A program made the translations under genes and the position numbers. From a virus, in IMG/VR virus record IMGVR_UViG_3300043409_000886, positions 1 to 61,725 of that record: a DNA stretch of 61,725 nt; one strand, 5' to 3'. Positions 1-61,725 of this stretch are shown here, piece by piece. The notes under the pieces are model-generated. The model ran no database searches. It saw only the letters and a program-made list of their open reading frames with translations, and was not told the origin of the DNA. The number at the start of each line of letters is the position of its first letter. Position 1 is the first letter of the stretch.

Positions 1-195
1 GCGGGGCCGCCGTATTGGCACGCATCTTGCTAGGCAAGCAAGTATTGTGCCAATCTGTTTGGCGCGCGTTGGCACGCATCTTGCTAGGCAAGCAAGTATT
101 GTGCCAATCTGTTTGGCGCGCGTTGGCACGCATCTTGCTAGGCAAGCAAAGACCGTGCCAAGGTGGCACCGCGGTGGGCCGGTGGGAAAGTGGGC
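1..195. repeat. Left copy of the contig-end redundancy
   Basis: Bases 1-195 reappear at 61585-61725, except that the right copy lacks one 54-bp repeat unit (one unit there, two here). This shows the contig closes on itself, as a circular map, a permuted genome or a direct terminal repeat. The differing unit number means the tandem array was resolved differently at the two ends, or varies in the population. Confidence 0.85.
15..161. promoter_or_regulatory. Three tandem palindromes with sigma-54-like promoter boxes on both strands
   Basis: The 39-bp palindromes lie at 15-53, 69-107 and 123-161, the first two inside 54-bp direct repeats. Each begins TTGGCACGCATCTTGCT, a full match to the sigma-54 -24/-12 consensus TGGCACG-N4-TTGCW. 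The reverse strand of each also reads TTGGCAC-N5-TTGCT. Each unit could therefore bind sigma-54 RNA polymerase in both orientations, or it could be a palindromic operator that resembles it. The consensus match is seen directly; promoter activity is inferred. Confidence 0.6.
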
Positions 196-202
196 AGGCG
201 GG

Positions 203-219
203 CTGGCACGGTTCTTGCT
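203..219 (+). promoter_or_regulatory. Single sigma-54-like promoter facing the early operon
   Basis: CTGGCACGGTTCTTGCT matches -24 TGGCACG and -12 TTGCT with the canonical N4 spacing, but it is not part of a palindrome. It points rightward, with a predicted start near 230 and the first early gene at 441. It is the copy best placed to drive early transcription. Confidence 0.55.
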
Positions 220-245
220 ATCTGTTACTACCCGGCGCGCCGGCA

Positions 246-292
246 GTGTGCGGTAGGCGCACACAGGCAATGTGACGTACAGCGTCACATTG
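246..292. promoter_or_regulatory. Two adjacent inverted repeats, possible operators
   Basis: GTGTGCG at 246-252 pairs with CGCACAC at 258-264 around a 5-nt centre. CAATGTGACG at 268-277 pairs perfectly with CGTCACATTG at 283-292 around TACAG. They lie between the sigma-54-like box at 203 and the first early promoter. Operator sites or RNA leader hairpins are both possible. Confidence 0.5.
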
Positions 293-369
293 TGACGTTA
301 TGCGCACGCGAGGCGACGCACCATTGTGGTGCGGCTGGCAATGTGCGAATCCACCCCATCGCCGCTCCC

Positions 370-426
370 AATGCTGCACCGCGGCGAAGTGTATACGAAA
401 AACCCATATAATACCAACCCACAACA
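370..426 (+). promoter_or_regulatory. Early promoter/leader cassette, copy 1
   Basis: The -10 TATAAT lies at 407-412 and is preceded by a conserved GGCGAAG block where a -35 would sit. It is followed by an ACCAACCCACAACA leader that runs into a GGAG ribosome site and gene 441. The 57 bp are repeated almost identically at 1521-1577. No TTGACA-type -35 is present. Confidence 0.65.
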
Positions 427-440
427 ACGGAGCAGACCAC

Positions 441-794
441 ATGAATATCGAATTGAACATCGGCCTTGACATCCCCGGCGCAACGAACACCCCGGCCAGC
501 CGCGACATGCTGGCCCTGCGCGCCACGGCCTACCTGAGCGCCGCCTTCGCGGGCGTGGCCGTGCGCCGCTACGAGTCGTCCTACGAGCAGGATGGCGCCA
601 CCGTGACCGAGGCCGGCATGGCGGTCCGCCTCACCGCCGAGCGCCCGGTCGACTGGATGATCGCGGGCCTGTCCGCCATCCTGTCGCAGGACTGCATCGG
701 CGTGCTCGACGCCGACACCGGCGCCGGCGCGCTGGTCGGCCCTAAGGCGGCGGAGTGGGGCGACTTCAACCCCGGATACTTCAACAGGTTTTAA
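441..794 (+). CDS. Hypothetical early protein, first gene of the early operon
   Basis: 117 aa. I chose the ATG at 441 because it follows the leader cassette and an ACGGAG ribosome site 8-10 nt upstream; the frame is open further upstream but has no RBS there. The protein is Ala/Gly-rich with a DIPGATNTPASRD-type N-terminus, with no transmembrane segment and no motif I recognise. As the first gene behind the strongest-looking early promoter it is probably made immediately after infection, which suggests a host-takeover role. That is inference from position only. Confidence 0.6.
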   Translation: MNIELNIGLDIPGATNTPASRDMLALRATAYLSAAFAGVAVRRYESSYEQDGATVTEAGMAVRLTAERPVDWMIAGLSAILSQDCIGVLDADTGAGALVGPKAAEWGDFNPGYFNRF

Positions 795-806
795 GGCGGA
801 CAATTT

Positions 807-833
807 GGCAGGGCATCCCATGGGTGCCCTGCC
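807..833 (+). terminator. Stem-loop between the first two early genes
   Basis: GGCAGGGCA (807-815) pairs perfectly with TGCCCTGCC (825-833), and the loop can fold further. No T-run follows, so an attenuator or RNase processing site is as likely as a terminator. Confidence 0.4.
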
Positions 834-864
834 GAGTCATTCCACCACAACAATGGAGCACCAC

Positions 865-1047
865 ATGTTTAAATACATCGCAATGTACAACGGCAAGCAA
901 ATTGAGGTTGCCGCCGACACGTCCTACCGCGCGCAAGTCGACGCCGTGGCGCAATTCAAAGCCCCGAAAAGCAAGGCGCACATGGTGCACGTGTACCGCG
1001 TCGTCGACGACATGGACCAGCACGTCCAGCACGTCATAACCAACTAA
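865..1047 (+). CDS. Small early protein, unknown
   Basis: 60 aa, starting at the ATG at 865 behind GGAGCACCAC. It begins MFKYIAMYNGKQ and contains AADTSYRAQ followed by a Lys/His-rich segment. This pattern (short aromatic start, ADTS-x-AQ, then a small basic region) resembles tiny proteins common in phage early regions, but I know no function for them. The next gene starts 12 nt after its stop with the same ribosome-site sequence. Confidence 0.6.
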   Translation: MFKYIAMYNGKQIEVAADTSYRAQVDAVAQFKAPKSKAHMVHVYRVVDDMDQHVQHVITN

Positions 1048-1059
1048 ACGGAGCACCAC

Positions 1060-1521
1060 ATGTTTAAATTCCAACAGGCCGACCCCAACACCAATTGGAT
1101 GGACCGTAACACCTGCGTCCCCCGGGCGCTGGCCCTCGCCACCAAGACGGACTACGACACCGTTTTTCTGGCGTGCAAGGACGCCGGCAGGCCGTACCAG
1201 CGCGGCATGTACTATGAGCAGATCGACCGCGCACTGCAGACCCTGACCGGCGACCCGTGCACCAAACTGGTGCACGCCCCGGTGCAGGGCAAGTACGTCG
1301 AGGTCACCACGCGCCGCTCGCGCTACTACGGAGGCGCAGAGACCCGTTGGCAGAGTCTGACCCCGACCTTCGCGCAGTTCGCGGCCAGCAACCCAACCGG
1401 GCGCTTCATTGTCCTCCGCAAGGGCCACGCGGTGGCACTGATAAACGGCACGTTTTTGGACAGCGCCGCCCGCACCTGCGGCCCCCGGGCGCGCGTGACC
1501 GCGTGGTGCCGGGTGGCCTGA
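1060..1521 (+). CDS. Putative papain-like cysteine protease-fold protein
   Basis: 153 aa. The N-terminal third has RNTCVPRALALAT, a Cys in a helix-start context typical of papain-like or C39-like enzymes. The C-terminal third has GHAVALINGTFLDS, a His followed about 9 residues later by an Asp. Cys, His and Asp in this order and spacing fit a catalytic triad of this fold. Phage early proteins of this shape are known but mostly uncharacterised. I infer possible cleavage of a host or phage protein, or an inactive binding version. No signal peptide is seen. The gene ends one base before the second promoter cassette. Confidence 0.45.
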   Translation: MFKFQQADPNTNWMDRNTCVPRALALATKTDYDTVFLACKDAGRPYQRGMYYEQIDRALQTLTGDPCTKLVHAPVQGKYVEVTTRRSRYYGGAETRWQSLTPTFAQFAASNPTGRFIVLRKGHAVALINGTFLDSAARTCGPRARVTAWCRVA

Positions 1522-1577
1522 ATGCTGCACCGCGGCGAAGTGTATACGAAAAACCCATATAATACCAACCCACAACA
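1521..1577 (+). promoter_or_regulatory. Early promoter/leader cassette, copy 2
   Basis: A direct repeat of 370-426, with -10 TATAAT at 1558-1563 and the same GGCGAAG upstream block and ACCAACCCACAACA leader. It drives the gene at 1592. Confidence 0.65.
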
Positions 1578-1591
1578 TGGAGCAAAAAATC

Positions 1592-2128
1592 ATGCAGACC
1601 AAAACAGATAACGCGGCCGAGGTCGGCCAGCACGTGTTCGAGCGCAGCGGGTGCGGCGTCGGACCCTTCCGGGTGATAGGCGTGTTCTCGGACGTCGGCC
1701 CGCACAGGTACCCGCAGGCCAACGGGACCGTGATCGAGATCGGCTACCCGGGTCAGGCCATGGGCGTCTGCGCCCACTGCGGCACCGGCATCGCCGACTG
1801 CTACAAGATTCAGGACGCGAATGGCAAGACGTTCGTTGTCGGCAGCTCCTGCGTGTACAAGACGGGCGACGACGGCCTGATCCGGTCCTACAAGGCCAGC
1901 CGCGAGGTGCGCGCCTTTGCGGCGGCAAAGCGTGACCTGTTGGCGGCGAGGAAGGCCGACGAATTAACGGCCCTGATCGCGGCCAACCGCGACGCGCTGT
2001 CAAAAATGGCCTCGCCGAACAGCACCGCCAGCCTGCTGCAGTACCTCGAGCGAGTGATACCCATGTGCGGCGCCGCCGGCCGCGCGCGGTACCTGAAGCT
2101 CACCAAGTGCAGGCTCGCCGCCGGGTAG
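1592..2128 (+). CDS. Zinc-finger-like early protein
   Basis: 178 aa. The ATG at 1592 is preferred over an in-frame ATG at 1577, because ATGGAGC at that position is the ribosome site used as spacer in the other cassette genes. Residues about 60-87 hold CAHCGTGIADC, then GSSC after about 15 residues, a plausible four-Cys zinc site. The rest is helical and Ala/Lys/Arg-rich (about 95-175), suited to nucleic-acid or protein binding. I do not recognise the family beyond similar Cys-rich phage proteins. Confidence 0.55.
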   Translation: MQTKTDNAAEVGQHVFERSGCGVGPFRVIGVFSDVGPHRYPQANGTVIEIGYPGQAMGVCAHCGTGIADCYKIQDANGKTFVVGSSCVYKTGDDGLIRSYKASREVRAFAAAKRDLLAARKADELTALIAANRDALSKMASPNSTASLLQYLERVIPMCGAAGRARYLKLTKCRLAAG

Positions 2129-2172
2129 CGGCGAAGTGTATACGAAAAACCCATATAATACCAACCCACAAC
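2128..2172 (+). promoter_or_regulatory. Early promoter/leader cassette, copy 3
   Basis: Identical to copies 1 and 2 from GCGGCGAAG through the leader, with -10 TATAAT at 2154-2159. It overlaps the last base of the preceding stop codon region and feeds the gene at 2185. Confidence 0.65.
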
Positions 2173-2184
2173 ATGGAGCACACA

Positions 2185-2382
2185 ATGGACCATTCCCCAG
2201 AAGTTAAACTCGAGCGCCTCCGGGCGCAGCTCGACATCCTGACCGCCAAGCGCGACAGCGTGGCACGCACCCACGGGGGCGGCACCCGCCTCCTGCTGGC
2301 CAACCTCGCGATGAACGACATCGAGTACGCCATCTGGCGCCTGCAGCGCGAGCAGCATATTTACTGGCTGCAGAGCGCGTGA
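2185..2382 (+). CDS. Small helical early protein, unknown
   Basis: 65 aa. It starts at the ATG at 2185, eight bases after the GGAGCA of the leader cassette. It is rich in Leu, Arg, Glu and Gln with a heptad-like pattern (KLERLRAQLDILTAKRD) that suggests a coiled coil. The stop overlaps the GTG of the micro-ORF at 2379. Confidence 0.55.
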   Translation: MDHSPEVKLERLRAQLDILTAKRDSVARTHGGGTRLLLANLAMNDIEYAIWRLQREQHIYWLQSA

Positions 2383-2450
2383 GCCGGGAGGCCGCAGTAT
2401 TCTGGGCCTTCGTCGGCCTTTTCGTAATCGCCTATTTTTTTGGAGCATAA
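2379..2450 (+). CDS. Micro-ORF for a single-pass membrane peptide
   Basis: 23 aa, GTG start overlapping the previous stop (GTGA). The peptide MSREAAVFWAFVGLFVIAYF (then FGA) has a short charged head followed by one hydrophobic stretch long enough to cross the membrane. Its TAA lies one base before the ATG of the next gene, and its last codons contain the GGAG ribosome site for that gene. This coupling supports translation. Function is unknown. Confidence 0.4.
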   Translation: MSREAAVFWAFVGLFVIAYFFGA

Positions 2451-2451
2451 A

Positions 2452-2844
2452 ATGAAACACCTCACCGGACACACCTCCCCCGAGACGGCCTACATTGTCG
2501 CCGACTACCCGTACGGCTTCACCCTGCGCTGCCAGAAGCGTTACTGGATCGAGACCAAGCCCGGGCACGGGCAGCGCCTCGTGACACAAACCAGCAACCC
2601 GAAAAAGCCGGGCGTGGTCTGGAACAAGCCCAAGGCCGACACTTACTGGATGATCCTCGTGCTTGTGCAGGAGGACGACACCGGGTACATCAGCACCCGC
2701 GGCCTGCACACCTACGGCTGGGAGGAGAGCCTCCCCGCCTTTGACCGGGACTTCCCCGACCTGAGCGAGTACCAGACCGCACTGATCGGCAAAATGAAAA
2801 GCTACATATCCGTCCGCGACACCCGCAAGGCCGCCGCAGCGTAG
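2452..2844 (+). CDS. Hypothetical early protein
   Basis: 130 aa, ATG start behind TTGGAGCATAAA. It is rich in Tyr, Trp and Thr (for example ADTYWMILVLVQEDDTGYIS), which suggests a compact beta fold. No membrane segment or catalytic motif is recognised. It is the last gene before the fourth promoter cassette. Confidence 0.55.
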   Translation: MKHLTGHTSPETAYIVADYPYGFTLRCQKRYWIETKPGHGQRLVTQTSNPKKPGVVWNKPKADTYWMILVLVQEDDTGYISTRGLHTYGWEESLPAFDRDFPDLSEYQTALIGKMKSYISVRDTRKAAAA

Positions 2845-2888
2845 CGGCGAAGTACCCACAAAAAACCCATATAATACCCACCCACCAC
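2844..2888 (+). promoter_or_regulatory. Early promoter/leader cassette, copy 4 (diverged)
   Basis: The -10 TATAAT is at 2870-2875. The GGCGAAGT and AAAACCCATATAATACC blocks are kept, but the 8 bases between them differ from the other copies. This separates the functional parts (upstream GGCGAAGT, extended -10) from passenger sequence. Confidence 0.6.
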
Positions 2889-2900
2889 ATGGAGCACACA

Positions 2901-3122
2901 ATGACACGAGCAGAATTCATCGAGCACTGGCTGTCCAACGAGGACGGCCGCAACGGGCTGGACTACCTCGAGGAGTCGATCGGGGAGCACGCCTCGCAGT
3001 ACGCGAGCGAGTGCGGCCTGTACGGCGACGCTGGGCCCGGGCAGGGCCTGCGCCTGCGCGAGATGCGCGCCACACTGGCGGGCGTCAAGCGCCAACTGCG
3101 CCGGCTGGGCGCCATCACCTGA
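2901..3122 (+). CDS. Small hypothetical early protein
   Basis: 73 aa. The ATG at 2901 follows GGAGCACACA. It is acidic at the N-terminus (TRAEFIEHWLSNEDGRNGLD) and basic at the C-terminus (RATLAGVKRQLRRLG), mostly helical, with no recognised domain. It is driven by cassette copy 4. Confidence 0.55.
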   Translation: MTRAEFIEHWLSNEDGRNGLDYLEESIGEHASQYASECGLYGDAGPGQGLRLREMRATLAGVKRQLRRLGAIT

Positions 3123-3206
3123 AGACGCAAAGCGTGGCGCCCCCGGGCGTCACCACTGTGCGCCGTCGGCTCACAACCGCAACACCACACCACTACGGAG
3201 AACATC

Positions 3207-3416
3207 ATGGCATTTGTCACAACCACACCCAGCACGTTAAACATTTCGGCGACCCTCCGCCTCTCGCGCGGGGAGGCACTGATCCTGATCGGCCACCTTG
3301 CGTCCGCCATCACGGCGGTGGAGTACTACAACTCGGACTACAACCTGCCGAGCTATGGCGACATCACGCCGGAGGCCGGGAGGCAGGTCGTCGCCATCAC
3401 CGTCACCGTCGCCTAA
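3207..3416 (+). CDS. Small hypothetical early protein
   Basis: 69 aa, ATG start behind TACGGAGAACATC. The leader (CAACACCACACCACTACGGAG) is the second type of repeated leader in this operon and recurs before 3453 and 4846. The protein has a Thr-rich N-terminus and a central LSRGEALILIGHLASAITAV helix. No function is recognised. Confidence 0.55.
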   Translation: MAFVTTTPSTLNISATLRLSRGEALILIGHLASAITAVEYYNSDYNLPSYGDITPEAGRQVVAITVTVA

Positions 3417-3452
3417 GTAGACAACCCGCAACACCACACTACGGAGAACACC

Positions 3453-3728
3453 ATGCAAAACAAAACGTCATTCCAGCAGCCCTCACCTAACGCCGACGGC
3501 CTGTACGGCGTCCAGACGTGGAGCGCCGGCCCGATCTTCCCAGCCATTATCTACGTGCGTGAGCTCTACAGCGCCAACGCCCAGCCGCTGTTCCGCGAGT
3601 ACAAAATGACCCTCGACGGCGTAACAGACACCTACGCAACGCGCGAGGACGCCGAGCAGGCCGCGAGCTTCCTGCTCAACCACCCCACAAGCCGGGAGGC
3701 GCGCCGCGCCGAGGGCGCCGAGGCATGA
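3453..3728 (+). CDS. Small hypothetical early protein
   Basis: 91 aa, ATG start behind TACGGAGAACACC. It appears soluble, with an aromatic N-terminal half and an Ala/Glu/Arg-rich helical C-terminus. It overlaps the next gene by ATGA, so the two are translationally coupled. Confidence 0.55.
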   Translation: MQNKTSFQQPSPNADGLYGVQTWSAGPIFPAIIYVRELYSANAQPLFREYKMTLDGVTDTYATREDAEQAASFLLNHPTSREARRAEGAEA

Positions 3729-4027
3729 GCCCCGGGTACAGCGCCACCCGGATGAACATGGACGCCGGGGTCACCCCGGCGCAGGGTCGGGTGGTGTTCC
3801 ACATTGAGCGCCTGTTCCGCAGCACCGGGGGCGGCGTCAAGGCGCACGGCACCTTCCTCGCCGCCTGCCGCGTCAAAGGCATCCCCTCCGCGGTGTCGGG
3901 CTACACCCCGACCCGTTGCGTGGAGGTCCTGCAACTGGTAGAATCCGCGTGCCGCCACCACGGCATGCACCTGTTCCGCGACGTCGGCACCGGCTGGCGT
4001 CAAATTAACTTGGAGGTATCAAAATGA
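3725..4027 (+). CDS. Hypothetical early protein
   Basis: 100 aa, ATG overlapping the previous stop. Basic and His/Arg-rich. Its last residues, NLEVSK, are encoded by the same TGGAGGTATCAAAATGAA string that ends the next gene and provides that gene's ribosome site. This points to a local duplication. Confidence 0.5.
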   Translation: MSPGYSATRMNMDAGVTPAQGRVVFHIERLFRSTGGGVKAHGTFLAACRVKGIPSAVSGYTPTRCVEVLQLVESACRHHGMHLFRDVGTGWRQINLEVSK

Positions 4028-4251
4028 ATTTGACCTATGCAGAAATACAGGCACTGCTGGCGCTGGTAGAGGCAATAGAAGAAATGTTCGCAGCGCCGCA
4101 ACACGATCGCGAAAACGGTGCCGCGTGGCTTAATGAAATTGCTGCCGCAAAATGGGAAAAAGAAAACTCATCACTACTTGCTGCTATGTATGTGCTAAGC
4201 GAGAAAACGGACGCGGTAACAGAGATGTTTAAACTGGAGGTATCAAAATGA
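4024..4251 (+). CDS. Hypothetical early protein with divergent base composition
   Basis: 75 aa, ATG overlapping the previous stop. Helical and acidic (ALLALVEAIEEMFAAP...). Codon use is clearly AT-richer than in its neighbours. It is bounded by two near-identical copies of TGGAGGTATCAAAATGAA (about 4011-4029 and 4235-4253), as if a single cassette had been inserted by recombination at the ribosome site. Confidence 0.5.
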   Translation: MNLTYAEIQALLALVEAIEEMFAAPQHDRENGAAWLNEIAAAKWEKENSSLLAAMYVLSEKTDAVTEMFKLEVSK

Positions 4252-4469
4252 ACCTGTTCAAAAAACAACCCGCCAAACCCGCCAACGAGTACCGCCCCGC
4301 CGAGGCCGTCCGCCTCGCCGGGGACCATTGGAGCACCGACCCGGCCGTGCGGGGTGTCAGCGCGGCGACGAGCATCGCCCTGCGCGACACGCCCCGCGAC
4401 GCGTCGGAGGCCTCAATCATGGGCCTGCTGGAGCGGGGAGTGATCCCCCGCGTCAGGGAGTACGTATGA
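4248..4469 (+). CDS. Small hypothetical early protein
   Basis: 73 aa, ATG overlapping the previous stop, ribosome site GGAGG. The N-terminus is Lys/Pro-rich (MNLFKKQPAKPANEYRP), followed by a soluble helical part. No domain is recognised. Its stop overlaps the ATG at 4466. Confidence 0.5.
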   Translation: MNLFKKQPAKPANEYRPAEAVRLAGDHWSTDPAVRGVSAATSIALRDTPRDASEASIMGLLERGVIPRVREYV

Positions 4470-4645
4470 ACAACATCGACCTGCAGGACTACCTGCCGTG
4501 GGTCGTCTGCGCCACCGTCTGGCTGGCCCTCGTGCCGGTCAGGCTGGTGATCCTGATGCTGCTCCCGGCCAACTCGGGGTACGCGTGGCACCCCTGCAAC
4601 AACCTCTGGCGCCGTGTGAAGTTTGATGGATACCACTGGTCATGA
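4466..4645 (+). CDS. Small membrane protein
   Basis: 59 aa, ATG overlapping the previous stop. Residues about 9-33 (LPWVVCATVWLALVPVRLVI and onward) form one long hydrophobic segment, followed by a basic, aromatic tail. It is likely a single-pass inner-membrane protein. Its early position argues against a lysis role. Superinfection exclusion or host envelope modification is possible but unproven. Confidence 0.5.
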   Translation: MNNIDLQDYLPWVVCATVWLALVPVRLVILMLLPANSGYAWHPCNNLWRRVKFDGYHWS

Positions 4646-4809
4646 GCCGCACCACGCGGTACGGCATCTTGGACGACGCCGGGGAGGTGGTGCGCTGGGT
4701 AGACACCGAGCCCAACGGGCTGGAGTACATCTACTTGGCGCAGCGCGTCCCCCGGCAACCCAAGCGCCCCACGATCGACTGGCTTGCGTTTGAGCCAGCA
4801 CTGCTTTAG
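4642..4809 (+). CDS. Small hypothetical early protein
   Basis: 55 aa, ATG overlapping the previous stop (ATGA). It begins MSRTTRYGILDDAGEVVRWV, a pattern of short beta strands with Arg/Trp. The downstream 36 nt carry an AGAATATCC box and the CCACACCACTACGGAG leader of the next gene, so a weak internal promoter is possible. Confidence 0.5.
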   Translation: MSRTTRYGILDDAGEVVRWVDTEPNGLEYIYLAQRVPRQPKRPTIDWLAFEPALL

Positions 4810-4845
4810 AATATCCACACCAACCACACCACTACGGAGAACACC

Positions 4846-5052
4846 ATGCACCCCGACACAATGCAACTGATCGACAACACCGAGGCCGACTGGAGCCACC
4901 ACGAGTTTTACGTGGACGGCAATGGGCAGTCACACCTCAAGCACCTGCGCTACGGGGACGACTACACCCTCGAGGAGGGCGACCTGCTCGACGCCGTCGA
5001 GGCCGTCCTGCGGGGCGACATCCTCGACTTCGGGGGTGACGATCGTGCTTAA
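4846..5052 (+). CDS. Small acidic early protein
   Basis: 68 aa, ATG start behind TACGGAGAACACC. Strongly acidic (Asp/Glu clusters, ending LDFGGDDRA) with three His in the first half. No domain is recognised. Acidic early phage proteins often mimic DNA, but nothing specific supports that here. The next gene overlaps it by 8 nt. Confidence 0.5.
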   Translation: MHPDTMQLIDNTEADWSHHEFYVDGNGQSHLKHLRYGDDYTLEEGDLLDAVEAVLRGDILDFGGDDRA

Positions 5053-5236
5053 CTTTATTGGCTGGGCTTTGTTGTTGTGGTGCCTCTGGACCATCGAGCG
5101 GGTCGGCGTGAACGCCACGAGCCTCTGGCTGTCCGTTCTGGCCGTCGGCCTCCTGCTGCTCTCCTTTGCGGTCAGGGTGGGCACCAGTGCCTTGCTCTGG
5201 CGCCAGATCGGACGGGTGATAAACCGTGGCCGGTGA
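5045..5236 (+). CDS. Two-pass membrane protein
   Basis: 63 aa, GTG start inside the end of the previous gene. Two hydrophobic stretches (FIGWALLLWCLWTI and SLWLSVLAVGLLLLSFAV) are separated by a short polar loop, and the C-terminus is basic. The size and topology resemble a class II holin, but it sits directly upstream of the sigma-factor gene in the early operon, far from the lysis cassette. Function is left open. Confidence 0.5.
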   Translation: MLNFIGWALLLWCLWTIERVGVNATSLWLSVLAVGLLLLSFAVRVGTSALLWRQIGRVINRGR

Positions 5237-5798
5237 GCGCACGGCGCTGGGTGACTACCTGCGCACCCTGCACAAGGTGCCCGTCCTCAAGCGCGAGGAG
5301 GAGGCGGAGCTTGGGCGCCGCGCGCAGCTTGGGTGCAAGCCAGCCCTTGACCTGCTGGTCACGCACAACCTGCGCTTCGTGGTCAGCACCGTCAAGGGCA
5401 TGCGGGACTGGGTCAACGTCAGCCTGCCCTACGACGACCTGATCGCCGCCGGCAACGAGGCCATGCTGGAGGCCGCCCGGTCGTGGGTCCCGACCCCCCG
5501 GGCGCGCTTCATCGCCTACGCCAAGCCCTTCATTTTGAGGGGCGTGGTGCGCGCGTGCGACAACGAGGGGAACACCATACGCCTCCCGGTGAATGTGTGC
5601 GAAGAGGTAAGGCTGATGAAGTACCACGAGAACGCCTTGGCGCAGGCCAACGGCGCGGAGCCCACGCAGGCACAGACCGCCGCGGCCATGGGCTCGACAG
5701 CCAAGCGTGTGGGGCAGCTGCGCGGGTTCATCATGCGCGAGCCCAGCAGCATCGAGCTACACCACGAGTCATCCAACGAGGAGCAGGAACATGAGTGA
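5226..5798 (+). CDS. Phage sigma-70-family factor carrying only the region 1.2-2 core
   Basis: 190 aa, GTG start overlapping the previous gene by 11 nt. Residues about 8-35 resemble region 1.2 (LGDYLRTLHKVPVLKREEE). Residues about 45-120 match region 2, with LVTHNLRFVVSTV, DLIAAGNEAMLEAARSW (2.1-2.2, core-binding) and a 2.3-2.4-like segment ending VVRACDNEGNTIRLPVNV (-10 recognition). About 60 residues follow with a region-3-like EPTQAQTAAAMGS helix. There is no region 4, so it should not read a -35 on its own. It probably redirects host RNA polymerase to phage promoters; see the region-4-like protein at 15230 and the late promoters. Confidence 0.8.
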   Translation: MAGERTALGDYLRTLHKVPVLKREEEAELGRRAQLGCKPALDLLVTHNLRFVVSTVKGMRDWVNVSLPYDDLIAAGNEAMLEAARSWVPTPRARFIAYAKPFILRGVVRACDNEGNTIRLPVNVCEEVRLMKYHENALAQANGAEPTQAQTAAAMGSTAKRVGQLRGFIMREPSSIELHHESSNEEQEHE

Positions 5799-6198
5799 CA
5801 GCAACAGCAACTACCTGAAGACACCCCCCAACTGGCGCTTTGACGTCGAGGCGGGGCACTACACCGACGAGGCCGAGAGGCTCGCGGGCAACCTATCTGA
5901 GAGTGTGGCGGCGCGCATGAAGGCACTTAACGCTAAGGGCTGGGCTGACGCCTGCGCGGCCACACCAACGGTCGACAACGAGGTGGTGAGGCCGGCGCAC
6001 TACACCCGCGGGGCGGTGGAGTGCATCGACGCCATCGAGGCTGCGCTTACCCCCGAGGAGTACCGTGGCTACCTGAAGGGCAACGTGCTGAAATACTTCT
6101 GGCGCGAGCGCGACAAGGGCGGGCTGCAGTCGATCCAGAAGGCGGAGTACTACACGCAGCGTCTAATCAAATTACTGGGGGAGAAACAAGATGAATAG
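5791..6198 (+). CDS. DUF3310 family protein
   Basis: 135 aa, ATG at 5791 overlapping the end of the sigma gene, ribosome site GAGGAGCAGGAAC. The C-terminal 65 residues carry the DUF3310 signature: RPAHYTRGAVECIDAIEA, then GYLKGNVLKYFWRERDKGG and QKAEYYTQRLI. The family is widespread in phages, is sometimes labelled a nucleotide kinase, and has no settled function. The N-terminal 65 residues are not conserved in a way I recognise. Confidence 0.8.
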   Translation: MSDSNSNYLKTPPNWRFDVEAGHYTDEAERLAGNLSESVAARMKALNAKGWADACAATPTVDNEVVRPAHYTRGAVECIDAIEAALTPEEYRGYLKGNVLKYFWRERDKGGLQSIQKAEYYTQRLIKLLGEKQDE

Positions 6199-6394
6199 CG
6201 CAGACAGTGGAGCCCTTGTGCCGGTCGTGCTCGTCGTGATGCCGTTACTGGCGGTTACTTTTGCAATTCTTTGCGCGGTGTCGTTCGGCATCAAATCCGC
6301 ATCATCCGACTGGCGCAATGCCTGCGAGAAGCACGGCATGGTTATCTCTGACGGGAAGGTCTACGAGTGCAAGGTTAGGGAGGAAAAGAAATGA
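6191..6394 (+). CDS. Small membrane-anchored protein
   Basis: 67 aa, ATG overlapping the previous gene. One hydrophobic segment (VPVVLVVMPLLAVTFAILCA) is followed by a soluble, basic tail with a Cys pair. From this gene to about 8600 the DNA is visibly AT-richer than the rest of the genome. Confidence 0.5.
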   Translation: MNSADSGALVPVVLVVMPLLAVTFAILCAVSFGIKSASSDWRNACEKHGMVISDGKVYECKVREEKK

Positions 6395-6798
6395 ACAACC
6401 AAAGTGAAAAGCCAATTGAAGAATTGCTGCGTGGCATCCCGCAAGATCATCGAATCTGTATCCCATTTCAGTGGGCAGAGGATGGAAGGGAAACAGGACA
6501 TCACTACATGCCTGTAGGGCGGCACGTTCATCAAGCAGCCGACAAAATTACCGCCTTGCGGGAGAAGTTAAAGGAGTGCCACGAGAACGGACAACGATTA
6601 CTTGCCGTTGCAGACTCGTACAAAGAAGTGAACGCCGCCCTGCGGTTAGATGCAGAGCGGTATCGGTGGTTGCGGGAAAAGATTGAAAACCAAAATTTAA
6701 CAATCGCCGTTGCCGATTCTTGGAGTTTGCGAAGTTGGTCGGGCGACAATTCTGACGCATCCATTGACGCAGCTATGAAGGAGGAGGAAAGGAAATGA
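6391..6798 (+). CDS. Phage accessory protein with DAERYRWLRE-type motif
   Basis: 135 aa, ATG overlapping the previous stop. A central coiled coil (residues about 45-85) leads into ALRLDAERYRWLREKIENQN, a signature shared by many small phage proteins from Burkholderiales-type phages, followed by DNSDASIDAAMKEEERK. The function of the family is not known to me. Confidence 0.6.
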   Translation: MNNQSEKPIEELLRGIPQDHRICIPFQWAEDGRETGHHYMPVGRHVHQAADKITALREKLKECHENGQRLLAVADSYKEVNAALRLDAERYRWLREKIENQNLTIAVADSWSLRSWSGDNSDASIDAAMKEEERK

Positions 6799-6956
6799 CG
6801 CCGAGGCGACGGGTATTGGCGGTCTACAAACAGGCAGAAGTCCACGAGTGGGACAACCACTGGCACATATATTTTGATGGGTACTGTATGGGCAGCGGAA
6901 AGACAGTTGCACTCGCGTGGTCAAACGCAGTTAAACGATTGGAGGCGGTGAAATGA
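6795..6956 (+). CDS. Small hypothetical protein
   Basis: 53 aa, ATG overlapping the previous stop (ATGA) with ribosome site GGAGGAAAGG. Compact, with WDNHWHIYFDGYCMGSG in the middle, consistent with a short beta hairpin. The stop overlaps the next ATG. Confidence 0.5.
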   Translation: MTPRRRVLAVYKQAEVHEWDNHWHIYFDGYCMGSGKTVALAWSNAVKRLEAVK

Positions 6957-7171
6957 GTGAGTACGCAGACGGGTTTGACGATGGCAAAGGTGAAAAGTTT
7001 GACGAACTGATGCTGGAAATCGTCACCCTGCGGGAGCAGTTGGCTGCCTCTAGGCAAGCGGCAGAGATACATAAACTTCAAGCAGAAAAAAACCATGAAC
7101 TTGCCACAAAATATTACGACTTTTACACCAAAGCCGTGAAAGACCAACTCAAGGAGAAAAATAATGGCTAG
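6953..7171 (+). CDS. Small coiled-coil protein
   Basis: 72 aa, ATG overlapping the previous stop, ribosome site GGAGGCG. Mostly one long amphipathic helix with heptads (LMLEIVTLREQLAASRQAAE). No domain is recognised. Overlaps the next gene by 8 nt. Confidence 0.5.
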   Translation: MSEYADGFDDGKGEKFDELMLEIVTLREQLAASRQAAEIHKLQAEKNHELATKYYDFYTKAVKDQLKEKNNG

Positions 7172-7436
7172 ACACAAACACGCAGACGAGATTTGTGCTT
7201 GGGCAAACGGGGTAGAAATACAGGTTCTTAACGGTGGTAAATGGTTTGATATTTACTACCCATCATGGGAAGCGGACGCCAAGTACCGCATCAAGCCACA
7301 ACCTAAACCAGACTACGAAATTGATAGCGTTATAACCCGCCACGGTGTTACCAGCTCTTGTTCTGGCGAGGCAAACCTCCGCTGTGTCTTTGACGGTGAA
7401 ACGGGCGCACTTAAATCTGCGGAGGTATTGAAATGA
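7164..7436 (+). CDS. Phage protein of the HKHAD...YRIKP type, copy 1
   Basis: 90 aa. Begins RHKHADEICAWANGVEIQ, has a Trp/Tyr-rich middle, then AKYRIKPQPKPDYEI and ends VFDGETGALKSAEVLK. The next gene is a paralog with the same three blocks, so the pair arose by tandem duplication. Proteins of this pattern are frequent in phages; their function is unknown. Confidence 0.6.
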   Translation: MARHKHADEICAWANGVEIQVLNGGKWFDIYYPSWEADAKYRIKPQPKPDYEIDSVITRHGVTSSCSGEANLRCVFDGETGALKSAEVLK

Positions 7437-7735
7437 GACACAAACACGCAGACCTGATCCACGCGTGGGCTGACGGGGCAGAGATACAACAAAATGTTCC
7501 CCAGTTTCAGGGGGAGATTTATACTACTAAGTGGTTTGATGACCCCGACCCCCTGTGGTGTTTATTGGCTGAGTACCGCATCAAGCCGCAACCTAAACCG
7601 GACTTTGAAATTCATCTTTACGTAATATATGACTCGCTTTATACAACCGCTGTTTGCAAAAGCGGCACACCAAATGTGCGCTACGTCTTTGACGGCGAAA
7701 CTAACAAACTTAAATCTGCGGAGGTAATAAAATGA
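7433..7735 (+). CDS. Phage protein of the HKHAD...YRIKP type, copy 2
   Basis: 100 aa, ATG overlapping the stop of its paralog. Shares RHKHAD-x-I-x-AWA-x-G-x-EIQ, YRIKPQPKPD-x-EI and VFDGET-x2-LKSAEV-x-K with the gene before it, but has about 10 extra residues in the centre and a diverged C-terminal half. Confidence 0.6.
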   Translation: MRHKHADLIHAWADGAEIQQNVPQFQGEIYTTKWFDDPDPLWCLLAEYRIKPQPKPDFEIHLYVIYDSLYTTAVCKSGTPNVRYVFDGETNKLKSAEVIK

Positions 7736-7962
7736 GTGACAAGACAGGTGGGTCAGCGTATCCAATTATAGGCATACGCGAAATATATGGGCAACCGATG
7801 CAGAACATAATCGCTGACGGCATGACCCTGCTCGATCATTTTGCAGGACAGGCGATGCAGTTGTACCCCATGCTGCACGACGAGGCGGCCGCAAAGTGTA
7901 GCTACGACAGAGCGGAGGCAATGATAAAAGAAAGGGAGGAGCGCAATGAACGAAGGTCTTGA
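7732..7962 (+). CDS. Phage protein with GMTL-x-DHFAGQAM motif
   Basis: 76 aa, ATG overlapping the previous stop. Contains GGSAYPI and DGMTLLDHFAGQAMQ, a combination seen in many small phage proteins of unknown function, followed by a helical acidic C-terminus. The next gene starts 17 nt inside this one. Confidence 0.6.
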   Translation: MSDKTGGSAYPIIGIREIYGQPMQNIIADGMTLLDHFAGQAMQLYPMLHDEAAAKCSYDRAEAMIKEREERNERRS

Positions 7963-8170
7963 ACATCGCTTCTATGTTCCTTCTGAATACTGGGATGAAT
8001 GGTACAAGATCGTACATGACAATAACCTCAGTAGATTTGCGCTTGGCTCAACCGGAGTCGAGAACGGTATCAAGAAAAATTCAGATCATTGGAACGTACA
8101 AGCAAATCTTCGCGCCGAAGCTGAAGGCTTACCACCACGCGAGAACTTACTACTAAGGGAATTCAAATGA
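7946..8170 (+). CDS. Small hypothetical protein
   Basis: 74 aa. ATG at 7946 with ribosome site GGGAGGAGCGCA inside the previous gene. Soluble, with an aromatic N-terminal half (RFYVPSEYWDEWYKIV). No domain is recognised. Confidence 0.5.
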   Translation: MNEGLEHRFYVPSEYWDEWYKIVHDNNLSRFALGSTGVENGIKKNSDHWNVQANLRAEAEGLPPRENLLLREFK

Positions 8171-8373
8171 ACGAACGGATTAGAGAACTTGCCATAGAAG
8201 CCGGGGCTGTGGTGTACGGATGCGGTTACGGCACACTTGATTTTGATGTAGAAAAGTTTGCCGAGTTGATTGTGCGGGAATGTGCTGACTTTGTTGCCGC
8301 CGGAGAATTTGGTGACCCCGGAACCGCCAAAATGTTAATGGAAGATTTTGGAGTGGAGGAGAAGAACGAATGA
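8167..8373 (+). CDS. Small phage protein with KFAELIVRECAD motif
   Basis: 68 aa, ATG overlapping the previous stop. Begins NERIRELAIEAGA and has DFDVEKFAELIVRECADFV, a helical pattern shared by a large set of uncharacterised phage proteins. Acidic C-terminus. Confidence 0.6.
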   Translation: MNERIRELAIEAGAVVYGCGYGTLDFDVEKFAELIVRECADFVAAGEFGDPGTAKMLMEDFGVEEKNE

Positions 8374-8591
8374 AAAAACGAATACAAAAACTTTTAAATC
8401 TTGCCGTAAAAGATGAGGTTGAGGTACACGTTGTGCATGAAACGGCAAAGGTGCGCCACAGAGGAATATACCTAGATGGCGTGTACACAAGAGGTATGGC
8501 CATAGTTATCAAGCAAGAAGCTGAACAGATACTGGATTTCTTTGCCCGTCAAGACACAGCATTGAAGAAGTCAATGGAGAAAACAAAATGA
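8370..8591 (+). CDS. Small hypothetical protein
   Basis: 73 aa, ATG overlapping the previous stop, ribosome site GGAGGAGAAGAACG. Basic at both ends, with a beta-like centre (EVEVHVVHETAKVRHRGIYL). No family is recognised. Confidence 0.5.
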   Translation: MKKRIQKLLNLAVKDEVEVHVVHETAKVRHRGIYLDGVYTRGMAIVIKQEAEQILDFFARQDTALKKSMEKTK

Positions 8592-8785
8592 CCAAACCAG
8601 TGGATAGGTTCGACCTCGAGCAGGCCATACTCAATTGTTGGGGAATCACAAGTGACCTGCGCATGGCGGCTGAGGGGCGGGCCAACGCCGAACTTCTCAA
8701 CGCCATGGCGGTGCTGTATGATGCGAGGTTTGAAGTTCTGTTTAAGGTACTAACAACCATGATTGAGGAAAGGAAGTTTAAATGA
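8588..8785 (+). CDS. Small helical protein of the FDLEQAI-x-NCW type
   Basis: 65 aa, ATG overlapping the previous stop. Starts DRFDLEQAILNCWGITSDL and ends in a long helix with LYDARFEVLFKVL. This two-part pattern occurs in small proteins of several tailed phages, including T4-like ones, without a known role. Confidence 0.55.
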   Translation: MTKPVDRFDLEQAILNCWGITSDLRMAAEGRANAELLNAMAVLYDARFEVLFKVLTTMIEERKFK

Positions 8786-8985
8786 AAAAAGCCAGACTGG
8801 AGTACGTAATGGACGCACGGGGCGAGCTTCAAAAGATCGTGGCAACAGACGCGGTGACGGGGAAGCATTTGGTGGACGTGCTCTGGGACCCCACGGACGA
8901 GCACACGGAGGAGAACCTCGCCGAGTTTGAGGTTTGGGCTAAAAGAATGTTAAAGCGGCTCCAATTCGAGGTTGATGCGGCGTAG
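8782..8985 (+). CDS. Last gene of the early operon, hypothetical
   Basis: 67 aa, ATG overlapping the previous stop, ribosome site GAGGAAAGG. Two short beta-like stretches (RLEYVMDARGELQKIVA, KHLVDVLWD) and an acidic helix. GC rises again in its second half. Followed after 29 nt by a bidirectional hairpin. Confidence 0.5.
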   Translation: MKKARLEYVMDARGELQKIVATDAVTGKHLVDVLWDPTDEHTEENLAEFEVWAKRMLKRLQFEVDAA

Positions 8986-9014
8986 GCGATGTACCGGGAG
9001 GCATCAAACCGGCA

Positions 9015-9045
9015 GCCGAGGTACCTAAGTACCTCGGCTATTCTT
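9015..9045. terminator. Bidirectional hairpin between convergent early operon and HNH gene
   Basis: GCCGAGGTAC (9015-9024) and GTACCTCGGC (9029-9038) form a perfect 10-bp stem with a CTAA loop, followed by TATTCTT on the plus strand. It sits exactly between the two convergent units and includes a base of the HNH stop codon. Confidence 0.65.
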
Positions 9046-9787
9046 GGACGTACTTGTTGTGTTTTGAGCTGTTCTCGGAAGCAGTTATGATCTGAAGATT
9101 TGCAGCAATGTGCAGACCCGACACATTGCGACCCTGCAAAGGGATCACGTGGTCCACGGCGTGTTGTATGCCCGTCACCCTCGTGCGCTCAGCGCACAGC
9201 ACATAGACCGCCTCAATCTCGGCTCGCTGCTCCTGTGTCAACCAAGGTGGTGTCCGCTGCAGCTTGGCCGCACGGCGGCGCGCGGTTTTTGCGTTGATTT
9301 TGCCGGGGTGCGCCTTTGCGTATTTGGCTCGGTAGGCGGCAGCTTTTTCCACGTTTGCTGCGCGATACACGGCGTGGCGGGCGGCAACCTTCGCGACGTT
9401 GGCCTCATAATACTTGGCGTTGTGGGCGGCAGCCTTCTCCGGGTTTGCCCTACGATATTCGGCTTGATAGGCGGCAACCTTCTCGACGTTGGCCACACGA
9501 TACAAGGCTCGTTGGGCGGCAACCTTCTCGACGTTGGCCACACGATACAAGGCTTGCTGGGCGACAACTTTCTCAAAACTTTCAGGGCTAAGCCAACCCT
9601 CATAAAGAAGCCCGGTCTTTTTAGCTATTGCGGCTCCATACCCTTGGAACCTGCGCCCATCAGCCCGGGTGTCCCCATACCTGAACGGCACCCCAGTGGC
9701 CGGGTTAATGCGCCTGAGCGATACAGACGGCTTCAAGCCCTCAATGTTGACGGGCAAGGATTCAGGTAAAACGGGAGTGTGGTTCAA
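9038..9787 (-). CDS. HNH endonuclease with tandem Ala-rich repeats
   Basis: 249 aa. The TTG start at 9787 is supported by CTGGAG seven bases upstream; no ATG lies before the conserved part. Residues about 25-65 form an N-terminal domain (GDTRADGRRF, EGWLSPESFE) also found alone at 60548-60742. About seven repeats of roughly 17 residues follow, of the form YRxANVEKVAAxxAx. The C-terminal 60 residues carry the HNH core, HAVDHVIPL then GLHIAANLQIIT and HNK. It nicks or cuts DNA and may be a free-standing homing enzyme. It has its own phage-type promoter at 9886-9916. Confidence 0.85.
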   Translation of the reverse strand: MNHTPVLPESLPVNIEGLKPSVSLRRINPATGVPFRYGDTRADGRRFQGYGAAIAKKTGLLYEGWLSPESFEKVVAQQALYRVANVEKVAAQRALYRVANVEKVAAYQAEYRRANPEKAAAHNAKYYEANVAKVAARHAVYRAANVEKAAAYRAKYAKAHPGKINAKTARRRAAKLQRTPPWLTQEQRAEIEAVYVLCAERTRVTGIQHAVDHVIPLQGRNVSGLHIAANLQIITASENSSKHNKYVQE

Positions 9788-9885
9788 GATAGAGCTCCAG
9801 TACGCTAAGGTGAGGTGGAAGGCTGCCTAGTTGCGGTACTGGCCACAACAAGATTTGCAAATCGGTTCGGCAGCTTCCTGTAACT

Positions 9886-9916
9886 ACTTATGCAAAAAAT
9901 TGGGGACAACCGCCCC
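9886..9916 (-). promoter_or_regulatory. Phage-type promoter for the HNH gene
   Basis: On the minus strand GGGGCGG (9916-9910), 17 bp, CATAAGT (9892-9886), then AGTTACAGG. One of eight sites with this layout. The spacer includes a short GGGG/CCCC hairpin and a T-run. The start would be near 9880, about 90 nt before the HNH start. Confidence 0.65.
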
Positions 9917-9949
9917 AATGTTTTGCCTTGTTACAAATTGTTACAATTA

Positions 9950-10079
9950 TGTACACAGGTGTCAAGAAGTCGACAGTTTTGCGTATGTTAAGTATGGGTA
10001 GTGATAGTATATTTGACTTTATTTAATTTTAAAAAAGAGAGAAAGAGAAATATACTGGGAGTAACTCATTTAGACCCTG
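9950..10079. repeat. 130-bp element, left copy of a genome-scale inverted repeat
   Basis: Matches the reverse complement of 60840-60968. About 67 bp at the 9950 end (TGTACACAGGTGTC through GATAGTATATTTGA) are identical but for one base. An AT-rich centre differs, then about 30 bp (ATATACTGGGAG to TAGACCCTG) match again. In each location the element lies upstream of the operon that it faces. The 9788-10299 interval otherwise holds only the promoters listed and no gene. Confidence 0.85.
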
Positions 10080-10249
10080 CCAAGGGTTACTTGCCTGCCA
10101 ATTGTGTACAATCCGCCGCCCCAGCACCTTATGGAATCTCAAAAACCCTCCACAACGCGCTACAAGCCACGCAGGCACCTTTTGGCTACTACCCCCTATT
10201 CGCTGTTCGCGAACCCCGCTGGCGCTGGCCTGACAAGCCCGGAGCCCCC

Positions 10250-10277
10250 TTGACAACCCTTTCGTAGTTTGTATAAG
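10250..10277 (+). promoter_or_regulatory. Host sigma-70-like promoter of the replication module
   Basis: TTGACA (10250-10255), 16 bp, TATAAG (10272-10277), followed by TGAAGTATAACC. Unlike the late sites it has a normal -35. It reads into the GTG at 10300. Confidence 0.65.
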
Positions 10278-10299
10278 TGAAGTATAACCGGAGAGCACT

Positions 10300-10824
10300 G
10301 TGAAGATTTACATTGGACCCTACATAAACTGGACTGGACCCTATCAGATCGCCGACCTCCTGCGCTACGTTGGCGTTAAGGAGGACGCCCGCCACAGGGC
10401 CGGGGAGTGGCTCTCCAAGACCCGGGTCAACCAACTCTGCGAGTGGCTGGAGTCAAAGCGCCACCGCACCATAAAGGTACGGATCGACCCCTACGACACG
10501 TGGTCGATGGATTCCACCCTATCGCTCATCATTTTGCCCATGCTGGTGCAGCTGGCGGCGAACAAGCACGGAGCACCCTTCACGGACGACGCCGACGTGC
10601 CCGAGCACCTGCGCTCCACCAGCGCCCCGCCCAAGGAGAATGAGTGGGACACCGACGCCCTGCACTTCGTCCGGTGGGACTGGATACTAAACGAAATGAT
10701 ATGGGCCTTCCAGCGCACCAGCGACAAGGTGACGGACGGGATTGAGTTTGACGAGACGCTAAGGGCCCGGGAGGCCAAAGGCTTCCAGCTCTTCGGCAAA
10801 TATTACCGCGCACTTTGGGACTGA
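10300..10824 (+). CDS. Conserved phage protein upstream of primase-helicase
   Basis: 174 aa. GTG start at 10300 with GGAGAGCACT upstream. Begins KIYIGPYINWTGPYQIADLL, a phrase typical of a phage family found next to replication genes, and has DWILNEMIWAFQ in the C-terminal half. Trp/Tyr-rich and soluble. The function is unknown to me; the position suggests a replication accessory role. The next gene begins one base after its stop. Confidence 0.6.
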   Translation: MKIYIGPYINWTGPYQIADLLRYVGVKEDARHRAGEWLSKTRVNQLCEWLESKRHRTIKVRIDPYDTWSMDSTLSLIILPMLVQLAANKHGAPFTDDADVPEHLRSTSAPPKENEWDTDALHFVRWDWILNEMIWAFQRTSDKVTDGIEFDETLRAREAKGFQLFGKYYRALWD

Positions 10825-10825
10825 C

Positions 10826-13165
10826 ATGCAAAACACCACACAGACACAGACAAACAACAAACCGACCGCACTGCCGGTCCAGTTCGGCAACATCCCGCTA
10901 CCCCTCAGGCAGGTGCCCCGTTGGGTGCTCTGGAGCCACGTGCTGGTCGGGGAGGGCGACAAGTCCCGCTGGTCGAAGCTCCCCCTCCAAGCCTCAGGCC
11001 GCTCCGCCTCATCGACCAATCCAGCCACATGGGCGGGCTATATTGAAGTCGAGGCGGCGTACGCCTCCGGGAATTTTGACGGGGTGGGGTTCGTGTTCGA
11101 TGGGACCGACCAGCTGGTCGGGATCGACCTCGACGACTGCTACGACACCGCCACCAACCGTTTCACAAATGCTGCACTGCAGCAAATAGCCACCTCCGTG
11201 GAGGGTTACATGGAGGTCAGCCCCTCAGGGACGGGGGTGAAGCTCTTCACCTTGGCCGACCTGCCGGGGGCGCACGTCGACCACACCTTGGGGCTGGAGG
11301 TCTACCCCAAGGGGCGCTACTTCACGGTGACGGGTCACAAGCTCTCGGGTGAGATACCGACCACCCCGCAGGACCTGACGAGCCACATACCGGCACGCGC
11401 GGTGAAGCTCTCGGGTGACGACTTCGCGGACTACTCGCCCCCCGTGGAGGGGTACGACATGCCACGGGTGCGGGACGAGGTGCTCTCCCAGATCGACCCG
11501 GACTGTGGCTACACGGACTGGCTCACCGTCGGGATGGCGCTGCACCACCAGTTCGGTGGCTCGGTGGAGGCACAGGAGCTCTGGGACGAGTGGTCCTACC
11601 AAGACGGGGCCTGCGGTGCCTACACCCCGGGGGCCTGCGAGCGGAAGTGGTCCAGCTTCACCCGCAAGGGCGGCGCCACCCTGCGGAGCCTGACCTTCAA
11701 GGTCTCCGCGGCCAAGCGCACCGTGGCGCTCGCCCGGGGCGAGGTCGTCCTCGACGGGGGTCAGCCCCTCGTGCACGCCCGGGAGTTCCTGAGCTCCATG
11801 TACGCCTCCGAGGAGGGCACCAAGCTGGTGCACTACGCGGACGACTTCTTTATCCACGTCGGGACGCACTACGAGGAGATCGAGGAGGCCACGATACGGT
11901 CGCACCTGTACCGCTTCTTGGAGAAGTGCAAGACGCAGGACAAGAAGGGGAACGTCGTCCCGTTCAGGGCGCAGCCGGCCACCGTGACGGCCGGCCTCGA
12001 CGCCATCAAGGCCCTGACGCACTTGGCCAACCAGCCCAACACCCGCCCGCCCGTCTGGCTGGAGGGCTACGCCGCCACCCGCCCCCCGGCGGCGAAGCTG
12101 ATAAGCCTCCAGAACGGGCTGTTCCACTTGGAGGACGGCCTGCTGATGCCGCACAGCTTGGGGTTCTTCACGCAGAACAGCCTCCCCTTTGGCTGGGAGC
12201 CGGGCGCCACGTGCCCGGAGTGGAACAAGTTCTTGGGCGACATCTGGGGGGACGACGCCGAGTCGATACGGCTCCTGCAGGAGTTCTTCGGGTACATCCT
12301 CTCGGGTGACACCCGGCAGCAGAAGCTCCTGAACGTGATTGGACCGCGCCGGTCGGGGAAGGGCACCATCAACAAGGTGCTGGTCTCCCTGCTGGGGCAG
12401 CACAACACGGCCGCCCCGCAGCTGGAGGAGCTGTGCGACACCTTCGGCCTGCAGCCGTGGCTCGGGAAGCTCCTCGCCAGCTTCACGGACGCGCGCGCCC
12501 CCTCACGCAACACGGGGGGCATCGTCTCCCAGCTGCTGCGGATCGTGGGTGGCGACACCGTGACCGTGAACCGCAAGAACAAGGAGGCGTGGCACGGTTA
12601 CCTCCCGGCGCGGATCGTGGTCTACTCCAACGAGGCGCTGCAGTTGGCGGAGAACTCGAACGCGCTGACGGGTCGCATGATGGTCCTGAAGATGAGCAAC
12701 AGCTTCTACGGCAGGGAGGACATCGACTTGGCCACCCGGCTGGGGACGGAGCTGCCCGGGATATTCAACTGGGCGATGGAGGGGCAGCGCAACAGGCTGC
12801 AGCGTGACGGGCAGCGGTTCATACAACCCGCCACGGGGCGCGAGATGCTGGAGCTGATGGAGGAGATCGGTAACCCGATTGGCTCCTTCCTCGAGCGTGT
12901 GCTGGTGTTCGACACGGACAGCGTGGTGGAGAAGGACCACGTCTTCGCGTGCTACAAACGCTGGGCGCTGTCCAAGAACATCAACCCCGGGACGGACCTC
13001 TCCTTCAAGCGGCGCTTCTTGGCCGCCACGTCGGACAGGCGCGTCATATCCGCGCTCGACCGGAGCGGGGGCCTGCAGCGTCACGTCTACCGCGGGGTCA
13101 AGTTCAGCGACGCCGCACAGAAATTTGTCGACTCACTTGAGGCTTTCAACGAGGAGGTATTTTGA
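10826..13165 (+). CDS. PrimPol-SF3 helicase (replicative primase-helicase)
   Basis: 779 aa. Residues about 20-195 look like an archaeo-eukaryotic primase/PrimPol domain: GIDLDDCYD carries metal-binding acids, then SPSGTGVKLF and LEVYPKGRYFTVTGH. Residues about 215-300 fit a primase C-terminal linker (PriCT-2-like, DPDCGYTDWLTVGMALHH). Residues about 500-700 are a D5/P4-type superfamily 3 helicase with Walker A GPRRSGKGT near 506, a FTDAR motif, and sensor-type RIVVYSNEA. It should prime DNA synthesis and unwind the fork in one protein, as in P4 alpha and NrS-1-like polymerases. The first gene of the core replication set. Confidence 0.88.
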   Translation: MQNTTQTQTNNKPTALPVQFGNIPLPLRQVPRWVLWSHVLVGEGDKSRWSKLPLQASGRSASSTNPATWAGYIEVEAAYASGNFDGVGFVFDGTDQLVGIDLDDCYDTATNRFTNAALQQIATSVEGYMEVSPSGTGVKLFTLADLPGAHVDHTLGLEVYPKGRYFTVTGHKLSGEIPTTPQDLTSHIPARAVKLSGDDFADYSPPVEGYDMPRVRDEVLSQIDPDCGYTDWLTVGMALHHQFGGSVEAQELWDEWSYQDGACGAYTPGACERKWSSFTRKGGATLRSLTFKVSAAKRTVALARGEVVLDGGQPLVHAREFLSSMYASEEGTKLVHYADDFFIHVGTHYEEIEEATIRSHLYRFLEKCKTQDKKGNVVPFRAQPATVTAGLDAIKALTHLANQPNTRPPVWLEGYAATRPPAAKLISLQNGLFHLEDGLLMPHSLGFFTQNSLPFGWEPGATCPEWNKFLGDIWGDDAESIRLLQEFFGYILSGDTRQQKLLNVIGPRRSGKGTINKVLVSLLGQHNTAAPQLEELCDTFGLQPWLGKLLASFTDARAPSRNTGGIVSQLLRIVGGDTVTVNRKNKEAWHGYLPARIVVYSNEALQLAENSNALTGRMMVLKMSNSFYGREDIDLATRLGTELPGIFNWAMEGQRNRLQRDGQRFIQPATGREMLELMEEIGNPIGSFLERVLVFDTDSVVEKDHVFACYKRWALSKNINPGTDLSFKRRFLAATSDRRVISALDRSGGLQRHVYRGVKFSDAAQKFVDSLEAFNEEVF

Positions 13166-13884
13166 AAAAGATTAAGTACCCGTACTACAACATCGACTGC
13201 GGCTTCTTCCCGGCGCAGATCAAGCTCTGCTTCAACGACGCGGACTTCCAACGCATCCTCAAGGACCACAAGATCGAGTACCGCGCCAACGCCCTCGACG
13301 AGGGGTGCGCCGAGACGCACTACTTCTCCGATGGGAAGGAGGGGCTGATCGTCCTCGCCATCGACTTGGAGGTGGCGGGGACGGACGTCGCGGTGGTGGC
13401 GGGCACCGTGGCGCATGAGGCCACGCACTGCGCCGAGCGGGTCTTCGAGCACATCGGGGAGGAGCGCGACAGGATCGGGGAGGAGACACGGGCCTACTTG
13501 ACTGAGCACATTGTGGCGCAGTCGATGAAGGCGATCGAAATGTACCGGAGGGACTATGCAAGCAAAATCAAAAAACCCGCTCGAGAGGGAGATAGAAAAG
13601 ACGTTGGTAAAAAAGGTCAAGGCGGCGGGGGGACTGTGCCTGAAGTGGACAAGCAGCGTGACGGGGGTGCCGGACAGGCTGGTGTTCCTGAACCGGCGGG
13701 TGCACCTCGTGGAGCTGAAGACCGCGACGGGAAAGGTATCACCCCGCCAGATCGTGATGTTCAAACTACTATCCACGCTTGGGTTCCCCGTCTGGATTCT
13801 AAGGAGTACAACCGAAATAGAAAGGTTCCTCGAGCAGGCACCACGCTTGGAATAGAAAGGTACCCCAATGAAACAGAAAAGTGA
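13162..13884 (+). CDS. HExxH (metallopeptidase-like) protein with an overprinted C-terminal extension
   Basis: 240 aa as read. The TTG start at 13162 overlaps the helicase stop and follows GAGGAGGTATT. Residues about 84-93 read VAHEATHCAE, a zinc-binding HExxH helix, preceded by an acidic beta region. The recognisable part ends near residue 132. Beyond it the frame stays open for about 108 codons, in a different frame from the complete VRR-NUC gene at 13556-13855. That tail is Gly/Pro/Arg/Asp-rich and looks like read-through of another gene's DNA. Normal phage spacing would end this gene at the VRR-NUC ATG, so a stop codon may have been lost. Confidence 0.6.
   Translation: MKKIKYPYYNIDCGFFPAQIKLCFNDADFQRILKDHKIEYRANALDEGCAETHYFSDGKEGLIVLAIDLEVAGTDVAVVAGTVAHEATHCAERVFEHIGEERDRIGEETRAYLTEHIVAQSMKAIEMYRRDYASKIKKPAREGDRKDVGKKGQGGGGTVPEVDKQRDGGAGQAGVPEPAGAPRGAEDRDGKGITPPDRDVQTTIHAWVPRLDSKEYNRNRKVPRAGTTLGIERYPNETEK
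13556..13855 (+). CDS. VRR-NUC domain nuclease
   Basis: 99 aa, ATG at 13556. The small stand-alone VRR-NUC fold: N-terminal EREIEKTLVKKVKAAGG, then GVPDRLVF (PD motif), HLVELKTATGKVSPRQ (E-x-K plus Gln) and a C-terminal helix. These match the PD-(D/E)XK nuclease core. Stand-alone versions occur widely in phage replication modules next to an SNF2 helicase, as here, and probably process branched or flap DNA. The whole gene lies inside another frame of the preceding ORF. Confidence 0.85.
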   Translation: MQAKSKNPLEREIEKTLVKKVKAAGGLCLKWTSSVTGVPDRLVFLNRRVHLVELKTATGKVSPRQIVMFKLLSTLGFPVWILRSTTEIERFLEQAPRLE

Positions 13885-15223
13885 TCTGCACCAGTACCAG
13901 CTCGATGTTCTCAAATTGGGTACGATCGTCCCCAATTTGAGTACGATCACCCCCAATTTGGGGCTGTTCATGGAGCCGGGCCTCGGTAAGACTGTCACCG
14001 CGCTGACACTAATAGCCGAGAGTCCGTCGGGCAGGACGCTGATCGTGGCCCCCAAGCGGGTGGCGGAGTCGGTCTGGGCCGAGGAGTGCCAGCAGTGGGC
14101 ACACCTTGCCCACCTGCGCGCCTCCAAGGTCATGGGGACCCCCAAGGAGCGTCTGGCGGCGCTCGAGGTCAAGGCCGACCTCTACATCACCAACGTCGAG
14201 AACTTGGTCTGGCTGATTGAGCAGGGAGCCAAGTTCGACTACCTGATCGTGGACGAGTCGAGCCGGTTCAAGGACCCCTCCTCGAAGCGTTTCAAGGCGC
14301 TCAAGAAGGTGCTCAAGGACTTCAGGCGCCGCTTCATCCTGACCGGCACCCCCACGCCGCAGGGGTACGCCGACCTGTGGGCTCAGGTGGGCATCCTCGA
14401 CTTGGGGCAGCGACTGGGTAAGTCCATGACGAGCTTCAGGCAGACCTACATGCACGTCACCGACCGCAACCACCGCACGGGTGTGGTCTACGCGTGGGGG
14501 CTTAATGATGGCGCCGCCGGCGTGATCGAGGGGAAGATAAAGGACATCTGCGTCTCCTTGAAGGCCGCGGACTACCTGCAGCTGCCCCCGCTCATGAACG
14601 TGGAGCACAGGCTGCCGCTCGACGCGGATGTCATGGCGAAGTACAAGGAGCTGAAGAAGACCATGGTGGTGGAGATAGCCGGCGACACGGTGACCGCAGT
14701 AACAGCCGCCGTGCTGGCCGGGAAGCTGTTACAATTCACATCCGGTGCGGTCTACAACGAAGAGAAAGAGGCGCTGCATGTACACGACACGAAGATTGAA
14801 TTTCTCGAATCAATTATTGAGGAGGCAAACGGAGCGCCGACAATCATATTTTACAATTTCCAATCGAGCCTCGCCCGACTGCAGCGCGCCCTCCCCTACG
14901 GACGCGTACTACAGACCAGTTACATCGAGCCTTGGCGAGAGGGACGAGTCCCCGTACTCTTCGCCCACCCCCAGTCCGGGGGGATTGGACTAAACCTGCA
15001 GTGCAACACCCACGAGGTGGCGCACTGCGTCTGGTTCGACCTCCCGTGGTCGAGCGAGCTGTACATACAGGCCAACGCGCGGGTCTACAGGCAGGGACAG
15101 TTGAAGCCAGTCGTGCTCCATCACCTTATAGCTGCCGACACAATCGACGAGCAGGTACTTGAAGTGCTCGCCGGTAAGATAAACACTCAGGCCGCTTTAC
15201 TTGCGGCCCTAAATTTGCATTAG
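13868..15223 (+). CDS. SNF2-type helicase/ATPase with a repeat insertion ahead of Walker A
   Basis: 451 aa, ATG behind GAAAGG. Q-motif LHQYQ at residue 7, Walker A EPGLGKT near 40, Walker B VDESSRFK near 125, ILTGTPTPQG (motif III), and a C-terminal helicase half with SGGIGLNL and QANARVYRQGQ (motifs V-VI). Phage SNF2 proteins accompany VRR-NUC and PolA in replication or recombination modules. Between the Q-motif and Walker A are two copies of a 7-residue unit (LGTIVPN, LSTITPN) encoded by 21-bp repeats that also form inverted repeats at DNA level, probably an in-frame insertion. Confidence 0.88.
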   Translation: MKQKSDLHQYQLDVLKLGTIVPNLSTITPNLGLFMEPGLGKTVTALTLIAESPSGRTLIVAPKRVAESVWAEECQQWAHLAHLRASKVMGTPKERLAALEVKADLYITNVENLVWLIEQGAKFDYLIVDESSRFKDPSSKRFKALKKVLKDFRRRFILTGTPTPQGYADLWAQVGILDLGQRLGKSMTSFRQTYMHVTDRNHRTGVVYAWGLNDGAAGVIEGKIKDICVSLKAADYLQLPPLMNVEHRLPLDADVMAKYKELKKTMVVEIAGDTVTAVTAAVLAGKLLQFTSGAVYNEEKEALHVHDTKIEFLESIIEEANGAPTIIFYNFQSSLARLQRALPYGRVLQTSYIEPWREGRVPVLFAHPQSGGIGLNLQCNTHEVAHCVWFDLPWSSELYIQANARVYRQGQLKPVVLHHLIAADTIDEQVLEVLAGKINTQAALLAALNLH

Positions 15224-15224
15224 T

Positions 15225-15230
15225 ATATAA
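15225..15230 (+). promoter_or_regulatory. Possible early-type -10 before the region-4-like gene
   Basis: TATAAT followed by GAAACCCACAACC, close to the TATAATACCAACCCACAAC of the four early cassettes. The upstream GGCGAAGT block is absent. If active, it would start near 15237 and favour the ATG at 15251. Confidence 0.35.
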
Positions 15231-15547
15231 TGAAACCCACAACCTATGTAATGAACAAAGCATCCCCCCGACTGTCTGACGAGGAGCCCGACCCACTGGA
15301 GCGGGACGACCCGGACGACGACCCACTGCACGAGAGCGGGGACCGGGGGCTGCCGTGGGACAGCGACGACCTCCTAGACATCCGCAACATTGTCGACGAG
15401 TTGCCGGTGGAGCAGCAGGAGATAGTGGAGGCGATGCTGCTGGGGCAGAACCACGAAGACCTCGAGGTCACGGAGAAGTACTGGCGGTACCACCTCGCCA
15501 AGGCCGTGGCAACGATCCGCAGGAAAATGGGAATTAACTTAATTTAG
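15230..15547 (+). CDS. Sigma region-4-like HTH protein (candidate partner of the region-2 sigma)
   Basis: 105 aa from the ATG at 15230, or 98 aa from 15251; neither has a clear ribosome site. Residues about 15-45 are very acidic. Residues about 48-102 (IRNIVDELPVEQQEIVEAML, then LLGQNHEDLEVTEKYWRYHL and AVATIRRKMG) fit sigma-70 region 4: a helix with LP-x2-Q, the hydrophobic -V-x-A-x-L- core, and a recognition helix with KYWRY. Region 4 normally contacts the -35 and the RNA polymerase beta flap. The phage's other sigma gene lacks exactly this region. The assignment rests on pattern and needs structural support. Confidence 0.55.
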   Translation: MKPTTYVMNKASPRLSDEEPDPLERDDPDDDPLHESGDRGLPWDSDDLLDIRNIVDELPVEQQEIVEAMLLGQNHEDLEVTEKYWRYHLAKAVATIRRKMGINLI

Positions 15548-15561
15548 AAAAGGAGCAAAAT

Positions 15562-15756
15562 ATGGAACAGCCGCAACTTAAGTTTAGTTTTTCGTTGGAC
15601 GAGACAAACGCCATCCTCACCATCCTTGGGGACGCACCCTACATCCGATCGGCGAAGCTCATCGCGCTGATACAGAAGCAGGGCGCAGACCACACCGCCG
15701 AGATTGAGGCCTACGAGGCCGCACAGCGCGATAAGACGGTGCACCCCAATGAGTGA
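15562..15756 (+). CDS. Small acidic phage protein
   Basis: 64 aa, ATG with AAAGGAGCAAAAT upstream. Contains LKFSFSLDETNAILTILGDA, resembling small phage proteins that accompany replication genes. Overlaps the next ORF by 8 nt (ATGAGTGA). Confidence 0.55.
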   Translation: MEQPQLKFSFSLDETNAILTILGDAPYIRSAKLIALIQKQGADHTAEIEAYEAAQRDKTVHPNE

Positions 15757-15940
15757 CGCACCCTTCCAGAAAACCCCCGCGGCGACCCTCGTGAGCGCCA
15801 TGGAGCCCACCCACAAACTCGACCCCAAGCGGGCGGAGCTGGCGGGCGCCATCACCCGGACGATCATCAATCAGGCGCTCACCGAGGTGCGCCGTGTCAA
15901 GGAACACATGGCCAAACAGGAGGGCGAGAAGGGTAAATAA
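15749..15940 (+). CDS. Small hypothetical protein
   Basis: 63 aa, ATG at 15749 overlapping the previous stop. Helical, with a Lys/Glu-rich tail (RRVKEHMAKQEGEKGK). Its final codons contain the AGGGCGA box of the promoter at 15921, so coding and regulatory sequence overlap. Confidence 0.55.
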   Translation: MSDAPFQKTPAATLVSAMEPTHKLDPKRAELAGAITRTIINQALTEVRRVKEHMAKQEGEKGK

Positions 15941-15951
15941 TTTGTATAAGT
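15921..15951 (+). promoter_or_regulatory. Phage-type (late) promoter on the plus strand, before the putative small terminase
   Basis: AGGGCGA (15921-15927), exactly 17 bp, TATAAGT (15945-15951), then GGTTATAGGGGG. The only plus-strand site with both boxes. It lies upstream of 16053, a likely DNA-packaging gene, which fits a late-expression class. Confidence 0.65.
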
Positions 15952-16052
15952 GGTTATAGGGGGATCAATATAAAGACGCCCGGGGTTGGCATAGCTCGCC
16001 ACCGGGCACCCCTTTCCCCATAATTTACTGTACAGTAAAAGAGAGAATAAAA

Positions 16053-16433
16053 ATGGCTACAAAGTACGACCCAAAAATGTTGCCCACTATCCTCGAGATG
16101 GGGAAAGCCGGCGCGTCTCAAAAGATGATCTGGTCGGTGCTGGGTATATCCAGCTCCACCGCAGCCGCGTGGAAGAAGAAGTACCCCGACTTCGCGGAGA
16201 CCCTCGACTTGGCGCTGGTGCACTCACAGGCGCACTGGGAGCGGACGATGCTGGCCAACGCGGAAAATAAAAACTTCAACACCCGCATGGTAGAGATTGC
16301 CGTGAGGGGGCAGTTCCCGCTCGACTACAAGGAGCAGCGCGAGCAGAAGGTGGAGGTCAAGGCCGACGTCAACATCGACTTTGGCGCCGCCGTGACCGAC
16401 CTGATAAAGCAACTGAAAGATACAAAAGACTAA
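16053..16433 (+). CDS. Putative terminase small subunit
   Basis: 126 aa, ATG with AGAGAATAAAA upstream. Residues 1-50 form an HTH-like unit (MLPTILEMGKAGASQKMIWS, GISSSTAAAWKKKYP). Then comes HSQAHWERTMLANAENKNFN and VEIAVRGQFPLDYKEQ, a layout common to phage small terminases: DNA recognition, then an oligomerisation helix pair, then a basic or acidic tail. It would select the packaging site for the large terminase. It sits about 43 kb from the large terminase and on the other strand, but is preceded by a late-type promoter and followed by a terminator, so it forms its own unit. Confidence 0.6.
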   Translation: MATKYDPKMLPTILEMGKAGASQKMIWSVLGISSSTAAAWKKKYPDFAETLDLALVHSQAHWERTMLANAENKNFNTRMVEIAVRGQFPLDYKEQREQKVEVKADVNIDFGAAVTDLIKQLKDTKD

Positions 16434-16460
16434 ATCCGCCCCACCTAAAAAATATATAAA

Positions 16461-16489
16461 AATAGGAGCCCTAGGCTCCTATTTTTTTG
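16461..16489 (+). terminator. Rho-independent terminator after the putative small terminase
   Basis: AGGAGCC (16464-16470), CTA loop, GGCTCCT (16474-16480), with flanking A-T pairs and then ATTTTTTTG. A strong classical terminator. Confidence 0.85.
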
Positions 16490-16501
16490 TATAAGTAGTT
16501 A
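16490..16501 (+). promoter_or_regulatory. TATAAGT element before the DUF2800 gene
   Basis: TATAAGT at 16490-16496 followed by AGTTATACG, the same downstream half as the late promoters, but there is no RGGGCGR box 17 bp upstream because the terminator hairpin occupies that place. Possibly a weaker or differently regulated site. Confidence 0.4.
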
Positions 16502-16531
16502 TACGACTAACCAGAGTGAAAAGGACTAAAC

Positions 16532-17665
16532 ATGACAGCCCACGCAATTCTATCCGCATCCTCCTCCAAGAGGTGGCTCACCTGCACCCCCTCAGCGAGG
16601 CTGGAGGCCACGCTCCCCGAGCGCAGGTCAGCCCCCGGGGCGTTCAACTTCTCCGAGGAGGGGACGACGGCGCACACCTTGGCCGACATCAAGCTGCGCC
16701 GCGCCTACAACCAGATGACCGGGAAGGAGTACGCCGCGGAGTACGCCAAGGTCAGGGCGACCCAGTACTACGACGATGAGTTCGAGTCCTACGTGGATGG
16801 GTACGTCGTCTACATACGGAGCCAGATTGGTGAGGGGGACCGCCCCCTGTTCGAGCAGCGCGTGGACTACTCCGAGTGGGCGCCCGACGGGTTCGGCACG
16901 GCGGACGTGGTGATCCTCTCCGAGCGCAAGGTGCGGGTCATCGACCTGAAATTCGGGAAGGGCGTCCCGGTGGACGCGCGCGACAACCCGCAGCTGAGGC
17001 TGTACGCCCTCGGCGCCTACGCCAAGTACCGGGAGGAGTTCCCCAACATCACGGAGGTGGAGTACACGATATGCCAGCCCCGTCTGGACTCCATCACAAC
17101 CGACCACACGACCGTGGAGCGGCTCCTCGACTGGGCGGACTACTTCGTCAAGCAGAAGGCCAAGAAGGCGTGGACGGGGGTAGGGGATTTTGTGGCGGGG
17201 GATCACTGCCAGTTCTGCCGCGCGAAGAGCCAGTGCCGGGCGCGGTCGGACTTCAACAACGACATCGCCAAGCTCGAGTTCCGCGCGCCGGCCCTGCTAG
17301 ATTCTGGGGAGATGGAGCTAATTCTTGGCAAGTCCTCCAAGATGAAGGCGTGGCTCACGGACGTGGAGGTCTGGGCGCTCGACCGTGCGGTGAACGAGGG
17401 GACGCTCCCGACCGGGTACCACCTCGGGCGTGGGACGACCCACCGCAAGATAACGGACGAGGTGGCGGCGGCGGAGCGGCTGATAGCGGCCGGGATCGAG
17501 GAGGACAAGATTTGGGAGAACCGCGCCCTGAAGTCCATCGCCAAGCTGGAGAAGGTCGGGAAGAAGGAGCACATACAGCACGTGCTGGGTGAGCTCATCA
17601 CCCGCCCCGAGGGCGCACTGAAGCTCATACGCGTCGACGAAGACGCCAAGAAGGACTTCGCGTGA
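16532..17665 (+). CDS. DUF2800 protein, PD-(D/E)XK (RecB/Cas4-like) nuclease
   Basis: 377 aa. ATG at 16532. N-terminal SASSSKRWLTCTPSARLE and EEGTTAHTLADIK, then the nuclease core at residues about 95-160: FGTADVVILSERKVRVIDLK with FGKG, giving the D and D-x-K catalytic pair. Residues about 225-240 carry CQFCRAKSQCRAR, three Cys that with an N-terminal Cys could bind an Fe-S cluster as in Cas4/AddB proteins. DUF2800 genes are a regular partner of DUF2815 and PolA in phages of this type and probably act in end resection or recombination. Confidence 0.85.
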   Translation: MTAHAILSASSSKRWLTCTPSARLEATLPERRSAPGAFNFSEEGTTAHTLADIKLRRAYNQMTGKEYAAEYAKVRATQYYDDEFESYVDGYVVYIRSQIGEGDRPLFEQRVDYSEWAPDGFGTADVVILSERKVRVIDLKFGKGVPVDARDNPQLRLYALGAYAKYREEFPNITEVEYTICQPRLDSITTDHTTVERLLDWADYFVKQKAKKAWTGVGDFVAGDHCQFCRAKSQCRARSDFNNDIAKLEFRAPALLDSGEMELILGKSSKMKAWLTDVEVWALDRAVNEGTLPTGYHLGRGTTHRKITDEVAAAERLIAAGIEEDKIWENRALKSIAKLEKVGKKEHIQHVLGELITRPEGALKLIRVDEDAKKDFA

Positions 17666-17805
17666 GCCCGTGGCTGATAGTCCTCGTGGGGCTGATCTAC
17701 CTCGCCATCTCCGCCGAGCAGATCACGAAGGGGCAGATAGGGCTGGGGGTAATGTACCTCGGGTACGCCATCGGCAACGTGGGGCTGTACATGGTGACGA
17801 CGTGA
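17662..17805 (+). CDS. Small two-pass membrane protein
   Basis: 47 aa, GTG overlapping the DUF2800 stop (GTGA). Two hydrophobic segments (WLIVLVGLIYLAI and LGVMYLGYAIGNVGLYMV) flank a short polar loop. The stop overlaps the next GTG, so all three genes are coupled. Function is unknown. Confidence 0.5.
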   Translation: MSPWLIVLVGLIYLAISAEQITKGQIGLGVMYLGYAIGNVGLYMVTT

Positions 17806-18059
17806 TCGTACACATGTTCGACCGCAAGTACCGAGTCTCGGAGGAGGAAATCGAGTTCTTCTTCGACAAGTTCTCCGAGCCCGTGCGGGAGCGCAACCGT
17901 GTGGTATTATCTGGACTGAAGGAGCTCATCGCGGCGGCCATGTTCATACCGCAGGAGGTGCCCCACATGCGGGACGACCCCGCCGCGGTGCAGAACCTGA
18001 TCGCCGCGATAGCCATGAAGTTGGCGCTGATCCAGCACGGCGCTTTTTACGACGCATGA
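17802..18059 (+). CDS. Small hypothetical protein
   Basis: 85 aa from the GTG at 17802, which overlaps the previous stop; an ATG at 17814 is an alternative. Helical, with SEEEIEFFFDKFSEPVRERN, and a hydrophobic C-terminal helix. No family is recognised. Confidence 0.5.
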   Translation: MIVHMFDRKYRVSEEEIEFFFDKFSEPVRERNRVVLSGLKELIAAAMFIPQEVPHMRDDPAAVQNLIAAIAMKLALIQHGAFYDA

Positions 18060-18096
18060 TGTCAGAAAAACTACCCTGTTTTTCTGACAAAAAAAG
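18060..18096 (+). terminator. Strong 12-bp stem-loop downstream of the DUF2800 operon
   Basis: TGTCAGAAAAAC (18060-18071) pairs perfectly with GTTTTTCTGACA (18078-18089). An A-run rather than a T-run follows on the plus strand, so it may be an RNA processing or 3'-end-protecting hairpin instead of an intrinsic terminator. Confidence 0.55.
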
Positions 18097-18098
18097 AT

Positions 18099-18126
18099 TT
18101 GCTATTTGGCTCGGAGTTTGTATAAG
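18099..18126 (+). promoter_or_regulatory. Probable sigma-70-like promoter for the SSB operon
   Basis: TTGCTA (18099-18104), 16 bp, TATAAG (18121-18126), followed by TGTAGG. Same spacing as the promoter at 10250 and different from the 17-bp late sites. Confidence 0.5.
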
Positions 18127-18202
18127 TGTAGGTAAGCAAGGGGCAGACGCGCCGCCCCCCACTGAAGTGCGGCGCTTTCGTAGTTACTAGGAGATTTAAA
18201 CC

Positions 18203-18718
18203 ATGGCACAATCCACAAAAGTAAAAGTCGTGACCGGCAAGGTACGTTTTAGCTACGCCAACGTGTTCACCCCTGTCGCCTCTGAAGAGGGCAAGACCCC
18301 CAAGTTCTCGGTCTCGCTCATCATCCCCAAGTCCGACAAGGAGACCATCAAGAAGATCGAGGCAGCCTACGAAGAAGTCAAGGCTGGCGCCGCGGCGTTC
18401 TTCGGTGGTACGGTGCCCAAGGGTCTGAAGGGCGGCCTGCGCGACGGTGACGAGGAGAAGGACGACGCGGCCTACGCCAACGCGTACTTCATCAACGCCA
18501 ACTCGGTGCAGCGTCCGGGACTCGTCGATGGCGACATGAACGCCATCATCAGCCCCGAGGACTTCTACTCAGGCTGCTACGGCCGCGCCTCCCTGACGTT
18601 CTACCCGTACAACCAGCAGGGCAGCAAGGGCATCGCGGTGGGACTCAACAACCTCCAGAAGACGGCGGACGGCGACAAACTCGGCGGCGGCTCCTCGGCG
18701 GCTCAGGACTTCGCTTAA
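18203..18718 (+). CDS. DUF2815 single-stranded DNA-binding protein
   Basis: 171 aa, ATG with TAGGAGATTTAAACC. Matches the DUF2815 layout: VTGKVRFSYANVFTP at the start, then KFSVSLIIPKSDKETI, FINANSVQRPGLVDGD, FYSGCYGRASLTFYPYN and a Gly-rich, Asp-ending tail (AAQDFA). Members of this family, such as phage Enc34 SSB, have an OB-like fold and coat single-stranded DNA during replication. It heads its own transcript with a sigma-70-like promoter, fitting high expression. Confidence 0.88.
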   Translation: MAQSTKVKVVTGKVRFSYANVFTPVASEEGKTPKFSVSLIIPKSDKETIKKIEAAYEEVKAGAAAFFGGTVPKGLKGGLRDGDEEKDDAAYANAYFINANSVQRPGLVDGDMNAIISPEDFYSGCYGRASLTFYPYNQQGSKGIAVGLNNLQKTADGDKLGGGSSAAQDFA

Positions 18719-18741
18719 CTAACCCAGAAAGGAAAGGCATC

Positions 18742-19098
18742 ATGGCAAAAGCAAAAGTAAAGTCGGAAAAGGTTGACCACGTGAAGTTTAACCACGACAC
18801 GCTGGGCTTTATCAGCGTGCAGGGCAACGCGGCCGGTTCGGACGATTACGACATCGAGGTGTCAATCTCGGACGGGGAGGATCGCCTCAACCTGTACCTC
18901 AACGCCAACTGGCAAAGCAAGAACCCTGTGGAGCTCCTGAAGATGTATCAGGAGGGGATCAGCAAGGCGCTTGAGTTTGTCGCCAAGGCCAGCAAGATGG
19001 GCCCCCGGGAAAACGTCTGGAACACCAACAGCATCAACAAGCAGACGGAGGACAAGATTCGCGCAAAGAAACCCTTGGCAAAAGCGAAGTTCCTGTAG
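18742..19098 (+). CDS. Hypothetical protein co-transcribed with SSB
   Basis: 118 aa, ATG with AGAAAGGAAAGGC. Lys-rich ends (AKAKVKSEKVDHVKF and KKPLAKAKFL) around a beta-rich middle (DDYDIEVSISDGEDRLNLYL). The basic ends suggest nucleic-acid contact. Its stop is followed within 6 nt by a terminator hairpin. Confidence 0.55.
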   Translation: MAKAKVKSEKVDHVKFNHDTLGFISVQGNAAGSDDYDIEVSISDGEDRLNLYLNANWQSKNPVELLKMYQEGISKALEFVAKASKMGPRENVWNTNSINKQTEDKIRAKKPLAKAKFL

Positions 19099-19103
19099 GC
19101 GGC

Positions 19104-19130
19104 AACCCCCCACCCTAGGGTGGGGGTTTT
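19104..19130 (+). terminator. Terminator after the SSB operon
   Basis: A long GC stem (CCCCCACCC/GGGTGGGGG) closed over CTAG and followed by TTTTAC. It lies 14 nt before the Tad2-like gene, whose ribosome site GGAGG directly follows; partial read-through is likely. Confidence 0.75.
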
Positions 19131-19143
19131 ACCCGGAGGCAGT

Positions 19144-19404
19144 ATGAATTTTGGCAACGCAATTGAGTATTTGAAGACGGGCGACAAGCTGGCACGTAAG
19201 GGCTGGAACGGCGCGGGGATGTATATCTACCTCGTGGACGGCGGCTCGTTTGTTGTAAATCGCGAGCCCCTAATGTCGATTCTTGGCAGGGGCACCTTGG
19301 CAACCTACAGGTCTCACGTTGACATGAAGACGGCGGACGGGAGTCTGGTACCGTGGGTTTGCTCGCAGACGGACATGCTCGCGGAGGACTGGGAGACTGT
19401 GTAA
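19144..19404 (+). CDS. tad2: Tad2-like (DUF2829) anti-Thoeris protein
   Basis: 86 aa from the ATG at 19144, seven bases after CCGGAGG. Shows the DUF2829 signature: MNFGNAIEYLKTGDKLARKG at the start, WNGAGMYIYLVDGG, then PWVCSQTDMLAEDWETV at the end. In the phage SPO1 protein Tad2 this fold binds the cyclic ADP-ribose signal made by Thoeris and so blocks the defence. The ligand-binding WNG and DMLAxDW elements are all present. It lies between the SSB operon and ribonucleotide reductase, a common place for small accessory genes. The family call is firm; the exact ligand is not determinable here. Confidence 0.82.
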   Translation: MNFGNAIEYLKTGDKLARKGWNGAGMYIYLVDGGSFVVNREPLMSILGRGTLATYRSHVDMKTADGSLVPWVCSQTDMLAEDWETV

Positions 19405-19419
19405 CTGAATAACTGGTCC

Positions 19420-19445
19420 GGGGGCAACCAGTACCCAATGCCCCC
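19420..19445 (+). terminator. Stem-loop between tad2-like gene and nrdJ
   Basis: GGGGGCA (19420-19426) pairs with TGCCCCC (19439-19445) over a 12-nt loop. No T-run follows. Possible attenuator or mRNA processing site. Confidence 0.4.
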
Positions 19446-19477
19446 CAACACCACACAACCACACAAATATAAAACCT

Positions 19478-21352
19478 ATGGATCAATATCAAGAGTACAT
19501 TGCGGCGAGCCGCTACGCGCGGTACATCGACGACAAGGGTCGCCGCGAGACGTGGGCCGAGACCGTCGAGCGTTTTGTCGACTACATTTTCACCCGCACA
19601 CCAGCCATCACCAACGACACCGTCCTGCGCAAGGAGGTGCAGGAGGCCGTGTTTAACCTCGAGGTCATGCCCTCCATGCGCGCCGTCATGACGGCCGGCA
19701 AGAGCGCGGACAGGGACAACACCTGCGTCTACAACTGCAGCTACCTGCCCGTGGACGACCCCAAGTCGTTCGACGAGGCCATGTTCATCCTGCTCTGCGG
19801 CACCGGGGTGGGGTTCTCGGTGGAGTCGAAGTACATCACCCAGCTCCCCGAGATTCCCGAGACGCTCTTCCCCAGCGAGCACACCATCATGGTGCACGAC
19901 AGCAAGGAGGGCTGGGCGAAGTCCTTCCGGCTGCTGCTGGCGCACCTGTACGCCGGGGAGATACCCCAGTGGGACGTCTCCCGCATCCGCGCCGCCGGCG
20001 CCCGGCTGAAGACCTTCGGCGGCCGCGCCTCAGGCCCCGGACCGCTCGTGGACCTCTTCGAGTTCGCGGTGGCCATGTTTAAGAACGCCAAGGGCCGCAG
20101 GCTGCACTCCCTCGAGTGCCACGACCTGATGTGCAAGGTGGGCGAGGTGGTGGTCGTGGGTGGCGTGCGCCGCTCTGCGATGATTAGCCTCTCCGACTTG
20201 GACGACGAGCGCATCCGCCACGCCAAGGCGGGGCCGTGGTGGGAGCTCTCACCGCACAGGGCTCTGGCCAACAACTCCGCGGTCTACAACGAGACCCCGA
20301 GCGTCGGGAAGTTCATGGAGGAGTGGAGCTCGCTTTACAACTCACACTCCGGGGAGCGCGGCATATTCAACCGTGAGGCGGCCAAGAAGGCCGTGGCCAA
20401 GTACGAGAACCGGGACCCGGATCACGAGTTTGGCACCAACCCCTGCTCGGAGATCATCCTGCGGCCGTACCAGTTCTGCAACCTGACCGAGGTGGTGGTG
20501 CGCGCGGAGGACTCATTTGAGGACATCAAGCGCAAGGTGCGCATAGCCACCCTGCTGGGGACGGTGCAGTCAACCTTCACCAAGTTCCCGTACCTGCGCA
20601 AGCTCTGGCAAAAGAACACCGAGGAGGAGCGTCTCTTGGGTGTCTCCATGACGGGCATCTTCGACCACACGTCTCTGTGCACGGCAGGCCCTGAGCTCGA
20701 CGCCGCGCTGGCCGACCTGCGCGCCTACGCCCGCACCGTCAACGTGGAGCTGGCCGCCAAGCTGGGGATACCCGCCAGCACGGCCATCACCTGCGTAAAA
20801 CCTTCGGGAACGGTTTCGCAATTAGTCAACTCGGCCTCGGGGATACACCCCCGCCACGCCAAGCACTACATCCGCAGGGTGCGGGGGGACAAGAAGGACC
20901 CACTCTCGCAGTTCCTTATCTCACAGGGCGTGCCGGCGGAGGACTGCGTCTACAAGCCCACGCAGACCACCGTGTTCAGCTTCCCGCAGCGCGCCCCGGC
21001 GGGGCTCACACGGGACGAGGTGACACCCATCCAGCACCTCGAGCTGTGGCTGGCGTATCAGCGGCACTGGTGCGAGCACAAGCCCTCCGTGACGATCTCC
21101 GTGGAGGAGAAAGACTGGCCATCGGTTGGGGCGTGGGTCTGGGAGCACTTCGACGAAATCAGCGGGGTCTCCTTCCTGCCCTACGACGGCGGGACGTACC
21201 GTCAGGCGCCCTACGAGACCTGCATTGAGGCCGAGTACGAGGCGATGAAGGCCGCGATGCCCACGATCAAGTGGGAGGAGTTCCGTGAGCTCACCGACAA
21301 CGTGGAGGGCGCCCAGATGCTGGCCTGCACGGCGGGGGTCTGCGAGATTTAA
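19478..21352 (+). CDS. nrdJ: Class II (adenosylcobalamin-dependent) ribonucleoside-triphosphate reductase
   Basis: 624 aa. Resembles the monomeric Lactobacillus-type RTPR: N-terminal SMRAVMTAG and DNTCVYNCSYLPV (one active-site Cys), GTGVGFSVE, GGVRRSAMISL, then FGTNPCSEIILRPYQFCNL with the thiyl-radical Cys and its partner, CVKPSGTVSQL, and a C-terminal CTAGVCEI with the redox-shuttle Cys pair. It converts ribonucleotides to deoxyribonucleotides without oxygen, using B12. It supplies precursors for the polymerase encoded next and implies that the host makes or imports cobalamin. Start ATG at 19478 lacks an obvious Shine-Dalgarno site. Confidence 0.93.
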   Translation: MDQYQEYIAASRYARYIDDKGRRETWAETVERFVDYIFTRTPAITNDTVLRKEVQEAVFNLEVMPSMRAVMTAGKSADRDNTCVYNCSYLPVDDPKSFDEAMFILLCGTGVGFSVESKYITQLPEIPETLFPSEHTIMVHDSKEGWAKSFRLLLAHLYAGEIPQWDVSRIRAAGARLKTFGGRASGPGPLVDLFEFAVAMFKNAKGRRLHSLECHDLMCKVGEVVVVGGVRRSAMISLSDLDDERIRHAKAGPWWELSPHRALANNSAVYNETPSVGKFMEEWSSLYNSHSGERGIFNREAAKKAVAKYENRDPDHEFGTNPCSEIILRPYQFCNLTEVVVRAEDSFEDIKRKVRIATLLGTVQSTFTKFPYLRKLWQKNTEEERLLGVSMTGIFDHTSLCTAGPELDAALADLRAYARTVNVELAAKLGIPASTAITCVKPSGTVSQLVNSASGIHPRHAKHYIRRVRGDKKDPLSQFLISQGVPAEDCVYKPTQTTVFSFPQRAPAGLTRDEVTPIQHLELWLAYQRHWCEHKPSVTISVEEKDWPSVGAWVWEHFDEISGVSFLPYDGGTYRQAPYETCIEAEYEAMKAAMPTIKWEEFRELTDNVEGAQMLACTAGVCEI

Positions 21353-21375
21353 ATGTGTGTGGTGCGGTAGCCTTG

Positions 21376-21405
21376 GGGGAGGCCTTGCGGTCTCCCCATT
21401 TTTTT
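21376..21405 (+). terminator. Rho-independent terminator after nrdJ
   Basis: GGGGAGGCC stem against GGTCTCCCC with a TTGC loop (21376-21397), followed by ATTTTTTTG. Confidence 0.85.
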
Positions 21406-21415
21406 GCTAGTATCT

Positions 21416-21429
21416 AAATCCGCGGATTT
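21416..21429. promoter_or_regulatory. Perfect 14-bp palindrome upstream of the DNA polymerase gene
   Basis: AAATCCGCGGATTT, lying between the nrdJ terminator and the polymerase start. Because the terminator cuts off nrdJ transcripts, a promoter for the polymerase must lie near here; the palindrome could be its operator. Confidence 0.4.
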
Positions 21430-21453
21430 GTCCGCCAGCCCTAGGAGCTAACC

Positions 21454-23358
21454 ATGATAGTCAATCTGGACTTTGAGACACGCAGCCACGTCGACCTGAA
21501 GGTGCACGGCCTCGACCGCTACGCCAAGGACGTCACCACCGAGGTGATCTGCATGGCCTACTGCACCAACGGAGCCAACATAAAGCTCTGGTACCCCGAG
21601 TCCAAGGCGGCGCTGCCCGCCCTCGTGTACGACCCCGCCACCGTATTCGTCGCATGGAACGCGGCGTTTGAGTACAACATTCTCCGCAACGTGCTGAACA
21701 TCCCCGTCCGCTGGGAGCAGTTTGTCGACAGCATGGCACTCGCCGGCGCTAACAACATCCCCCAGAGCCTCGAGGAGGCCGCCATCTTCACCAAGGTGAC
21801 GGAACAAAAAGACCCCACAGGGAAGCGGCTCATCAACAAGCTCTCCAAGCCACGCCCCGACAGCACCTTCAACAAAGACCCCGAGCTGCTGCAGCAGATG
21901 TACGAATACTGCCGGCAGGACGTGCGCACCGAGATGGCCATAGCCGCCACCCTGACCCCCCTCACAGCCTCAGAGCAGGGGCTGTGGGTCCTGACCCAGC
22001 GGATCAACGACAGGGGCGTCCCGGTCGACCCTGTGGAGCTACAGCGCGCCATGGAGGCGGTGGAGCACGCCAAGGTTGACGTGGAGCAAGAGATAAAGGC
22101 GCTCACTGGGGGGATAGCCGCCACGCAGCCCGCGAAGCTGGTGGCGTGGCTCACCGCGCGCGGTGTGGTGGCGAAGGACCTCACCGCGGAGACGGTGGAG
22201 GCGCTCCTGCGTGACAAGAACGTAATCGGGGACGCCCGCCGTGTGCTGGAGCTGCGTGCTTTGGGCTCCTCCACCAGCGTGGCCAAGTTCGCGAAGATGA
22301 TGGAGATACAGTCCGGGGGGCGCATCCGCAACCTGTTCGTCTACCACGGCGCCTCCACGGGCCGGTTCGCCTCACGCGGGGGGCTCAACCTGCAGAACCT
22401 CCCGCGCCCACAGATACCCGACGAGGCCGTCCCTGAGGTCATAGGGCGCGTGCTGGAGGGTGGCGGGTCTGGGTCGGTGCCAGAGCTCGCCAGCGTGGTG
22501 CGCGCCACCATCAAGGCGCCCGAGGGACTGACGTTCGTCGACGCGGACTTCTCCTCGGTGGAGAACCGGGTCGGGGTCTGGATACCGAACCAGAAAGACA
22601 AGCTGCAGATGTTCCGTGACGGGCTGGATGAGTACAAGGTCTTCGCCTCGACGGCGCTCTACAACGTCCCCTACGAGGAGGTCACCAAGGAGATGCGCCA
22701 GCACACCAAGCCCGCCGTGCTGGGGTGCCTGTTCGGTCAGGGCAAGAACGGGCTCGTCAAGTACGCCGCCGGGATGGGTGTCGCGCTGACGGAGGTGGAG
22801 TCAGAGCGCGCGGTGACGCGGTACCGTGAGAGTTATTACGCCGTGAAGAAGTGCTGGTATGAGCTGGACAGCCTCGCCGTGCTGGCGGTGCAGAACCCCT
22901 GCACGGACTTCACCCTTGCCTCGAAGCGCGGCACCCTGCGCCACGAAAAGGGAATGCTGTGGCTGAGGCTGCCCAGTGGGCGCCGCATAGCGTGGCAGAA
23001 GCCTGAGGTCGGGGAGCATACCACCCCGTGGGGATCAGTGAAGGTCGGGGTCAGCGTCCTCAACCAGAACACGTTCACCCGTAAGTGGGGACGGAACGTC
23101 CTTATTGGGGACTCTATCTTTCAGTCCCTCGTTCAGGGTACCGCTCGGGACCTTCTTACCGCTGCGTTGACCGCGCTTGACGCTGACGGTCTTGATGTGA
23201 TCGGACACTTTCACGATGAGGTGCTCCTTCTCGCGCCCCTCGACAAATCAGAGGGGGTTCTGTCCCGCGTAATTAGTGTGATGACGACCCCGCCGCCGTG
23301 GGCTCTGGATTTGCCACTAGCAGCGGAGGGCTGGGTGGGGAGTAGATTCAGGAAGTGA
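21454..23358 (+). CDS. Family A DNA polymerase with 3'-5' exonuclease, no 5' nuclease
   Basis: 634 aa, ATG with CTAGGAGCTAACC. Residues 1-170 are a DnaQ-type proofreading exonuclease: LDFETRS (D and E), NAAFEYNIL, YCRQDVRTE. The polymerase part has motif A DADFSSVENRV near 363, motif B RQHTKPAVLGCLFGQ near 413, and motif C GHFHDEVLLL near 584. It copies the phage genome, as in T7-like phages. The residue equivalent to E. coli Phe762 (O-helix) is Leu, the variant reported for slower or temperate phages. Ends three bases before the convergent late operon. Confidence 0.93.
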   Translation: MIVNLDFETRSHVDLKVHGLDRYAKDVTTEVICMAYCTNGANIKLWYPESKAALPALVYDPATVFVAWNAAFEYNILRNVLNIPVRWEQFVDSMALAGANNIPQSLEEAAIFTKVTEQKDPTGKRLINKLSKPRPDSTFNKDPELLQQMYEYCRQDVRTEMAIAATLTPLTASEQGLWVLTQRINDRGVPVDPVELQRAMEAVEHAKVDVEQEIKALTGGIAATQPAKLVAWLTARGVVAKDLTAETVEALLRDKNVIGDARRVLELRALGSSTSVAKFAKMMEIQSGGRIRNLFVYHGASTGRFASRGGLNLQNLPRPQIPDEAVPEVIGRVLEGGGSGSVPELASVVRATIKAPEGLTFVDADFSSVENRVGVWIPNQKDKLQMFRDGLDEYKVFASTALYNVPYEEVTKEMRQHTKPAVLGCLFGQGKNGLVKYAAGMGVALTEVESERAVTRYRESYYAVKKCWYELDSLAVLAVQNPCTDFTLASKRGTLRHEKGMLWLRLPSGRRIAWQKPEVGEHTTPWGSVKVGVSVLNQNTFTRKWGRNVLIGDSIFQSLVQGTARDLLTAALTALDADGLDVIGHFHDEVLLLAPLDKSEGVLSRVISVMTTPPPWALDLPLAAEGWVGSRFRK

Positions 23359-23361
23359 TTG

Positions 23362-25896
23362 TTACTTGTTCCGTTTCGATATGGCTCGAGCCTTCGCCCG
23401 GGCGTCCTCTTTGCTGGCGGCGCCCCACGCCCTCAGCGAGAGCGCCAGCCGTGTGGGCTTGCCGTCCTTGGCCATCGGGCCGGGCATGTTGCCCATCCGG
23501 GCGAGGAAGGACGCGCGGCGCGGGTTGTCCCCGCCCTTGACCGGGGGCTTCAGCGTGCCACCCGTCTGGGCGTGGTAGCTGGCCCGGCCGACGGCGTTGA
23601 GCCCGCCCGACTTAGACTTCCCTTCGGCGCGCTGCCACGCGGCTCCCCCGCCGGCGAGGTGCTGCACCTCCCCGCCGTCCTTAAACGTGGGGGAGGTTGG
23701 GTCGTTCTTGTCTAGGCGGAATTCGGGGTCATCTGGGCGAGCCTTGCGAGGCTTTTTGGCAAGCACCAGCGGCCCAATCTGGACGACCTCCTCCGCACCC
23801 TTGACCGGCAGCATGTCGGCCTTGTCGTAGAAGTAGGAGTGCCGGAAGGGGTTCATCCCAACCTGAGCCCACTCGGGGTTCTTCATGGCCTCTGCGGCGT
23901 ACCGCCTCAGCTCCTCGGGGTCGTGCTCCTGCCAGTCCCCAAATATCCGCGCGATCGTGGTCTTGTCCATCTCCCCGGTGGCGATTTTGTGGGTACCCTT
24001 TGGGGGTGATATAAACTCAAGCCCACCCTTCAGGTAGGACGTGGGGCCGTACCCTATTGACTTGCCCGAGAGCGCATCGTGCAAGGATACGACGTCTTGA
24101 CCATACACGTCCTTGGCCGGCACGTCCTGCCGCGTGGCCACGCGCGAGCCGTGGGGTATGTCTTTGTTGATCCCGATGATCCCAGTCTCAAGCTGCGGAG
24201 CTTTGAGAACGCTCGCTATGTCCTCAGGAGAAATAATCTTTGGGGGCTCGCCGTAGGGCGACACGGGGTGGTGCCGCTCGACGATGGCGCGGTATTCCGC
24301 GGGGGTTATTTGTCGGTTGCCCAGCGCCACGGCGGCCTCCTGAGAGGCCGGGACGCGTTTCTGAAAGACCCCGGTCTTGTTGGCGGCCTTCCACGCGGCT
24401 ACTGCGGCGTCGGTCAGCCCCAGCCGCTTTAGTATCTCCTCGGCGACACCAGTCTTACCCCCGCCGGCGAGGTGTTGAATGCTGCCGCCCTCCGCCTTGA
24501 CGCGGGTGACAGGCTTCGGGTAGAACACCGCCGCGGCCTCCGCGGAGGGGTTGAGGTAGCCCTCGTAGCCGTACTCCTTGACGAGGCGCTCCATGTCGTT
24601 CTGCGCCGAGGAGGCGTCAAGGACACCTTTGTTTGCCTCCGCGGTGTGGGGGCGGGTGTTAGACACCCGGGAGAGAAGGTTCAGCTTCTCGGGGTCCCTC
24701 TGCAGGTCGTAGAGGTTGTCTGACTCCGCGCGGTACCCGTACGGCCCCAGCTTGGCCTCAGGGACGCGCTCACCCAGCTCACCGGGGTAGAAGTAGGTCC
24801 TGTCCTTCGGCCCCGAGCCAAGCCGCACACGCTCCGCCTCGGCGCCGGCTATGCCACGGCCGTACATCCGTGGGTCGGTTGTCGTGAGGTTCGAGAGGGG
24901 GCTGTAGTGCGTCAGCGTCGCGGAGGTCGCGGTGCCCGACCGGGGGGTAATCAGGCCCTGCATGTAGTCCGGGATGCCCCCGAGGTAGCCCGGCTCGTTG
25001 AACTCAGGGGGCAGGATGAGTGACTTCTGGGGGGCGTACTGGAACGTGTCCATTATCTCCCTGCGCTGCTCCAGCAACTTGCCGAGGCTCTCATCGCGGC
25101 CGTACCTGCGCGCCTCGTTTATGGCCTCATCGACCTTGAGCAGCTCCGCCTTCATTGTGGCGTTGAGCGGGGAGTAGTTGACGAGGCTGTTCTGGCCGCG
25201 TGTCTCGGCGGTCATGGCGGGTCGTGCCAGATCGGTGTACATCGGCTGGTGCGCACCCCACGCCACCTCCTCACCCTTCGGCCCGAAGGGGTTCTTCTTG
25301 ATGCCGTGCCCGTAGAAGTCGTGCACCGCGCGGAACATCTCGTTGGAGTTGAGCCCCGTGCGGGGGTCGACGGCGTTAAGGAAGTCGTGCGGGTCCCCGC
25401 CCTGAAAGACGTTCAGGTGCCCCTGCTTGGTGACGTCGTCGATCATCGCCCCGCTGTTCGGGTAGTTGCCCTCCCCGGCGCGGTGGAAGGACATGCGCAC
25501 CGGGAGGGACTCGAACTGCTGCTGGGTCTCCTTGGCCATCTGCCCGTAGGACTTGCGGAGGAGGTCGTCGTAGTTCTTTATGCCGTGCTGCCGCACCATC
25601 TGGGGGTTCTTCTTCGCGTAGGCGTCAAAGACGGCGGTGCGGTACTGCGGGGAGTCCTCCACACCAAGGGAGTGCACACGGGCTATGCCCGACTGCTTCG
25701 CGAGTGAGGACTCGGGCACCTCGGCGGGGGCGTACTGCCGACCCAGCGCCTTCTCGACGTACCTCTGCGCCGACCTCAGTGGGTTCGTCGGGCCGGGTGT
25801 GAGACCCTCCTTGGCGACGCGGTAGAAGGGGCCCTCCTGCTTGGTGGCGTAGGCAAGCGCCGCCTTAATCTCCGCGAGTGTCGGAGCCTTAGCCAT
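23362..25896 (-). CDS. Large virion-associated (injected, polyvalent-type) protein with DUF6321-like C-terminus
   Basis: 844 aa. ATG at 25896 overlaps the stop of the previous gene. Residues about 100-260 hold a conserved block with FRAVHDFYGHGIKKNPFGP and ETRGQNSLVNYSPLNAT, seen in big phage virion proteins. Residues about 330-430 (LTHYSPLSNL, DRTYFYPGE) resemble effector-like, possibly ADP-ribosyltransferase-like, modules of polyvalent proteins. Two IQHLAGGG / VQHLAGGG linkers separate the domains. The last 80 residues (GLNAVGRASYHAQTGG, NPRRASFLARMG, LRAWGASS-like end) match the basic DUF6321-type tail. Likely packaged and delivered into the host. Enzyme activity is speculative. Confidence 0.6.
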   Translation of the reverse strand: MAKAPTLAEIKAALAYATKQEGPFYRVAKEGLTPGPTNPLRSAQRYVEKALGRQYAPAEVPESSLAKQSGIARVHSLGVEDSPQYRTAVFDAYAKKNPQMVRQHGIKNYDDLLRKSYGQMAKETQQQFESLPVRMSFHRAGEGNYPNSGAMIDDVTKQGHLNVFQGGDPHDFLNAVDPRTGLNSNEMFRAVHDFYGHGIKKNPFGPKGEEVAWGAHQPMYTDLARPAMTAETRGQNSLVNYSPLNATMKAELLKVDEAINEARRYGRDESLGKLLEQRREIMDTFQYAPQKSLILPPEFNEPGYLGGIPDYMQGLITPRSGTATSATLTHYSPLSNLTTTDPRMYGRGIAGAEAERVRLGSGPKDRTYFYPGELGERVPEAKLGPYGYRAESDNLYDLQRDPEKLNLLSRVSNTRPHTAEANKGVLDASSAQNDMERLVKEYGYEGYLNPSAEAAAVFYPKPVTRVKAEGGSIQHLAGGGKTGVAEEILKRLGLTDAAVAAWKAANKTGVFQKRVPASQEAAVALGNRQITPAEYRAIVERHHPVSPYGEPPKIISPEDIASVLKAPQLETGIIGINKDIPHGSRVATRQDVPAKDVYGQDVVSLHDALSGKSIGYGPTSYLKGGLEFISPPKGTHKIATGEMDKTTIARIFGDWQEHDPEELRRYAAEAMKNPEWAQVGMNPFRHSYFYDKADMLPVKGAEEVVQIGPLVLAKKPRKARPDDPEFRLDKNDPTSPTFKDGGEVQHLAGGGAAWQRAEGKSKSGGLNAVGRASYHAQTGGTLKPPVKGGDNPRRASFLARMGNMPGPMAKDGKPTRLALSLRAWGAASKEDARAKARAISKRNK

Positions 25897-27944
25897 TACT
25901 CGGGCACCTCATCCTCGGCAGAGAGTGCCCCGAGACCACCGGCGCCTATTGGTGCCGCGCTGTACATCGGGCGATCGGCACGGATGAAACCTTTTAATAC
26001 CTCCGCTTTGGGGAGTCCGGTTATTTGGTGCGTCCTCTCAATCATCTCGTTAATCTCGGACATCATGGGCTTCCCCGCATAATTTTTTGCCCCCGCCCAA
26101 GCGACGTCCTGAAAGTTGACCGGGTGTACTCCAGCCTCCGCGGCCAATTTGTTTAACGCAGCCTCGTAGGTTCCATAAGACGGCCCCGCCGGGGTCTTCA
26201 TGCCTTTTTTCCAGAGCCCGGACATCTGCTCATCTATAGTTGGTCTGTCGCGGTGCCCCAAAAAGTCGGCGGAAAAATTATGCCGCTTCGGATTGGTAAC
26301 AGGAATATCTCCAAGGGACTCTAGCGCGATAGCCTGCCTCATATTACCCCCAGCAAACCTGCCGCCGATGGGGAAAGGCAAATCATACCCCCGCGTTGGA
26401 ATATCTTTACCTGCAGCGTTTTGAAAGTTTGCAAAGGTGGCCATCATCAGATTACTTTTAGGATCGGCTCCACCAGTTGTCGCAGCCATAGAATCCGCAA
26501 AACGAGCCTTGAATTGTCGCCGCCCCTCCTCGGGTCCGAGTTCTTTTACAAACTCATCCTCGAGCTGTTTCATTGCGTACCAGTCTTTGGCGAGCGGCTT
26601 GTCGCTCCCCGCCTTATACGCCGCGCGGAGCCTATCAAGGCTCTCCGGGTTATTTGCCAGAGCCTCATATTTATCAATCGAGGCCTTTGTTTTTGGCACC
26701 ACCGTGGTCAGCGTCTTACCCGCAAGTGGATAGTTTGTGGGGTCCACATAATCCCGCTTTGATACATCAAAGAAGGGGGTGTAGTTCCCGGCATCTATTT
26801 GTGTCTGAGCGGCTCGCCGCGCTTTTTGAACAGCAAGCGCCTCCGGGGAGAGCTGTTTCGCCATAAACTCTTTGTTCTTCTTCGGGTCCCACTCCAACAC
26901 CCCCGGCAGTCTGTCGGGGTATGCGCGTCCAACTTTCATCGGGTCGTATTTAAATTTTTCAGCCAAAGTTTTTATTGCGGGCATGAGAGTATTCACTCCC
27001 CTGCCTATGAGCTGCTTCGCTGCGCCGCCCTTATCGAAGTGCTGCACGCTGCCGCCGGCGGCCTTACGCTCCGCCGCCGCGTCGTTGAAGTGCTTCAGGA
27101 GTGGCGTGACGGCCTCGGGGCGTTTCATCGCCTCCGCTGCGCCAAGCATGCCGGCACCAATAGCTTTCGGGAGTATCCCCTTCTTAGTGAACAGCGCGGA
27201 GCCCGCGGCGCCAAGCCCGCTCTTTGCGGCTCCGGCGAAGTCGCCCTCACGCGCCCTGTTGTAGGCATCCACGAGCTCGTACCCCGCACCAGCACCACCG
27301 AGCGTCCTGCTGATCGGCGAAGCCGCGGGCAGAGACATCCCACCACGAATAAACGCTCCCGTGGCGCTGGGTGGTCTGGGTGCGGTTGTTTTTGTGGGTG
27401 GGTGCAAATTTGCCGGGCGCATGAGTACATTCCCAGAGCCCTCGGGGGGCAAGGTCATGAGTGTTCCGGGCGAGATGTCCGTCGCCGCGATTGCTGCGGG
27501 AGTGACGTGTTTTTTTAGGTAGTCTTGAAATTGCTCCGAAGTAACAATAGACCTTTGCACCTTAGGAGCTATTTGCCCCGGCCGAACCTGAGTTTCTCCG
27601 TAGGTGTCGATTGAGTGGGGTTTTGGTGCGTGCTCTGCGGCCTGACGTGCCACGTTCGCCAGACCCCGATCAAAGAAGTCACGTGCCTCACCACCCACGA
27701 GCCCCAACCCAGCGCCTGCGGCGGCACCGTAGAACGGGTTCACCTTGGTGGACTCGTGGAAGGCTCTCTCCGCGGCCAGCCGATCCGCAAACTCTTTCTC
27801 CTGAGCCTGACTCGCCGCCAGCCGTTCGGCGGCCAGCCGATCGGCAAACTCTTTTTCGTTTGAGGCGTCACCCTGACTGTACTTCATGTCCGCGGGGAGC
27901 GCCGCCATCTCCTCGGCCACCAGCTGCTCGTGAGTTGTCGTCAT
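25896..27944 (-). CDS. Large internal virion protein
   Basis: 682 aa, ATG at 27944 overlapping the previous stop. The N-terminal 60 residues contain repeated EKEFADRLAAERLAASQAQ coiled-coil units. A hydrophobic Gly/Ala-rich stretch (GAAAGAGLGLVGGEA) follows. Near residue 305 is GGSVQHFDKGGAAKQ, the linker motif shared with neighbouring virion proteins. The C-terminal 350 residues are a soluble domain with WDPKKNKEF, GGADPKSNLMMATFANFQN and HNFSADFLGHRD. I do not recognise the enzyme class. Position and size suggest an ejected protein. Confidence 0.5.
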   Translation of the reverse strand: MTTTHEQLVAEEMAALPADMKYSQGDASNEKEFADRLAAERLAASQAQEKEFADRLAAERAFHESTKVNPFYGAAAGAGLGLVGGEARDFFDRGLANVARQAAEHAPKPHSIDTYGETQVRPGQIAPKVQRSIVTSEQFQDYLKKHVTPAAIAATDISPGTLMTLPPEGSGNVLMRPANLHPPTKTTAPRPPSATGAFIRGGMSLPAASPISRTLGGAGAGYELVDAYNRAREGDFAGAAKSGLGAAGSALFTKKGILPKAIGAGMLGAAEAMKRPEAVTPLLKHFNDAAAERKAAGGSVQHFDKGGAAKQLIGRGVNTLMPAIKTLAEKFKYDPMKVGRAYPDRLPGVLEWDPKKNKEFMAKQLSPEALAVQKARRAAQTQIDAGNYTPFFDVSKRDYVDPTNYPLAGKTLTTVVPKTKASIDKYEALANNPESLDRLRAAYKAGSDKPLAKDWYAMKQLEDEFVKELGPEEGRRQFKARFADSMAATTGGADPKSNLMMATFANFQNAAGKDIPTRGYDLPFPIGGRFAGGNMRQAIALESLGDIPVTNPKRHNFSADFLGHRDRPTIDEQMSGLWKKGMKTPAGPSYGTYEAALNKLAAEAGVHPVNFQDVAWAGAKNYAGKPMMSEINEMIERTHQITGLPKAEVLKGFIRADRPMYSAAPIGAGGLGALSAEDEVPE

Positions 27945-29830
27945 TTTGGGTTGGCCTTTTTGTACGCCTCAAACGCCGCTTCTTTTGCCGGGTCCGCGTA
28001 AGTTGGAGGCTTCGCGGGGGGTGCCGCAGCGGCTCCAGAACTTTTTGGCAACTTGATGTCCATCTTGGCTAGTGCGTCAGCTTTGTCGGTGAATGTCTTT
28101 ACGAGGTTGTGATACGCATCACTGTTACGGAACTCGCCGTACGCCGCGACACCACCCTTGGGGTAACCCTTACGGAACAGCGCCCCAGCGGCGGCCTCGG
28201 ACTTGGCGAGCTCAGACATCATCATTTGACGCTTGATTAACAGCTCGGGATTGTCCTTGATGCTGCCCGACGCGCGTGCCAGAAGGGCGCGCTCCATGTC
28301 TGATATAGCGCCCTGCCCCTTCATCGTTATCTTGGCAAACTCCAACTCGTTCCTAGCTAAGAGCTGCGCTATTTCGTTACGGTTCTTCTGTACCTGAGGG
28401 GGGAGGAGGTTGCCCTTAGAATCAACCATCACCTTGGAGATGGCGTCTTCTAACCCGCCAAGCGATATATTGCCCCACGGGGTGTTCGCGCCCTGAGATA
28501 CAACCGTGGCAATGGCGTTCACCACGCCCGGGTCGGTTAGTACACCAACGGCCTCGGGAGTCTCCTTGGTGAGCTGCGCTATTCTATCGGCAGAACGAAC
28601 CCTATCAGCGTTCGCGTAGGGGTCGGTGGACTGCTTAAACCCCGAGTACGCCATCGTGGCGTCCTTGGCGGTTCCTACCTCAGCCTCTCTAGCTCCTGCG
28701 GTCTCTGCCTCAATTTGCCCCAATGTCTTGACCGGCGGTTTTACTGGCGCCGGGGCTGCTATAGGTGCGGCGGGTGCTACGGCCGCTGAAGGAACGTCGG
28801 GCATCTGAACCTTGCCCAGCATGCCTTCCTTGTTTTGGCCCTCTAAATAGTCAACAACCATTTGACCCGCTTTTGGGAGCGACTTGTAGGGAATTGTTTC
28901 AGCTCCGGGCGCGGGCGGCGGTGCCGGCGTTCGGTTGTCACTAGGGCCCGCGAGGGTAACCGTCGGGCGGTTGACATCTGGCTCCCGCAGCGCAACGGGT
29001 GCCGGTGCCGCAACAGACGCAGGCGCAGGCGCAGCAACGGGCGCGGGTGCCGGCCGGTTGCGGCTCAGTTGTTCGGCGGTCATGCCGGGGACGTTAAATT
29101 GCTCGCCCTGTGCGTTGACATCAAGACGTGGCTTCATCGCCTCGGGGAGGTACTGCTGGCGAAGCGCCTTTGCCAGATCGGGTCTGGAGCTCTCTATTTG
29201 ATCCGCGAGGGCGAGCGCCTTCTGCGCGTCCGAACGCTTGAGGTACTCCTCCTTCACCATCTTGTCCAGTTCCCCCCACTGCCCCGTGCGTGCCAACTGC
29301 TGTGCCTGAAACTGTAGGTCCGCGGGGAGGCTGGCTATCTGCACTTGTGTTTTTGTCATGCCAGCGCCGGGTGCCCCTGCTGCAGCGGGTGCCCCTGCCG
29401 CTCCTGCCACCCCGGGTGCCCCGGGGATAACCTCGTTGCGCGCGGCGGATTCCTGCTTGGCCGCCTCAGCGGCTGCGCGCTGCTGCGCCAGCTGCATGCG
29501 CATGTTGTAGATGTCGGTGGTCTGCTCCTCGCGAGCCTTACCGCGCATGGCGAGCCCCTCCGTGGGTCCCTGCATGCCCCCGCCAGTCCACGCCGCGGCG
29601 TCCTTGAGCCGCTCGAGGAAGCTCGACTTCTGGGACTCCTTCTCGTCGATCAGGCGCTGCATGTTCTCGAGGATCGACTTACCTGTTTCTGTGTCAAGGT
29701 ACTGGGTCCCCGCGATATTAACGCGCTGAAACTTACTTGTCCCCGGGGCGGCCTTGACGGCGATCGTCGCCGACGAGGGTTTCTCCTCGGCGGGTATGGA
29801 GTCTAAGGCGCCAGCTGGTGTGTCTGCCAT
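27941..29830 (-). CDS. Large internal virion protein, Ala/Pro-rich
   Basis: 629 aa, ATG at 29830, overlapping the downstream gene by ATGA. Helical N-terminus, Gly/Ala/Pro repeats (GAAGAPAAAGAPGAG near 150), a Pro-Ala linker region (about 255-390), then a helical C-terminal half with KNRNEIAQLLARNELEFAKI and GAISDMERALLARASGSIKD. The last motif resembles segments of phage internal or ejection proteins. No enzymatic motif is seen. Confidence 0.5.
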   Translation of the reverse strand: MADTPAGALDSIPAEEKPSSATIAVKAAPGTSKFQRVNIAGTQYLDTETGKSILENMQRLIDEKESQKSSFLERLKDAAAWTGGGMQGPTEGLAMRGKAREEQTTDIYNMRMQLAQQRAAAEAAKQESAARNEVIPGAPGVAGAAGAPAAAGAPGAGMTKTQVQIASLPADLQFQAQQLARTGQWGELDKMVKEEYLKRSDAQKALALADQIESSRPDLAKALRQQYLPEAMKPRLDVNAQGEQFNVPGMTAEQLSRNRPAPAPVAAPAPASVAAPAPVALREPDVNRPTVTLAGPSDNRTPAPPPAPGAETIPYKSLPKAGQMVVDYLEGQNKEGMLGKVQMPDVPSAAVAPAAPIAAPAPVKPPVKTLGQIEAETAGAREAEVGTAKDATMAYSGFKQSTDPYANADRVRSADRIAQLTKETPEAVGVLTDPGVVNAIATVVSQGANTPWGNISLGGLEDAISKVMVDSKGNLLPPQVQKNRNEIAQLLARNELEFAKITMKGQGAISDMERALLARASGSIKDNPELLIKRQMMMSELAKSEAAAGALFRKGYPKGGVAAYGEFRNSDAYHNLVKTFTDKADALAKMDIKLPKSSGAAAAPPAKPPTYADPAKEAAFEAYKKANPK

Positions 29831-29874
29831 TATCTATTTTCCTTGGTGCGTGTCATTGCGTCGCGTGTCCGGTG

Positions 29875-31017
29875 TTAGTACCACGAATCATCAGAGTCCG
29901 CCGCGGCGGTGTTCCAGTCGCTGCCGTATGGGGACTCGTCCTCGTAGACGTACCCGCCACTTATTGGGCTATCGAATAGTGGGTCACCACCTACACCCAT
30001 CCCGGTCTTGGGGACAACATATGGGTCGCCGTTTGCATAAACAGATTCCCCGGAAGAGTTTGTGTACCACGGCGTTCCGTCTGCAGCGTACCCCCTAACT
30101 GGGCCATACGAGGGGTGTAAGGGAAACTCAACATCCCCGCTGCCGGTGTTGTTTCCCGGCGTCGTCGGGGTTGTCGGGGTCGTCGGGGTTGTCGGCGTCC
30201 TGCCTATCCCCAGCGCACCCAGCAGGCTCTGCAGCCCCGGGATGCCCTGCACGGCGGGCTTGTAGCCCGGGGTGTTCGGCGTCCCAACAGCGGGTGTGCC
30301 GTAGACGGAGTCCATTATGTTGGAGCCCCCGCCGATCATCGTGAGCAGTGAACCAACTTGGCTGAGGGGCGCAAGCTCGGTCTGTCTCGTTGTCGTTGTG
30401 CCCGGCTTCGCAGCGTTGAGGACGTTCGCCACGTTTGAGAGCTGCGTGGTTGGGAAGTTCGCGGTGTCGAGGGCGCTCTTGACGCCCTGACCACCGACGG
30501 TGCCTAGGCTGCTTGCCGCCGACACGCCGGTCTGCTGCGAGGCCAGAGCCTCGGTCATTTGTTTCTGGAAGAGGTCGGCCAACGCACCGGCGCGCGCCTT
30601 CTGCACGCCGTAACGCTGCTGGGAGCCACCGAACCCGCCCGAGCTGATACCCTGAGCCTCGGCGGGTGCTGTGATGTCGGGCATCATCTTGTTGAGGTAG
30701 TCCGTCTGCGCGGAGAAGAGCCCACCCAGTGGGGTGCTGACGTTCGGTGTGACGGTCTGCTTTCCGGCGGCATCGGTGGCGACGTTCCACGGGTTCGCGG
30801 CGCCAGAGCCAATGGTCTGCAACGTGCTGGCCGCCGAGGTGAAGGGGTTGGTCGCGCCCGGTGCGAATGTGGAGGTGGCGAACTGCTGCGCCTGACCGGG
30901 TGCCTGCGCCTGAGCCAGCGAGGCGTTGACAACGCCCTGCTGCGCCGCGTCGTACCACTTAGGCAACGTCAGTGTGGTGTTCTCCGTGTTGGAGAGGATG
31001 CTATTGAGTCCGGCCAT
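29875..31017 (-). CDS. Internal virion protein with TPT repeats
   Basis: 380 aa. ATG at 31017 shares bases with the preceding stop. N-terminal 150 residues include SSGGFGGSQQRYGVQKARAG, a phrase seen in phage internal virion proteins between connector and DNA-ejection genes. Residues about 275-290 are a 9-bp repeat (GTCGGGGTT on the plus strand) encoding TPTTPTTPTTPTTPG, a flexible linker. The C-terminus is Tyr/Asp/Ser-rich and acidic. Confidence 0.5.
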   Translation of the reverse strand: MAGLNSILSNTENTTLTLPKWYDAAQQGVVNASLAQAQAPGQAQQFATSTFAPGATNPFTSAASTLQTIGSGAANPWNVATDAAGKQTVTPNVSTPLGGLFSAQTDYLNKMMPDITAPAEAQGISSGGFGGSQQRYGVQKARAGALADLFQKQMTEALASQQTGVSAASSLGTVGGQGVKSALDTANFPTTQLSNVANVLNAAKPGTTTTRQTELAPLSQVGSLLTMIGGGSNIMDSVYGTPAVGTPNTPGYKPAVQGIPGLQSLLGALGIGRTPTTPTTPTTPTTPGNNTGSGDVEFPLHPSYGPVRGYAADGTPWYTNSSGESVYANGDPYVVPKTGMGVGGDPLFDSPISGGYVYEDESPYGSDWNTAAADSDDSWY

Positions 31018-32951
31018 TATGCGCTTACCTTTTGATGTGCCGAGGCCAGATAGGCCAGCGGTCCCTTGCTGTCGGGCGGTAGCTCCCTGCTGTCCGCCGC
31101 CCTCTTGTGTTTGCGTATCACCGCCAAGAACTCGTCCAGCACCTTGGCACCTGAGTCGTTGTCTCCGTCACCCAGACCAGAGACCACGTCCGCGGGGATA
31201 ACGAACTCACCCGTGGCCAGCATCGCGGGGATGCTGTCGCTGGTGCCCGTCCCGCCACCCTTGACGTAGTGGTGCATCATCCCGCCCTCAGAGAAGAACT
31301 CTGGGTCGTGACCCTCTGGGGAGTCGTGACCCTCGGGTGCGGCGCTCTGCTCCATCGGGTCTTGGTACTGCATCTCATCTGGTGCCATGACGTCCCCGCC
31401 CTCGGCGTACCCCGGGGAGTAGAAGAAGTTCTCAGCGGAGAGCGGAGCCTGCTGCCCGAATATGGAGGGGGGCACCGCCGGGGTCTGCGGCGCCGCAGCG
31501 GCGTTGAGTGGTTGATCCCAAGGGGCGTTCACTTTTATTTGCTCTCCACCGAACTGTGCCGGGTCTAGGTTAAAGGTTGGTGCCGTCGCGGTGAGCGGCG
31601 CCGTGGTGTTGGGTGACGAAGATGCCGGCGCCTGCGGCGACATGCCGACGTTTTGTTGCGCGGTCGGTAGCGCGCCGGGCGCCCGACTGCCACCCGTGGC
31701 GCGGCTGTACAAACTTTTTGCAAGCGTGCCCAGCGAGGTGCCCGATACAACCTCCGAGGGGGTCACGCCGTACTGCTTGTATATCTGGTCGAGCTCGGCC
31801 TGCGTCAGTGCCTCACCGGCGTCGGCCTTGGCCACAAGCTCCTGTATGCTGTCCTGCTTGGCCTGATCCGCAAGCTGGGTCAGGTACGAGTTCTGTGACG
31901 TGGCGTCCGCTGTGGCGGGGTCCATGGTCTGCCACGAGGCGTCGCTCTGGCTCAAAACATTCCCCGAGGGGTCGAGCGTGGTCGAGGAGCCGTTGACGTA
32001 CTTAATGATGGTATTGCCCGCGCTGTCCAGTGCGGCGTCCACAACATCCATGCCGGCGTTGACCGCCTTCGAGGTGGCGTAGTTCTCCGCGAACTTAGTG
32101 AAGTCCGGCGTCTGCCCCTTCAGCATCGCGTTGGCGCCAAAGCGCGCCGTGGCCGCCGCGGCGTCCGCCAATGGTGCCGGGAGGTCTGTACCCAGCCAGC
32201 CCTTCAGGTACCCGGAGCCTTTCCCTGTCACCATGTCAACCGCGAAGTTGCTGAGGCTTGGTGCCTGACCCTTGATTACAGATTGCGTCGTGTAGTTCGC
32301 CAGCGCCCCGGAGAGTTTAGCAATATCTGCGGGGGCCACGCTGGAGACTACGTCCCCTATCTCAGAGCCCGCGGCGCTGGTGAGGACGTTCTTTAACGAG
32401 TCCTCCAGCGACTGCCCCGAGAGACCAGACTTAATCAGTGAGCTTACGGAGTTGTTGACGAGCGGGTTGTTGAGCCACTGCACAAGCTCCGTGGGCGCGC
32501 CGACAGCGTTAGCAAATGAGGAGAGCGCCGTCTTCGTGGCGGCGTCCGTCGCGCCGGTTGCTACGAGCCCCGTGGCGGGGTTTATCAGACTCCCCCCAAT
32601 GTTTGAGCTCACCCCACCCAATTCGTACGCCCCCATGCCGGCGTCCAGCCCCGCGCCAACGCCTGCGCCGACCCCGGCACCTGCACCGACCCCGGCACCT
32701 GTGGAGGCACCGAGTGCCGAGTTTATCGCGGCCTCCTCCGCTAGCGTGGCACCGCCGTAGGCCGCACCCTCCTCGGCAAAGGCTGCGGGACCCATGTAGT
32801 ACGCCGCCACGACCATGGCGATGGTCTGTATGGGGTTCTCCATGGCGTTGTTGATGACACCACCAACGAAGTCACCCACGCCCTGAACGACGTCACCTAC
32901 GCCCTGTACAAGGTCCCCGACAAACCCGATTGGACCGCCGCCTCCGCCCAC
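31017..32951 (-). CDS. Internal virion protein with Gly-Ala membrane-like region and SDSIPAMLATGEFVIP motif
   Basis: 644 aa. ATG at 32951 overlaps the previous gene. Residues 1-115 are Gly/Ala/Val-rich with repeats (VQGVGDVVQGVGDFVGGVI, then GAGVGAGAGVGAG), suitable for membrane insertion or channel formation during DNA ejection. Near residue 560 the conserved stretch HHYVKGGGTGTSDSIPAMLA continues into TGEFVIPADVVSGLGDGD, a motif common to many podovirus and siphovirus virion proteins. Probably one of the proteins ejected through the tail. Confidence 0.55.
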   Translation of the reverse strand: MGGGGGPIGFVGDLVQGVGDVVQGVGDFVGGVINNAMENPIQTIAMVVAAYYMGPAAFAEEGAAYGGATLAEEAAINSALGASTGAGVGAGAGVGAGVGAGLDAGMGAYELGGVSSNIGGSLINPATGLVATGATDAATKTALSSFANAVGAPTELVQWLNNPLVNNSVSSLIKSGLSGQSLEDSLKNVLTSAAGSEIGDVVSSVAPADIAKLSGALANYTTQSVIKGQAPSLSNFAVDMVTGKGSGYLKGWLGTDLPAPLADAAAATARFGANAMLKGQTPDFTKFAENYATSKAVNAGMDVVDAALDSAGNTIIKYVNGSSTTLDPSGNVLSQSDASWQTMDPATADATSQNSYLTQLADQAKQDSIQELVAKADAGEALTQAELDQIYKQYGVTPSEVVSGTSLGTLAKSLYSRATGGSRAPGALPTAQQNVGMSPQAPASSSPNTTAPLTATAPTFNLDPAQFGGEQIKVNAPWDQPLNAAAAPQTPAVPPSIFGQQAPLSAENFFYSPGYAEGGDVMAPDEMQYQDPMEQSAAPEGHDSPEGHDPEFFSEGGMMHHYVKGGGTGTSDSIPAMLATGEFVIPADVVSGLGDGDNDSGAKVLDEFLAVIRKHKRAADSRELPPDSKGPLAYLASAHQKVSA

Positions 32952-33325
32952 TATTGCACCTCGATTTCTATTTTGTAGTGGTCGCCAATTTTGTGCGCCT
33001 GAATGGGGATACCCGCCTGCTGCGCTATGCGGATCATCGCGGGGGTCTTGGTGCTGCTCTCGGCGTACTCAATGCCGGCGCTCTTGAAGTGCTGGTAGAA
33101 CTTGGCGAGGGCATCCTTCATCTGAGGAGGGGCGTCAGCCGTGAGGATGTGAAACTCCACGGTCTTGTCCCCGCTGCCCCTGAACAGCAGGACGGTGTCG
33201 TTCTCCTGCAGCAGGCCGATGGACTTCTCCTTGATGCCCGCGGCGAGGTTGTTAAGGAAGCCGTTGACCTTCTCGCCAAGACCCTCTTTCTCCATGGACT
33301 GCCGAATTATGTCTGTGGCTTGCAT
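32951..33325 (-). CDS. Small virion-module protein, possible GNAT-like fold
   Basis: 124 aa, ATG at 33325. Sequence alternates helices and strands (DTVLLFRGSGDKTVEFHILT, then KDALAKFYQHFKSAGIEYAE, then MIRIAQQAGIPIQ) and ends YKIEIEVQ. This order resembles phage internal proteins with an acetyltransferase-like fold, but no acetyl-CoA loop is evident. Driven by the promoter at 33360-33390. Confidence 0.45.
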   Translation of the reverse strand: MQATDIIRQSMEKEGLGEKVNGFLNNLAAGIKEKSIGLLQENDTVLLFRGSGDKTVEFHILTADAPPQMKDALAKFYQHFKSAGIEYAESSTKTPAMIRIAQQAGIPIQAHKIGDHYKIEIEVQ

Positions 33326-33359
33326 TTGGCCTTTGGGTTCCCGTGAGCTTCCTATATCT

Positions 33360-33390
33360 ACTTATACAGAAAAACAGTGTTATCCGCCCT
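33360..33390 (-). promoter_or_regulatory. Phage-type late promoter
   Basis: Minus strand AGGGCGG (33390-33384), 17 bp, TATAAGT (33366-33360), then AGATATAGGAAG. Its upstream box overlaps the stop region of the preceding gene. Start near 33353; next gene begins at 33325. Confidence 0.65.
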
Positions 33391-33640
33391 ACTGCGTGTC
33401 GCCATTTACGACGGTAATAAACTGCCTCGCCCACTCACGCCAGTCCTCGAAGGGCGCGGGGTCTATGCCCCCATACACCGAGAAGGTCGGGAGCAGAACC
33501 ACCCCGCTCGCCAGCTGTTTCCAGTCTGGCTCCGCGACGTACGGGAGGGGCTCCTCACCGAAGTAGTGCAGCATGTTGCCGTTCCAATCTGACCACGACA
33601 TGCCATCGGGGAGGAACGGTATGGCCTGACTTATCGTCAC
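33389..33640 (-). CDS. Small protein in tail module
   Basis: 83 aa, ATG overlapping the stop of the gp10-like gene. Trp/Pro-rich, with [20 protein letters not shown] and WREWARQFI. Its sequence reads like a small virion or tail accessory protein; no family is identified. Confidence 0.5.
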
Positions 33641-35730
33641 GGCCGGGTGTCCCCAAACTCGGCGGTTATGAGGACGCGACCCATCTCGTAGTTGCCCCCG
33701 ACGGTGTTGGACTCAAACTTCAGCCGCTCCTCCCGGTGCTCAATCCTGAGGTCGACCTTGCCGTCGGATGGCCCGAAGGTGAAGGGGCCATCCGACTCCA
33801 AGTCGCCCCGGGCAAACTTCTTGCCCAGCACGGTCAGGGTCATGTCCCCGGTCTGCACAAAGTCAGGCTCGATGCGGGTCAGGTGCATCCTGCGGTTGAC
33901 ACCCTGCGGGCTGTCGTGGGCGGGGTCGCCACCCACCCAGCTGATGTCGCAGGTGGTGAAGTTGGAGAGTATCGCAAGCTCCCCCTGATCTGAAATTTGG
34001 TCAACCCCGAACTCCTGCTGCCAGACGCTGTACCCATCGAGGATGTTGTACGCGTTCTCCCCGGCGCTGATGGCGGGGCTAAAGTTGCTGTCGACGGTGA
34101 CGAGTGTCACCCCGCCCGTTGCCTGACTCAGGACGTTGAAGCTAAACACGCTGCTCAACACGACGTAGGTGGTGGAGCCGTTGATGTTGCTCGATGCGAT
34201 CCTGTCCCCGGGGGAGAAGTCTACGCTCTGGTTCCCCTCAAGGTAGATTTGAGCCGCCGTTGGTGCCGCGTAGGTCAGGGTGCCCGCAATGGATGTCCCG
34301 GGCGCAACGGTCTGGGAGGCGCTGACGATGTACGTCCCCGCACCACCCGTGCCGGTGCCAAGGGTGGTAACCTTGGTGCCCGCCGTGACGCCGGTGCCGG
34401 TCAGCACCATGCCGATCTTTACGCCGCTCCCCGATGCGACGGTGAGTGTTGTCCCGGTGATGCCCCCGATGACGCTCGTCGTGGTGTAGGTGCCCGCGGG
34501 CGTTGCGGCCACGACGTGGGGCACACCAGAAATCCACTCGTAGTCCCAGCCGCACCAGATGGGGTTGGGGAAAATCTCTGTGGTGTACCCGCACGACCGG
34601 CGCGAGCCAACCGCGCTCCCGGCGTCGTACCAGATTTTGTCCTTGACGTTGTAAATGATTGCGTCGGAGCACTCTGTCTCCGTGCCGCGGGGATAAAAAA
34701 ACCAAATCTCATTAAAGCGTGGGACCTTGGTCGCCCAGACCTTCTGGCGCTGCTCAAAGTTAAGGTTGTCGAAGAGCCAATTTACGTTCTTATCGTTTGG
34801 CACAACCTGCACCGATCCGTTGTAGGAGTAGAATCGGTCCACGCCCATCCAGTAATACACGCCGTCCATCTCCACAACGGAGTTCGAGGACATGATGGAG
34901 ATTTGGCTGGAAATAATATCGTAGCGCCAGTAGATTGGCGCCGCGTTGACGAAGGAGACACGTATGAGGCTGTCCGTGGCCCAGAAGAGTCCTGAGGGGG
35001 ACTGCGTGCCACCGCGCACGGGGACACCCTTCACGATCTTGCTGGCCGCCATGTTGACCTTATTCGCAAGGGCGCCGTTCCAGTCCGTCAGCACCTGATT
35101 CGCGTAGGTGCTGTCGACGTTGTTGTTGGCGATGTAGCCGTTCGAGCCGTACACAAAGATGAAGGGGTACAGCACGCACACCCCGCCGTCAACGGAGATG
35201 GGGTCCCCCGTGGGGGCGCTACCGCCTGTGTCGAAGAGACCCGCGAGTGTCCAGACCTGACCCGCCCCGGGGAGGGTGTCCCCGACGAGTACCTGCGTCG
35301 CGACGCCGTTGTCTATGTTGGCAAGGTTCCGCCCGGGGTGCGCCAGAACATTAAGCGCCCCGCCGTTCGGTTCATACTGCAGGTCAAACTGCCAGAGGTT
35401 GTTGGCGTTGGCGGTGAAGTTGCTCAACGCCGCGGGGTACGGACCTGAGCCAATACCCACGTTGGTGCTGGTCGTGAAGACGTCGAGGCCGTCGCTGTTC
35501 CCGACGAACATGTAGTTCACCCCGTTGTAGGGGTTTGTAATTATCCCGCGCGGCACGCCGTTGGGCGTCCTGAACATCTGACGGTACCCGCCCATCTTCT
35601 TGGGGACACCACGCTGGAACCTTGCCCACGTGCCGTCGCTGAACTCGCGCGACTCGAAGACGGTCCCGTCCCGCTTTATGCCCGGCTGGACACCAAGGGT
35701 GTAGATCAGCGGCTGCTGAGTCTCCGCCAC
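33637..35730 (-). CDS. P22 gp10-like neck/packaged-DNA stabilisation protein with an inserted domain
   Basis: 697 aa, ATG at 35730. Begins [25 protein letters not shown]-like, typical of gp10-type beta-propeller proteins that close the neck after packaging. Conserved pieces include [59 protein letters not shown] and the C-terminal [16 protein letters not shown]. Residues about 408-485 are different: Thr/Gly-rich [20 protein letters not shown] and [14 protein letters not shown], a module usually seen in tail fibres. It looks inserted into the propeller. Confidence 0.75.
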
Positions 35731-36998
35731 TAGAACGTGCCGCCGCTGATGAGCGCCGCGTTAAAGGTTGCTGTTGTGGTTATCTGCGGGGAGAGTGGGT
35801 TGCTGTTGTTGAGGGTCATCATGTTGACCCCGCCGGCTGTTAGCCCCAGCTGCGCCGCGGAGAGGAGGTACATCCCCGTCGAGGGGTCGCTAATGAAGGA
35901 GAAGGAGGGCGCCGCCGCGGAGCCATTCGTCACAAGGTAGGTCGCCGTGCCCGACTGCGTCAGGATGTACAGGAAGTTGCCGTCACTTAGCACCATGGCC
36001 GTCGTGTTGGCCGCCACCGCAATGGGTGCCTGCGAGCTGCCCGAGACTTGGAACGTGACGTCGTACCCGGTCTGGTTCGTGGCGTTCGACAGAACATACA
36101 ACTGCGTGACCGCCGGGAGCTCCACGTCGAGGTCGGTTGCGCGGGTGCCCGCGAGGGCGACGTATGTCTGGATGCTGGGCGCGAAGCTGATGAGGTCCAG
36201 CGTGGAGCCCACGACACTGTCAACGTCGTAGGTGGCCGCGGTGAACATGGCGCTGTTCGGGTTCGCGAGGCCAACGGTGTAGAAGTCCCCGTTGACGTAG
36301 TCGAACACGACCATGCCCGAGTCGCCCGGGTTGAACGTCACCGTAACGGAGCCGTTCAGTGTCGAGGTGCCCTGAGGCACCATGGAGATGGCGCCCGTGC
36401 CGCTGTTGCGAAAGAGGATGTACCACCCCGGGGTGATGCTCGCCGCCGTGGGGAGGGTGATGGTGTCCGCCCCACCCGTCCAGACGTAACTGAGCGCCCG
36501 GCTGGCGTTGTTTATCGTCGGCGCCACGGCGGTGGTCACGATGCCGTAGGAGGTCGCCAGCAGGCCGCTCGATGTGGTGAGCCCGCTGCCGGCCAAGGAG
36601 GCCGCGTCCGCCGCGGAGGTGCCCGTGCCGTAGGTGAAGTTGCGCCAGACACCCGCGCTGGTGCTGTTGCTGACAAGGTAGAAGTACCGCGCGTCACCGG
36701 CGGCGAGTGTCACCGAGTTGGCGTTGTCCTTGTCCTGAATGGTGAAGCTGAAGGCGCTGATGTTTCGGAAGAGTATGTCCGTCCCAACGGAGCCCTGACT
36801 GCCGTAGGGCAGCGTGACTATCAGGCTGCCCGCGCTCGGGTTGCAGTCGATGATGCGCGCCGCTGCCGTGTCCACGCCGCCCGGTGCGACGTACGCGGGC
36901 CACGTCAGCGAGACGTTCGCACTGAATGGCAGGCTGAGGTAGCTTACGTCTGTCGGCTGGACGACGTCCCCCGTGAAGGGGGATGTGAATGTGGTCAT
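35730..36998 (-). CDS. Tail fibre/appendage-like protein
   Basis: 422 aa, ATG at 36998. Beta-rich, Thr/Ser/Ala/Val throughout, with repeated short modules ([55 protein letters not shown]). The C-terminal [20 protein letters not shown] leads to a short end ISGGTF. The same GGTF ending closes the fibre protein at 46472. Lies between the connector and gp10-like genes, where P22-type phages place neck or tail-appendage proteins. Confidence 0.55.
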
Positions 36999-37000
36999 CT

Positions 37001-37624
37001 TTACGGCTCCTGAATACTGGTGTTGCGGTCTATGCCGCGGCTTGCGTTCTCGCCCTTGAGCGCGGCCATGGAGGTGTCGTAATACTGCTTCCAGACGCCA
37101 ATCTTGTCTAGCGACTTCAGGAAGCCCTGAGCCTGCAGGAGGGTGCCAAAGAGCAGCGCCTGCGGCGCCTCCCGCGTGATGAGGTTTTCTTGGTTCTCCG
37201 CGTCGAGGGGCTGTATGCGGCTGTAGTAAGTTGCCTGCACCGTGTAGGCCGCGTCGGGTATGGGGGCGAATGACCAGTGGTTGTAGTCAAAGTCGGCGTA
37301 GTATTTCGGCTGACCCTGCGGCGTCTCGCCTTGATACATTGCAACGTAGTCCTGCGATCGGTGCATCACGGGGGCACCGTTGATGCTCATGGATACGGTC
37401 TTCCTCCAGCGCGCGGGCTTCTCCAGTGTGGCACCCTGCGTCCCAGATATGAGGGTCGTGTTGACGGGGGAGAGCTCCCAGAGGGTCTTGACCTGAGAGG
37501 CTATCTCCTGCTCCGCCAGCATGATGAGTCGCGGTATCTGGTCGAGGAAGGAGGCGTCGTTCCGCTCCGAGTAAGTTATAACGTCCGTGACCAGACTGTC
37601 ATACGTCATTGCCTGTGCGGTCAT
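37001..37624 (-). CDS. Head-tail connector (gp4/gp11-like adaptor) protein
   Basis: 207 aa, ATG at 37624. Helical N-terminus (YDSLVTDVITYSERNDASFL, DQIPRLIMLAEQEI), middle beta segment with KTVSMSINGAPVMHRSQDYV, then a typical C-terminal ITREAPQALLFGTLLQAQGF followed by KQYYDTSMAALKGEN. This pattern is a common phage adaptor that binds the portal ring. Confidence 0.65.
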   Translation of the reverse strand: MTAQAMTYDSLVTDVITYSERNDASFLDQIPRLIMLAEQEIASQVKTLWELSPVNTTLISGTQGATLEKPARWRKTVSMSINGAPVMHRSQDYVAMYQGETPQGQPKYYADFDYNHWSFAPIPDAAYTVQATYYSRIQPLDAENQENLITREAPQALLFGTLLQAQGFLKSLDKIGVWKQYYDTSMAALKGENASRGIDRNTSIQEP

Positions 37625-37626
37625 GG

Positions 37627-38682
37627 TTACCTCGTGTAGTACGAAATGTTAGGTGTCAGGTAGATCGGGGACTTGTCGCGCTCCTCGTCCTCGGCCTGAC
37701 GCAGCCACTTCTCGGCCTGACCCTCGAGATACGTGATGCGGGCGAGGTCCACGCCGGGCAGCTGCAGCGCCACCTTGTGGGAGAGCTGTGCCTGTATGGC
37801 GGGGAGCCACCTGTTGGGCGCGTAGAGGCTGTCGGTGAGCGTCCCCACGTCCTGCAGCTGGGTCTCTATGACGAGCTGGAAGACTTGGAAGTCGTTGTCG
37901 GGGATTGGCCAGAGGTACATCTGTGGCACGATCTGGCGGTCCATCCAGTACTGCAGGGAGCGTTGGCTCGTGAACTGCTTGTTGGGTAGGTTCCAGTAGT
38001 CGTCCCGGTTCAGCCGCGCCAGCGGGATGTCCTGCTGCGTGTAGGAGAACGAAATCTGGCGCAGTGAGAACGTGGTGGCGACCGTCTCACGGAGCCGGTA
38101 GTAGATGTGCTCGGGGGTGGGGTCGACCTGAAAGTAGTACCACTCCTTGTCCGCGAGGGTAACCGCTGGGAGTGTCTGCCGCACCACCCACGTCACGCCG
38201 TCCTCGCTGGTCTCAAAGACGAAGTTGTACGTCGCCGCGCCGTACGAGTTAAAGCCCGCCTGAATGATTCGTTGCCCCGCGCCGTAGGCCGCGCCGAACC
38301 AGTTGTTCGGGGCGGTGGAGGTGGCGTAGTTGTCGAGGGTCTGGCTGAAGAGGTTCACCGCGTTGACGTTGCTTGTGGGCAGCGCGGAGCTGATCTGGGG
38401 CGTGATGATGTAGCGCCAGTTCGCCTCACGGACGTCTATCGTGCCCTCGGGGAGTGTCAGGACGGACTGGTTGGTCTGCGTCCCCAAGAGGATGCTCTTC
38501 AGCATCCAGAGGTTCACGCCCCGGTTGGAGGCGTTCTGGAGTATGTAGAAGAGTGCCTGCCGCGCCCCGTTGACGTACTGGGGTGTCTGCTCCTCCGCCG
38601 CCTTCCCGGACTCGCGGAAGGCAAACTCGATGAGCTGCGCGACCGTTATCTTGGTCTGGTTGATTGTCCCCGAGTACGCCAT
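37627..38682 (-). CDS. Head-tail adaptor-like protein with an inserted beta domain
   Basis: 351 aa, ATG at 38682. The ends look like a tail-tubular/adaptor protein: ITVAQLIEFAFRESGKA at the start and QMYLWPIPDNDFQVFQLVIE with WLPAIQAQLSHKVAL near the end. The middle (residues about 125-215), with NNWFGAAYGAGQRII, FETSEDGVTWVVRQTL and YYRLRETVATTFSLRQISF, resembles a discoidin/F5-8-type lectin domain inserted into it. Such inserts often bind glycans on virion surfaces; the assignment is by pattern. Confidence 0.55.
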   Translation of the reverse strand: MAYSGTINQTKITVAQLIEFAFRESGKAAEEQTPQYVNGARQALFYILQNASNRGVNLWMLKSILLGTQTNQSVLTLPEGTIDVREANWRYIITPQISSALPTSNVNAVNLFSQTLDNYATSTAPNNWFGAAYGAGQRIIQAGFNSYGAATYNFVFETSEDGVTWVVRQTLPAVTLADKEWYYFQVDPTPEHIYYRLRETVATTFSLRQISFSYTQQDIPLARLNRDDYWNLPNKQFTSQRSLQYWMDRQIVPQMYLWPIPDNDFQVFQLVIETQLQDVGTLTDSLYAPNRWLPAIQAQLSHKVALQLPGVDLARITYLEGQAEKWLRQAEDEERDKSPIYLTPNISYYTR

Positions 38683-38685
38683 CTT

Positions 38686-38853
38686 CTATCGACCCCTTCC
38701 AGCGGCTTTTCTTTCCGGCAGCTTCCCCTTGGCGGGGCCAGCTTTGACGAACTCCTTGCCGACCTTTTGCTTGATCCCGACCTTCTTGGCAAACTCCGGG
38801 GAGTGCGCAACGCCCTGCATCAGGCGCTGCTGTGCCTTAGACTGGATGGGCAC
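38686..38853 (-). CDS. Small basic virion-module protein
   Basis: 55 aa, GTG start at 38853, one base after the stop of the preceding gene. Sequence MPIQSKAQQRLMQGVAHSPE continues with FAKKVGIKQKVGKEF and ends in Lys/Arg-rich residues. The SKAQQR-x-M-x-x-VAH-x-PEFAKKVGI pattern is common in small phage structural-module proteins of unknown function. Confidence 0.6.
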   Translation of the reverse strand: MPIQSKAQQRLMQGVAHSPEFAKKVGIKQKVGKEFVKAGPAKGKLPERKAAGRGR

Positions 38854-38854
38854 T

Positions 38855-40021
38855 TTAGAACCCTGTGCGGTAGGGGCTGATAAGACCCTGCTGCTGGGGC
38901 TGCATTGCGCCGGGTGCTGGTGTCATGCCCGGCTGGGGTATGATGCCCGTGGCCGCCGCGCCCATCCCACCGGAGGGCTGCGCGGGTCCCATGCCGCCCA
39001 TGGGGATCGCGCCGCCGTCGGCGAAGCCTGCGGGGCGCTGTGGTGCCATTGAGGGCGCCGCTGGGGGCATGCCCGGGCGCTGCATCTGTTGCTTCCTTGC
39101 CATCAACTTGGCGAGGATCGCGCGCTCCGCGGGGGAGATGGTGCCCATGCCGGACATGCCGTTGTTGGCGTCCTGCGAGTCGGGGTAGGTCATCGCGTTG
39201 CCGTAGGCGTTGCCCGAGGCGCGCTGCTGATATGCGTCCTGCACCTGCTGCATCATCTCGGGGGTCATGCTGCCGCCCTCGGCGAAATTGTATTGGCTCA
39301 TATCCTTTTGGGTCGTGTTCTCCCCCTCGCCGGTGTTTATAGACTGCGGCTTCGAGTAGGCCTCGCCGCGCTTTGCGGCCGCCGCGGCCTGAATCGCCTC
39401 GTGCTGCGCGTCGGTGCTGCCGGCGCGTCGTTTGCCGCTAAATGAATTTAAATAGTCCCGCAGGTTGCTGTAGCCGGAGGCTTGCCGACTCTCTAGCGAC
39501 ATCGCGCCCGGGCGCCCGCCGGCGGCGAACGAGGGCGTCTCCTTGCCCTTGACCGCGGCCTTGGAGGGGGCGTCGGCCTTCTTGTCGCCCGTGGGCTTGA
39601 CCTTGGTCATCCCGCCGGCCTTGAGCTTCACCGCCGCGGAGGGGGCGCAGGCCTTCTTGTCGCCCGTGGGCTTGACCTTGACCATCCCGCCGTCCTTGAA
39701 CTTCATCGCCGCCGAGGGGGCACAGGCCTTCTTGTCGCCCGTGGGCTTGACCTTGGTCATCCCGCCGTCCTTGAACATGTTGACGGTGCCCTTCTCCTTC
39801 TTGGCGCGGCCACCCCGGCGCAGCTTGGAGAGGTCTGTCTTGGCGCCCTCGTGGGACTGCTTGTCGTGCATCGAGAAGGCCTTCTTGACGATCTTCTTGT
39901 CCTGAGCCACGTCCTGCGAGCTCTCGGAGGTCTCGCTGTGGCGGCTCTTATACACCGACCCACCCTCCTTGTAGCAGTTAATGTCGGACTTCATCTTGGG
40001 AAGGCAGTTAAATTCTTTCAT
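38855..40021 (-). CDS. Lys-rich virion protein with three 25-residue repeats
   Basis: 388 aa, ATG at 40021. The N-terminal half is strongly basic: CYKEGGSVYKSRH, KIVKKAFSMHDKQSHEG, and three tandem copies of a 25-residue unit of the form FKDGGMTKVKPTGDKKACAP (75-bp repeats at about 39560-39790). The C-terminal half is Met/Gly/Pro/Gln-rich (MGTISPAERAILAKLMARKQ). It shares xxGG(M/S) spacer motifs with the other virion proteins here. Basic packaged proteins of this sort may bind DNA inside the head. Driven by the promoter at 40076. Confidence 0.5.
   Translation of the reverse strand: MKEFNCLPKMKSDINCYKEGGSVYKSRHSETSESSQDVAQDKKIVKKAFSMHDKQSHEGAKTDLSKLRRGGRAKKEKGTVNMFKDGGMTKVKPTGDKKACAPSAAMKFKDGGMVKVKPTGDKKACAPSAAVKLKAGGMTKVKPTGDKKADAPSKAAVKGKETPSFAAGGRPGAMSLESRQASGYSNLRDYLNSFSGKRRAGSTDAQHEAIQAAAAAKRGEAYSKPQSINTGEGENTTQKDMSQYNFAEGGSMTPEMMQQVQDAYQQRASGNAYGNAMTYPDSQDANNGMSGMGTISPAERAILAKLMARKQQMQRPGMPPAAPSMAPQRPAGFADGGAIPMGGMGPAQPSGGMGAAATGIIPQPGMTPAPGAMQPQQQGLISPYRTGF
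39560..39790 (-). repeat. 75-bp tandem repeat, three copies
   Basis: The core GCCTTCTTGTCGCCCGTGGG recurs at 39576, 39651 and 39726, exactly 75 bp apart, within the coding sequence of 38855-40021. Copies differ mainly in the codons for AAMK, AAVK and KAAVK. Confidence 0.85.
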
Positions 40022-40075
40022 GGTAACCTCGAGGTTAGTGTTTGTCGGATCGCGGAGTGGCCTACTCCTATAACC

Positions 40076-40106
40076 ACTTATGCAAAAAACGGGGTGTTTT
40101 CGCCCC
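40076..40106 (-). promoter_or_regulatory. Phage-type late promoter
   Basis: Minus strand GGGGCGA (40106-40100), 17 bp, CATAAGT (40082-40076), then GGTTATAGG. The spacer carries a GGGG-AAAACA-CCCC hairpin plus T-run, so the same sequence may also terminate upstream lysis transcripts. Start near 40069. Confidence 0.7.
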
Positions 40107-40633
40107 TACTTTGTAAGAAAGAGTGCCACCTCCCGGTGCCGGCGCTTAGTCAACGCCTTGGGCTTGACCCAGCGCAGGAACGCCCGCCCGGCGCCCGCCT
40201 CGTCCCCCAGATTCATCCTGCGGACGACCTCGGAGCCCTTGAACCTATCCTCCCCGATGTTGAAGCACAGGGAGGCCATGGCGTCGAACTGGTTCTGGGT
40301 GTACGGCACCCAGAGGGCGTCCGATATGGCCACCTCACACCGCCCCAAGTCTTGGAGGAACAGCTGCAGCACCTCGGAGTCGCTCAGGTGCGCCCTCAGG
40401 AGGCTCCTCTCGCCCTTCTTGATGCGGTGCCCCACCCCGGTCGTCCAGTGCCCCCGTACGTCCCGGTAGGCGCTGTTTCGGAAGCCCTCGAGGCGGGTTA
40501 TGAACTCTATGGTTGTGGGCTGGGTGCTGGCCCTAGTTGGCGGCGCCTCGGGGGGTTCCGTGGAACCAATGAACATCGAGGACAGCACAAATCCAATGAT
40601 GAGTACAGTTAGACCGGGCTTGAGCACGGGCAC
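40106..40633 (-). CDS. GH24 lysozyme, SAR-type endolysin
   Basis: 175 aa, ATG at 40633 with GGAGGTGC. Residues about 5-23 (GLTVLIIGFVLSSMFIGST) are a weakly hydrophobic N-terminal segment like a signal-anchor-release domain. The catalytic set follows: RLEGF (Glu), nine residues on the Asp of YRDVRG, six more to the Thr of GHWTTGVGH, matching the E-8aa-D-5aa-T triad of T4-type lysozymes. C-terminal FDAMASLCFNIG and RRHREVALF also fit GH24. It cuts peptidoglycan glycan chains from the periplasm. It has its own sigma-70-like promoter. Confidence 0.87.
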   Translation of the reverse strand: MPVLKPGLTVLIIGFVLSSMFIGSTEPPEAPPTRASTQPTTIEFITRLEGFRNSAYRDVRGHWTTGVGHRIKKGERSLLRAHLSDSEVLQLFLQDLGRCEVAISDALWVPYTQNQFDAMASLCFNIGEDRFKGSEVVRRMNLGDEAGAGRAFLRWVKPKALTKRRHREVALFLTK

Positions 40634-40657
40634 CTCCTACGTAACCTTCACCCGACA

Positions 40658-40685
40658 CTAATACAAAGTCGGCGCCAGAAGTCAA
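40658..40685 (-). promoter_or_regulatory. Sigma-70-like promoter for the lysozyme gene
   Basis: Minus strand TTGACT (40685-40680), 16 bp, TATTAG (40663-40658). A host-type promoter, unlike the RGGGCGR late sites, leaving a leader of about 18 nt. Confidence 0.5.
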
Positions 40686-41128
40686 GCGCCGTACTTCCTC
40701 GTCCCGGCTCGGTCAATAATTAGTGCGCTTCGCCTCGGCGCGTCACTCAGGGTGTTTGGCACTGAGATGTGGGTCCACCCACCACCTTGGGGGGTCGCAA
40801 ACTCGCGTATGACCTGATCGAAGGGGAGGTTGGAGTCAACCACACGCCGCACCACCTCGTCCGGGGTCATTCCGGGTACGCGGAGGTCTGCGGCGCAGCC
40901 CAGCCTGTGCTGGCTGGTGTCCTTGGAGCCCACCACGTCATTGACGGCCTTGGAGCGATAGGCTGAGGTGATTATAACTGGCTTGCCCCCGAGCAGGGTC
41001 TTGAGTTCCTCCAGCAGTACGGCGAGGCGCCTGAGGTTGAGCAGCGCCCGCTCGTCGGGGGTGTTGTCGAGGGTGCGGTGGCTGGTGCAGGTCAGCTCGG
41101 CGTAGCTGAAGTGCTCACTGAGCTGCAT
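40682..41128 (-). CDS. M15-family peptidase (D-Ala-D-Ala carboxypeptidase-like endolysin)
   Basis: 148 aa, ATG at 41128 overlapping the holin stop. Starts QLSEHFSYAELTCTSHRTLD, has IITSAYRSKAVNDVVG, then zinc ligands in SQHRLGCAADLRV (H and D) and WTHISVP (H), the M15_3 pattern. It should cut peptide stems of peptidoglycan. It is a second cell-wall hydrolase next to the GH24 lysozyme. Confidence 0.85.
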   Translation of the reverse strand: MQLSEHFSYAELTCTSHRTLDNTPDERALLNLRRLAVLLEELKTLLGGKPVIITSAYRSKAVNDVVGSKDTSQHRLGCAADLRVPGMTPDEVVRRVVDSNLPFDQVIREFATPQGGGWTHISVPNTLSDAPRRSALIIDRAGTRKYGA

Positions 41129-41559
41129 TACCTGTTGCCCTCAGCGCCTTTGATTTTCTCCACCGTCCTGTATCCACCAAGTCCCAACATCCCGAACAGC
41201 ACCGTCATCAGCGTGTCCATCTCTAACTGGGGAGGCAGCGTCCAGCCAAACAGGTTCTGCATTATCCAGCCTAGTATCGGTCGTGCAATCACTTGGTAAA
41301 ACAGGCCACCCGCACAAGTCCAGCCAACCGCAGGTCGCCATCCAGATACAAACCAGTTAGAGTTTTTAGCTTCCTCAAGGTTAGTTTGAATCTGTAACTT
41401 AGCTAAGTCAGTAGCCGAGGCAAGTTTTGCAAGTTCGCCCGTTTGCTCCATACGAGCAAGTTCTAATTCGGCGGCAGCTTTTTGTGCTGGATCGGGGAGG
41501 AAACGCTCAATCAACCCTTTACCAAAATCAATCGCCCCTTTCAAAAGGAGTGGGTTCAT
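41128..41559 (-). CDS. Holin, three-transmembrane (GTA_holin_3TM-like)
   Basis: 143 aa, ATG at 41559. Helical N-terminal half (LELARMEQTGELAKLASATD), then the family signature WFVSGWRPAVGWTCAGGLFY, hydrophobic segments, and LFGMLGLGGYRTVEKIKG near the end. Proteins of this type occur in lysis cassettes of phages and gene-transfer agents and permeabilise the inner membrane. Local GC is lower than in the flanking structural genes. Confidence 0.82.
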   Translation of the reverse strand: MNPLLLKGAIDFGKGLIERFLPDPAQKAAAELELARMEQTGELAKLASATDLAKLQIQTNLEEAKNSNWFVSGWRPAVGWTCAGGLFYQVIARPILGWIMQNLFGWTLPPQLEMDTLMTVLFGMLGLGGYRTVEKIKGAEGNR

Positions 41560-41801
41560 TGATTTTCTTTCCGGTCTGCCTTCCCGTCTAGCCTCTCAAA
41601 TATCTTAGCCAGCATCGACTTGATATCACGGATGTCTTCGCGGTAATCACTACGTGCAACATAGGCCGTGGGAAGGTCTTCGCGTAATGTAGCTAGGTCA
41701 GCCTTTAACTCCTTAACAGCAGACCAGAGTTCACGCGCAAACCATCCGAGGACAGTAAAGCCCCCGCCAAGTAGCGCGTTAATCAGGTCTTGGTTATTCA
41801 T
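41556..41801 (-). CDS. Small lysis-cassette membrane protein (holin/spanin accessory)
   Basis: 81 aa, ATG at 41801; the stop overlaps the holin start. One N-terminal membrane segment (LINALLGGGFTVLGWFARELW) followed by a coiled-coil tail (SAVKELKADLATLREDL, IRDIKSMLAKIFERLDGKAD). The layout fits an i-spanin or antiholin-like protein. I cannot separate the two without more evidence. Confidence 0.55.
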   Translation of the reverse strand: MNNQDLINALLGGGFTVLGWFARELWSAVKELKADLATLREDLPTAYVARSDYREDIRDIKSMLAKIFERLDGKADRKENQ

Positions 41802-42154
41802 GCCATCTCAACCCAAGCCAATGTTGCTTCATCCCATGTGTACCGTTTGCCATCTACGGGCATTGGAGTCGGCGCAGTCCACTGGCAAGTCTGCTCAACC
41901 AGCGTCCAGCTTGGGAAGGGTTGCGGCGGGATAAAGGCATCGCGTCCAGCATCAAAGGTAAATCCGATACCGGCGTAATTCTTACGCTTATTCCCGTTGT
42001 AGGAAGTCTGCTTCCACTCCCCACCCAAGAGCCGCTCACAGAACGCAGCGCCGAGGTACTCCTTCTCAACGCCTTGGGAGTCAGCCGTGTCCGTGTTCGA
42101 TACGACGATGACCTGAGTAACTACACCGTTTTCTACTCTAGCAAAATGTGCCAT
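41798..42154 (-). CDS. Phage tail-fibre-locus protein (VENGVVTQVIVVSN type)
   Basis: 118 aa, ATG at 42154. Starts AHFARVENGVVTQVIVVSNT and has KQTSYNGNKRKNYAGIGFTF, then PPQPFPSWTLVEQTCQWTAP. The same three phrases occur in small proteins near tail-fibre genes of many phages, including cyanophages. Their exact role is unknown; a fibre accessory or chaperone is plausible. Confidence 0.65.
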   Translation of the reverse strand: MAHFARVENGVVTQVIVVSNTDTADSQGVEKEYLGAAFCERLLGGEWKQTSYNGNKRKNYAGIGFTFDAGRDAFIPPQPFPSWTLVEQTCQWTAPTPMPVDGKRYTWDEATLAWVEMA

Positions 42155-42164
42155 GTTTATCCCT

Positions 42165-43835
42165 TTACCATGTGATTATTACGATACCTGAACCGCCAGC
42201 GCCAGTTGTAGGACTGCCGTTAGAAGCGCCGCCACCGCCGCCGCCTGTGTTACTTGTACCGCTAGTTCCGCTTCCTGATGTTCCGGTTGAGCCAGCACCG
42301 CCACCACCTGTACCACCAGCGCCACCTACGCCATAAATGTCAGAACTTCCTCCACCACCACCCGCATAGGTGACCGAGGAACCAGAGAGGCTATTTGCAG
42401 TACCTGTGCCGCCAGCACCACCTTGGTTTAATGTTCCATTAACGCCTACCGCGCCAGCACCGCCGCCGCCACTACCTACGTTGTTCCCGCCACTCTGGAA
42501 ACCCGTACCACCATTGTTACCCTGACCAGATGTAGCTGTCCCACCGGTATAGGTCTTGCCACCGCCACCACCACCTGATCCACCGTTACCACCGTTTGCG
42601 TTACCAGATGTACCACCACCCCCACCGCCACCGCCATCAGAGGTTATTGACGAGAATACAGAGTTACTACCAACATTACCCAATCCAGCAGTAGTCCTTG
42701 CCGCACCACCCGCACCTACTGTGATTGTGTATGCAGTTCCCGGCGTTACAGACAACCCAGTAGAAGTCCTAAAGCCTCCTGCACCAGCGCCGCCACCAAC
42801 ACCTGAAGAAAAGCCTTCGATGCCACCCCCACCACCACCAGCAACGACAAGGTAGTTCACACTCGTCACGCCAGTCGGAGCAGTCCAGATACCCGAGGAG
42901 TTGAATATCGCCATCCTACTGGGCGAGAGGTAGGAGATGATTACTATGCCTGAACCGCCTGTACCGCCAAAATAACTACCATCGCCACCACCGCCACCGC
43001 CCGTGTTGGCGGTTCCATTTGCGCCACCAGAACCAATACCTTCTGGGCCACAACCACCAGTACCACCTCCACCTGCCCCGCCAGCACCGCCTGTTCCGCC
43101 AGTTGGGTTACCAGTACCGCCACCGCCGCCGCCAGCATAAGTTACAGAAGCGCCAGAAATGCTACTAGCTGTTCCTGCGCCACCTGCGGCTCCTACGATA
43201 CCGTTTGCGTTTGAGCCAACTGCGGTTGCGCCACCACCGCCACCGCCAGTACGGAAATTAGATGGATCATAGTTACCGCTACCGCCAGCGTTACCTTGTC
43301 CTGAAGTTCCTGTCCCGCCAGCGCGATCAGAGTTGCCCCCGCCGCCGCCACCACCTGAACCGCCATTGCCACCGGGGTTGCCAACACCGGAATTATTTAA
43401 TGCCCCACCGTAGCCGCCTCCGGTAGAAGTAATAGAACTAAATACAGAATTAGAACCGGCGACTCCGTTACTATTAGTAGAATAAGCCCCACCCGCACCA
43501 CCAGCACCTACTGTTACCGTGTATGAAGTTCCCGGCGTGACAGCTAATCCAGTAGCGGTTCTAAAGCCACCAGCACCGCCGCCACCGCCGCGAGACCCGC
43601 CACCACCACCGCCACCCGCTACGACAAGATAGTCAACGCTCGTAACACCCGTAGGGGCTGTCCACGATCCCGAGGCGGTGAATTGCTGGATGATGCGAAA
43701 GCCCGGAACAGGCCAAAGACTTGCCGCTTGGTACGCAGCCTGTTGTTGTAGCGTCCAGATACCATTGGCTACGCCTAATACCCCGCCAGTTGGTGTGGTA
43801 GGGCTTTTGGTGATGATCTTGCCGATGTAATCCAT
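42165..43835 (-). CDS. Gly-rich tail fibre/tip protein 1
   Basis: 556 aa, ATG at 43835. A short N-terminal head-like part (about 60 residues) is followed by two repeats of a roughly 220-residue unit. Each starts with FxxSGxWTAPTGVTSVDYLV and VAGGGGGGG, then FRTATGLAVTPGTSYTVTVG, then long poly-Gly tracts ending GGSGIVIIxxL. This is a glycine-rich domain common at phage tail tips, able to form poly-Gly II sandwiches for receptor recognition. Strong similarity to the next gene shows duplication. Confidence 0.7.
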   Translation of the reverse strand: MDYIGKIITKSPTTPTGGVLGVANGIWTLQQQAAYQAASLWPVPGFRIIQQFTASGSWTAPTGVTSVDYLVVAGGGGGGGSRGGGGGAGGFRTATGLAVTPGTSYTVTVGAGGAGGAYSTNSNGVAGSNSVFSSITSTGGGYGGALNNSGVGNPGGNGGSGGGGGGGNSDRAGGTGTSGQGNAGGSGNYDPSNFRTGGGGGGATAVGSNANGIVGAAGGAGTASSISGASVTYAGGGGGGTGNPTGGTGGAGGAGGGGTGGCGPEGIGSGGANGTANTGGGGGGDGSYFGGTGGSGIVIISYLSPSRMAIFNSSGIWTAPTGVTSVNYLVVAGGGGGGIEGFSSGVGGGAGAGGFRTSTGLSVTPGTAYTITVGAGGAARTTAGLGNVGSNSVFSSITSDGGGGGGGGTSGNANGGNGGSGGGGGGKTYTGGTATSGQGNNGGTGFQSGGNNVGSGGGGAGAVGVNGTLNQGGAGGTGTANSLSGSSVTYAGGGGGSSDIYGVGGAGGTGGGGAGSTGTSGSGTSGTSNTGGGGGGASNGSPTTGAGGSGIVIITW

Positions 43836-43848
43836 TACGTCTCAGCCT

Positions 43849-45588
43849 TCAAAATGTAATGCTCCCAGTGCCAGTCCATGTGTAAGTCCTGTAGCCGCCA
43901 GACACTACGATGGATGGTGAGCCTGTCGTGGAGGTTGCTGCGGGGTAGGAATCGGCGTAACGGACTATCGCTATGCCTGAACCGCCTGAACCGCCTGTGG
44001 GGTTGCTGTATGAAACCGTGTTGCTACCACCGCCACCGCCACCCGTGTTAGCCGTTGCCGCGTTACCAGACCCACTAGCTACGCCGTTTGCACCGCCGCC
44101 CGTACCGCCAGCACCTTGAGTGCCGCTACCCGCAGCCGCGCCGCCGCCGCCGCCGTAATAAGTACCAGCAAAGGAGCGACCTATGCCGCCATCACCCGCA
44201 ACTGAAATATTACCTGCCATACCTACCGCTCCAGCACCGCCGCCACCTCCGGGGTTATTTGTACCGCTAACCGCGTAGCTAGTCCCCCCGTTATAACCCT
44301 GTACTGGAGAAGTTGATGGCGTGTTACCTGATCCGGGCAAACCACCGCTAAAAGTTCCAATGCGTAACGGGTTATCTCCACCGCCAGACCCCCCGCTACC
44401 GGCAGGGCTTCCATCAGCTTGTTGGTAAGAAGCCCCACCCCCGCCACCAGCAGATTCTATCTTTGCTCCGCCACCCGCAGCGCCTGTGTTCCAGCTAGAT
44501 ACGCCGCCACTTACACCAACAGCGTAGGCATACCCACCAGCGCCACCGTTACCAACCGTAACCGTGTAGGAAGTGCCAAGGGTTATAGCGTAATCTGTTG
44601 CCGTCCTGTATCCACCAGCGCCACCGCCACCGCCGTAGAACTGCCCACCGCCACCACCGCCACCCGCTACAACAAGGTACTCGATGGCAGTAAGAGGGGG
44701 AGAGGGCCAACTACTAGCCGCCTGATAGACAAGCTGGGAGATGAGTGTCCAGATTCCGGGTGCGCTAGACGTAGTAGCCAAAGGCGTAAGGTACTTAATA
44801 ATGACGATACCTGAACCGCCAGTAGCAGCAGCGCCGCTATTCCCACCACCGCCACCACCACCACCCGTGTTTGCTGTTCCCGCCGTAGCTGGAGTAGCAT
44901 CAGAACTACCAGCACCGCCACCAAAAGATGCGGTTCCGTTAGTCATATCGTATGACCCACCGCCGCCGCCGCCAGCATACTGCGTAGATGCACCTGAGAT
45001 TGAAGAAGATAAGCCAGCGCCGCCGTTACCAGCAGCATTTGATGCCGCCGCAGTTCCAGCCGCACCCGCACCGCCACCACCGCCACCTTGCCTACCAGCA
45101 GTAGTTCCACCGTCAGGGCCACCAGTACCACCCGCATTACCTTGGCCTGATGGCGAAGCTGCACCACCAGCGCCGTTATTCCCTCCACTCCCTGCGCTAC
45201 CACCACCGCCAGAACCACCGGATACTCCTGCTACCAAACCGTAAGAACCACCACCGCCACCACCTGTTGAGGTTATGGACGAAAATACAGAATTGTTTCC
45301 AGCCGTTCCTGTACTGCCATTGCTAGTGCTTCCTGCACCACCAGCGCCAACGGTTACGGTGTAAGAGGTTCCGGGGGTTACAGAAAATGCAGTAGCTGTT
45401 CTATATCCACCAGCACCGCCGCCACCGCCGTTACTTTTACCCCCACCACCACCGCCAGCAACAACAAGGTACTCCACCTGCGTAACGCCAGCAGGAGCCG
45501 TCCACGAAGTTGTACCAGAGGCGGTAAAGGTCGTAGCAGTAAATTGCGCGGCTAGTTTAAAACCGGCAGGGAAGCCGTGGATTGCCAT
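43849..45588 (-). CDS. Gly-rich tail fibre/tip protein 2
   Basis: 579 aa, ATG at 45588. Begins AIHGFPAGFKLAAQFTATTF, then two units with TSWTAPAGVTQVEYLVVAGG, poly-Gly tracts, YRTATAFSVTPGTSYTVTVG and GGSGIVIIKYL. It ends with a separate cap YTWTGTGSITF. A paralog of 42165-43835. Duplicated fibres with variable Gly loops are consistent with host-range variation. Confidence 0.7.
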   Translation of the reverse strand: MAIHGFPAGFKLAAQFTATTFTASGTTSWTAPAGVTQVEYLVVAGGGGGGKSNGGGGGAGGYRTATAFSVTPGTSYTVTVGAGGAGSTSNGSTGTAGNNSVFSSITSTGGGGGGSYGLVAGVSGGSGGGGSAGSGGNNGAGGAASPSGQGNAGGTGGPDGGTTAGRQGGGGGGAGAAGTAAASNAAGNGGAGLSSSISGASTQYAGGGGGGSYDMTNGTASFGGGAGSSDATPATAGTANTGGGGGGGGNSGAAATGGSGIVIIKYLTPLATTSSAPGIWTLISQLVYQAASSWPSPPLTAIEYLVVAGGGGGGGQFYGGGGGAGGYRTATDYAITLGTSYTVTVGNGGAGGYAYAVGVSGGVSSWNTGAAGGGAKIESAGGGGGASYQQADGSPAGSGGSGGGDNPLRIGTFSGGLPGSGNTPSTSPVQGYNGGTSYAVSGTNNPGGGGGAGAVGMAGNISVAGDGGIGRSFAGTYYGGGGGAAAGSGTQGAGGTGGGANGVASGSGNAATANTGGGGGGSNTVSYSNPTGGSGGSGIAIVRYADSYPAATSTTGSPSIVVSGGYRTYTWTGTGSITF

Positions 45589-45990
45589 TTAGGTGATTAC
45601 TTCAAAGGAGGCTACATAGGTCAGCGCACTTCCCGTTCCTGAAGTCACACCAACAGACTGGTTCTCCGTCACATAGAACGAAGTGGTCTTGTCCGTAACA
45701 ATCAGTGAGGCATTAGCAGGTACGCTGATCTGGTAGGCGATGTAATAAGCCGTTCCACTTGCAAAGGTCGCGTTGTTTGCTATGGCAACCGAAGCTGCTG
45801 CCGCCGAGCCTGTAGTGTTCGACACAACGATGCTGTCGATCTTATTTACGCTACCAGAAGCTGGAGTCAGACCAGTCAGAGCAGTCGTACCGTTGTGCGT
45901 CCAAGTTGCTACAGCACTTGTGCCAGACGGCAGAACATACGCCGTGTTGCCGTTGATATTTGTTACGTTGACAATATTAGGGTTTGCCAT
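45589..45990 (-). CDS. Small fibre-locus structural protein
   Basis: 133 aa, ATG at 45990. Thr/Ser/Ala/Val-rich beta protein (NPNIVNVTNINGNTAYVLPS, DSIVVSNTTGSAAAASVAIA). Resembles small virion proteins encoded beside tail fibres. No catalytic motif. Confidence 0.55.
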   Translation of the reverse strand: MANPNIVNVTNINGNTAYVLPSGTSAVATWTHNGTTALTGLTPASGSVNKIDSIVVSNTTGSAAAASVAIANNATFASGTAYYIAYQISVPANASLIVTDKTTSFYVTENQSVGVTSGTGSALTYVASFEVIT

Positions 45991-45999
45991 GACTGCTCC

Positions 46000-46470
46000 T
46001 TAGAATCCGAAGATCATCGCCATAGCGATAGATTTGCCTGTTGAGATGCCCGTGTTTGCCACCCAAGTAGGGGCAGACGCCGCGCCGTTTGTCTGGAGAA
46101 CATAACCAGACGTTGATGCTGCCAATTTAGTAAATGCTGTTGTACCTGAGGCGTAGATGATATCGCCCACGGTGTACGAGGCGAACCCAGTCCCGCCGTT
46201 CGCAGCAACTAGCGTCCCAGCAACAGTCACCGCCCCGCTCGTTGCGGTGGATGGCGTCAAGCCTGTCGAGCCAAAGGTAATCGTCGTGACAGGGGCCGTG
46301 ACTGCATTGGACGCCAGCAGCTTCACAGTCCCCGCAGCGTTCTTGAAGTAAAGTTTCTCGTCAGTAGTATTGAGCGCCAACTCACCCGCGACAAGGTTCC
46401 CTGAAGTGGGGACCGCCGCAGCGGTTGGGCTGTAGTACAGCGAGATAGGCGTGTAGTTTGTTTGTGCCAT
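46000..46470 (-). CDS. Short tail-fibre protein
   Basis: 156 aa, ATG at 46470. N-terminal NYTPISLYYSPTAAAVPTSG with AGELALNTTDEKLYFKNAAG, then the fibre repeat ANGGTGFASYTVGDIIYASG and a short C-terminal end. The N-terminal phrase is common in phage tail-fibre proteins. Confidence 0.65.
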   Translation of the reverse strand: MAQTNYTPISLYYSPTAAAVPTSGNLVAGELALNTTDEKLYFKNAAGTVKLLASNAVTAPVTTITFGSTGLTPSTATSGAVTVAGTLVAANGGTGFASYTVGDIIYASGTTAFTKLAASTSGYVLQTNGAASAPTWVANTGISTGKSIAMAMIFGF

Positions 46471-46471
46471 T

Positions 46472-47929
46472 TTAGAATGTACCTCCGAAAATACCAGTTG
46501 TAGCCGTCACAGTCGTAGCCGCCACAGTTGTGAAGGCTCCCGTTGTTGTTGATGTTGCACCCACAGTGCCGTTGATGTTTATTGAAGCGGTTCCAGTCAG
46601 GTTAGTGACCGTACCGCTCGACGGAGTACCCAAAGCCCCGCCGTTGACTACAAACGCCCCCGCAGAGCCTGTGTTGACCCCCAGAGCCGTTACAACACCT
46701 GTACCCGTAGTCGTAGTGCTTGGGGCTACGCCAGCACCACCGCCGATAACAATCGCACTGGCAGCAAGTACGGCAGAGGTTGCCCACGTCGATGCACTAG
46801 AGAAGTAAGGGACGCCGCCGGAGGTTCCAGCGACGGTCAGGGCGGGTGTCGTCGTGGCCGTGGCCACCGAGACAATGCCCCCGGTAAAACCAACGCTGGT
46901 GACGGAGCCACTTCCCTTGTTATTGAACGTGTTCCAGTTGGTTGAGGTCAGGTACCCGTCGACGCTGGTCGTGGCGGCGGGGATGCTGATTGCGGGGGTG
47001 TTGCCCCCCGAGCTTACAACCGGCGCGGTGCCCGTCACGCTGGTTACCGCGGAGGCCCACGTGCCGTCACCGCGCCAGTAGGTCGTGGAGCCCGCGCTTG
47101 TGCCGCTGTTGAGGTTGGTCACCGGGAGGTTCCCCGACACGGCGCTGCCAAGAGCGATCTTGCCGTAGCTGGGTGCCACACCCACACCACCCGAGATGAG
47201 GGCGTTCCCCGTCGCGACGTCGGCCAGCGGGGAGAGCACGCCCGAGGCGGAGGCGTAGAGGATGTCCCCCACGTTGTAGGTGGAGATGTTGGTTCCGCCG
47301 TTGGCTACGGACACAGGCACGACGAGTGATATGGTGCCAGAGCCCGTGATGGTCCCGCCCGTGAGCCCCGTCCCGGTGGCCACCGAGGTCACGGTGCCGG
47401 CGCCGGCGGGTGTCGTCCACGTGCCGTCACCGCGCCAGAAAGTGCTTGCGCTGGCCCCGGTGCCGCTGTTGAGGTTGGTGACGGGGAGGTTCCCCGTGAT
47501 GCCTGTGGTGAGGGGGAGCCCCACCAAGTAGGTCGCCACCCCACCACTTGGGATGCCAAGGAACGGGGTGACGAGGGTGGGCGATGTCGCGCGCACCACG
47601 TCCCCGGTGCCTGTCGTGCCGCTGGTTATCTGTGACCCCGCGATGGCGATGGGTGTCGTGGAGGCCGTGGAGACCCGCCCCTTGGCGTCGAGCGTGACCA
47701 GCGTGGCGGTCGAGGCCGTGCCGTAGGTGCCCGCCACGGCCCCGTTGAGCGCCAGTGAGGGGTTAGGGTAGGTGCCGCTAAGGTCGCCCCCGGCCGCCCC
47801 GTTCGGGGGTCCCGAGGGGAAGTCTGTGAGGAGTATCTGCTTTGTCGTGCCGCCTTGGACGACAACCGTCACCTCCCCGCCTATCAGGGAGATTGCAACG
47901 GGTAGCTGGGTAATCGGACGGTCGGCCAT
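46472..47929 (-). CDS. Tail fibre with repeated shaft motifs
   Basis: 485 aa, ATG at 47929. N-terminal [20 protein letters not shown] and [14 protein letters not shown], then shaft repeats such as [40 protein letters not shown] and [10 protein letters not shown] that occur two or three times. Ends in FGGTF. A typical trimeric fibre shaft; it lacks an obvious C-terminal chaperone domain. Confidence 0.75.
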
Positions 47930-47941
47930 GGACTCTTTCTC

Positions 47942-48262
47942 TTATTGTTCTAAGTCGCCGGGCGCGCCGGGTTCGCCGTAGGGTGTGCCCTCGATGAACA
48001 TTGCATTCCCGTCCTCCGTCCAGAGCTGACTGTCTGGCAGCGCAACGGATACGTCGGGGCGCGGGAAGCGCAGTGCTATGTTCTCTGTCTGCCTAGCGGG
48101 CAGGCGCCACGGGTCGAACTTATCTAGATCGACCGAGCAGACGCGCATGCCCGGGAAGTTAGGGTCGGGCATGAGCTCTGTGTAGGCAAACTTCCTGCTG
48201 CACCGGTCGCAGATCGCAACCGAGAGCACGGAGTTGCCGCGGGTGTCTAGGTAGACGGACAC
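47942..48262 (-). CDS. Small Cys-containing structural-module protein
   Basis: 106 aa, ATG at 48262. N-terminal DTRGNSVLSVAICDRCSRKF followed by MRVCSVDLDKFDPWR, where C-x2-C plus a later Cys could bind zinc. The C-terminal half is Pro-rich. Similar small proteins sit between capsid and fibre genes in many phages. Confidence 0.55.
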   Translation of the reverse strand: MSVYLDTRGNSVLSVAICDRCSRKFAYTELMPDPNFPGMRVCSVDLDKFDPWRLPARQTENIALRFPRPDVSVALPDSQLWTEDGNAMFIEGTPYGEPGAPGDLEQ

Positions 48263-48265
48263 CCG

Positions 48266-48544
48266 TCACCCGTAGAACACTGTGATAGCTGTCGAGGCGG
48301 GCAGGGTGACGTGGACGTCCGTGAAGAACCGGATGCCATTCCCGGGTATCAGTGTGGAGATGATCGCCGTGTTGACGGTCGTGTCTATCTCGAGCCGCAC
48401 GGTGCCACTGGCCCCGCCGTCACGGAAGACGATGGCGCCGGCGCCCCCGGGCGCCACTTGGTACCCCTTGACGCGCGTCGTGGCCGCGTAGGCGGTCCCC
48501 GTTGCGTTTAGGTGTGCTGCATATACATCTGTCGAAAATGTCAT
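48266..48544 (-). CDS. Small beta-rich structural protein
   Basis: 92 aa, ATG at 48544. Beta-rich (VKGYQVAPGGAGAIVFRDGG, IRFFTDVHVTLPASTAITVF), the shape of small decoration or fibre-base proteins. Downstream of a GC hairpin at 48571-48588. Confidence 0.5.
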   Translation of the reverse strand: MTFSTDVYAAHLNATGTAYAATTRVKGYQVAPGGAGAIVFRDGGASGTVRLEIDTTVNTAIISTLIPGNGIRFFTDVHVTLPASTAITVFYG

Positions 48545-48570
48545 AACTAATTTCCTTTATATTAAACGAA

Positions 48571-48588
48571 CCGCCCCCGAGGGGGCGG
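48571..48588 (-). terminator. GC-rich hairpin between structural genes
   Basis: CCGCCCCC-GA-GGGGGCGG, a perfect 8-bp stem, lying after the stop of 48601 and before the next gene. A short T-rich stretch follows on the minus strand. Partial terminator or RNA stabiliser. Confidence 0.5.
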
Positions 48589-48600
48589 AAAGGCCGTTAA

Positions 48601-49158
48601 TTATGAGTTCGTGAGGCCGGCACCGTAGGCGGTGATGGAGCCGTCGTAGTTGCGGGGGGTGTAGCTCACCTGAAAGGTTCCGCCCAGCGAGCCGCTGGTG
48701 AGGGTCGTGACCGTGGCCGCCGTGAAGGTCAGGGTGACGTCGGAGGTGCCCACGTTGTTGACCAGCGCCGCGACTGCGGCCGTGGCGGTGAACACACCAG
48801 CGATTACGCCGCCGGCCGCTGTCGGGGTGATCGTCCCGATGGTGGTCGTGACAGCCGCGCTGTCCACGAGGGCGACGGTGATGACACCACCGACGAGGCC
48901 GCCGGCCGCGACGGTCTGAAACATCCGAAACGAGTGGATGTTAGAGCCGGCCGGGATGACGTACGGGGTCACCGTCGTCGAGCCCACGTCGGCCGTGGTC
49001 AGAACGGTCGTTACGGCCGTGACGGCCGCGATCGGGTTGGTGATGTAGCTTTCCTGCGTGGCGGTCAGGGCGCCCGTGTTGTCCGGGGCAATCGTGCCGT
49101 CGTTGGTGGGGTTGTTGCGTTTGAATATGCGCAGGGGGGAGGTAAAGGTGCTGGACAT
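48601..49158 (-). CDS. Structural protein downstream of the major capsid gene
   Basis: 185 aa. The ATG at 49158 has AAGGAAACCGAC ahead of it and is preferred to an upstream in-frame ATG at 49188. Val/Thr/Ala-rich beta protein (TTVTPYVIPAGSNIHSFRMF, GGVITVALVDSAAVTTTIGT). It may be a capsid decoration or fibre-base protein. First gene behind the promoter at 49253. Confidence 0.5.
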   Translation of the reverse strand: MSSTFTSPLRIFKRNNPTNDGTIAPDNTGALTATQESYITNPIAAVTAVTTVLTTADVGSTTVTPYVIPAGSNIHSFRMFQTVAAGGLVGGVITVALVDSAAVTTTIGTITPTAAGGVIAGVFTATAAVAALVNNVGTSDVTLTFTAATVTTLTSGSLGGTFQVSYTPRNYDGSITAYGAGLTNS

Positions 49159-49252
49159 GTCGGTTTCCTTACTTAGAGGTTGCCCCAAACAGTCACTAAG
49201 CTGTCGACCCGGAAGTGTTGGCCGTCTGGGTGGGGTGAATCTTCCTATAACT

Positions 49253-49283
49253 ACTTATACAAAAACTGGGCTAAATTCGCCCC
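49253..49283 (-). promoter_or_regulatory. Phage-type late promoter for the fibre genes
   Basis: Minus strand GGGGCGA (49283-49277), 17 bp, TATAAGT (49259-49253), then AGTTATAGGAAG. Directly preceded by the terminator at 49298, so capsid and fibre transcripts are separated here. Confidence 0.7.
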
Positions 49284-49297
49284 AAAACCTACAAAAG

Positions 49298-49330
49298 AAA
49301 AGGGGCTCCGACAAATCGGAACCCCTTTTT
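49298..49330. terminator. Terminator between capsid and fibre operons
   Basis: AAAAGGGG and CCCCTTTT plus TCCGA and TCGGA pair around CAAA, flanked by A- and T-runs on either side, so it can work in both directions. Confidence 0.8.
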
Positions 49331-49409
49331 CTAAAGCGCCGGCTGTGTGGCAACGGGTTTATCGTTCCCACCCACACTCCACTTGCTACCGGATTGCCAG
49401 TTCTTTAGA

Positions 49410-49439
49410 GAGGGGGCCCCGATAACTCAGTGCCCCCTC
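49410..49439 (-). terminator. Hairpin after the major capsid gene
   Basis: GAGGGGGC (49410-49417) pairs with GCCCCCTC (49432-49439), 17 bases past the capsid stop. With the hairpin at 49298 it forms a double terminator. Confidence 0.65.
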
Positions 49440-49455
49440 CTTATACCATCGGACT

Positions 49456-50373
49456 TTACAGGCCGGCGGTACCGAACAGGTTACGCGCGTCGTGCCAGCC
49501 GGTAGCGTAACGCTCCGTGGCCTTGTAGCGCATGCTGTCGGTCTCGAAGTCCCCCTCCATGGATTTCTCCATGGGGCGACGCATCACCAGCATGAGGCCG
49601 TTCTCGGCGTCGGTTTGGATAAACCATGCCTTCGAGGAGCTCAGACGGGTAACTACGTGGGTGCCCTTCGGGAGCATGCCGGTCGACTTGATCGGGTTAA
49701 GATCGTTGTCGGCGGTGCCAGAACGAAGGACGGACTTGAGGATGACCTCGGCCTGAAACTCCAGAGCCGGGGGAACCACCAGCTGCTCACCCTTCAGGCG
49801 GATACGCTTACCGTTGTTGTCGACGGCGGAGCGAATCTGGATGAGGAGTTGCTCGACCGAGGTCTGCGAAAGCGAGGCCGCGGTGGAGAGCGAGTTGCTG
49901 TAGGTCTGACCGCTGGAGATCGGGTGTGCCGTGTTAATCAACGTCACGCCGTCGCCGCCGTTGTAGCCGGCAGTGAACGCGAAGTTGAGGATGTTGGCGC
50001 ACAGGGTCTCTTTGGTCTCAATCATCGACTGAGCGAGGTGCTTGGCGAAGGTGCTGCCGATACGGATATGATCCCCGTCTTCCATCAGAACCTTCGTCAA
50101 CGCGTAAGCGAGGCCGTAGATTTTGTAGACGAAGCGGGTGATGTACAGCGTACCACCCTGATCGTAGCTTACCGGGGTGCCGTCGGGCATCTCGGGGGCC
50201 GCGTTCATACCGAACAGCATGACCTCTTCGTGGTAGTTGCGCGGAATACCAGTGATTTGTTCTACAAATCCCTTCCACTCATCATCACGTTGGGCGTACA
50301 CGCCATCAAAGACTTCGTTGATAATCGGCTCGACTACCGCACGAAAGTCTGTACTACGCATTGGAGTTGCCAT
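49456..50373 (-). CDS. Major capsid protein (HK97-fold, Mu gpT-like)
   Basis: 305 aa, ATG at 50373 with a GAAAGGATTAAGC ribosome site. N-terminal RSTDFRAVVEPIINEVFDGV, then YDQGGTLYITRFVYKIYGLA, LAQSMIETKETLCANILNFA, HPISSGQTYSNSL, and a C-terminal SSKAWFIQTDAENGLMLVMR and ATERYATGWHDARNLFGT. These phrases are characteristic of Mu-like/HK97 capsid proteins. It follows scaffold and decoration genes, the usual head-gene order. Double terminators follow it, in keeping with high expression. Confidence 0.85.
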   Translation of the reverse strand: MATPMRSTDFRAVVEPIINEVFDGVYAQRDDEWKGFVEQITGIPRNYHEEVMLFGMNAAPEMPDGTPVSYDQGGTLYITRFVYKIYGLAYALTKVLMEDGDHIRIGSTFAKHLAQSMIETKETLCANILNFAFTAGYNGGDGVTLINTAHPISSGQTYSNSLSTAASLSQTSVEQLLIQIRSAVDNNGKRIRLKGEQLVVPPALEFQAEVILKSVLRSGTADNDLNPIKSTGMLPKGTHVVTRLSSSKAWFIQTDAENGLMLVMRRPMEKSMEGDFETDSMRYKATERYATGWHDARNLFGTAGL

Positions 50374-50392
50374 TGCTTAATCCTTTCGTTAG

Positions 50393-51055
50393 TTAGGGAG
50401 CCGTTTTATTGGCGGTGAAGCTGTTGTTGGCGATCTGGACTTGGACGATCGTGTAGGCATCATTCCAAGCATTAACGGCAGAACCGGCCGGCACGGCAAC
50501 ATCGCGACCCAGACCATACACACGCAGCTGGCCTTGAGCACTGGCCGCAACAGCGGTCGGGTTCAGGGCAGTGGTGGAGAAGCCCGCGCCACCGACGCCA
50601 ATGGCTGTGCCAGAGGTCGTGAGGTAGCCAGCGGTCGGCGAGAAGTTATACTGCAGGCCGATGCTGTTCGCGTCGATGGAGCCTGTCGCCTGAATCTCGT
50701 AGACCAGTGAGGGGTCTTGGAAAATCCAGAACGTGATTTCCGTCACAGCAGCAGCAGTCGCGGCGGTGATGTACTTGGCTACCGAACGCCGACCATCGGT
50801 GTTGGTGTATTCCACACCGTCGAAGCTACCGAACACCTGCGACGCAGTGGCGCCACCAGTTCCAGCGGTTGCCGCAACAGTCAAAAGACCTGCAGTCCCG
50901 ATACCCAACGGGGTGTACTGGTAAAATGCACCAGACGCCAACGTGTAGGTCTTCGTAGTACCATCAGCTTGCTGGCCGGCGAAAGGGATCGCACGGTCGA
51001 GGCCACTGGGGTGATACGCGGGCTTCAGGCCAAAGGGCTTGAGTACTGTACTCAT
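50393..51055 (-). CDS. Capsid-associated structural protein
   Basis: 220 aa, ATG at 51055. Begins STVLKPFGLKPAYHPSGLDR and continues as a beta-rich, Ala/Thr/Gly-rich protein with RSVAKYITAATAAAVTEITF and RVYGLGRDVAVPAGSAVNAW. Position just upstream of the capsid gene and this sequence type suggest a decoration or minor capsid protein. Confidence 0.6.
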   Translation of the reverse strand: MSTVLKPFGLKPAYHPSGLDRAIPFAGQQADGTTKTYTLASGAFYQYTPLGIGTAGLLTVAATAGTGGATASQVFGSFDGVEYTNTDGRRSVAKYITAATAAAVTEITFWIFQDPSLVYEIQATGSIDANSIGLQYNFSPTAGYLTTSGTAIGVGGAGFSTTALNPTAVAASAQGQLRVYGLGRDVAVPAGSAVNAWNDAYTIVQVQIANNSFTANKTAP

Positions 51056-51078
51056 TGTTAATTCCTTTGTCTAAATGG

Positions 51079-51636
51079 TTATTGAAAACGGATGTTTTTG
51101 TTTGCTCGATTTGCTTCTCTCTCCATCTCCAGAAGACCCCCCTCCAAGATTGACTTGCCGCCCTTACCCGGCTCGGCAGAACCGCGCAACTGCGAGGTGA
51201 CATTCCGCTGATGTTCCAGCGGGTCCTCGAGGTGCAGCATGTGCATCACTTCTTGGTAGACATCTTCCGGCAACTTAAAAAGAACCATCTCGTTACAAGA
51301 TACACAGCCTTCAAACTTGCCCGAACTCATCTTGCCCAGCATTTCAAAGCCTTTTCCCAACTCGGAGGCTTTCACCGGCTCATAGCCCAACGCGATACGT
51401 TTGTCGATACTGTCGTACTGGTTTGTGGTGCTCAACCAGCACAGGTGCATCCCGGGGATTGACTCCCTAGGAATTTCTGGCAGTGCACTGTTCTGCCATT
51501 TATCGCGGAACGCATCGAGGCGTTCCCTACGTACATTTTCACTCGAGCCACCACTCTCAGCGGTACTCTTCATGACCTCTTGCGCCCGGTCGGCCATTCG
51601 CTCGTCTAGGTCGCGCTTAATTCTTGTATTTGCCAT
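51079..51636 (-). CDS. Head-module protein, unknown
   Basis: 185 aa, ATG at 51636 with AAGGATAATATATC. Basic helical N-terminus (RIKRDLDERMADRAQEVMKS), RESIPGMHLCWLSTTNQYDS, then VSCNEMVLFKLPEDVYQEVM, and a Lys/Arg-rich tail. A conserved companion of scaffold and capsid genes in several phages; function is not established to my knowledge. Confidence 0.6.
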   Translation of the reverse strand: MANTRIKRDLDERMADRAQEVMKSTAESGGSSENVRRERLDAFRDKWQNSALPEIPRESIPGMHLCWLSTTNQYDSIDKRIALGYEPVKASELGKGFEMLGKMSSGKFEGCVSCNEMVLFKLPEDVYQEVMHMLHLEDPLEHQRNVTSQLRGSAEPGKGGKSILEGGLLEMEREANRANKNIRFQ

Positions 51637-51648
51637 GATATATTATCC

Positions 51649-52644
51649 TTAGGTACGGTTCTGACGGTCGTAGCTGGCGTAGGCCTTAATCATCTTGCTA
51701 CGCTTGGTGGGGTCATCCCACGAACCGGCGTCCTTGATGGCCTGAACCCGCTCACGGCTTAAAGTGATTGACGTTGCGGACTTGACCCCCGGGTTCGCCG
51801 ACTTGTTAGACGACGTGGGGCCAGCTCTGCGCATTGTCTTACCCTCTCGTGAAACGTACCTATGTGGAAGTCTGTCCGACAGCCTGTTGTCCAATTCGTC
51901 CCAATACTCTGAGTCGGATGGGTCCCAGCCGTCGGCCGTGAGCTCCTGATCTACTACCTTGGCAATCTTTGAGTCTGTATCCCTTGCCTGCGGGTCGTAC
52001 CACTTGTTGTTCTTCAGCCACCCCGTCGCGTTGCGCTGAACCTCTATCGAGATAGTGTTCGGGACGTTCTGCGGGGGCCGCTTGACCTGCTCCAGCTGGT
52101 GCTTCTTGTAGGCCTGCGCCTGACTCAGCCGGTTCTTGGAGTCCTGCAGCTGGTCGAGGTACTCAACCTGCTCCTCCGCGTTACCGGCCTGCGCGGCCTG
52201 CATCATCTTCATCTTGGCGTACTCGACGCGTGTCGCCTCGTCCTCTATCGCCTTGTCTATCTGGGCGAACTGGTAGGACGCCGCCGTGGACTCCACGGCC
52301 GCTAACCGCCGAGCCAGCTCCTCGTTACGCTTCTCGAGGCTGCTGATCTTGTTTTTCGACGAGGCCTCGCGCTGCTTGGAGAGCTCCTTCTTTAACCGCC
52401 GCTCCTCACGCCGTGCCTCACGTATTGCCTCACGGTCCTCATCGTTCTCGTCCGAGCTATCCCCAGACCCATCGTCGCTGTCTTCCGAGCCACGGTCGAG
52501 GCTGACCTCGTTCTCGTCGTGCTCGGGCGACTTACCCTCCTGATCCTCCGGGAAGGCGTTCTCGTCAGGACCCACCGCGGCGATGACGCTGCCGTCGGCC
52601 TGCTCCTTGATCTTTATATCTTTGTCTTTATTTTCTTCGGACAT
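51649..52644 (-). CDS. Scaffolding protein
   Basis: 331 aa, ATG at 52644. Very acidic N-terminus (SEDSDDGSGDSSDENDEDRE), a long coiled coil (residues about 75-200), and a basic C-terminus (SMIKAYASYDRQNRT-like). This charge pattern with a central coiled coil is typical of capsid scaffolds. Lies between portal/co-chaperonin and capsid genes. Confidence 0.75.
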   Translation of the reverse strand: MSEENKDKDIKIKEQADGSVIAAVGPDENAFPEDQEGKSPEHDENEVSLDRGSEDSDDGSGDSSDENDEDREAIREARREERRLKKELSKQREASSKNKISSLEKRNEELARRLAAVESTAASYQFAQIDKAIEDEATRVEYAKMKMMQAAQAGNAEEQVEYLDQLQDSKNRLSQAQAYKKHQLEQVKRPPQNVPNTISIEVQRNATGWLKNNKWYDPQARDTDSKIAKVVDQELTADGWDPSDSEYWDELDNRLSDRLPHRYVSREGKTMRRAGPTSSNKSANPGVKSATSITLSRERVQAIKDAGSWDDPTKRSKMIKAYASYDRQNRT

Positions 52645-52664
52645 GCTCTACTTTCTTCAAAGTA

Positions 52665-53093
52665 TTAGTCTACAAAGGATTTCATCTTGCGCGCGTCCTC
52701 GAAGCTGCGAATCTTCGCAATCACTTCTCTGGCGCCTACAATGATGAAAACTACGGGGTCGTTGTCGTCGTCTAGGTCGACTGTCCACCTGTCGCCGCCC
52801 CACTTGATGGTGCGGACGAGGTCCCCAACGCTGCACCACGCGCCCTCAGGCCACGTTTCTAGCGTGTCTGGCGATTTGTACGCCAGCGGACCAATTGAAA
52901 CTACCTTCGCAACGACCTCGTTGTATTTCACGGTGTCCTTGGTCTCTTGAACCAGAACGATGCCACCGCGCGATTTGGACTTAGTCCTACGCAGTTGCAC
53001 CAGAACCCGGTCACCTACAATGTCTACCCCGGGGTCAACCTGTGGAAATACCTCTGCCTCTGTCCTCAAATCGGGCTCGATTTTTTCTTTCAT
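52665..53093 (-). CDS. GroES-like co-chaperonin
   Basis: 142 aa, ATG at 53093. Residues about 20-75 carry the Cpn10 signature: VDIVGDRVLVQLRRTKSKSR, GGIVLVQETKDTVKYNEVVA and KVVSIGPLAY, followed by GDLVRTIKWGGDRW and an insertion of acidic residues before VVFIIVGAREVIAKI. Phage co-chaperonins (T4 gp31 and others) replace GroES on host GroEL to fold the capsid protein. Its location between portal and scaffold genes supports that role. Confidence 0.8.
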   Translation of the reverse strand: MKEKIEPDLRTEAEVFPQVDPGVDIVGDRVLVQLRRTKSKSRGGIVLVQETKDTVKYNEVVAKVVSIGPLAYKSPDTLETWPEGAWCSVGDLVRTIKWGGDRWTVDLDDDNDPVVFIIVGAREVIAKIRSFEDARKMKSFVD

Positions 53094-53284
53094 GTGTCCT
53101 TCTCGTCATCCTCCGTAAGGATGTCATTGATAATGTCGAGGGTCTCTGACAGGCCCTCCCTTTTACCCACGAGGCGTTGGTACGCCTCAAAGCTGTGGAT
53201 GTTTGTGCCGGAGGCTACGGAACTTTCCAGCAAAATCTTTGCGGCGCCTACGCGCCTCAGTATCTCGCGAATTATGTCTTGCAT
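53090..53284 (-). CDS. Small head-module protein, probably leaderless mRNA
   Basis: 64 aa, ATG at 53284. Helical (QDIIREILRRVGAAKILLES, VGKREGLSETLDIINDIL), resembling small phage proteins near head genes. No ribosome site precedes the ATG. The promoter at 53291-53321 would start transcription at or one base before the A of ATG, so the mRNA appears leaderless. Confidence 0.55.
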   Translation of the reverse strand: MQDIIREILRRVGAAKILLESSVASGTNIHSFEAYQRLVGKREGLSETLDIINDILTEDDEKDT

Positions 53285-53290
53285 ATATTA

Positions 53291-53321
53291 ACTTATGCAA
53301 AACAAATGCAACATCCGCCCT
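53291..53321 (-). promoter_or_regulatory. Phage-type late promoter, leaderless context
   Basis: Minus strand AGGGCGG (53321-53315), 17 bp, CATAAGT (53297-53291), then TAATAT and the ATG at 53284. The downstream GTTATAGG half is lost, but both boxes and spacing are kept. Confidence 0.6.
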
Positions 53322-53322
53322 A

Positions 53323-53526
53323 CTATTTTGTATATTCCACCAAATTCTTGGGGCCGATCTTGCCGGCGAGGCGCAGCTTGGCCTGCGAGGCGCCGATTTT
53401 CCAGTTGTTGTCGCGGTGCGAGCCGGACACGCCCTTCTCTATTTTCGCTGCCGGGCCGCCGCCGGAGCTGGCCTTGCCAGTCTCTTGGTACGTCTGCCGG
53501 AAGCCTTTAAGGTTCTCGTCGCTCAT
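53323..53526 (-). CDS. Small basic protein after the portal gene
   Basis: 67 aa, ATG at 53526 with GGAGACACCC upstream. Gly/Lys/Ser-rich (SDENLKGFRQTYQETGKASS, SGSHRDNNWKIGASQAKLRL), likely unfolded or DNA-binding. No family is recognised. Confidence 0.5.
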   Translation of the reverse strand: MSDENLKGFRQTYQETGKASSGGGPAAKIEKGVSGSHRDNNWKIGASQAKLRLAGKIGPKNLVEYTK

Positions 53527-53535
53527 GGGTGTCTC

Positions 53536-56460
53536 CTAAATGGGTGTCTGTGGTGGTTGTTGCGGTTGTGGCTGCGCGGCTTGTTGCTGCAGCGCCTGCC
53601 CGTGCTCCTGTCCTGACTGCATGGACTGGTTCTGCGCGTCCTGAGCGCCCTGTTGCAGCGCCTGCCCGTGCTCTTGGCCTGACTGCAGCAGGTCTAGTTG
53701 CCCCTGCTGGCTCTTCTGCTCCATGCCCTGTTGGTGGTCCTGCGCGGCCTGCGCCTGCTTCGCCACCTGCTCCGCGGCCTTCTGGAACTGCTGCTGCTCC
53801 ACGGCCAGCCCGTGCTGCCTTATGTCCGTGTTGGAGGCGTGTATAGCCTCCATGGCGGAGAGCCCCTGCTCGTGCTCAAGCTGCGCCTGCTGGCTGTCTA
53901 GCTGCACCCCGGCGTTTATCATCGCCACGCGCTCCTTGGCGGCGTTGTCGATGTTCGCAAGGGCAATGGTCGTGGCGTTCTTCTGGCTGTCGATGGCGAC
54001 CTGCGTCTGGTACTTGACCGCGAGCTCCTGAACCTTCTGGGAGAGCTCGGCGACCTGCAAGTCGTAGTCCTGCTTCGTCTTCTGCATGTCGCTCTGCATC
54101 TGGGTCTGGAACTCCTGCGCCTTGCGCTGGGTCTCCGCCATCTGGGTCTTCATCAGCACCTGAGCGGTTGGGTCTGCCAGCGCCGCGGACTCCTGCTGCG
54201 CCTGTTGCGCCTGCTGCACCTTCTGCGCCAGCTGCTGCACCTGAGGCTGTATCTGCGCGAAGGCCTGCTGGGAGTCCTGCATCACCATCTGGGAGGCCAG
54301 AGCCAGCGCCTTCTGGGAGTCCTTGTCGAGGGGGCGCTCCTCGTGGAGCTTCATCGTGTCCTCACCGCCGGAGGCCTGCGCCACGTAGCTGCGCATGGAC
54401 TGCAGGTAGTAGAGGGTCATGTGCTGCTTGATGTGGTCCAGTACGTGCGGGGCGAAGGCCGGCCCGATGACCGGGTTGCTGCCATAGTTCGGGTCGGTCG
54501 CAAACATCAGGTGCGTCTGGATGTGGCTGATGTGGTCTTGGTCTGGGTAGGCCGCGGCGGGTCGTCCCATGACCATCGCCACGTTCTCGAGTGCCGGGTT
54601 GGACTCCTTGATGCCGTCCGGGTCGGGCAGAATCTCGTTGATCGAGGGCACCTTCATCTGCTTCAAGATGCGGCGGTGCGCCGCCCTGAGGTCGTACAGC
54701 TGCGGTGCCTGTGTGGCCAGCTGCAGCACGGCCTGAGCCTGAGCCAGACGCTGGGTCTCGGAGAATATGTTTGGGTCCGATACCGGGCGGATGTCGTTGT
54801 TGTCCGCGAAGTCCCGCACCTCAATCTCGGTGCCGGACTGGTTGTCCATGTCCTCGAGGTACCAGTGGTTGATGCGGGAGACGATCTTAAGGGTCTTTGC
54901 CTGCGAGCGGTGCATGCGGGCGTGGATGCTGGAGAACACCTTAGCGCCCTGCTCGATAAGTGCCTGCGTCGTGCCAACGGGCGTGTTGGCGTTGGCGTCC
55001 TTAATCTTCTCCTCGGCGGTCGTCACGACCCCCTTGGCGGCGTCGGTTAGCCACCCAAGCAAATTGAACAGGACGCTGGAGGGTGGGTTGAACGGGAGTG
55101 CCATCGCCAGCTTGCGGATGTCGTCCACCCCCGGGCTGCCCTCGATTTCCAGAACCTGCGTGGGCTCTATGCGGTCAGACTGTCCAGAAATGCGTCCACC
55201 CTTGAGCTTAAGCATTGTCTGACTGTTGTTGATGTGAGCAGCATCAAGCAGAGCCCTAAGAGCCCCGGTAAGAGCAGCAGAAAGACCACCAATAAGGTGA
55301 GGTAGTCCAATAGCGTATGCACCACGCCAAGGGATGAATTTGTACTCCACGATCCAGTCCAGTTTGGTTCGTTTCTCATCGTTGGCCTCCCAGTTGCGGT
55401 ACAGCGAGAGCACCTTCTCAGAGCTCTCGTCGATTGTCATAATGTACGGCGCGCGCTTGCCCTCGGTCTCTTTGTCCTCCTCAAGGCGCAGGTAGCACGT
55501 TATCTCGTAGACGCGCCGCACGCCGTCGATGTTCTTCTCGGGTGCGCTCTTGCCCTCGATCTTGTCGTTGGCCTGCTCGGAGCGTGTCTTCTTGTCTACC
55601 GCTATCTCGGAGGGGAGGCTGGCGTTCTCCAGATCGCGGTAGATGCCCTGATCTATGCGGCTGAGGTACGTGTCCTCCGTGATGTCCTGCACCTCGGTAG
55701 CTCTGGGGGAGGTGTAGAAGTTTGTCGAGGAGTACGGGAGCAGCATGTTGTCAATTGGAATCCACTCGCAGTCCGGGCGCCGCTGCTCCTCGTCGTACCA
55801 CCACTTCAGGTACTGCGATCCGCCCAGCGGGAGCTGGGTCAGGAGCTGCTCCATCTCGTCTATGTAGCCGGGGATTTGCTCCACCAGCTGCCAGTTCATG
55901 AAGGTCACCTTGCGCTCGGCGGTCTCCATGCGCTTCCTGTCCGCCTCACCGCGGATTTCAGATTTGACAATGCCATCGGGTGGCAGTAATTCTTTTGACG
56001 CGGAGGCTGCGAAGTCTACGCACGCCTCTGCCATGACGGGGTGTACAACCTTAGAGGCTCCGTCGAAGGTTGCGCCTCCGGGGGCGTCTTTACCAAGGCC
56101 GGTTCTACGCAGACCATCTTCGTATTGCTTATCACGTTCCGAACGCGACTCCCGGTCGACGTCAACGTAGTCCAAGTACTCATTGGAAAGCTGGTCAAGT
56201 ACTGACTCATCAAATTTCTCCGCTAGGTTGGCGTAGAACTCGGGGTTCTCCCCGGGGCCCTCTTTGTCTCGGTAGTTGATTACCACCGACCCGTCGTCGA
56301 GCTCGATGACCTCCTGCTCGGCCTGCTCAGGCTCAAGACCCAGCGCCTCCTCGTAGTGCTCAATCTCTTTCTGCTGCTGACGCGCCTCCTCAACTGTCCT
56401 GTCCGACTCGAGGTCGGGGAGGTTAGCGCCTTGCTGCATGGGGAGTGTGGGGAGAGCCAT
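53536..56460 (-). CDS. Portal protein (P22-like) with Gln-rich C-terminal helical barrel
   Basis: 974 aa, ATG at 56460. Residues about 90-600 carry portal features: GGATFDGASKVVHPVMAEAC, FMNWQLVEQIPGYIDEMEQL, GSQYLKWWYDEEQRRPDCEW, IPWRGAYAIGLPHLIGGLSA and ALLDAAHINNSQTMLKLKGG. Residues about 700-970 are a very long, Gln/Ala-rich coiled coil (QQLAQKVQQAQQAQQESAAL, ending in repeats of QSGQEHGQALQQ), as in the barrel of P22-type portals that extends into the head. It forms the DNA entry ring. Repeats near the C-terminus could vary in length. Confidence 0.85.
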   Translation of the reverse strand: MALPTLPMQQGANLPDLESDRTVEEARQQQKEIEHYEEALGLEPEQAEQEVIELDDGSVVINYRDKEGPGENPEFYANLAEKFDESVLDQLSNEYLDYVDVDRESRSERDKQYEDGLRRTGLGKDAPGGATFDGASKVVHPVMAEACVDFAASASKELLPPDGIVKSEIRGEADRKRMETAERKVTFMNWQLVEQIPGYIDEMEQLLTQLPLGGSQYLKWWYDEEQRRPDCEWIPIDNMLLPYSSTNFYTSPRATEVQDITEDTYLSRIDQGIYRDLENASLPSEIAVDKKTRSEQANDKIEGKSAPEKNIDGVRRVYEITCYLRLEEDKETEGKRAPYIMTIDESSEKVLSLYRNWEANDEKRTKLDWIVEYKFIPWRGAYAIGLPHLIGGLSAALTGALRALLDAAHINNSQTMLKLKGGRISGQSDRIEPTQVLEIEGSPGVDDIRKLAMALPFNPPSSVLFNLLGWLTDAAKGVVTTAEEKIKDANANTPVGTTQALIEQGAKVFSSIHARMHRSQAKTLKIVSRINHWYLEDMDNQSGTEIEVRDFADNNDIRPVSDPNIFSETQRLAQAQAVLQLATQAPQLYDLRAAHRRILKQMKVPSINEILPDPDGIKESNPALENVAMVMGRPAAAYPDQDHISHIQTHLMFATDPNYGSNPVIGPAFAPHVLDHIKQHMTLYYLQSMRSYVAQASGGEDTMKLHEERPLDKDSQKALALASQMVMQDSQQAFAQIQPQVQQLAQKVQQAQQAQQESAALADPTAQVLMKTQMAETQRKAQEFQTQMQSDMQKTKQDYDLQVAELSQKVQELAVKYQTQVAIDSQKNATTIALANIDNAAKERVAMINAGVQLDSQQAQLEHEQGLSAMEAIHASNTDIRQHGLAVEQQQFQKAAEQVAKQAQAAQDHQQGMEQKSQQGQLDLLQSGQEHGQALQQGAQDAQNQSMQSGQEHGQALQQQAAQPQPQQPPQTPI

Positions 56461-56463
56461 AAG

Positions 56464-58029
56464 TTATTTGTTAAATCCTAGTTTGCTTTTAGCGTAGTTG
56501 TAACCGCTTCCAAGACCCTTTGCTACCCCCGTCATTGCGGGAGGTATGGCTGCGCCAATCAAAGTATTTGCGAGTCGGCTCGATTCTTCCCCGGGTTCTT
56601 TTATGGCGCCCAAAGCGCCCCCACCCAGTGCTTGCGTCAACATCCGAGCTTTCATCAACGCCATCAAGGTGGGGTCTACAAAACTTCCTGCAAGCTGACC
56701 GCCTAACGCCGCGTTGAGAGAGAGGTCCTCAGATATTTGTTTTGCGCTTGACGCCAGTGTGGATAAATCTGATCCCGTTTTTCCCTGCAGCTGACGTCGA
56801 AAACGTGCAATGTCACCAAGCCCAGCCAATGCTCCCGCCCCCACCCCAGTTACCGCGCCGGCAAGGTGCCGGGCGTTTGGTCCCATGTTCTCATCAAGCC
56901 ACTCCCCAGCCCATGTGCCGGGGCTGCTCTTTTTTCTTTCAGCCTCCGTGCTTGCCTTATCGTGCGCAACTAACTGGCTGTAAAGCTCAGGCGGAAAGCT
57001 ATCAACCTGCTTGCCCTCGGCGTAGCGGTTGTTCACCATCAGGTCGGCCTGCATGTCGCGGGGGGTGATGACGCCGCCCCCGGCGTAGTGGTAGTGCGGG
57101 ACGCCGTTCTCGTCGTAGGTTACTTCCTTTGGCTCGGGGGCCGGGCGGTTGCGGCGCTTCGCTATCTTGGCCGCCTCACGCTCAAACTCCGGCAGCGCGG
57201 AGGGGACCTGCCCGCTCGCGAGCGCCATCTCATCTTTGAGATTTTCGCGGTAGTTCCCGGGTCTGAGTTGTGTGTACGACTCCGGGATTCCTGTTGCCCG
57301 GGCGTTTTCGCGCCACTCGGGCATGCCCACCCGGCTCTTAGGGCGCTGCAGCAACACGTCCCCAATCTCCTGCCCGGTGAAGTTGTGCCTCGCCGGGTTG
57401 AACGCGGCGATGAGGGCGTTCATCTCGTCCTCGTTGGGGTTCCTGCCCGTCTTCTCGAGGAAGGCCTGCTTCAGCTGCCCCCCAATGTCGCCCTTGCCTC
57501 CCAGCTGCCGGGCTATGACGTCTTCTGACTTTTCCACCATCCACTCGGCGCCGGGGGTCAGGCTTGTCTTGGGGGCGCCCGCGCTGCGGAAGCCGCCGAC
57601 CTCCTCGCCGACCATTTGGGCCACTTTTGGGTCGTTTATGTCCATTGTATCGGGTGCGAAGTGGGTGCCCTTCACGCCGCGGCCGAAGGCCTGCTGCGTC
57701 AGGAACGGGTCACGGGCGTAGATCGGCGCCATCTCGGTGTTTATGTTCGGGTCGACCCTCAGGGCGTGCGCGGCGCGTGCCTGCGTCACGGGGTCCGTCT
57801 TGGGGGTGTACTTAGGCTTCGCGAACTGCTGGGCGTGCTGCTGGAGCTCCGCCATCTCCTGCGCGTGCGGGGCGCGGCCGGCTGATTGGGTAAAACGCTT
57901 GACGGCCTCGTCCATGAGCTGCTTGACGCCCGAGGATACATATTTACCAAACACCTCGCGGCCCCCTGCGTAGTGCGGGAGCCCAGCCATCTCCATCATC
58001 ATCTGCTTCGGGGTCTTGAAAGGTGTCAT
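56464..58029 (-). CDS. Virion protein between terminase and portal
   Basis: 521 aa, ATG at 58029. Contains two AGG/AGGG elements (LPHYAGG near residue 20 and PHYHYAGGGVITPRD near 310) like the GG linkers in the tail-end virion proteins. The first 290 residues are soluble with many Pro/Arg. Residues about 390-521 contain a Gly/Ala-rich, semi-hydrophobic part (LAGAVTGVGAGALAGLGDIA, LIGAAIPPAMTGVAKGLGSG) fit for membrane contact. Function is unknown; packaged or ejected protein suspected. Confidence 0.5.
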   Translation of the reverse strand: MTPFKTPKQMMMEMAGLPHYAGGREVFGKYVSSGVKQLMDEAVKRFTQSAGRAPHAQEMAELQQHAQQFAKPKYTPKTDPVTQARAAHALRVDPNINTEMAPIYARDPFLTQQAFGRGVKGTHFAPDTMDINDPKVAQMVGEEVGGFRSAGAPKTSLTPGAEWMVEKSEDVIARQLGGKGDIGGQLKQAFLEKTGRNPNEDEMNALIAAFNPARHNFTGQEIGDVLLQRPKSRVGMPEWRENARATGIPESYTQLRPGNYRENLKDEMALASGQVPSALPEFEREAAKIAKRRNRPAPEPKEVTYDENGVPHYHYAGGGVITPRDMQADLMVNNRYAEGKQVDSFPPELYSQLVAHDKASTEAERKKSSPGTWAGEWLDENMGPNARHLAGAVTGVGAGALAGLGDIARFRRQLQGKTGSDLSTLASSAKQISEDLSLNAALGGQLAGSFVDPTLMALMKARMLTQALGGGALGAIKEPGEESSRLANTLIGAAIPPAMTGVAKGLGSGYNYAKSKLGFNK

Positions 58030-58065
58030 GGCGCCGTCGTTGTGGTTGTTTGGGTACCTATAACC

Positions 58066-58096
58066 ACTTATGCAAAAAATCAGGGGTTACCGCCCC
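58066..58096 (-). promoter_or_regulatory. Phage-type late promoter
   Basis: Minus strand GGGGCGG (58096-58090), 17 bp, CATAAGT (58072-58066), then GGTTATAGG. Spacer holds a CCCC stretch able to pair with the GGGG box, then a T-run: a combined terminator-promoter after the terminase gene. Start near 58059. Confidence 0.7.
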
Positions 58097-58129
58097 AGAT
58101 ATTAGGCGTAAGCGCCCGTAGAGCCTAAA

Positions 58130-59563
58130 TTACTGGGCGTACGGGTTCACGCGCTTCCTGCGGTCGTCCGCGTACTCGAAGTCCCTCGCCGGGAGCATGT
58201 CAAGCTGGAGCCACCCGGAGTCTCGGAGGATGCGCAGGGCCTGTGAGAGGCTGTCGACGTAGTCGTCGTGCCCCCCGGACTCGGGGAAGGAGCAGACTTG
58301 GCGCATGAACCGCTTTGACCAGTCCGCGAACTGCCCCGTGAGCTTGGCGTCCTCGGGTATGTAGATTTTTCCCTTCGCTATCAGGGGGGCCACGATGTTC
58401 ATGCGCTGCACCTTGTCCGAACGGCCGGGGTTGTACGACCTCACCGCTATCCCGGAGCCTTGGAGCTCCTGTATCAGGGATATGCCGGCCGACTTGTCCT
58501 CGATCAGCGCCAAGTCCGACTTGCGCCCCTTCCCGAACGTGTTGTCCGCCCCGTACACGACCTCCTTGTGGTCCGCGATGACGCGCTTCCTCAGCTCGGG
58601 GTAGGACATGTGGGCATCCCACGCGTCGAGCAGGATGGCGCACGTCCCGACGTCCTGATTCTCAAATATCCCCCACACCGTGCAGGCCGTGGGGTCGTTC
58701 TGGGTCTTCTCGGAGGTGGCGGGGTCGTAGCTTGCGATGACGTACTCCAGTTTGGGCGTCTCCCTCTTCGCGGGCCACATCTTGAACCACTTCCGCTTGA
58801 CTATCCCCACGTCCTCGGGGTCGAGCACCTTCCCCTCGATCTCCTGTTTCCCTAAGTCGGTACCCTCGTAGCTCTCGAGGGCGTTAAAGAAGCTCTTCGA
58901 CAGGTTCGCGCGGTTGGCGTAGGAGGAGACGTTGACCATATACACATTACCCCCCACCTTGCCCTCCACGAGGTCTACGATCAGCTCCTTGGGCTTGGGG
59001 GTGGTGGTGATGATCTGTTGCACACTCGCGAGGCGGGGGTCCTTCAGCCTCAGGGTGAACTGAATCTGGTCGTAGGAGTCGTCTAGGTACTCCCACGCCG
59101 CCAGCTCGTCAAGGTGCGCCCCGTGCCACTGGCTGCCGCGGTACCGTTCGGGCTCGGAGGCCGGTATGCCGCGTATCAAGCTGCCGTTCTTTAGCTCTAT
59201 CTCAAAAAGAGATTTATTGTAGCTCTTTATCAGGCTTGGGGGGATGATGTTTAGCAGCCCCGAGTCCCCCTCGAAGTTAGTCGCCCTGATGTCTGAGCTT
59301 GTGGGGGCCGCCACAAGCCACCGGGTGTTGCCGAACATGGCCGCCCGGAGGCCAATCCAGTTAGAGGCTGTGTGGGTCTTGCCCGCCCCCCGGCCGGCGC
59401 ACATAAAAAAGGTGTCGTACTCCTCCTCGGGCTCTTTTTGGTGCGGCATGGCGGTCAGCTCCCACCTCACACGCCATAGCGCAAGGTCAAGCTGCTCCTT
59501 GGGCCAGTGTTTATTGAGCTTTGCGAAGGTTGCTAAGGTTTTTTCCTGATTTTTGGTCAACAT
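58130..59563 (-). CDS. Terminase large subunit
   Basis: 477 aa from the ATG at 59563; the frame is open further upstream, but that part overlaps the intein-like gene and is not conserved. ATPase: Walker A CAGRGAGKTH at residues 55-64, Walker B HGAHLDELAAW near 140, coupling TTTPKP. Nuclease: VIASYDPATSEKTQND, GADNTFGKGR and SGGHDDYVDSLSQALR with the acidic metal ligands. It powers DNA packaging and cuts concatemers. Its ATG overlaps the preceding stop (ATGTTGA), so the two genes are translationally coupled. Confidence 0.92.
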   Translation of the reverse strand: MLTKNQEKTLATFAKLNKHWPKEQLDLALWRVRWELTAMPHQKEPEEEYDTFFMCAGRGAGKTHTASNWIGLRAAMFGNTRWLVAAPTSSDIRATNFEGDSGLLNIIPPSLIKSYNKSLFEIELKNGSLIRGIPASEPERYRGSQWHGAHLDELAAWEYLDDSYDQIQFTLRLKDPRLASVQQIITTTPKPKELIVDLVEGKVGGNVYMVNVSSYANRANLSKSFFNALESYEGTDLGKQEIEGKVLDPEDVGIVKRKWFKMWPAKRETPKLEYVIASYDPATSEKTQNDPTACTVWGIFENQDVGTCAILLDAWDAHMSYPELRKRVIADHKEVVYGADNTFGKGRKSDLALIEDKSAGISLIQELQGSGIAVRSYNPGRSDKVQRMNIVAPLIAKGKIYIPEDAKLTGQFADWSKRFMRQVCSFPESGGHDDYVDSLSQALRILRDSGWLQLDMLPARDFEYADDRRKRVNPYAQ

Positions 59564-60558
59564 ACGGCTATGAATCCCTCCCCTGCAAGAAACGTGCCAC
59601 CCGCCTCGATGTGGATGCAGGGTTCTGGCTTGAACGTGTACACTTTTTTGATAAATCTGCGCATGTGACGGGGTACCTGTCGTTTTTTTACACGATTTTC
59701 GACAAGTTCGATGTCCGTCCTGAAGGTCAGGCGCCACTGCCGGCGGTACTGCACCTCAAAGAGGCGGGTCTTTATGCCCAAGGACTCACAAATTCCTTGC
59801 ACCCGGGTCAGGAAGCGCCAATCGGGGTCACGGAACTGGTACTCGTCCTCCTCTTGGACGTAGGTGTAGGGCTTGGCGCAGATTATGCCGCGCAACAGGT
59901 CGTGCCTCTGCTCCAGCGACCCCCTGAGGTACTCCTCGGGTATGACGGTGGGTATCCTCGCGTAGTTTGTCAGGAAGGCGTTGGGCACCTTGGGGGCTAT
60001 CTCGTAGTAGGGCTTCTTCTTGCGGAGGGTCCTGTAGCCAAACCCACGCAGGCGCTCGGTGACGTACTCGAAGTTGCTCTCGTGCAGGGGCAGCTTGCGG
60101 CTACGGCCGCGCCTCCCGAACCACAGACCCACAATAAACGGCGGGACGGGAAGGTCCCGGGTGGGGTACTGGAGTGGCTTGGCGTTGGGGATGGAGTACT
60201 GCGCCCGGCCGTCACGGTGCAGCAGCCCCTCCTCCATCAGCTCGGGGGCGGTGCGGCGCTTGAGTGCCCGCGTGAAGTGCGTCCGCTGCGCCCCGGGCCG
60301 TGCCCGGTAGGCTAGGTGCTCGCATAGGTTGATGCGGTACTTCTTGTCCTCCAGATGCAGGGCCATGTTCTTGTCGCCCTGCACCCCCAGACCGTCGTCA
60401 AGCTCCACCCAGAAAGTCTCAGCAGGGGTGTAGGCCTGCACCAAGGTGATTTGCTTGGGGAGGCCGTCCGCCCCGAAGACGTAGTCCCCGATCACTAGGT
60501 CGCGGGCGCTCATCCACGCCCCGGGGGTGGGTATCAGGGTCAGGGCGCTAATGGCCAT
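59557..60558 (-). CDS. Free-standing intein-like (Hint plus degenerate LAGLIDADG) protein
   Basis: 333 aa, ATG at 60558. N-terminal ALTLIPTPGAWMSARDLVIG and DYVFGADG match the start of inteins of phage terminases, and C-terminal CIHIEAGGTFLAGEGFIAVC matches the intein end. The expected final His-Asn pair is absent and no exteins exist. In the middle, LPVPPFIVGLWFGRRGRSR and LRGIICAKPYTYVQ occupy the two LAGLIDADG positions. Each normally carries an Asp (GDG, DADG) and here has none, so endonuclease activity is probably lost. Encoded directly upstream of the large terminase and overlapping it by 7 bp. Confidence 0.72.
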   Translation of the reverse strand: MAISALTLIPTPGAWMSARDLVIGDYVFGADGLPKQITLVQAYTPAETFWVELDDGLGVQGDKNMALHLEDKKYRINLCEHLAYRARPGAQRTHFTRALKRRTAPELMEEGLLHRDGRAQYSIPNAKPLQYPTRDLPVPPFIVGLWFGRRGRSRKLPLHESNFEYVTERLRGFGYRTLRKKKPYYEIAPKVPNAFLTNYARIPTVIPEEYLRGSLEQRHDLLRGIICAKPYTYVQEEDEYQFRDPDWRFLTRVQGICESLGIKTRLFEVQYRRQWRLTFRTDIELVENRVKKRQVPRHMRRFIKKVYTFKPEPCIHIEAGGTFLAGEGFIAVC

Positions 60559-60742
60559 ACCTCACCCGCATACGTACCGCGTTACTGACGCGCGCCCTCT
60601 CGGAGGCCGCGGGGGAGAGCCAACGCTCCCCGTAGTACCCGTCAGACCGAAGGGTGCCGGTGTAGTTGAAGAACACGTACCCATCCTGCCGTATGTCACC
60701 GCGGCGGTATGGCCTGCCAGTCCGTAAGCTGTTTCGTTTCAT
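60548..60742 (-). CDS. Small protein: isolated N-terminal domain of HNH-type proteins
   Basis: 64 aa, ATG at 60742. Contains RRGDIRQDGYVFFNYTG and DGYYGERWLSPAASERAR, matching GDTRADGRRFQGYG and YEGWLSPESFEK at the start of this phage's own HNH enzyme (9038-9787), but there is no HNH core. Possibly a DNA-binding or target-recognition module on its own. The ATG coincides with the predicted transcription start of the promoter at 60748, and no Shine-Dalgarno site exists. Confidence 0.55.
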   Translation of the reverse strand: MKRNSLRTGRPYRRGDIRQDGYVFFNYTGTLRSDGYYGERWLSPAASERARVSNAVRMRVRYGH

Positions 60743-60747
60743 AACCT

Positions 60748-60778
60748 ACTTATACAAAAATGTGTACACACCCGCCCC
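60748..60778 (-). promoter_or_regulatory. First late promoter of the morphogenesis operon, leaderless context
   Basis: Minus strand GGGGCGG (60778-60772), 17 bp, TATAAGT (60754-60748), AGGTT, then ATG at 60742. A TGTGTACACA palindrome lies inside the spacer (60761-60770), so a repressor there would block the promoter directly. Confidence 0.68.
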
Positions 60779-60839
60779 AGCCAAAGTTTATTTTCATACC
60801 AAGGGGCGGTTTTACGATTGTAAGGGAAGTAACAGAAGA

Positions 60840-60968
60840 CAGGGTCTAAATGAGTTACTCCCAGTATATTATTTATCTTTTTAAATTTTAAATTAAATAA
60901 ATCAAATATACTATCACTACCCATACTTAACATACGCAAAACTGTCGACTTCTCGACACCTGTGTACA
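60840..60968. repeat. 130-bp element, right copy of a genome-scale inverted repeat
   Basis: Reverse complement of 9950-10079, with the conserved ends and a diverged AT-rich centre. On the minus strand it faces the late operon at 60742 just as the left copy faces the replication module at 10300. Confidence 0.85.
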
Positions 60969-60990
60969 CAAATGTCAGATAAACGCAAAA

Positions 60991-61030
60991 CTTTTGTGGA
61001 GCGCAGTTTGGAAAATACGCTCCACAAAGG
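60991..61030. promoter_or_regulatory. Long stem-loop in the control region
   Basis: TTTGTGGAGCG (60993-61003) pairs perfectly with CGCTCCACAAA (61018-61028) over a 14-nt loop. It could be an operator, an origin element or a hairpin in a leader RNA. Confidence 0.55.
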
Positions 61031-61498
61031 TTAGTGAGCACTAACTAACATAACCAAACAGTACGCAAAAGTACCGGGGAAGTGTCGCATTTCGCGTATG
61101 GCTTGAACTGTGGCGCTCCGCATAAACAATATTGTTTATGTTTTAAAGCCTCGGCAGTTCTAAACAAGTGACAAGGTTATGCAACATCTGGCTCGTAACC
61201 GTGGGTGCGCATGGCAACAAGCCCAATGTTATCGTGCGCCGGCAGAGTAACCTGTGTACACATTTCTCTTTTTACTCTGCAAAAATTACAAAAAAATTTG
61301 TAGGGGGTCGAGTTTCGTGGGGGAATTGGACGGGCTTGGTATCTGTGTGGGGCCCTCCCTCTCGCCGTCGGGTACCTCAAAAAGGGGTGTCGGGTTATCA
61401 ACAAGCCCCCCTCATAGGTTAGTGAGTACTCACTAACTGATAGTGAGCCCTAACTGGGGATGTGGGCGCTCACTAACTGATAGTGAGCCCTAACTGGG
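61030..61498. repeat. GTTAGTGAG repeat family and other palindromes in the control region
   Basis: GTTAGTG-AG-CACTAAC at 61030-61045. A perfect 20-bp palindrome, GTTAGTGAGTACTCACTAAC, at 61418-61437. Two direct copies 40 bp apart of TCACTAACTGATAGTGAGCC plus TAACTGGG, at 61430-61458 and 61470-61498, the second within GCTCACTA-N5-TAGTGAGC. A separate perfect palindrome, CATAAACAATATTGTTTATG, is at 61121-61140. The layout resembles iterons of a replication origin or operators of a repressor. No gene is credible between 60743 and 61725. Confidence 0.65.
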
Positions 61499-61532
61499 TA
61501 GGTGAGTGAGTGCTCACTTACAAAGCGGCGGG

Positions 61533-61571
61533 CTGGCACGCATCTTGCTAGGCAAGCAAGTATCGTGCCAA
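61533..61571. promoter_or_regulatory. Palindromic sigma-54-like element
   Basis: CTGGCACGCATCTTGCT forward and TTGGCACGATACTTGCT on the reverse strand, each matching TGGCACG-N4-TTGCW. Same 39-bp palindrome as at 15-161, with small changes. Confidence 0.6.
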
Positions 61572-61584
61572 GGTGGCTAGGCCG

Positions 61585-61725
61585 GCGGGGCCGCCGTATT
61601 GGCACGCATCTTGCTAGGCAAGCAAGTATTGTGCCAATCTGTTTGGCGCGCGTTGGCACGCATCTTGCTAGGCAAGCAAAGACCGTGCCAAGGTGGCACC
61701 GCGGTGGGCCGGTGGGAAAGTGGGC
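61585..61725. repeat. Right copy of the contig-end redundancy with two sigma-54-like palindromes
   Basis: Equals 1-195 minus one 54-bp unit. Contains palindromes at 61599-61637 and 61653-61691, the equivalents of the first and third at the left end. Confidence 0.85.

Follow-up and report, generated by a model that had tools for sequence, protein, structure and literature searches.

A candidate two-subunit sigma factor encoded in separate modules of a freshwater phage genome

A sigma gene without region 4 and its distant putative partner

The window analyzed here (the whole stretch of DNA, a 61.7-kb virus record) carries a 127-nt terminal repeat and therefore represents all or nearly all of a phage genome. 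The portal protein is 48-53% identical to those of Caulobacter phage RW and a Manatee Spring phage. Two genes of this phage, located 9 kb apart in different modules, are considered below.

5226..5798, + strand: P0001, open frame with a GTG start, 190 aa; sigma-70 family protein
15230..15547, + strand: P0002, 105 aa; acidic N-terminal motif and C-terminal sigma-region-4-like HTH domain (residues ~42-100, predicted)

P0001 is laid out as regions 1.2, 2, and 3.0-3.1 followed by an acidic tail, without region 3.2 or 4. It matched the Pfam families Sigma70_r1_2 (E 4e-7) and Sigma70_r2 (E 7e-5), and the Pfam r3 family alone gave a weak match (E 0.82). By phmmer, residues 11-178 aligned with SigA in the PDB (E 1e-16), and a profile of 65 family members matched SigA with an E value of 3e-39. 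This profile alignment extends through region 3.1 as far as the conserved 'EPxSL', which in SigA lies ahead of region 3.2; in P0001 itself, 'REPSSIE' marks the end of the region 3.0-3.1 part, just short of region 3.2. AlphaFold and Foldseek results agreed with the sigma-70 assignment. The original prediction had described a sigma factor with regions 1.2-2 and no region 4; the lack of region 4 held, and the Pfam and PDB profile comparisons add a region 3.0-3.1 part that had been overlooked.

Region 4 was absent from the P0001 chain and from those of all relatives, as judged by Pfam, alignment, and frame lengths, and no match to Pfam PF04545 or PF08281 was found anywhere in the window. Truncation at the 3.1/3.2 border followed by a short acidic tail was seen in 65 of 65 aligned relatives, and the longest open frame among 155 P0001 homologues was 239 aa, counted from stop to stop. 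Since the relatives are all this short, loss of region 4 is common to the family and the gene is not broken. A frameshifted or truncated full-length sigma was also considered as the origin of P0001 and rejected, as the relatives share one end point and Pfam identified no region 4 elsewhere. Detection of relatives depended on the query: scanning IMG/VR with the single P0001 sequence gave 0 matches, and scanning with a two-sequence alignment gave 110. The relatives are metagenomic and environmental, and the family is freshwater and uncultured.

The P0002 gene comes after a gene for an SNF2-type helicase. P0002 itself had no Pfam match. The family was represented by an alignment of 48 sequences, with at least 403 matches in IMG/VR, and hundreds of environmental relatives carry the gene. 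In this alignment, the conserved N-terminal motif PRLSDExDPxEQDD is followed by GWLPW and then by the HTH-like part. Sigma70_r4_2 was the most frequent Pfam family, weakly matched by 15 of the 48 members (best E 0.0016), and GerE was not among the Pfam families listed for them. Profile comparison with hhalign gave equal scores for ECF region 4 and the LuxR/GerE HTH, and a PDB sequence search with the P0002 profile returned nothing significant. As far as its sequence goes, then, P0002 does not allow region 4 and a LuxR-type HTH to be separated.

Structure prediction was more informative about the fold. The AlphaFold model of P0002, built from the 48-sequence alignment, had pLDDT values of 94-98 (~96) across residues 51-100. 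When it was compared with the PDB by Foldseek, ranks 1-6 and most of the top 50 were sigma region-4 domains, and FixJ- and VpsT-type HTH domains ranked lower. The probabilities were 0.9-1.0, yet E values exceeded 0.05, which a domain of this length would be expected to give. Among viral models, the top match was an uncharacterized family member and most of the next ones were sigma factors. Inspection showed that helix 3 is ~4 residues shorter than in a typical region 4. A region-4-like fold of the C-terminal domain is supported by the model, and binding to the beta flap has not been shown. Predicted alone, then, P0001 is sigma-like and the P0002 C-terminal domain region-4-like, and model and PDB matches bear out the original prediction that the last 55 residues of P0002 resemble region 4. 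In length and character, the acidic N-terminal segment is like region 3.2, and P0002 may accordingly correspond to regions 3.2 and 4, a suggestion that rests on resemblance only. Three lineages carry a divergent second copy of P0002 immediately upstream of the sigma gene (L071:8852-9169, L155:7040-7591, and L048:8829-9278).

The two genes occur together. P0002 was present in 73 of 73 P0001 loci with a complete helicase neighborhood, and exactly one copy of each gene was found in all 11 near-complete genomes (10 relatives and the window). For two P0002 loci without a sigma gene in the fetched stretch, the sigma gene lies farther off. The evolutionary distances of P0001 and P0002 remained correlated once the helicase distances were taken into account (partial r 0.59, permutation p 0.0005). 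A beta-proteobacterial MAG contains both genes, on separate small contigs that are probably phage, which provides a weak host lead. Both were absent by BLAST from the first 50 kb of Caulobacter phage RW, one of the nearest isolates by portal, and tblastn with P0002 and with relative L130 identified no homologue in 50,697 isolate-phage records.

Two classes of promoter

The original prediction had proposed a new -10 element and a -35-like box at a fixed spacing of 17 bp, with a late promoter at 60748. This site proved to be one of eight in the window that match GGGCGR-N17-YATAAGT, all exactly and all with 17 bp; shuffled sequences are expected to give 0.22. Seven are leftward and one is rightward, and most lie upstream of structural genes.

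9886..9915, - strand: predicted bipartite late promoter upstream of leftward gene 9038-9787
15922..15951, + strand: predicted bipartite late promoter GGGCGA-N17-TATAAGT, the sole rightward site, ahead of the gene for the terminase small subunit
16053..16433, + strand: terminase small subunit (PHROG 309, E 3e-13), product of the late gene that follows the rightward promoter
33360..33389, - strand: predicted bipartite late promoter upstream of 31017-32951
40076..40105, - strand: predicted bipartite late promoter upstream of 38855-40021
49253..49282, - strand: predicted bipartite late promoter upstream of 48601-49188
53291..53320, - strand: predicted bipartite late promoter upstream of 52665-53093 (GroES-like, PHROG 3188)
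58066..58095, - strand: predicted bipartite late promoter ahead of 56464-58029 and of the portal gene at 53536-56460
60748..60777, - strand: predicted bipartite late promoter ahead of 59557-60558 and of the gene for the terminase large subunit at 58130-59737

Across relatives, GGGCGN-N17-YATWAGT occurred at 104 distinct sites with 17-bp spacing and at no more than 2 for any other spacing from 8 to 30; the same scan of reversed controls was flat. With YATWAKT as the -10 element, there were 123 sites at 17 bp versus at most 8 at other spacings, and a dyad search without prior knowledge recovered the same pair of GGGCG and -10. The GGGCG box hardly varies among relatives. The box was present at 36 of 48 intergenic sites on the late strand, compared with 10 of 28 such sites on the replication strand (Fisher p 0.001). 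A site before the terminase small subunit gene accounts for ~20 of 44 distinct rightward bipartite sites, and the rightward site supports the late-gene rule because it precedes this gene, a late gene on the replication strand. Motif searches identified no GGGCG box or late promoter in the sister clade G014/G016, in which both genes are present.

The products of two genes next to these sites were judged by eye. Leftward gene 9038-9787 (- strand), with a late-type promoter inside the early/middle region, encodes 15-residue repeats and an HNH-like end, and the protein of 59557-60558 (- strand), upstream of the terminase large subunit gene, looks like a free-standing Hint/intein-type domain and has no Pfam match.

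The second class comprises the same -10 elements without the GGGCG box.

10272..10278, + strand: -10-like TATAAGT upstream of 10300 and the primase gene
15218..15224, + strand: CATTAGT preceded by TTTG, 5 nt ahead of the P0002 ATG; no GGGCG at 17 bp
16490..16496, + strand: TATAAGT with a full extended -10 and downstream match, no -35 box
18121..18127, + strand: weaker TATAAGT ahead of the gene for the ssDNA-binding protein (18203)

The site at 16490..16496 directly follows a terminator-like hairpin and lies upstream of the DUF2800 nuclease gene 16532-17665, and that at 10272..10278 overlaps a plausible host-type TTGACA box at 16 bp. Of the intergenic sites, 18 of 28 on the replication strand lacked the GGGCG box, a larger share than the 12 of 48 on the late strand (Fisher p 0.001). 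The site at 15218..15224 is a candidate P0001-alone promoter of P0002, possibly a leaderless one. Among relatives, a -10-only site was found 5-9 nt upstream of ~20 of 98 distinct P0002 genes; those lacking it overlap or closely follow the upstream gene. The distance from the -10 element to the next ATG was enriched at 6 nt in the relatives' loci (19 of 122 bipartite sites and 49 of 438 others; e.g., in L026, L055, L063, and L105), which suggests leaderless mRNAs in this phage family.

Variation of the -10 element mostly followed P0001: the variants TGCATAAGT, TGCATTAGT, and CGTATTAGT largely coincide with P0001 clades. Region 3.0 of sigma-70 touches the extended -10, and in P0001 this region mostly reads PIKVREE, in place of PVNxxEE, in clades whose -10 element is preceded by CG rather than TG. 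In CG-type genomes, the site upstream of P0002 is also of the CG type, although the same bases encode the end of the helicase. This tracking reflects few independent events. The mosaic L105 breaks the pattern, with a TG-type P0001 and CG-type promoters near P0002, and L081 has TGCATAAGT promoters with a P0001 otherwise typical of TGCATTAGT.

A two-subunit reading weighed against alternatives

We consider it likely that P0001 and P0002 are two subunits of one phage sigma factor, with P0001 alone serving middle promoters and both proteins serving late promoters. P0001, through regions 1.2-2-3.1, would dock on the host core RNA polymerase and read the extended -10 (TGYATAAGT in the window phage), and P0002 would take the place of region 4 at the beta flap, reading the GGGCG box 17 bp upstream. 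Made early, P0001 would by itself fire the -10-only middle promoters, including the one at the start of the P0002 gene, and the two proteins would then fire the bipartite late promoters of structural and packaging genes. The genes, their conservation and co-occurrence, the predicted fold, and the two promoter classes are computational observations. Joint polymerase binding, the need for both proteins, assignment of boxes to subunits, and the order of events are inferred, in the absence of binding or transcription data.

The split-sigma interpretation offered in the original prediction is supported by a sigma factor lacking region 4 in every relative, the region-4-like fold predicted for P0002, and the co-occurrence and excess co-evolution of the two proteins. 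On the promoter side, it is supported by a fixed-spacing class with a -35 box unlike that of the host and by -10 variants that mostly follow P0001 regions 2.4/3.0. Against it stand the ambiguous sequence, Foldseek E values above 0.05, and shorter helix 3 of P0002, the lack of a GGGCG promoter in G014/G016, the L105 mosaic, and some late-strand -10 sites without a -35 box. The accompanying proposal that late promoters wait for both an early and a middle protein is strengthened by the -10-only sites in the replication module, one of them at the P0002 gene start. That site suggests that P0001 alone turns on P0002, after which both turn on late genes. A cascade from P0001 alone to P0001 with P0002 is well motivated, and its exact form is not universal. 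We lean, only slightly, toward a self-timing middle-to-late switch built from a split sigma whose subunits are timed apart, with P0002 possibly carrying regions 3.2 and 4.

If P0002 were instead a MotA-like activator, it would read GGGCG and recruit host sigma-70 to a TATAAT-like -10, leaving P0001 to serve other promoters. TATAAGT is close to TATAAT, and in sequence the C-terminal domain of P0002 is equally like LuxR-type activators, but most relatives have a -10 element (CATWAGT or CGTATTAGT) that differs greatly from the usual host consensus, and -10 variants mostly follow the P0001 sequence. Strict co-occurrence and excess co-evolution of P0002 with P0001 also count against such an activator, which we regard as unlikely. 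A T4-like arrangement, with P0001 as the sole late sigma (as gp55) and P0002 as a flap-bound co-activator without DNA specificity (as gp33), seems to us quite improbable. It has to accommodate a conserved -35-like box at fixed spacing and a region-4-like P0002 fold, whereas gp33 neither has a structural relationship to region 4 nor binds in a sequence-specific way (PMC7892883, PMC2988020); in its favor are the existence of -10-only promoters and the fact that gp33 also occupies the region-4 site (PMC2988020, PMC7892883). We give very little credence to the possibility that P0001 and P0002 act independently, with GGGCG being read by yet another phage protein. Further small unknown proteins do occur, but Pfam identified no other region-4-like protein in the window, and P0002 is the region-4-like protein in every testable relative.

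Comparison with known systems and further observations

The P0001/P0002 pair is best called a phage-borne variant of a two-subunit sigma, with its subunits in different modules. In SigO-RsoA of B. subtilis, sigma-2 and sigma-4 functions reside on two proteins whose cooperation is needed at one promoter (PMC8103513, PMC10028694). The division of region-2 and region-4 roles is similar here, by analogy only, as no homology comparison was made. Unlike that cellular system of few operons, the phage genes lie 9 kb apart in different modules, and the large subunit P0001 also has regions 1.2 and 3.1. T4 gp55/gp33 has been termed a split sigma (PMC2988020) and likewise combines a region-2-type sigma lacking region 4 with a partner of ~110 aa (PMC2988020), a likeness that is functional only. 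Unlike the putative role of P0002, gp33 gives no -35 specificity and is structurally unrelated to region 4 (PMC7892883, PMC2988020); in the present phage, a -35 box is present and a region-4-like fold is predicted. T4-type late promoters consist of a -10 element only, which the bipartite late sites do not match.

Bacillus phage SPO1 gp34/gp33 (197 and 101 aa) is needed at late promoters with CGTTAGA-N17-19-GATATT and thus resembles the present pair as two phage proteins serving two-box late promoters (PMC3601020), whereas gp34 itself shows a region-4 match, though a weak one, in addition to region 2. P0002 was rejected as a homologue of SPO1 gp33, which belongs to the Phage_Gene33 family PF25742 and showed no similarity to P0002. 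In T4 MotA/AsiA, a phage protein supplies upstream-box recognition at middle promoters (PMC11598898); that system uses host sigma-70, whereas the present phage encodes a sigma that has a -10 element of its own.

In open-access papers, two-subunit sigmas are known from one well-studied bacterial case and, more loosely, from T4. The present split, at the 3.1/3.2 border, is maintained throughout a large family of uncultured freshwater phages. Dozens of natural promoters differ by the -35 box, which makes the uncoupling in time of -10 and -35 functions testable, and the pair would offer an orthogonal AND-type promoter system.

Other promoter-like sequences were observed in the early region and at the genome ends. 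An array matching the sigma-54-type consensus TGGCACG-N4-TTGCT, on both strands, overlapping and divergent, occupies 16-220 and 61534-61705, between rightward early and leftward late genes, and accounts for 13 of the window's 14 matches. G014 and G016 have similar clusters of 8 sigma-54-type sites. These sites may serve early transcription by host sigma-54 or be palindromic iterons. A repeated early promoter-like unit, TACGAAAAACCCATATAAT, is found at window positions 394, 1545, 2141, and 2857, before several small early genes.
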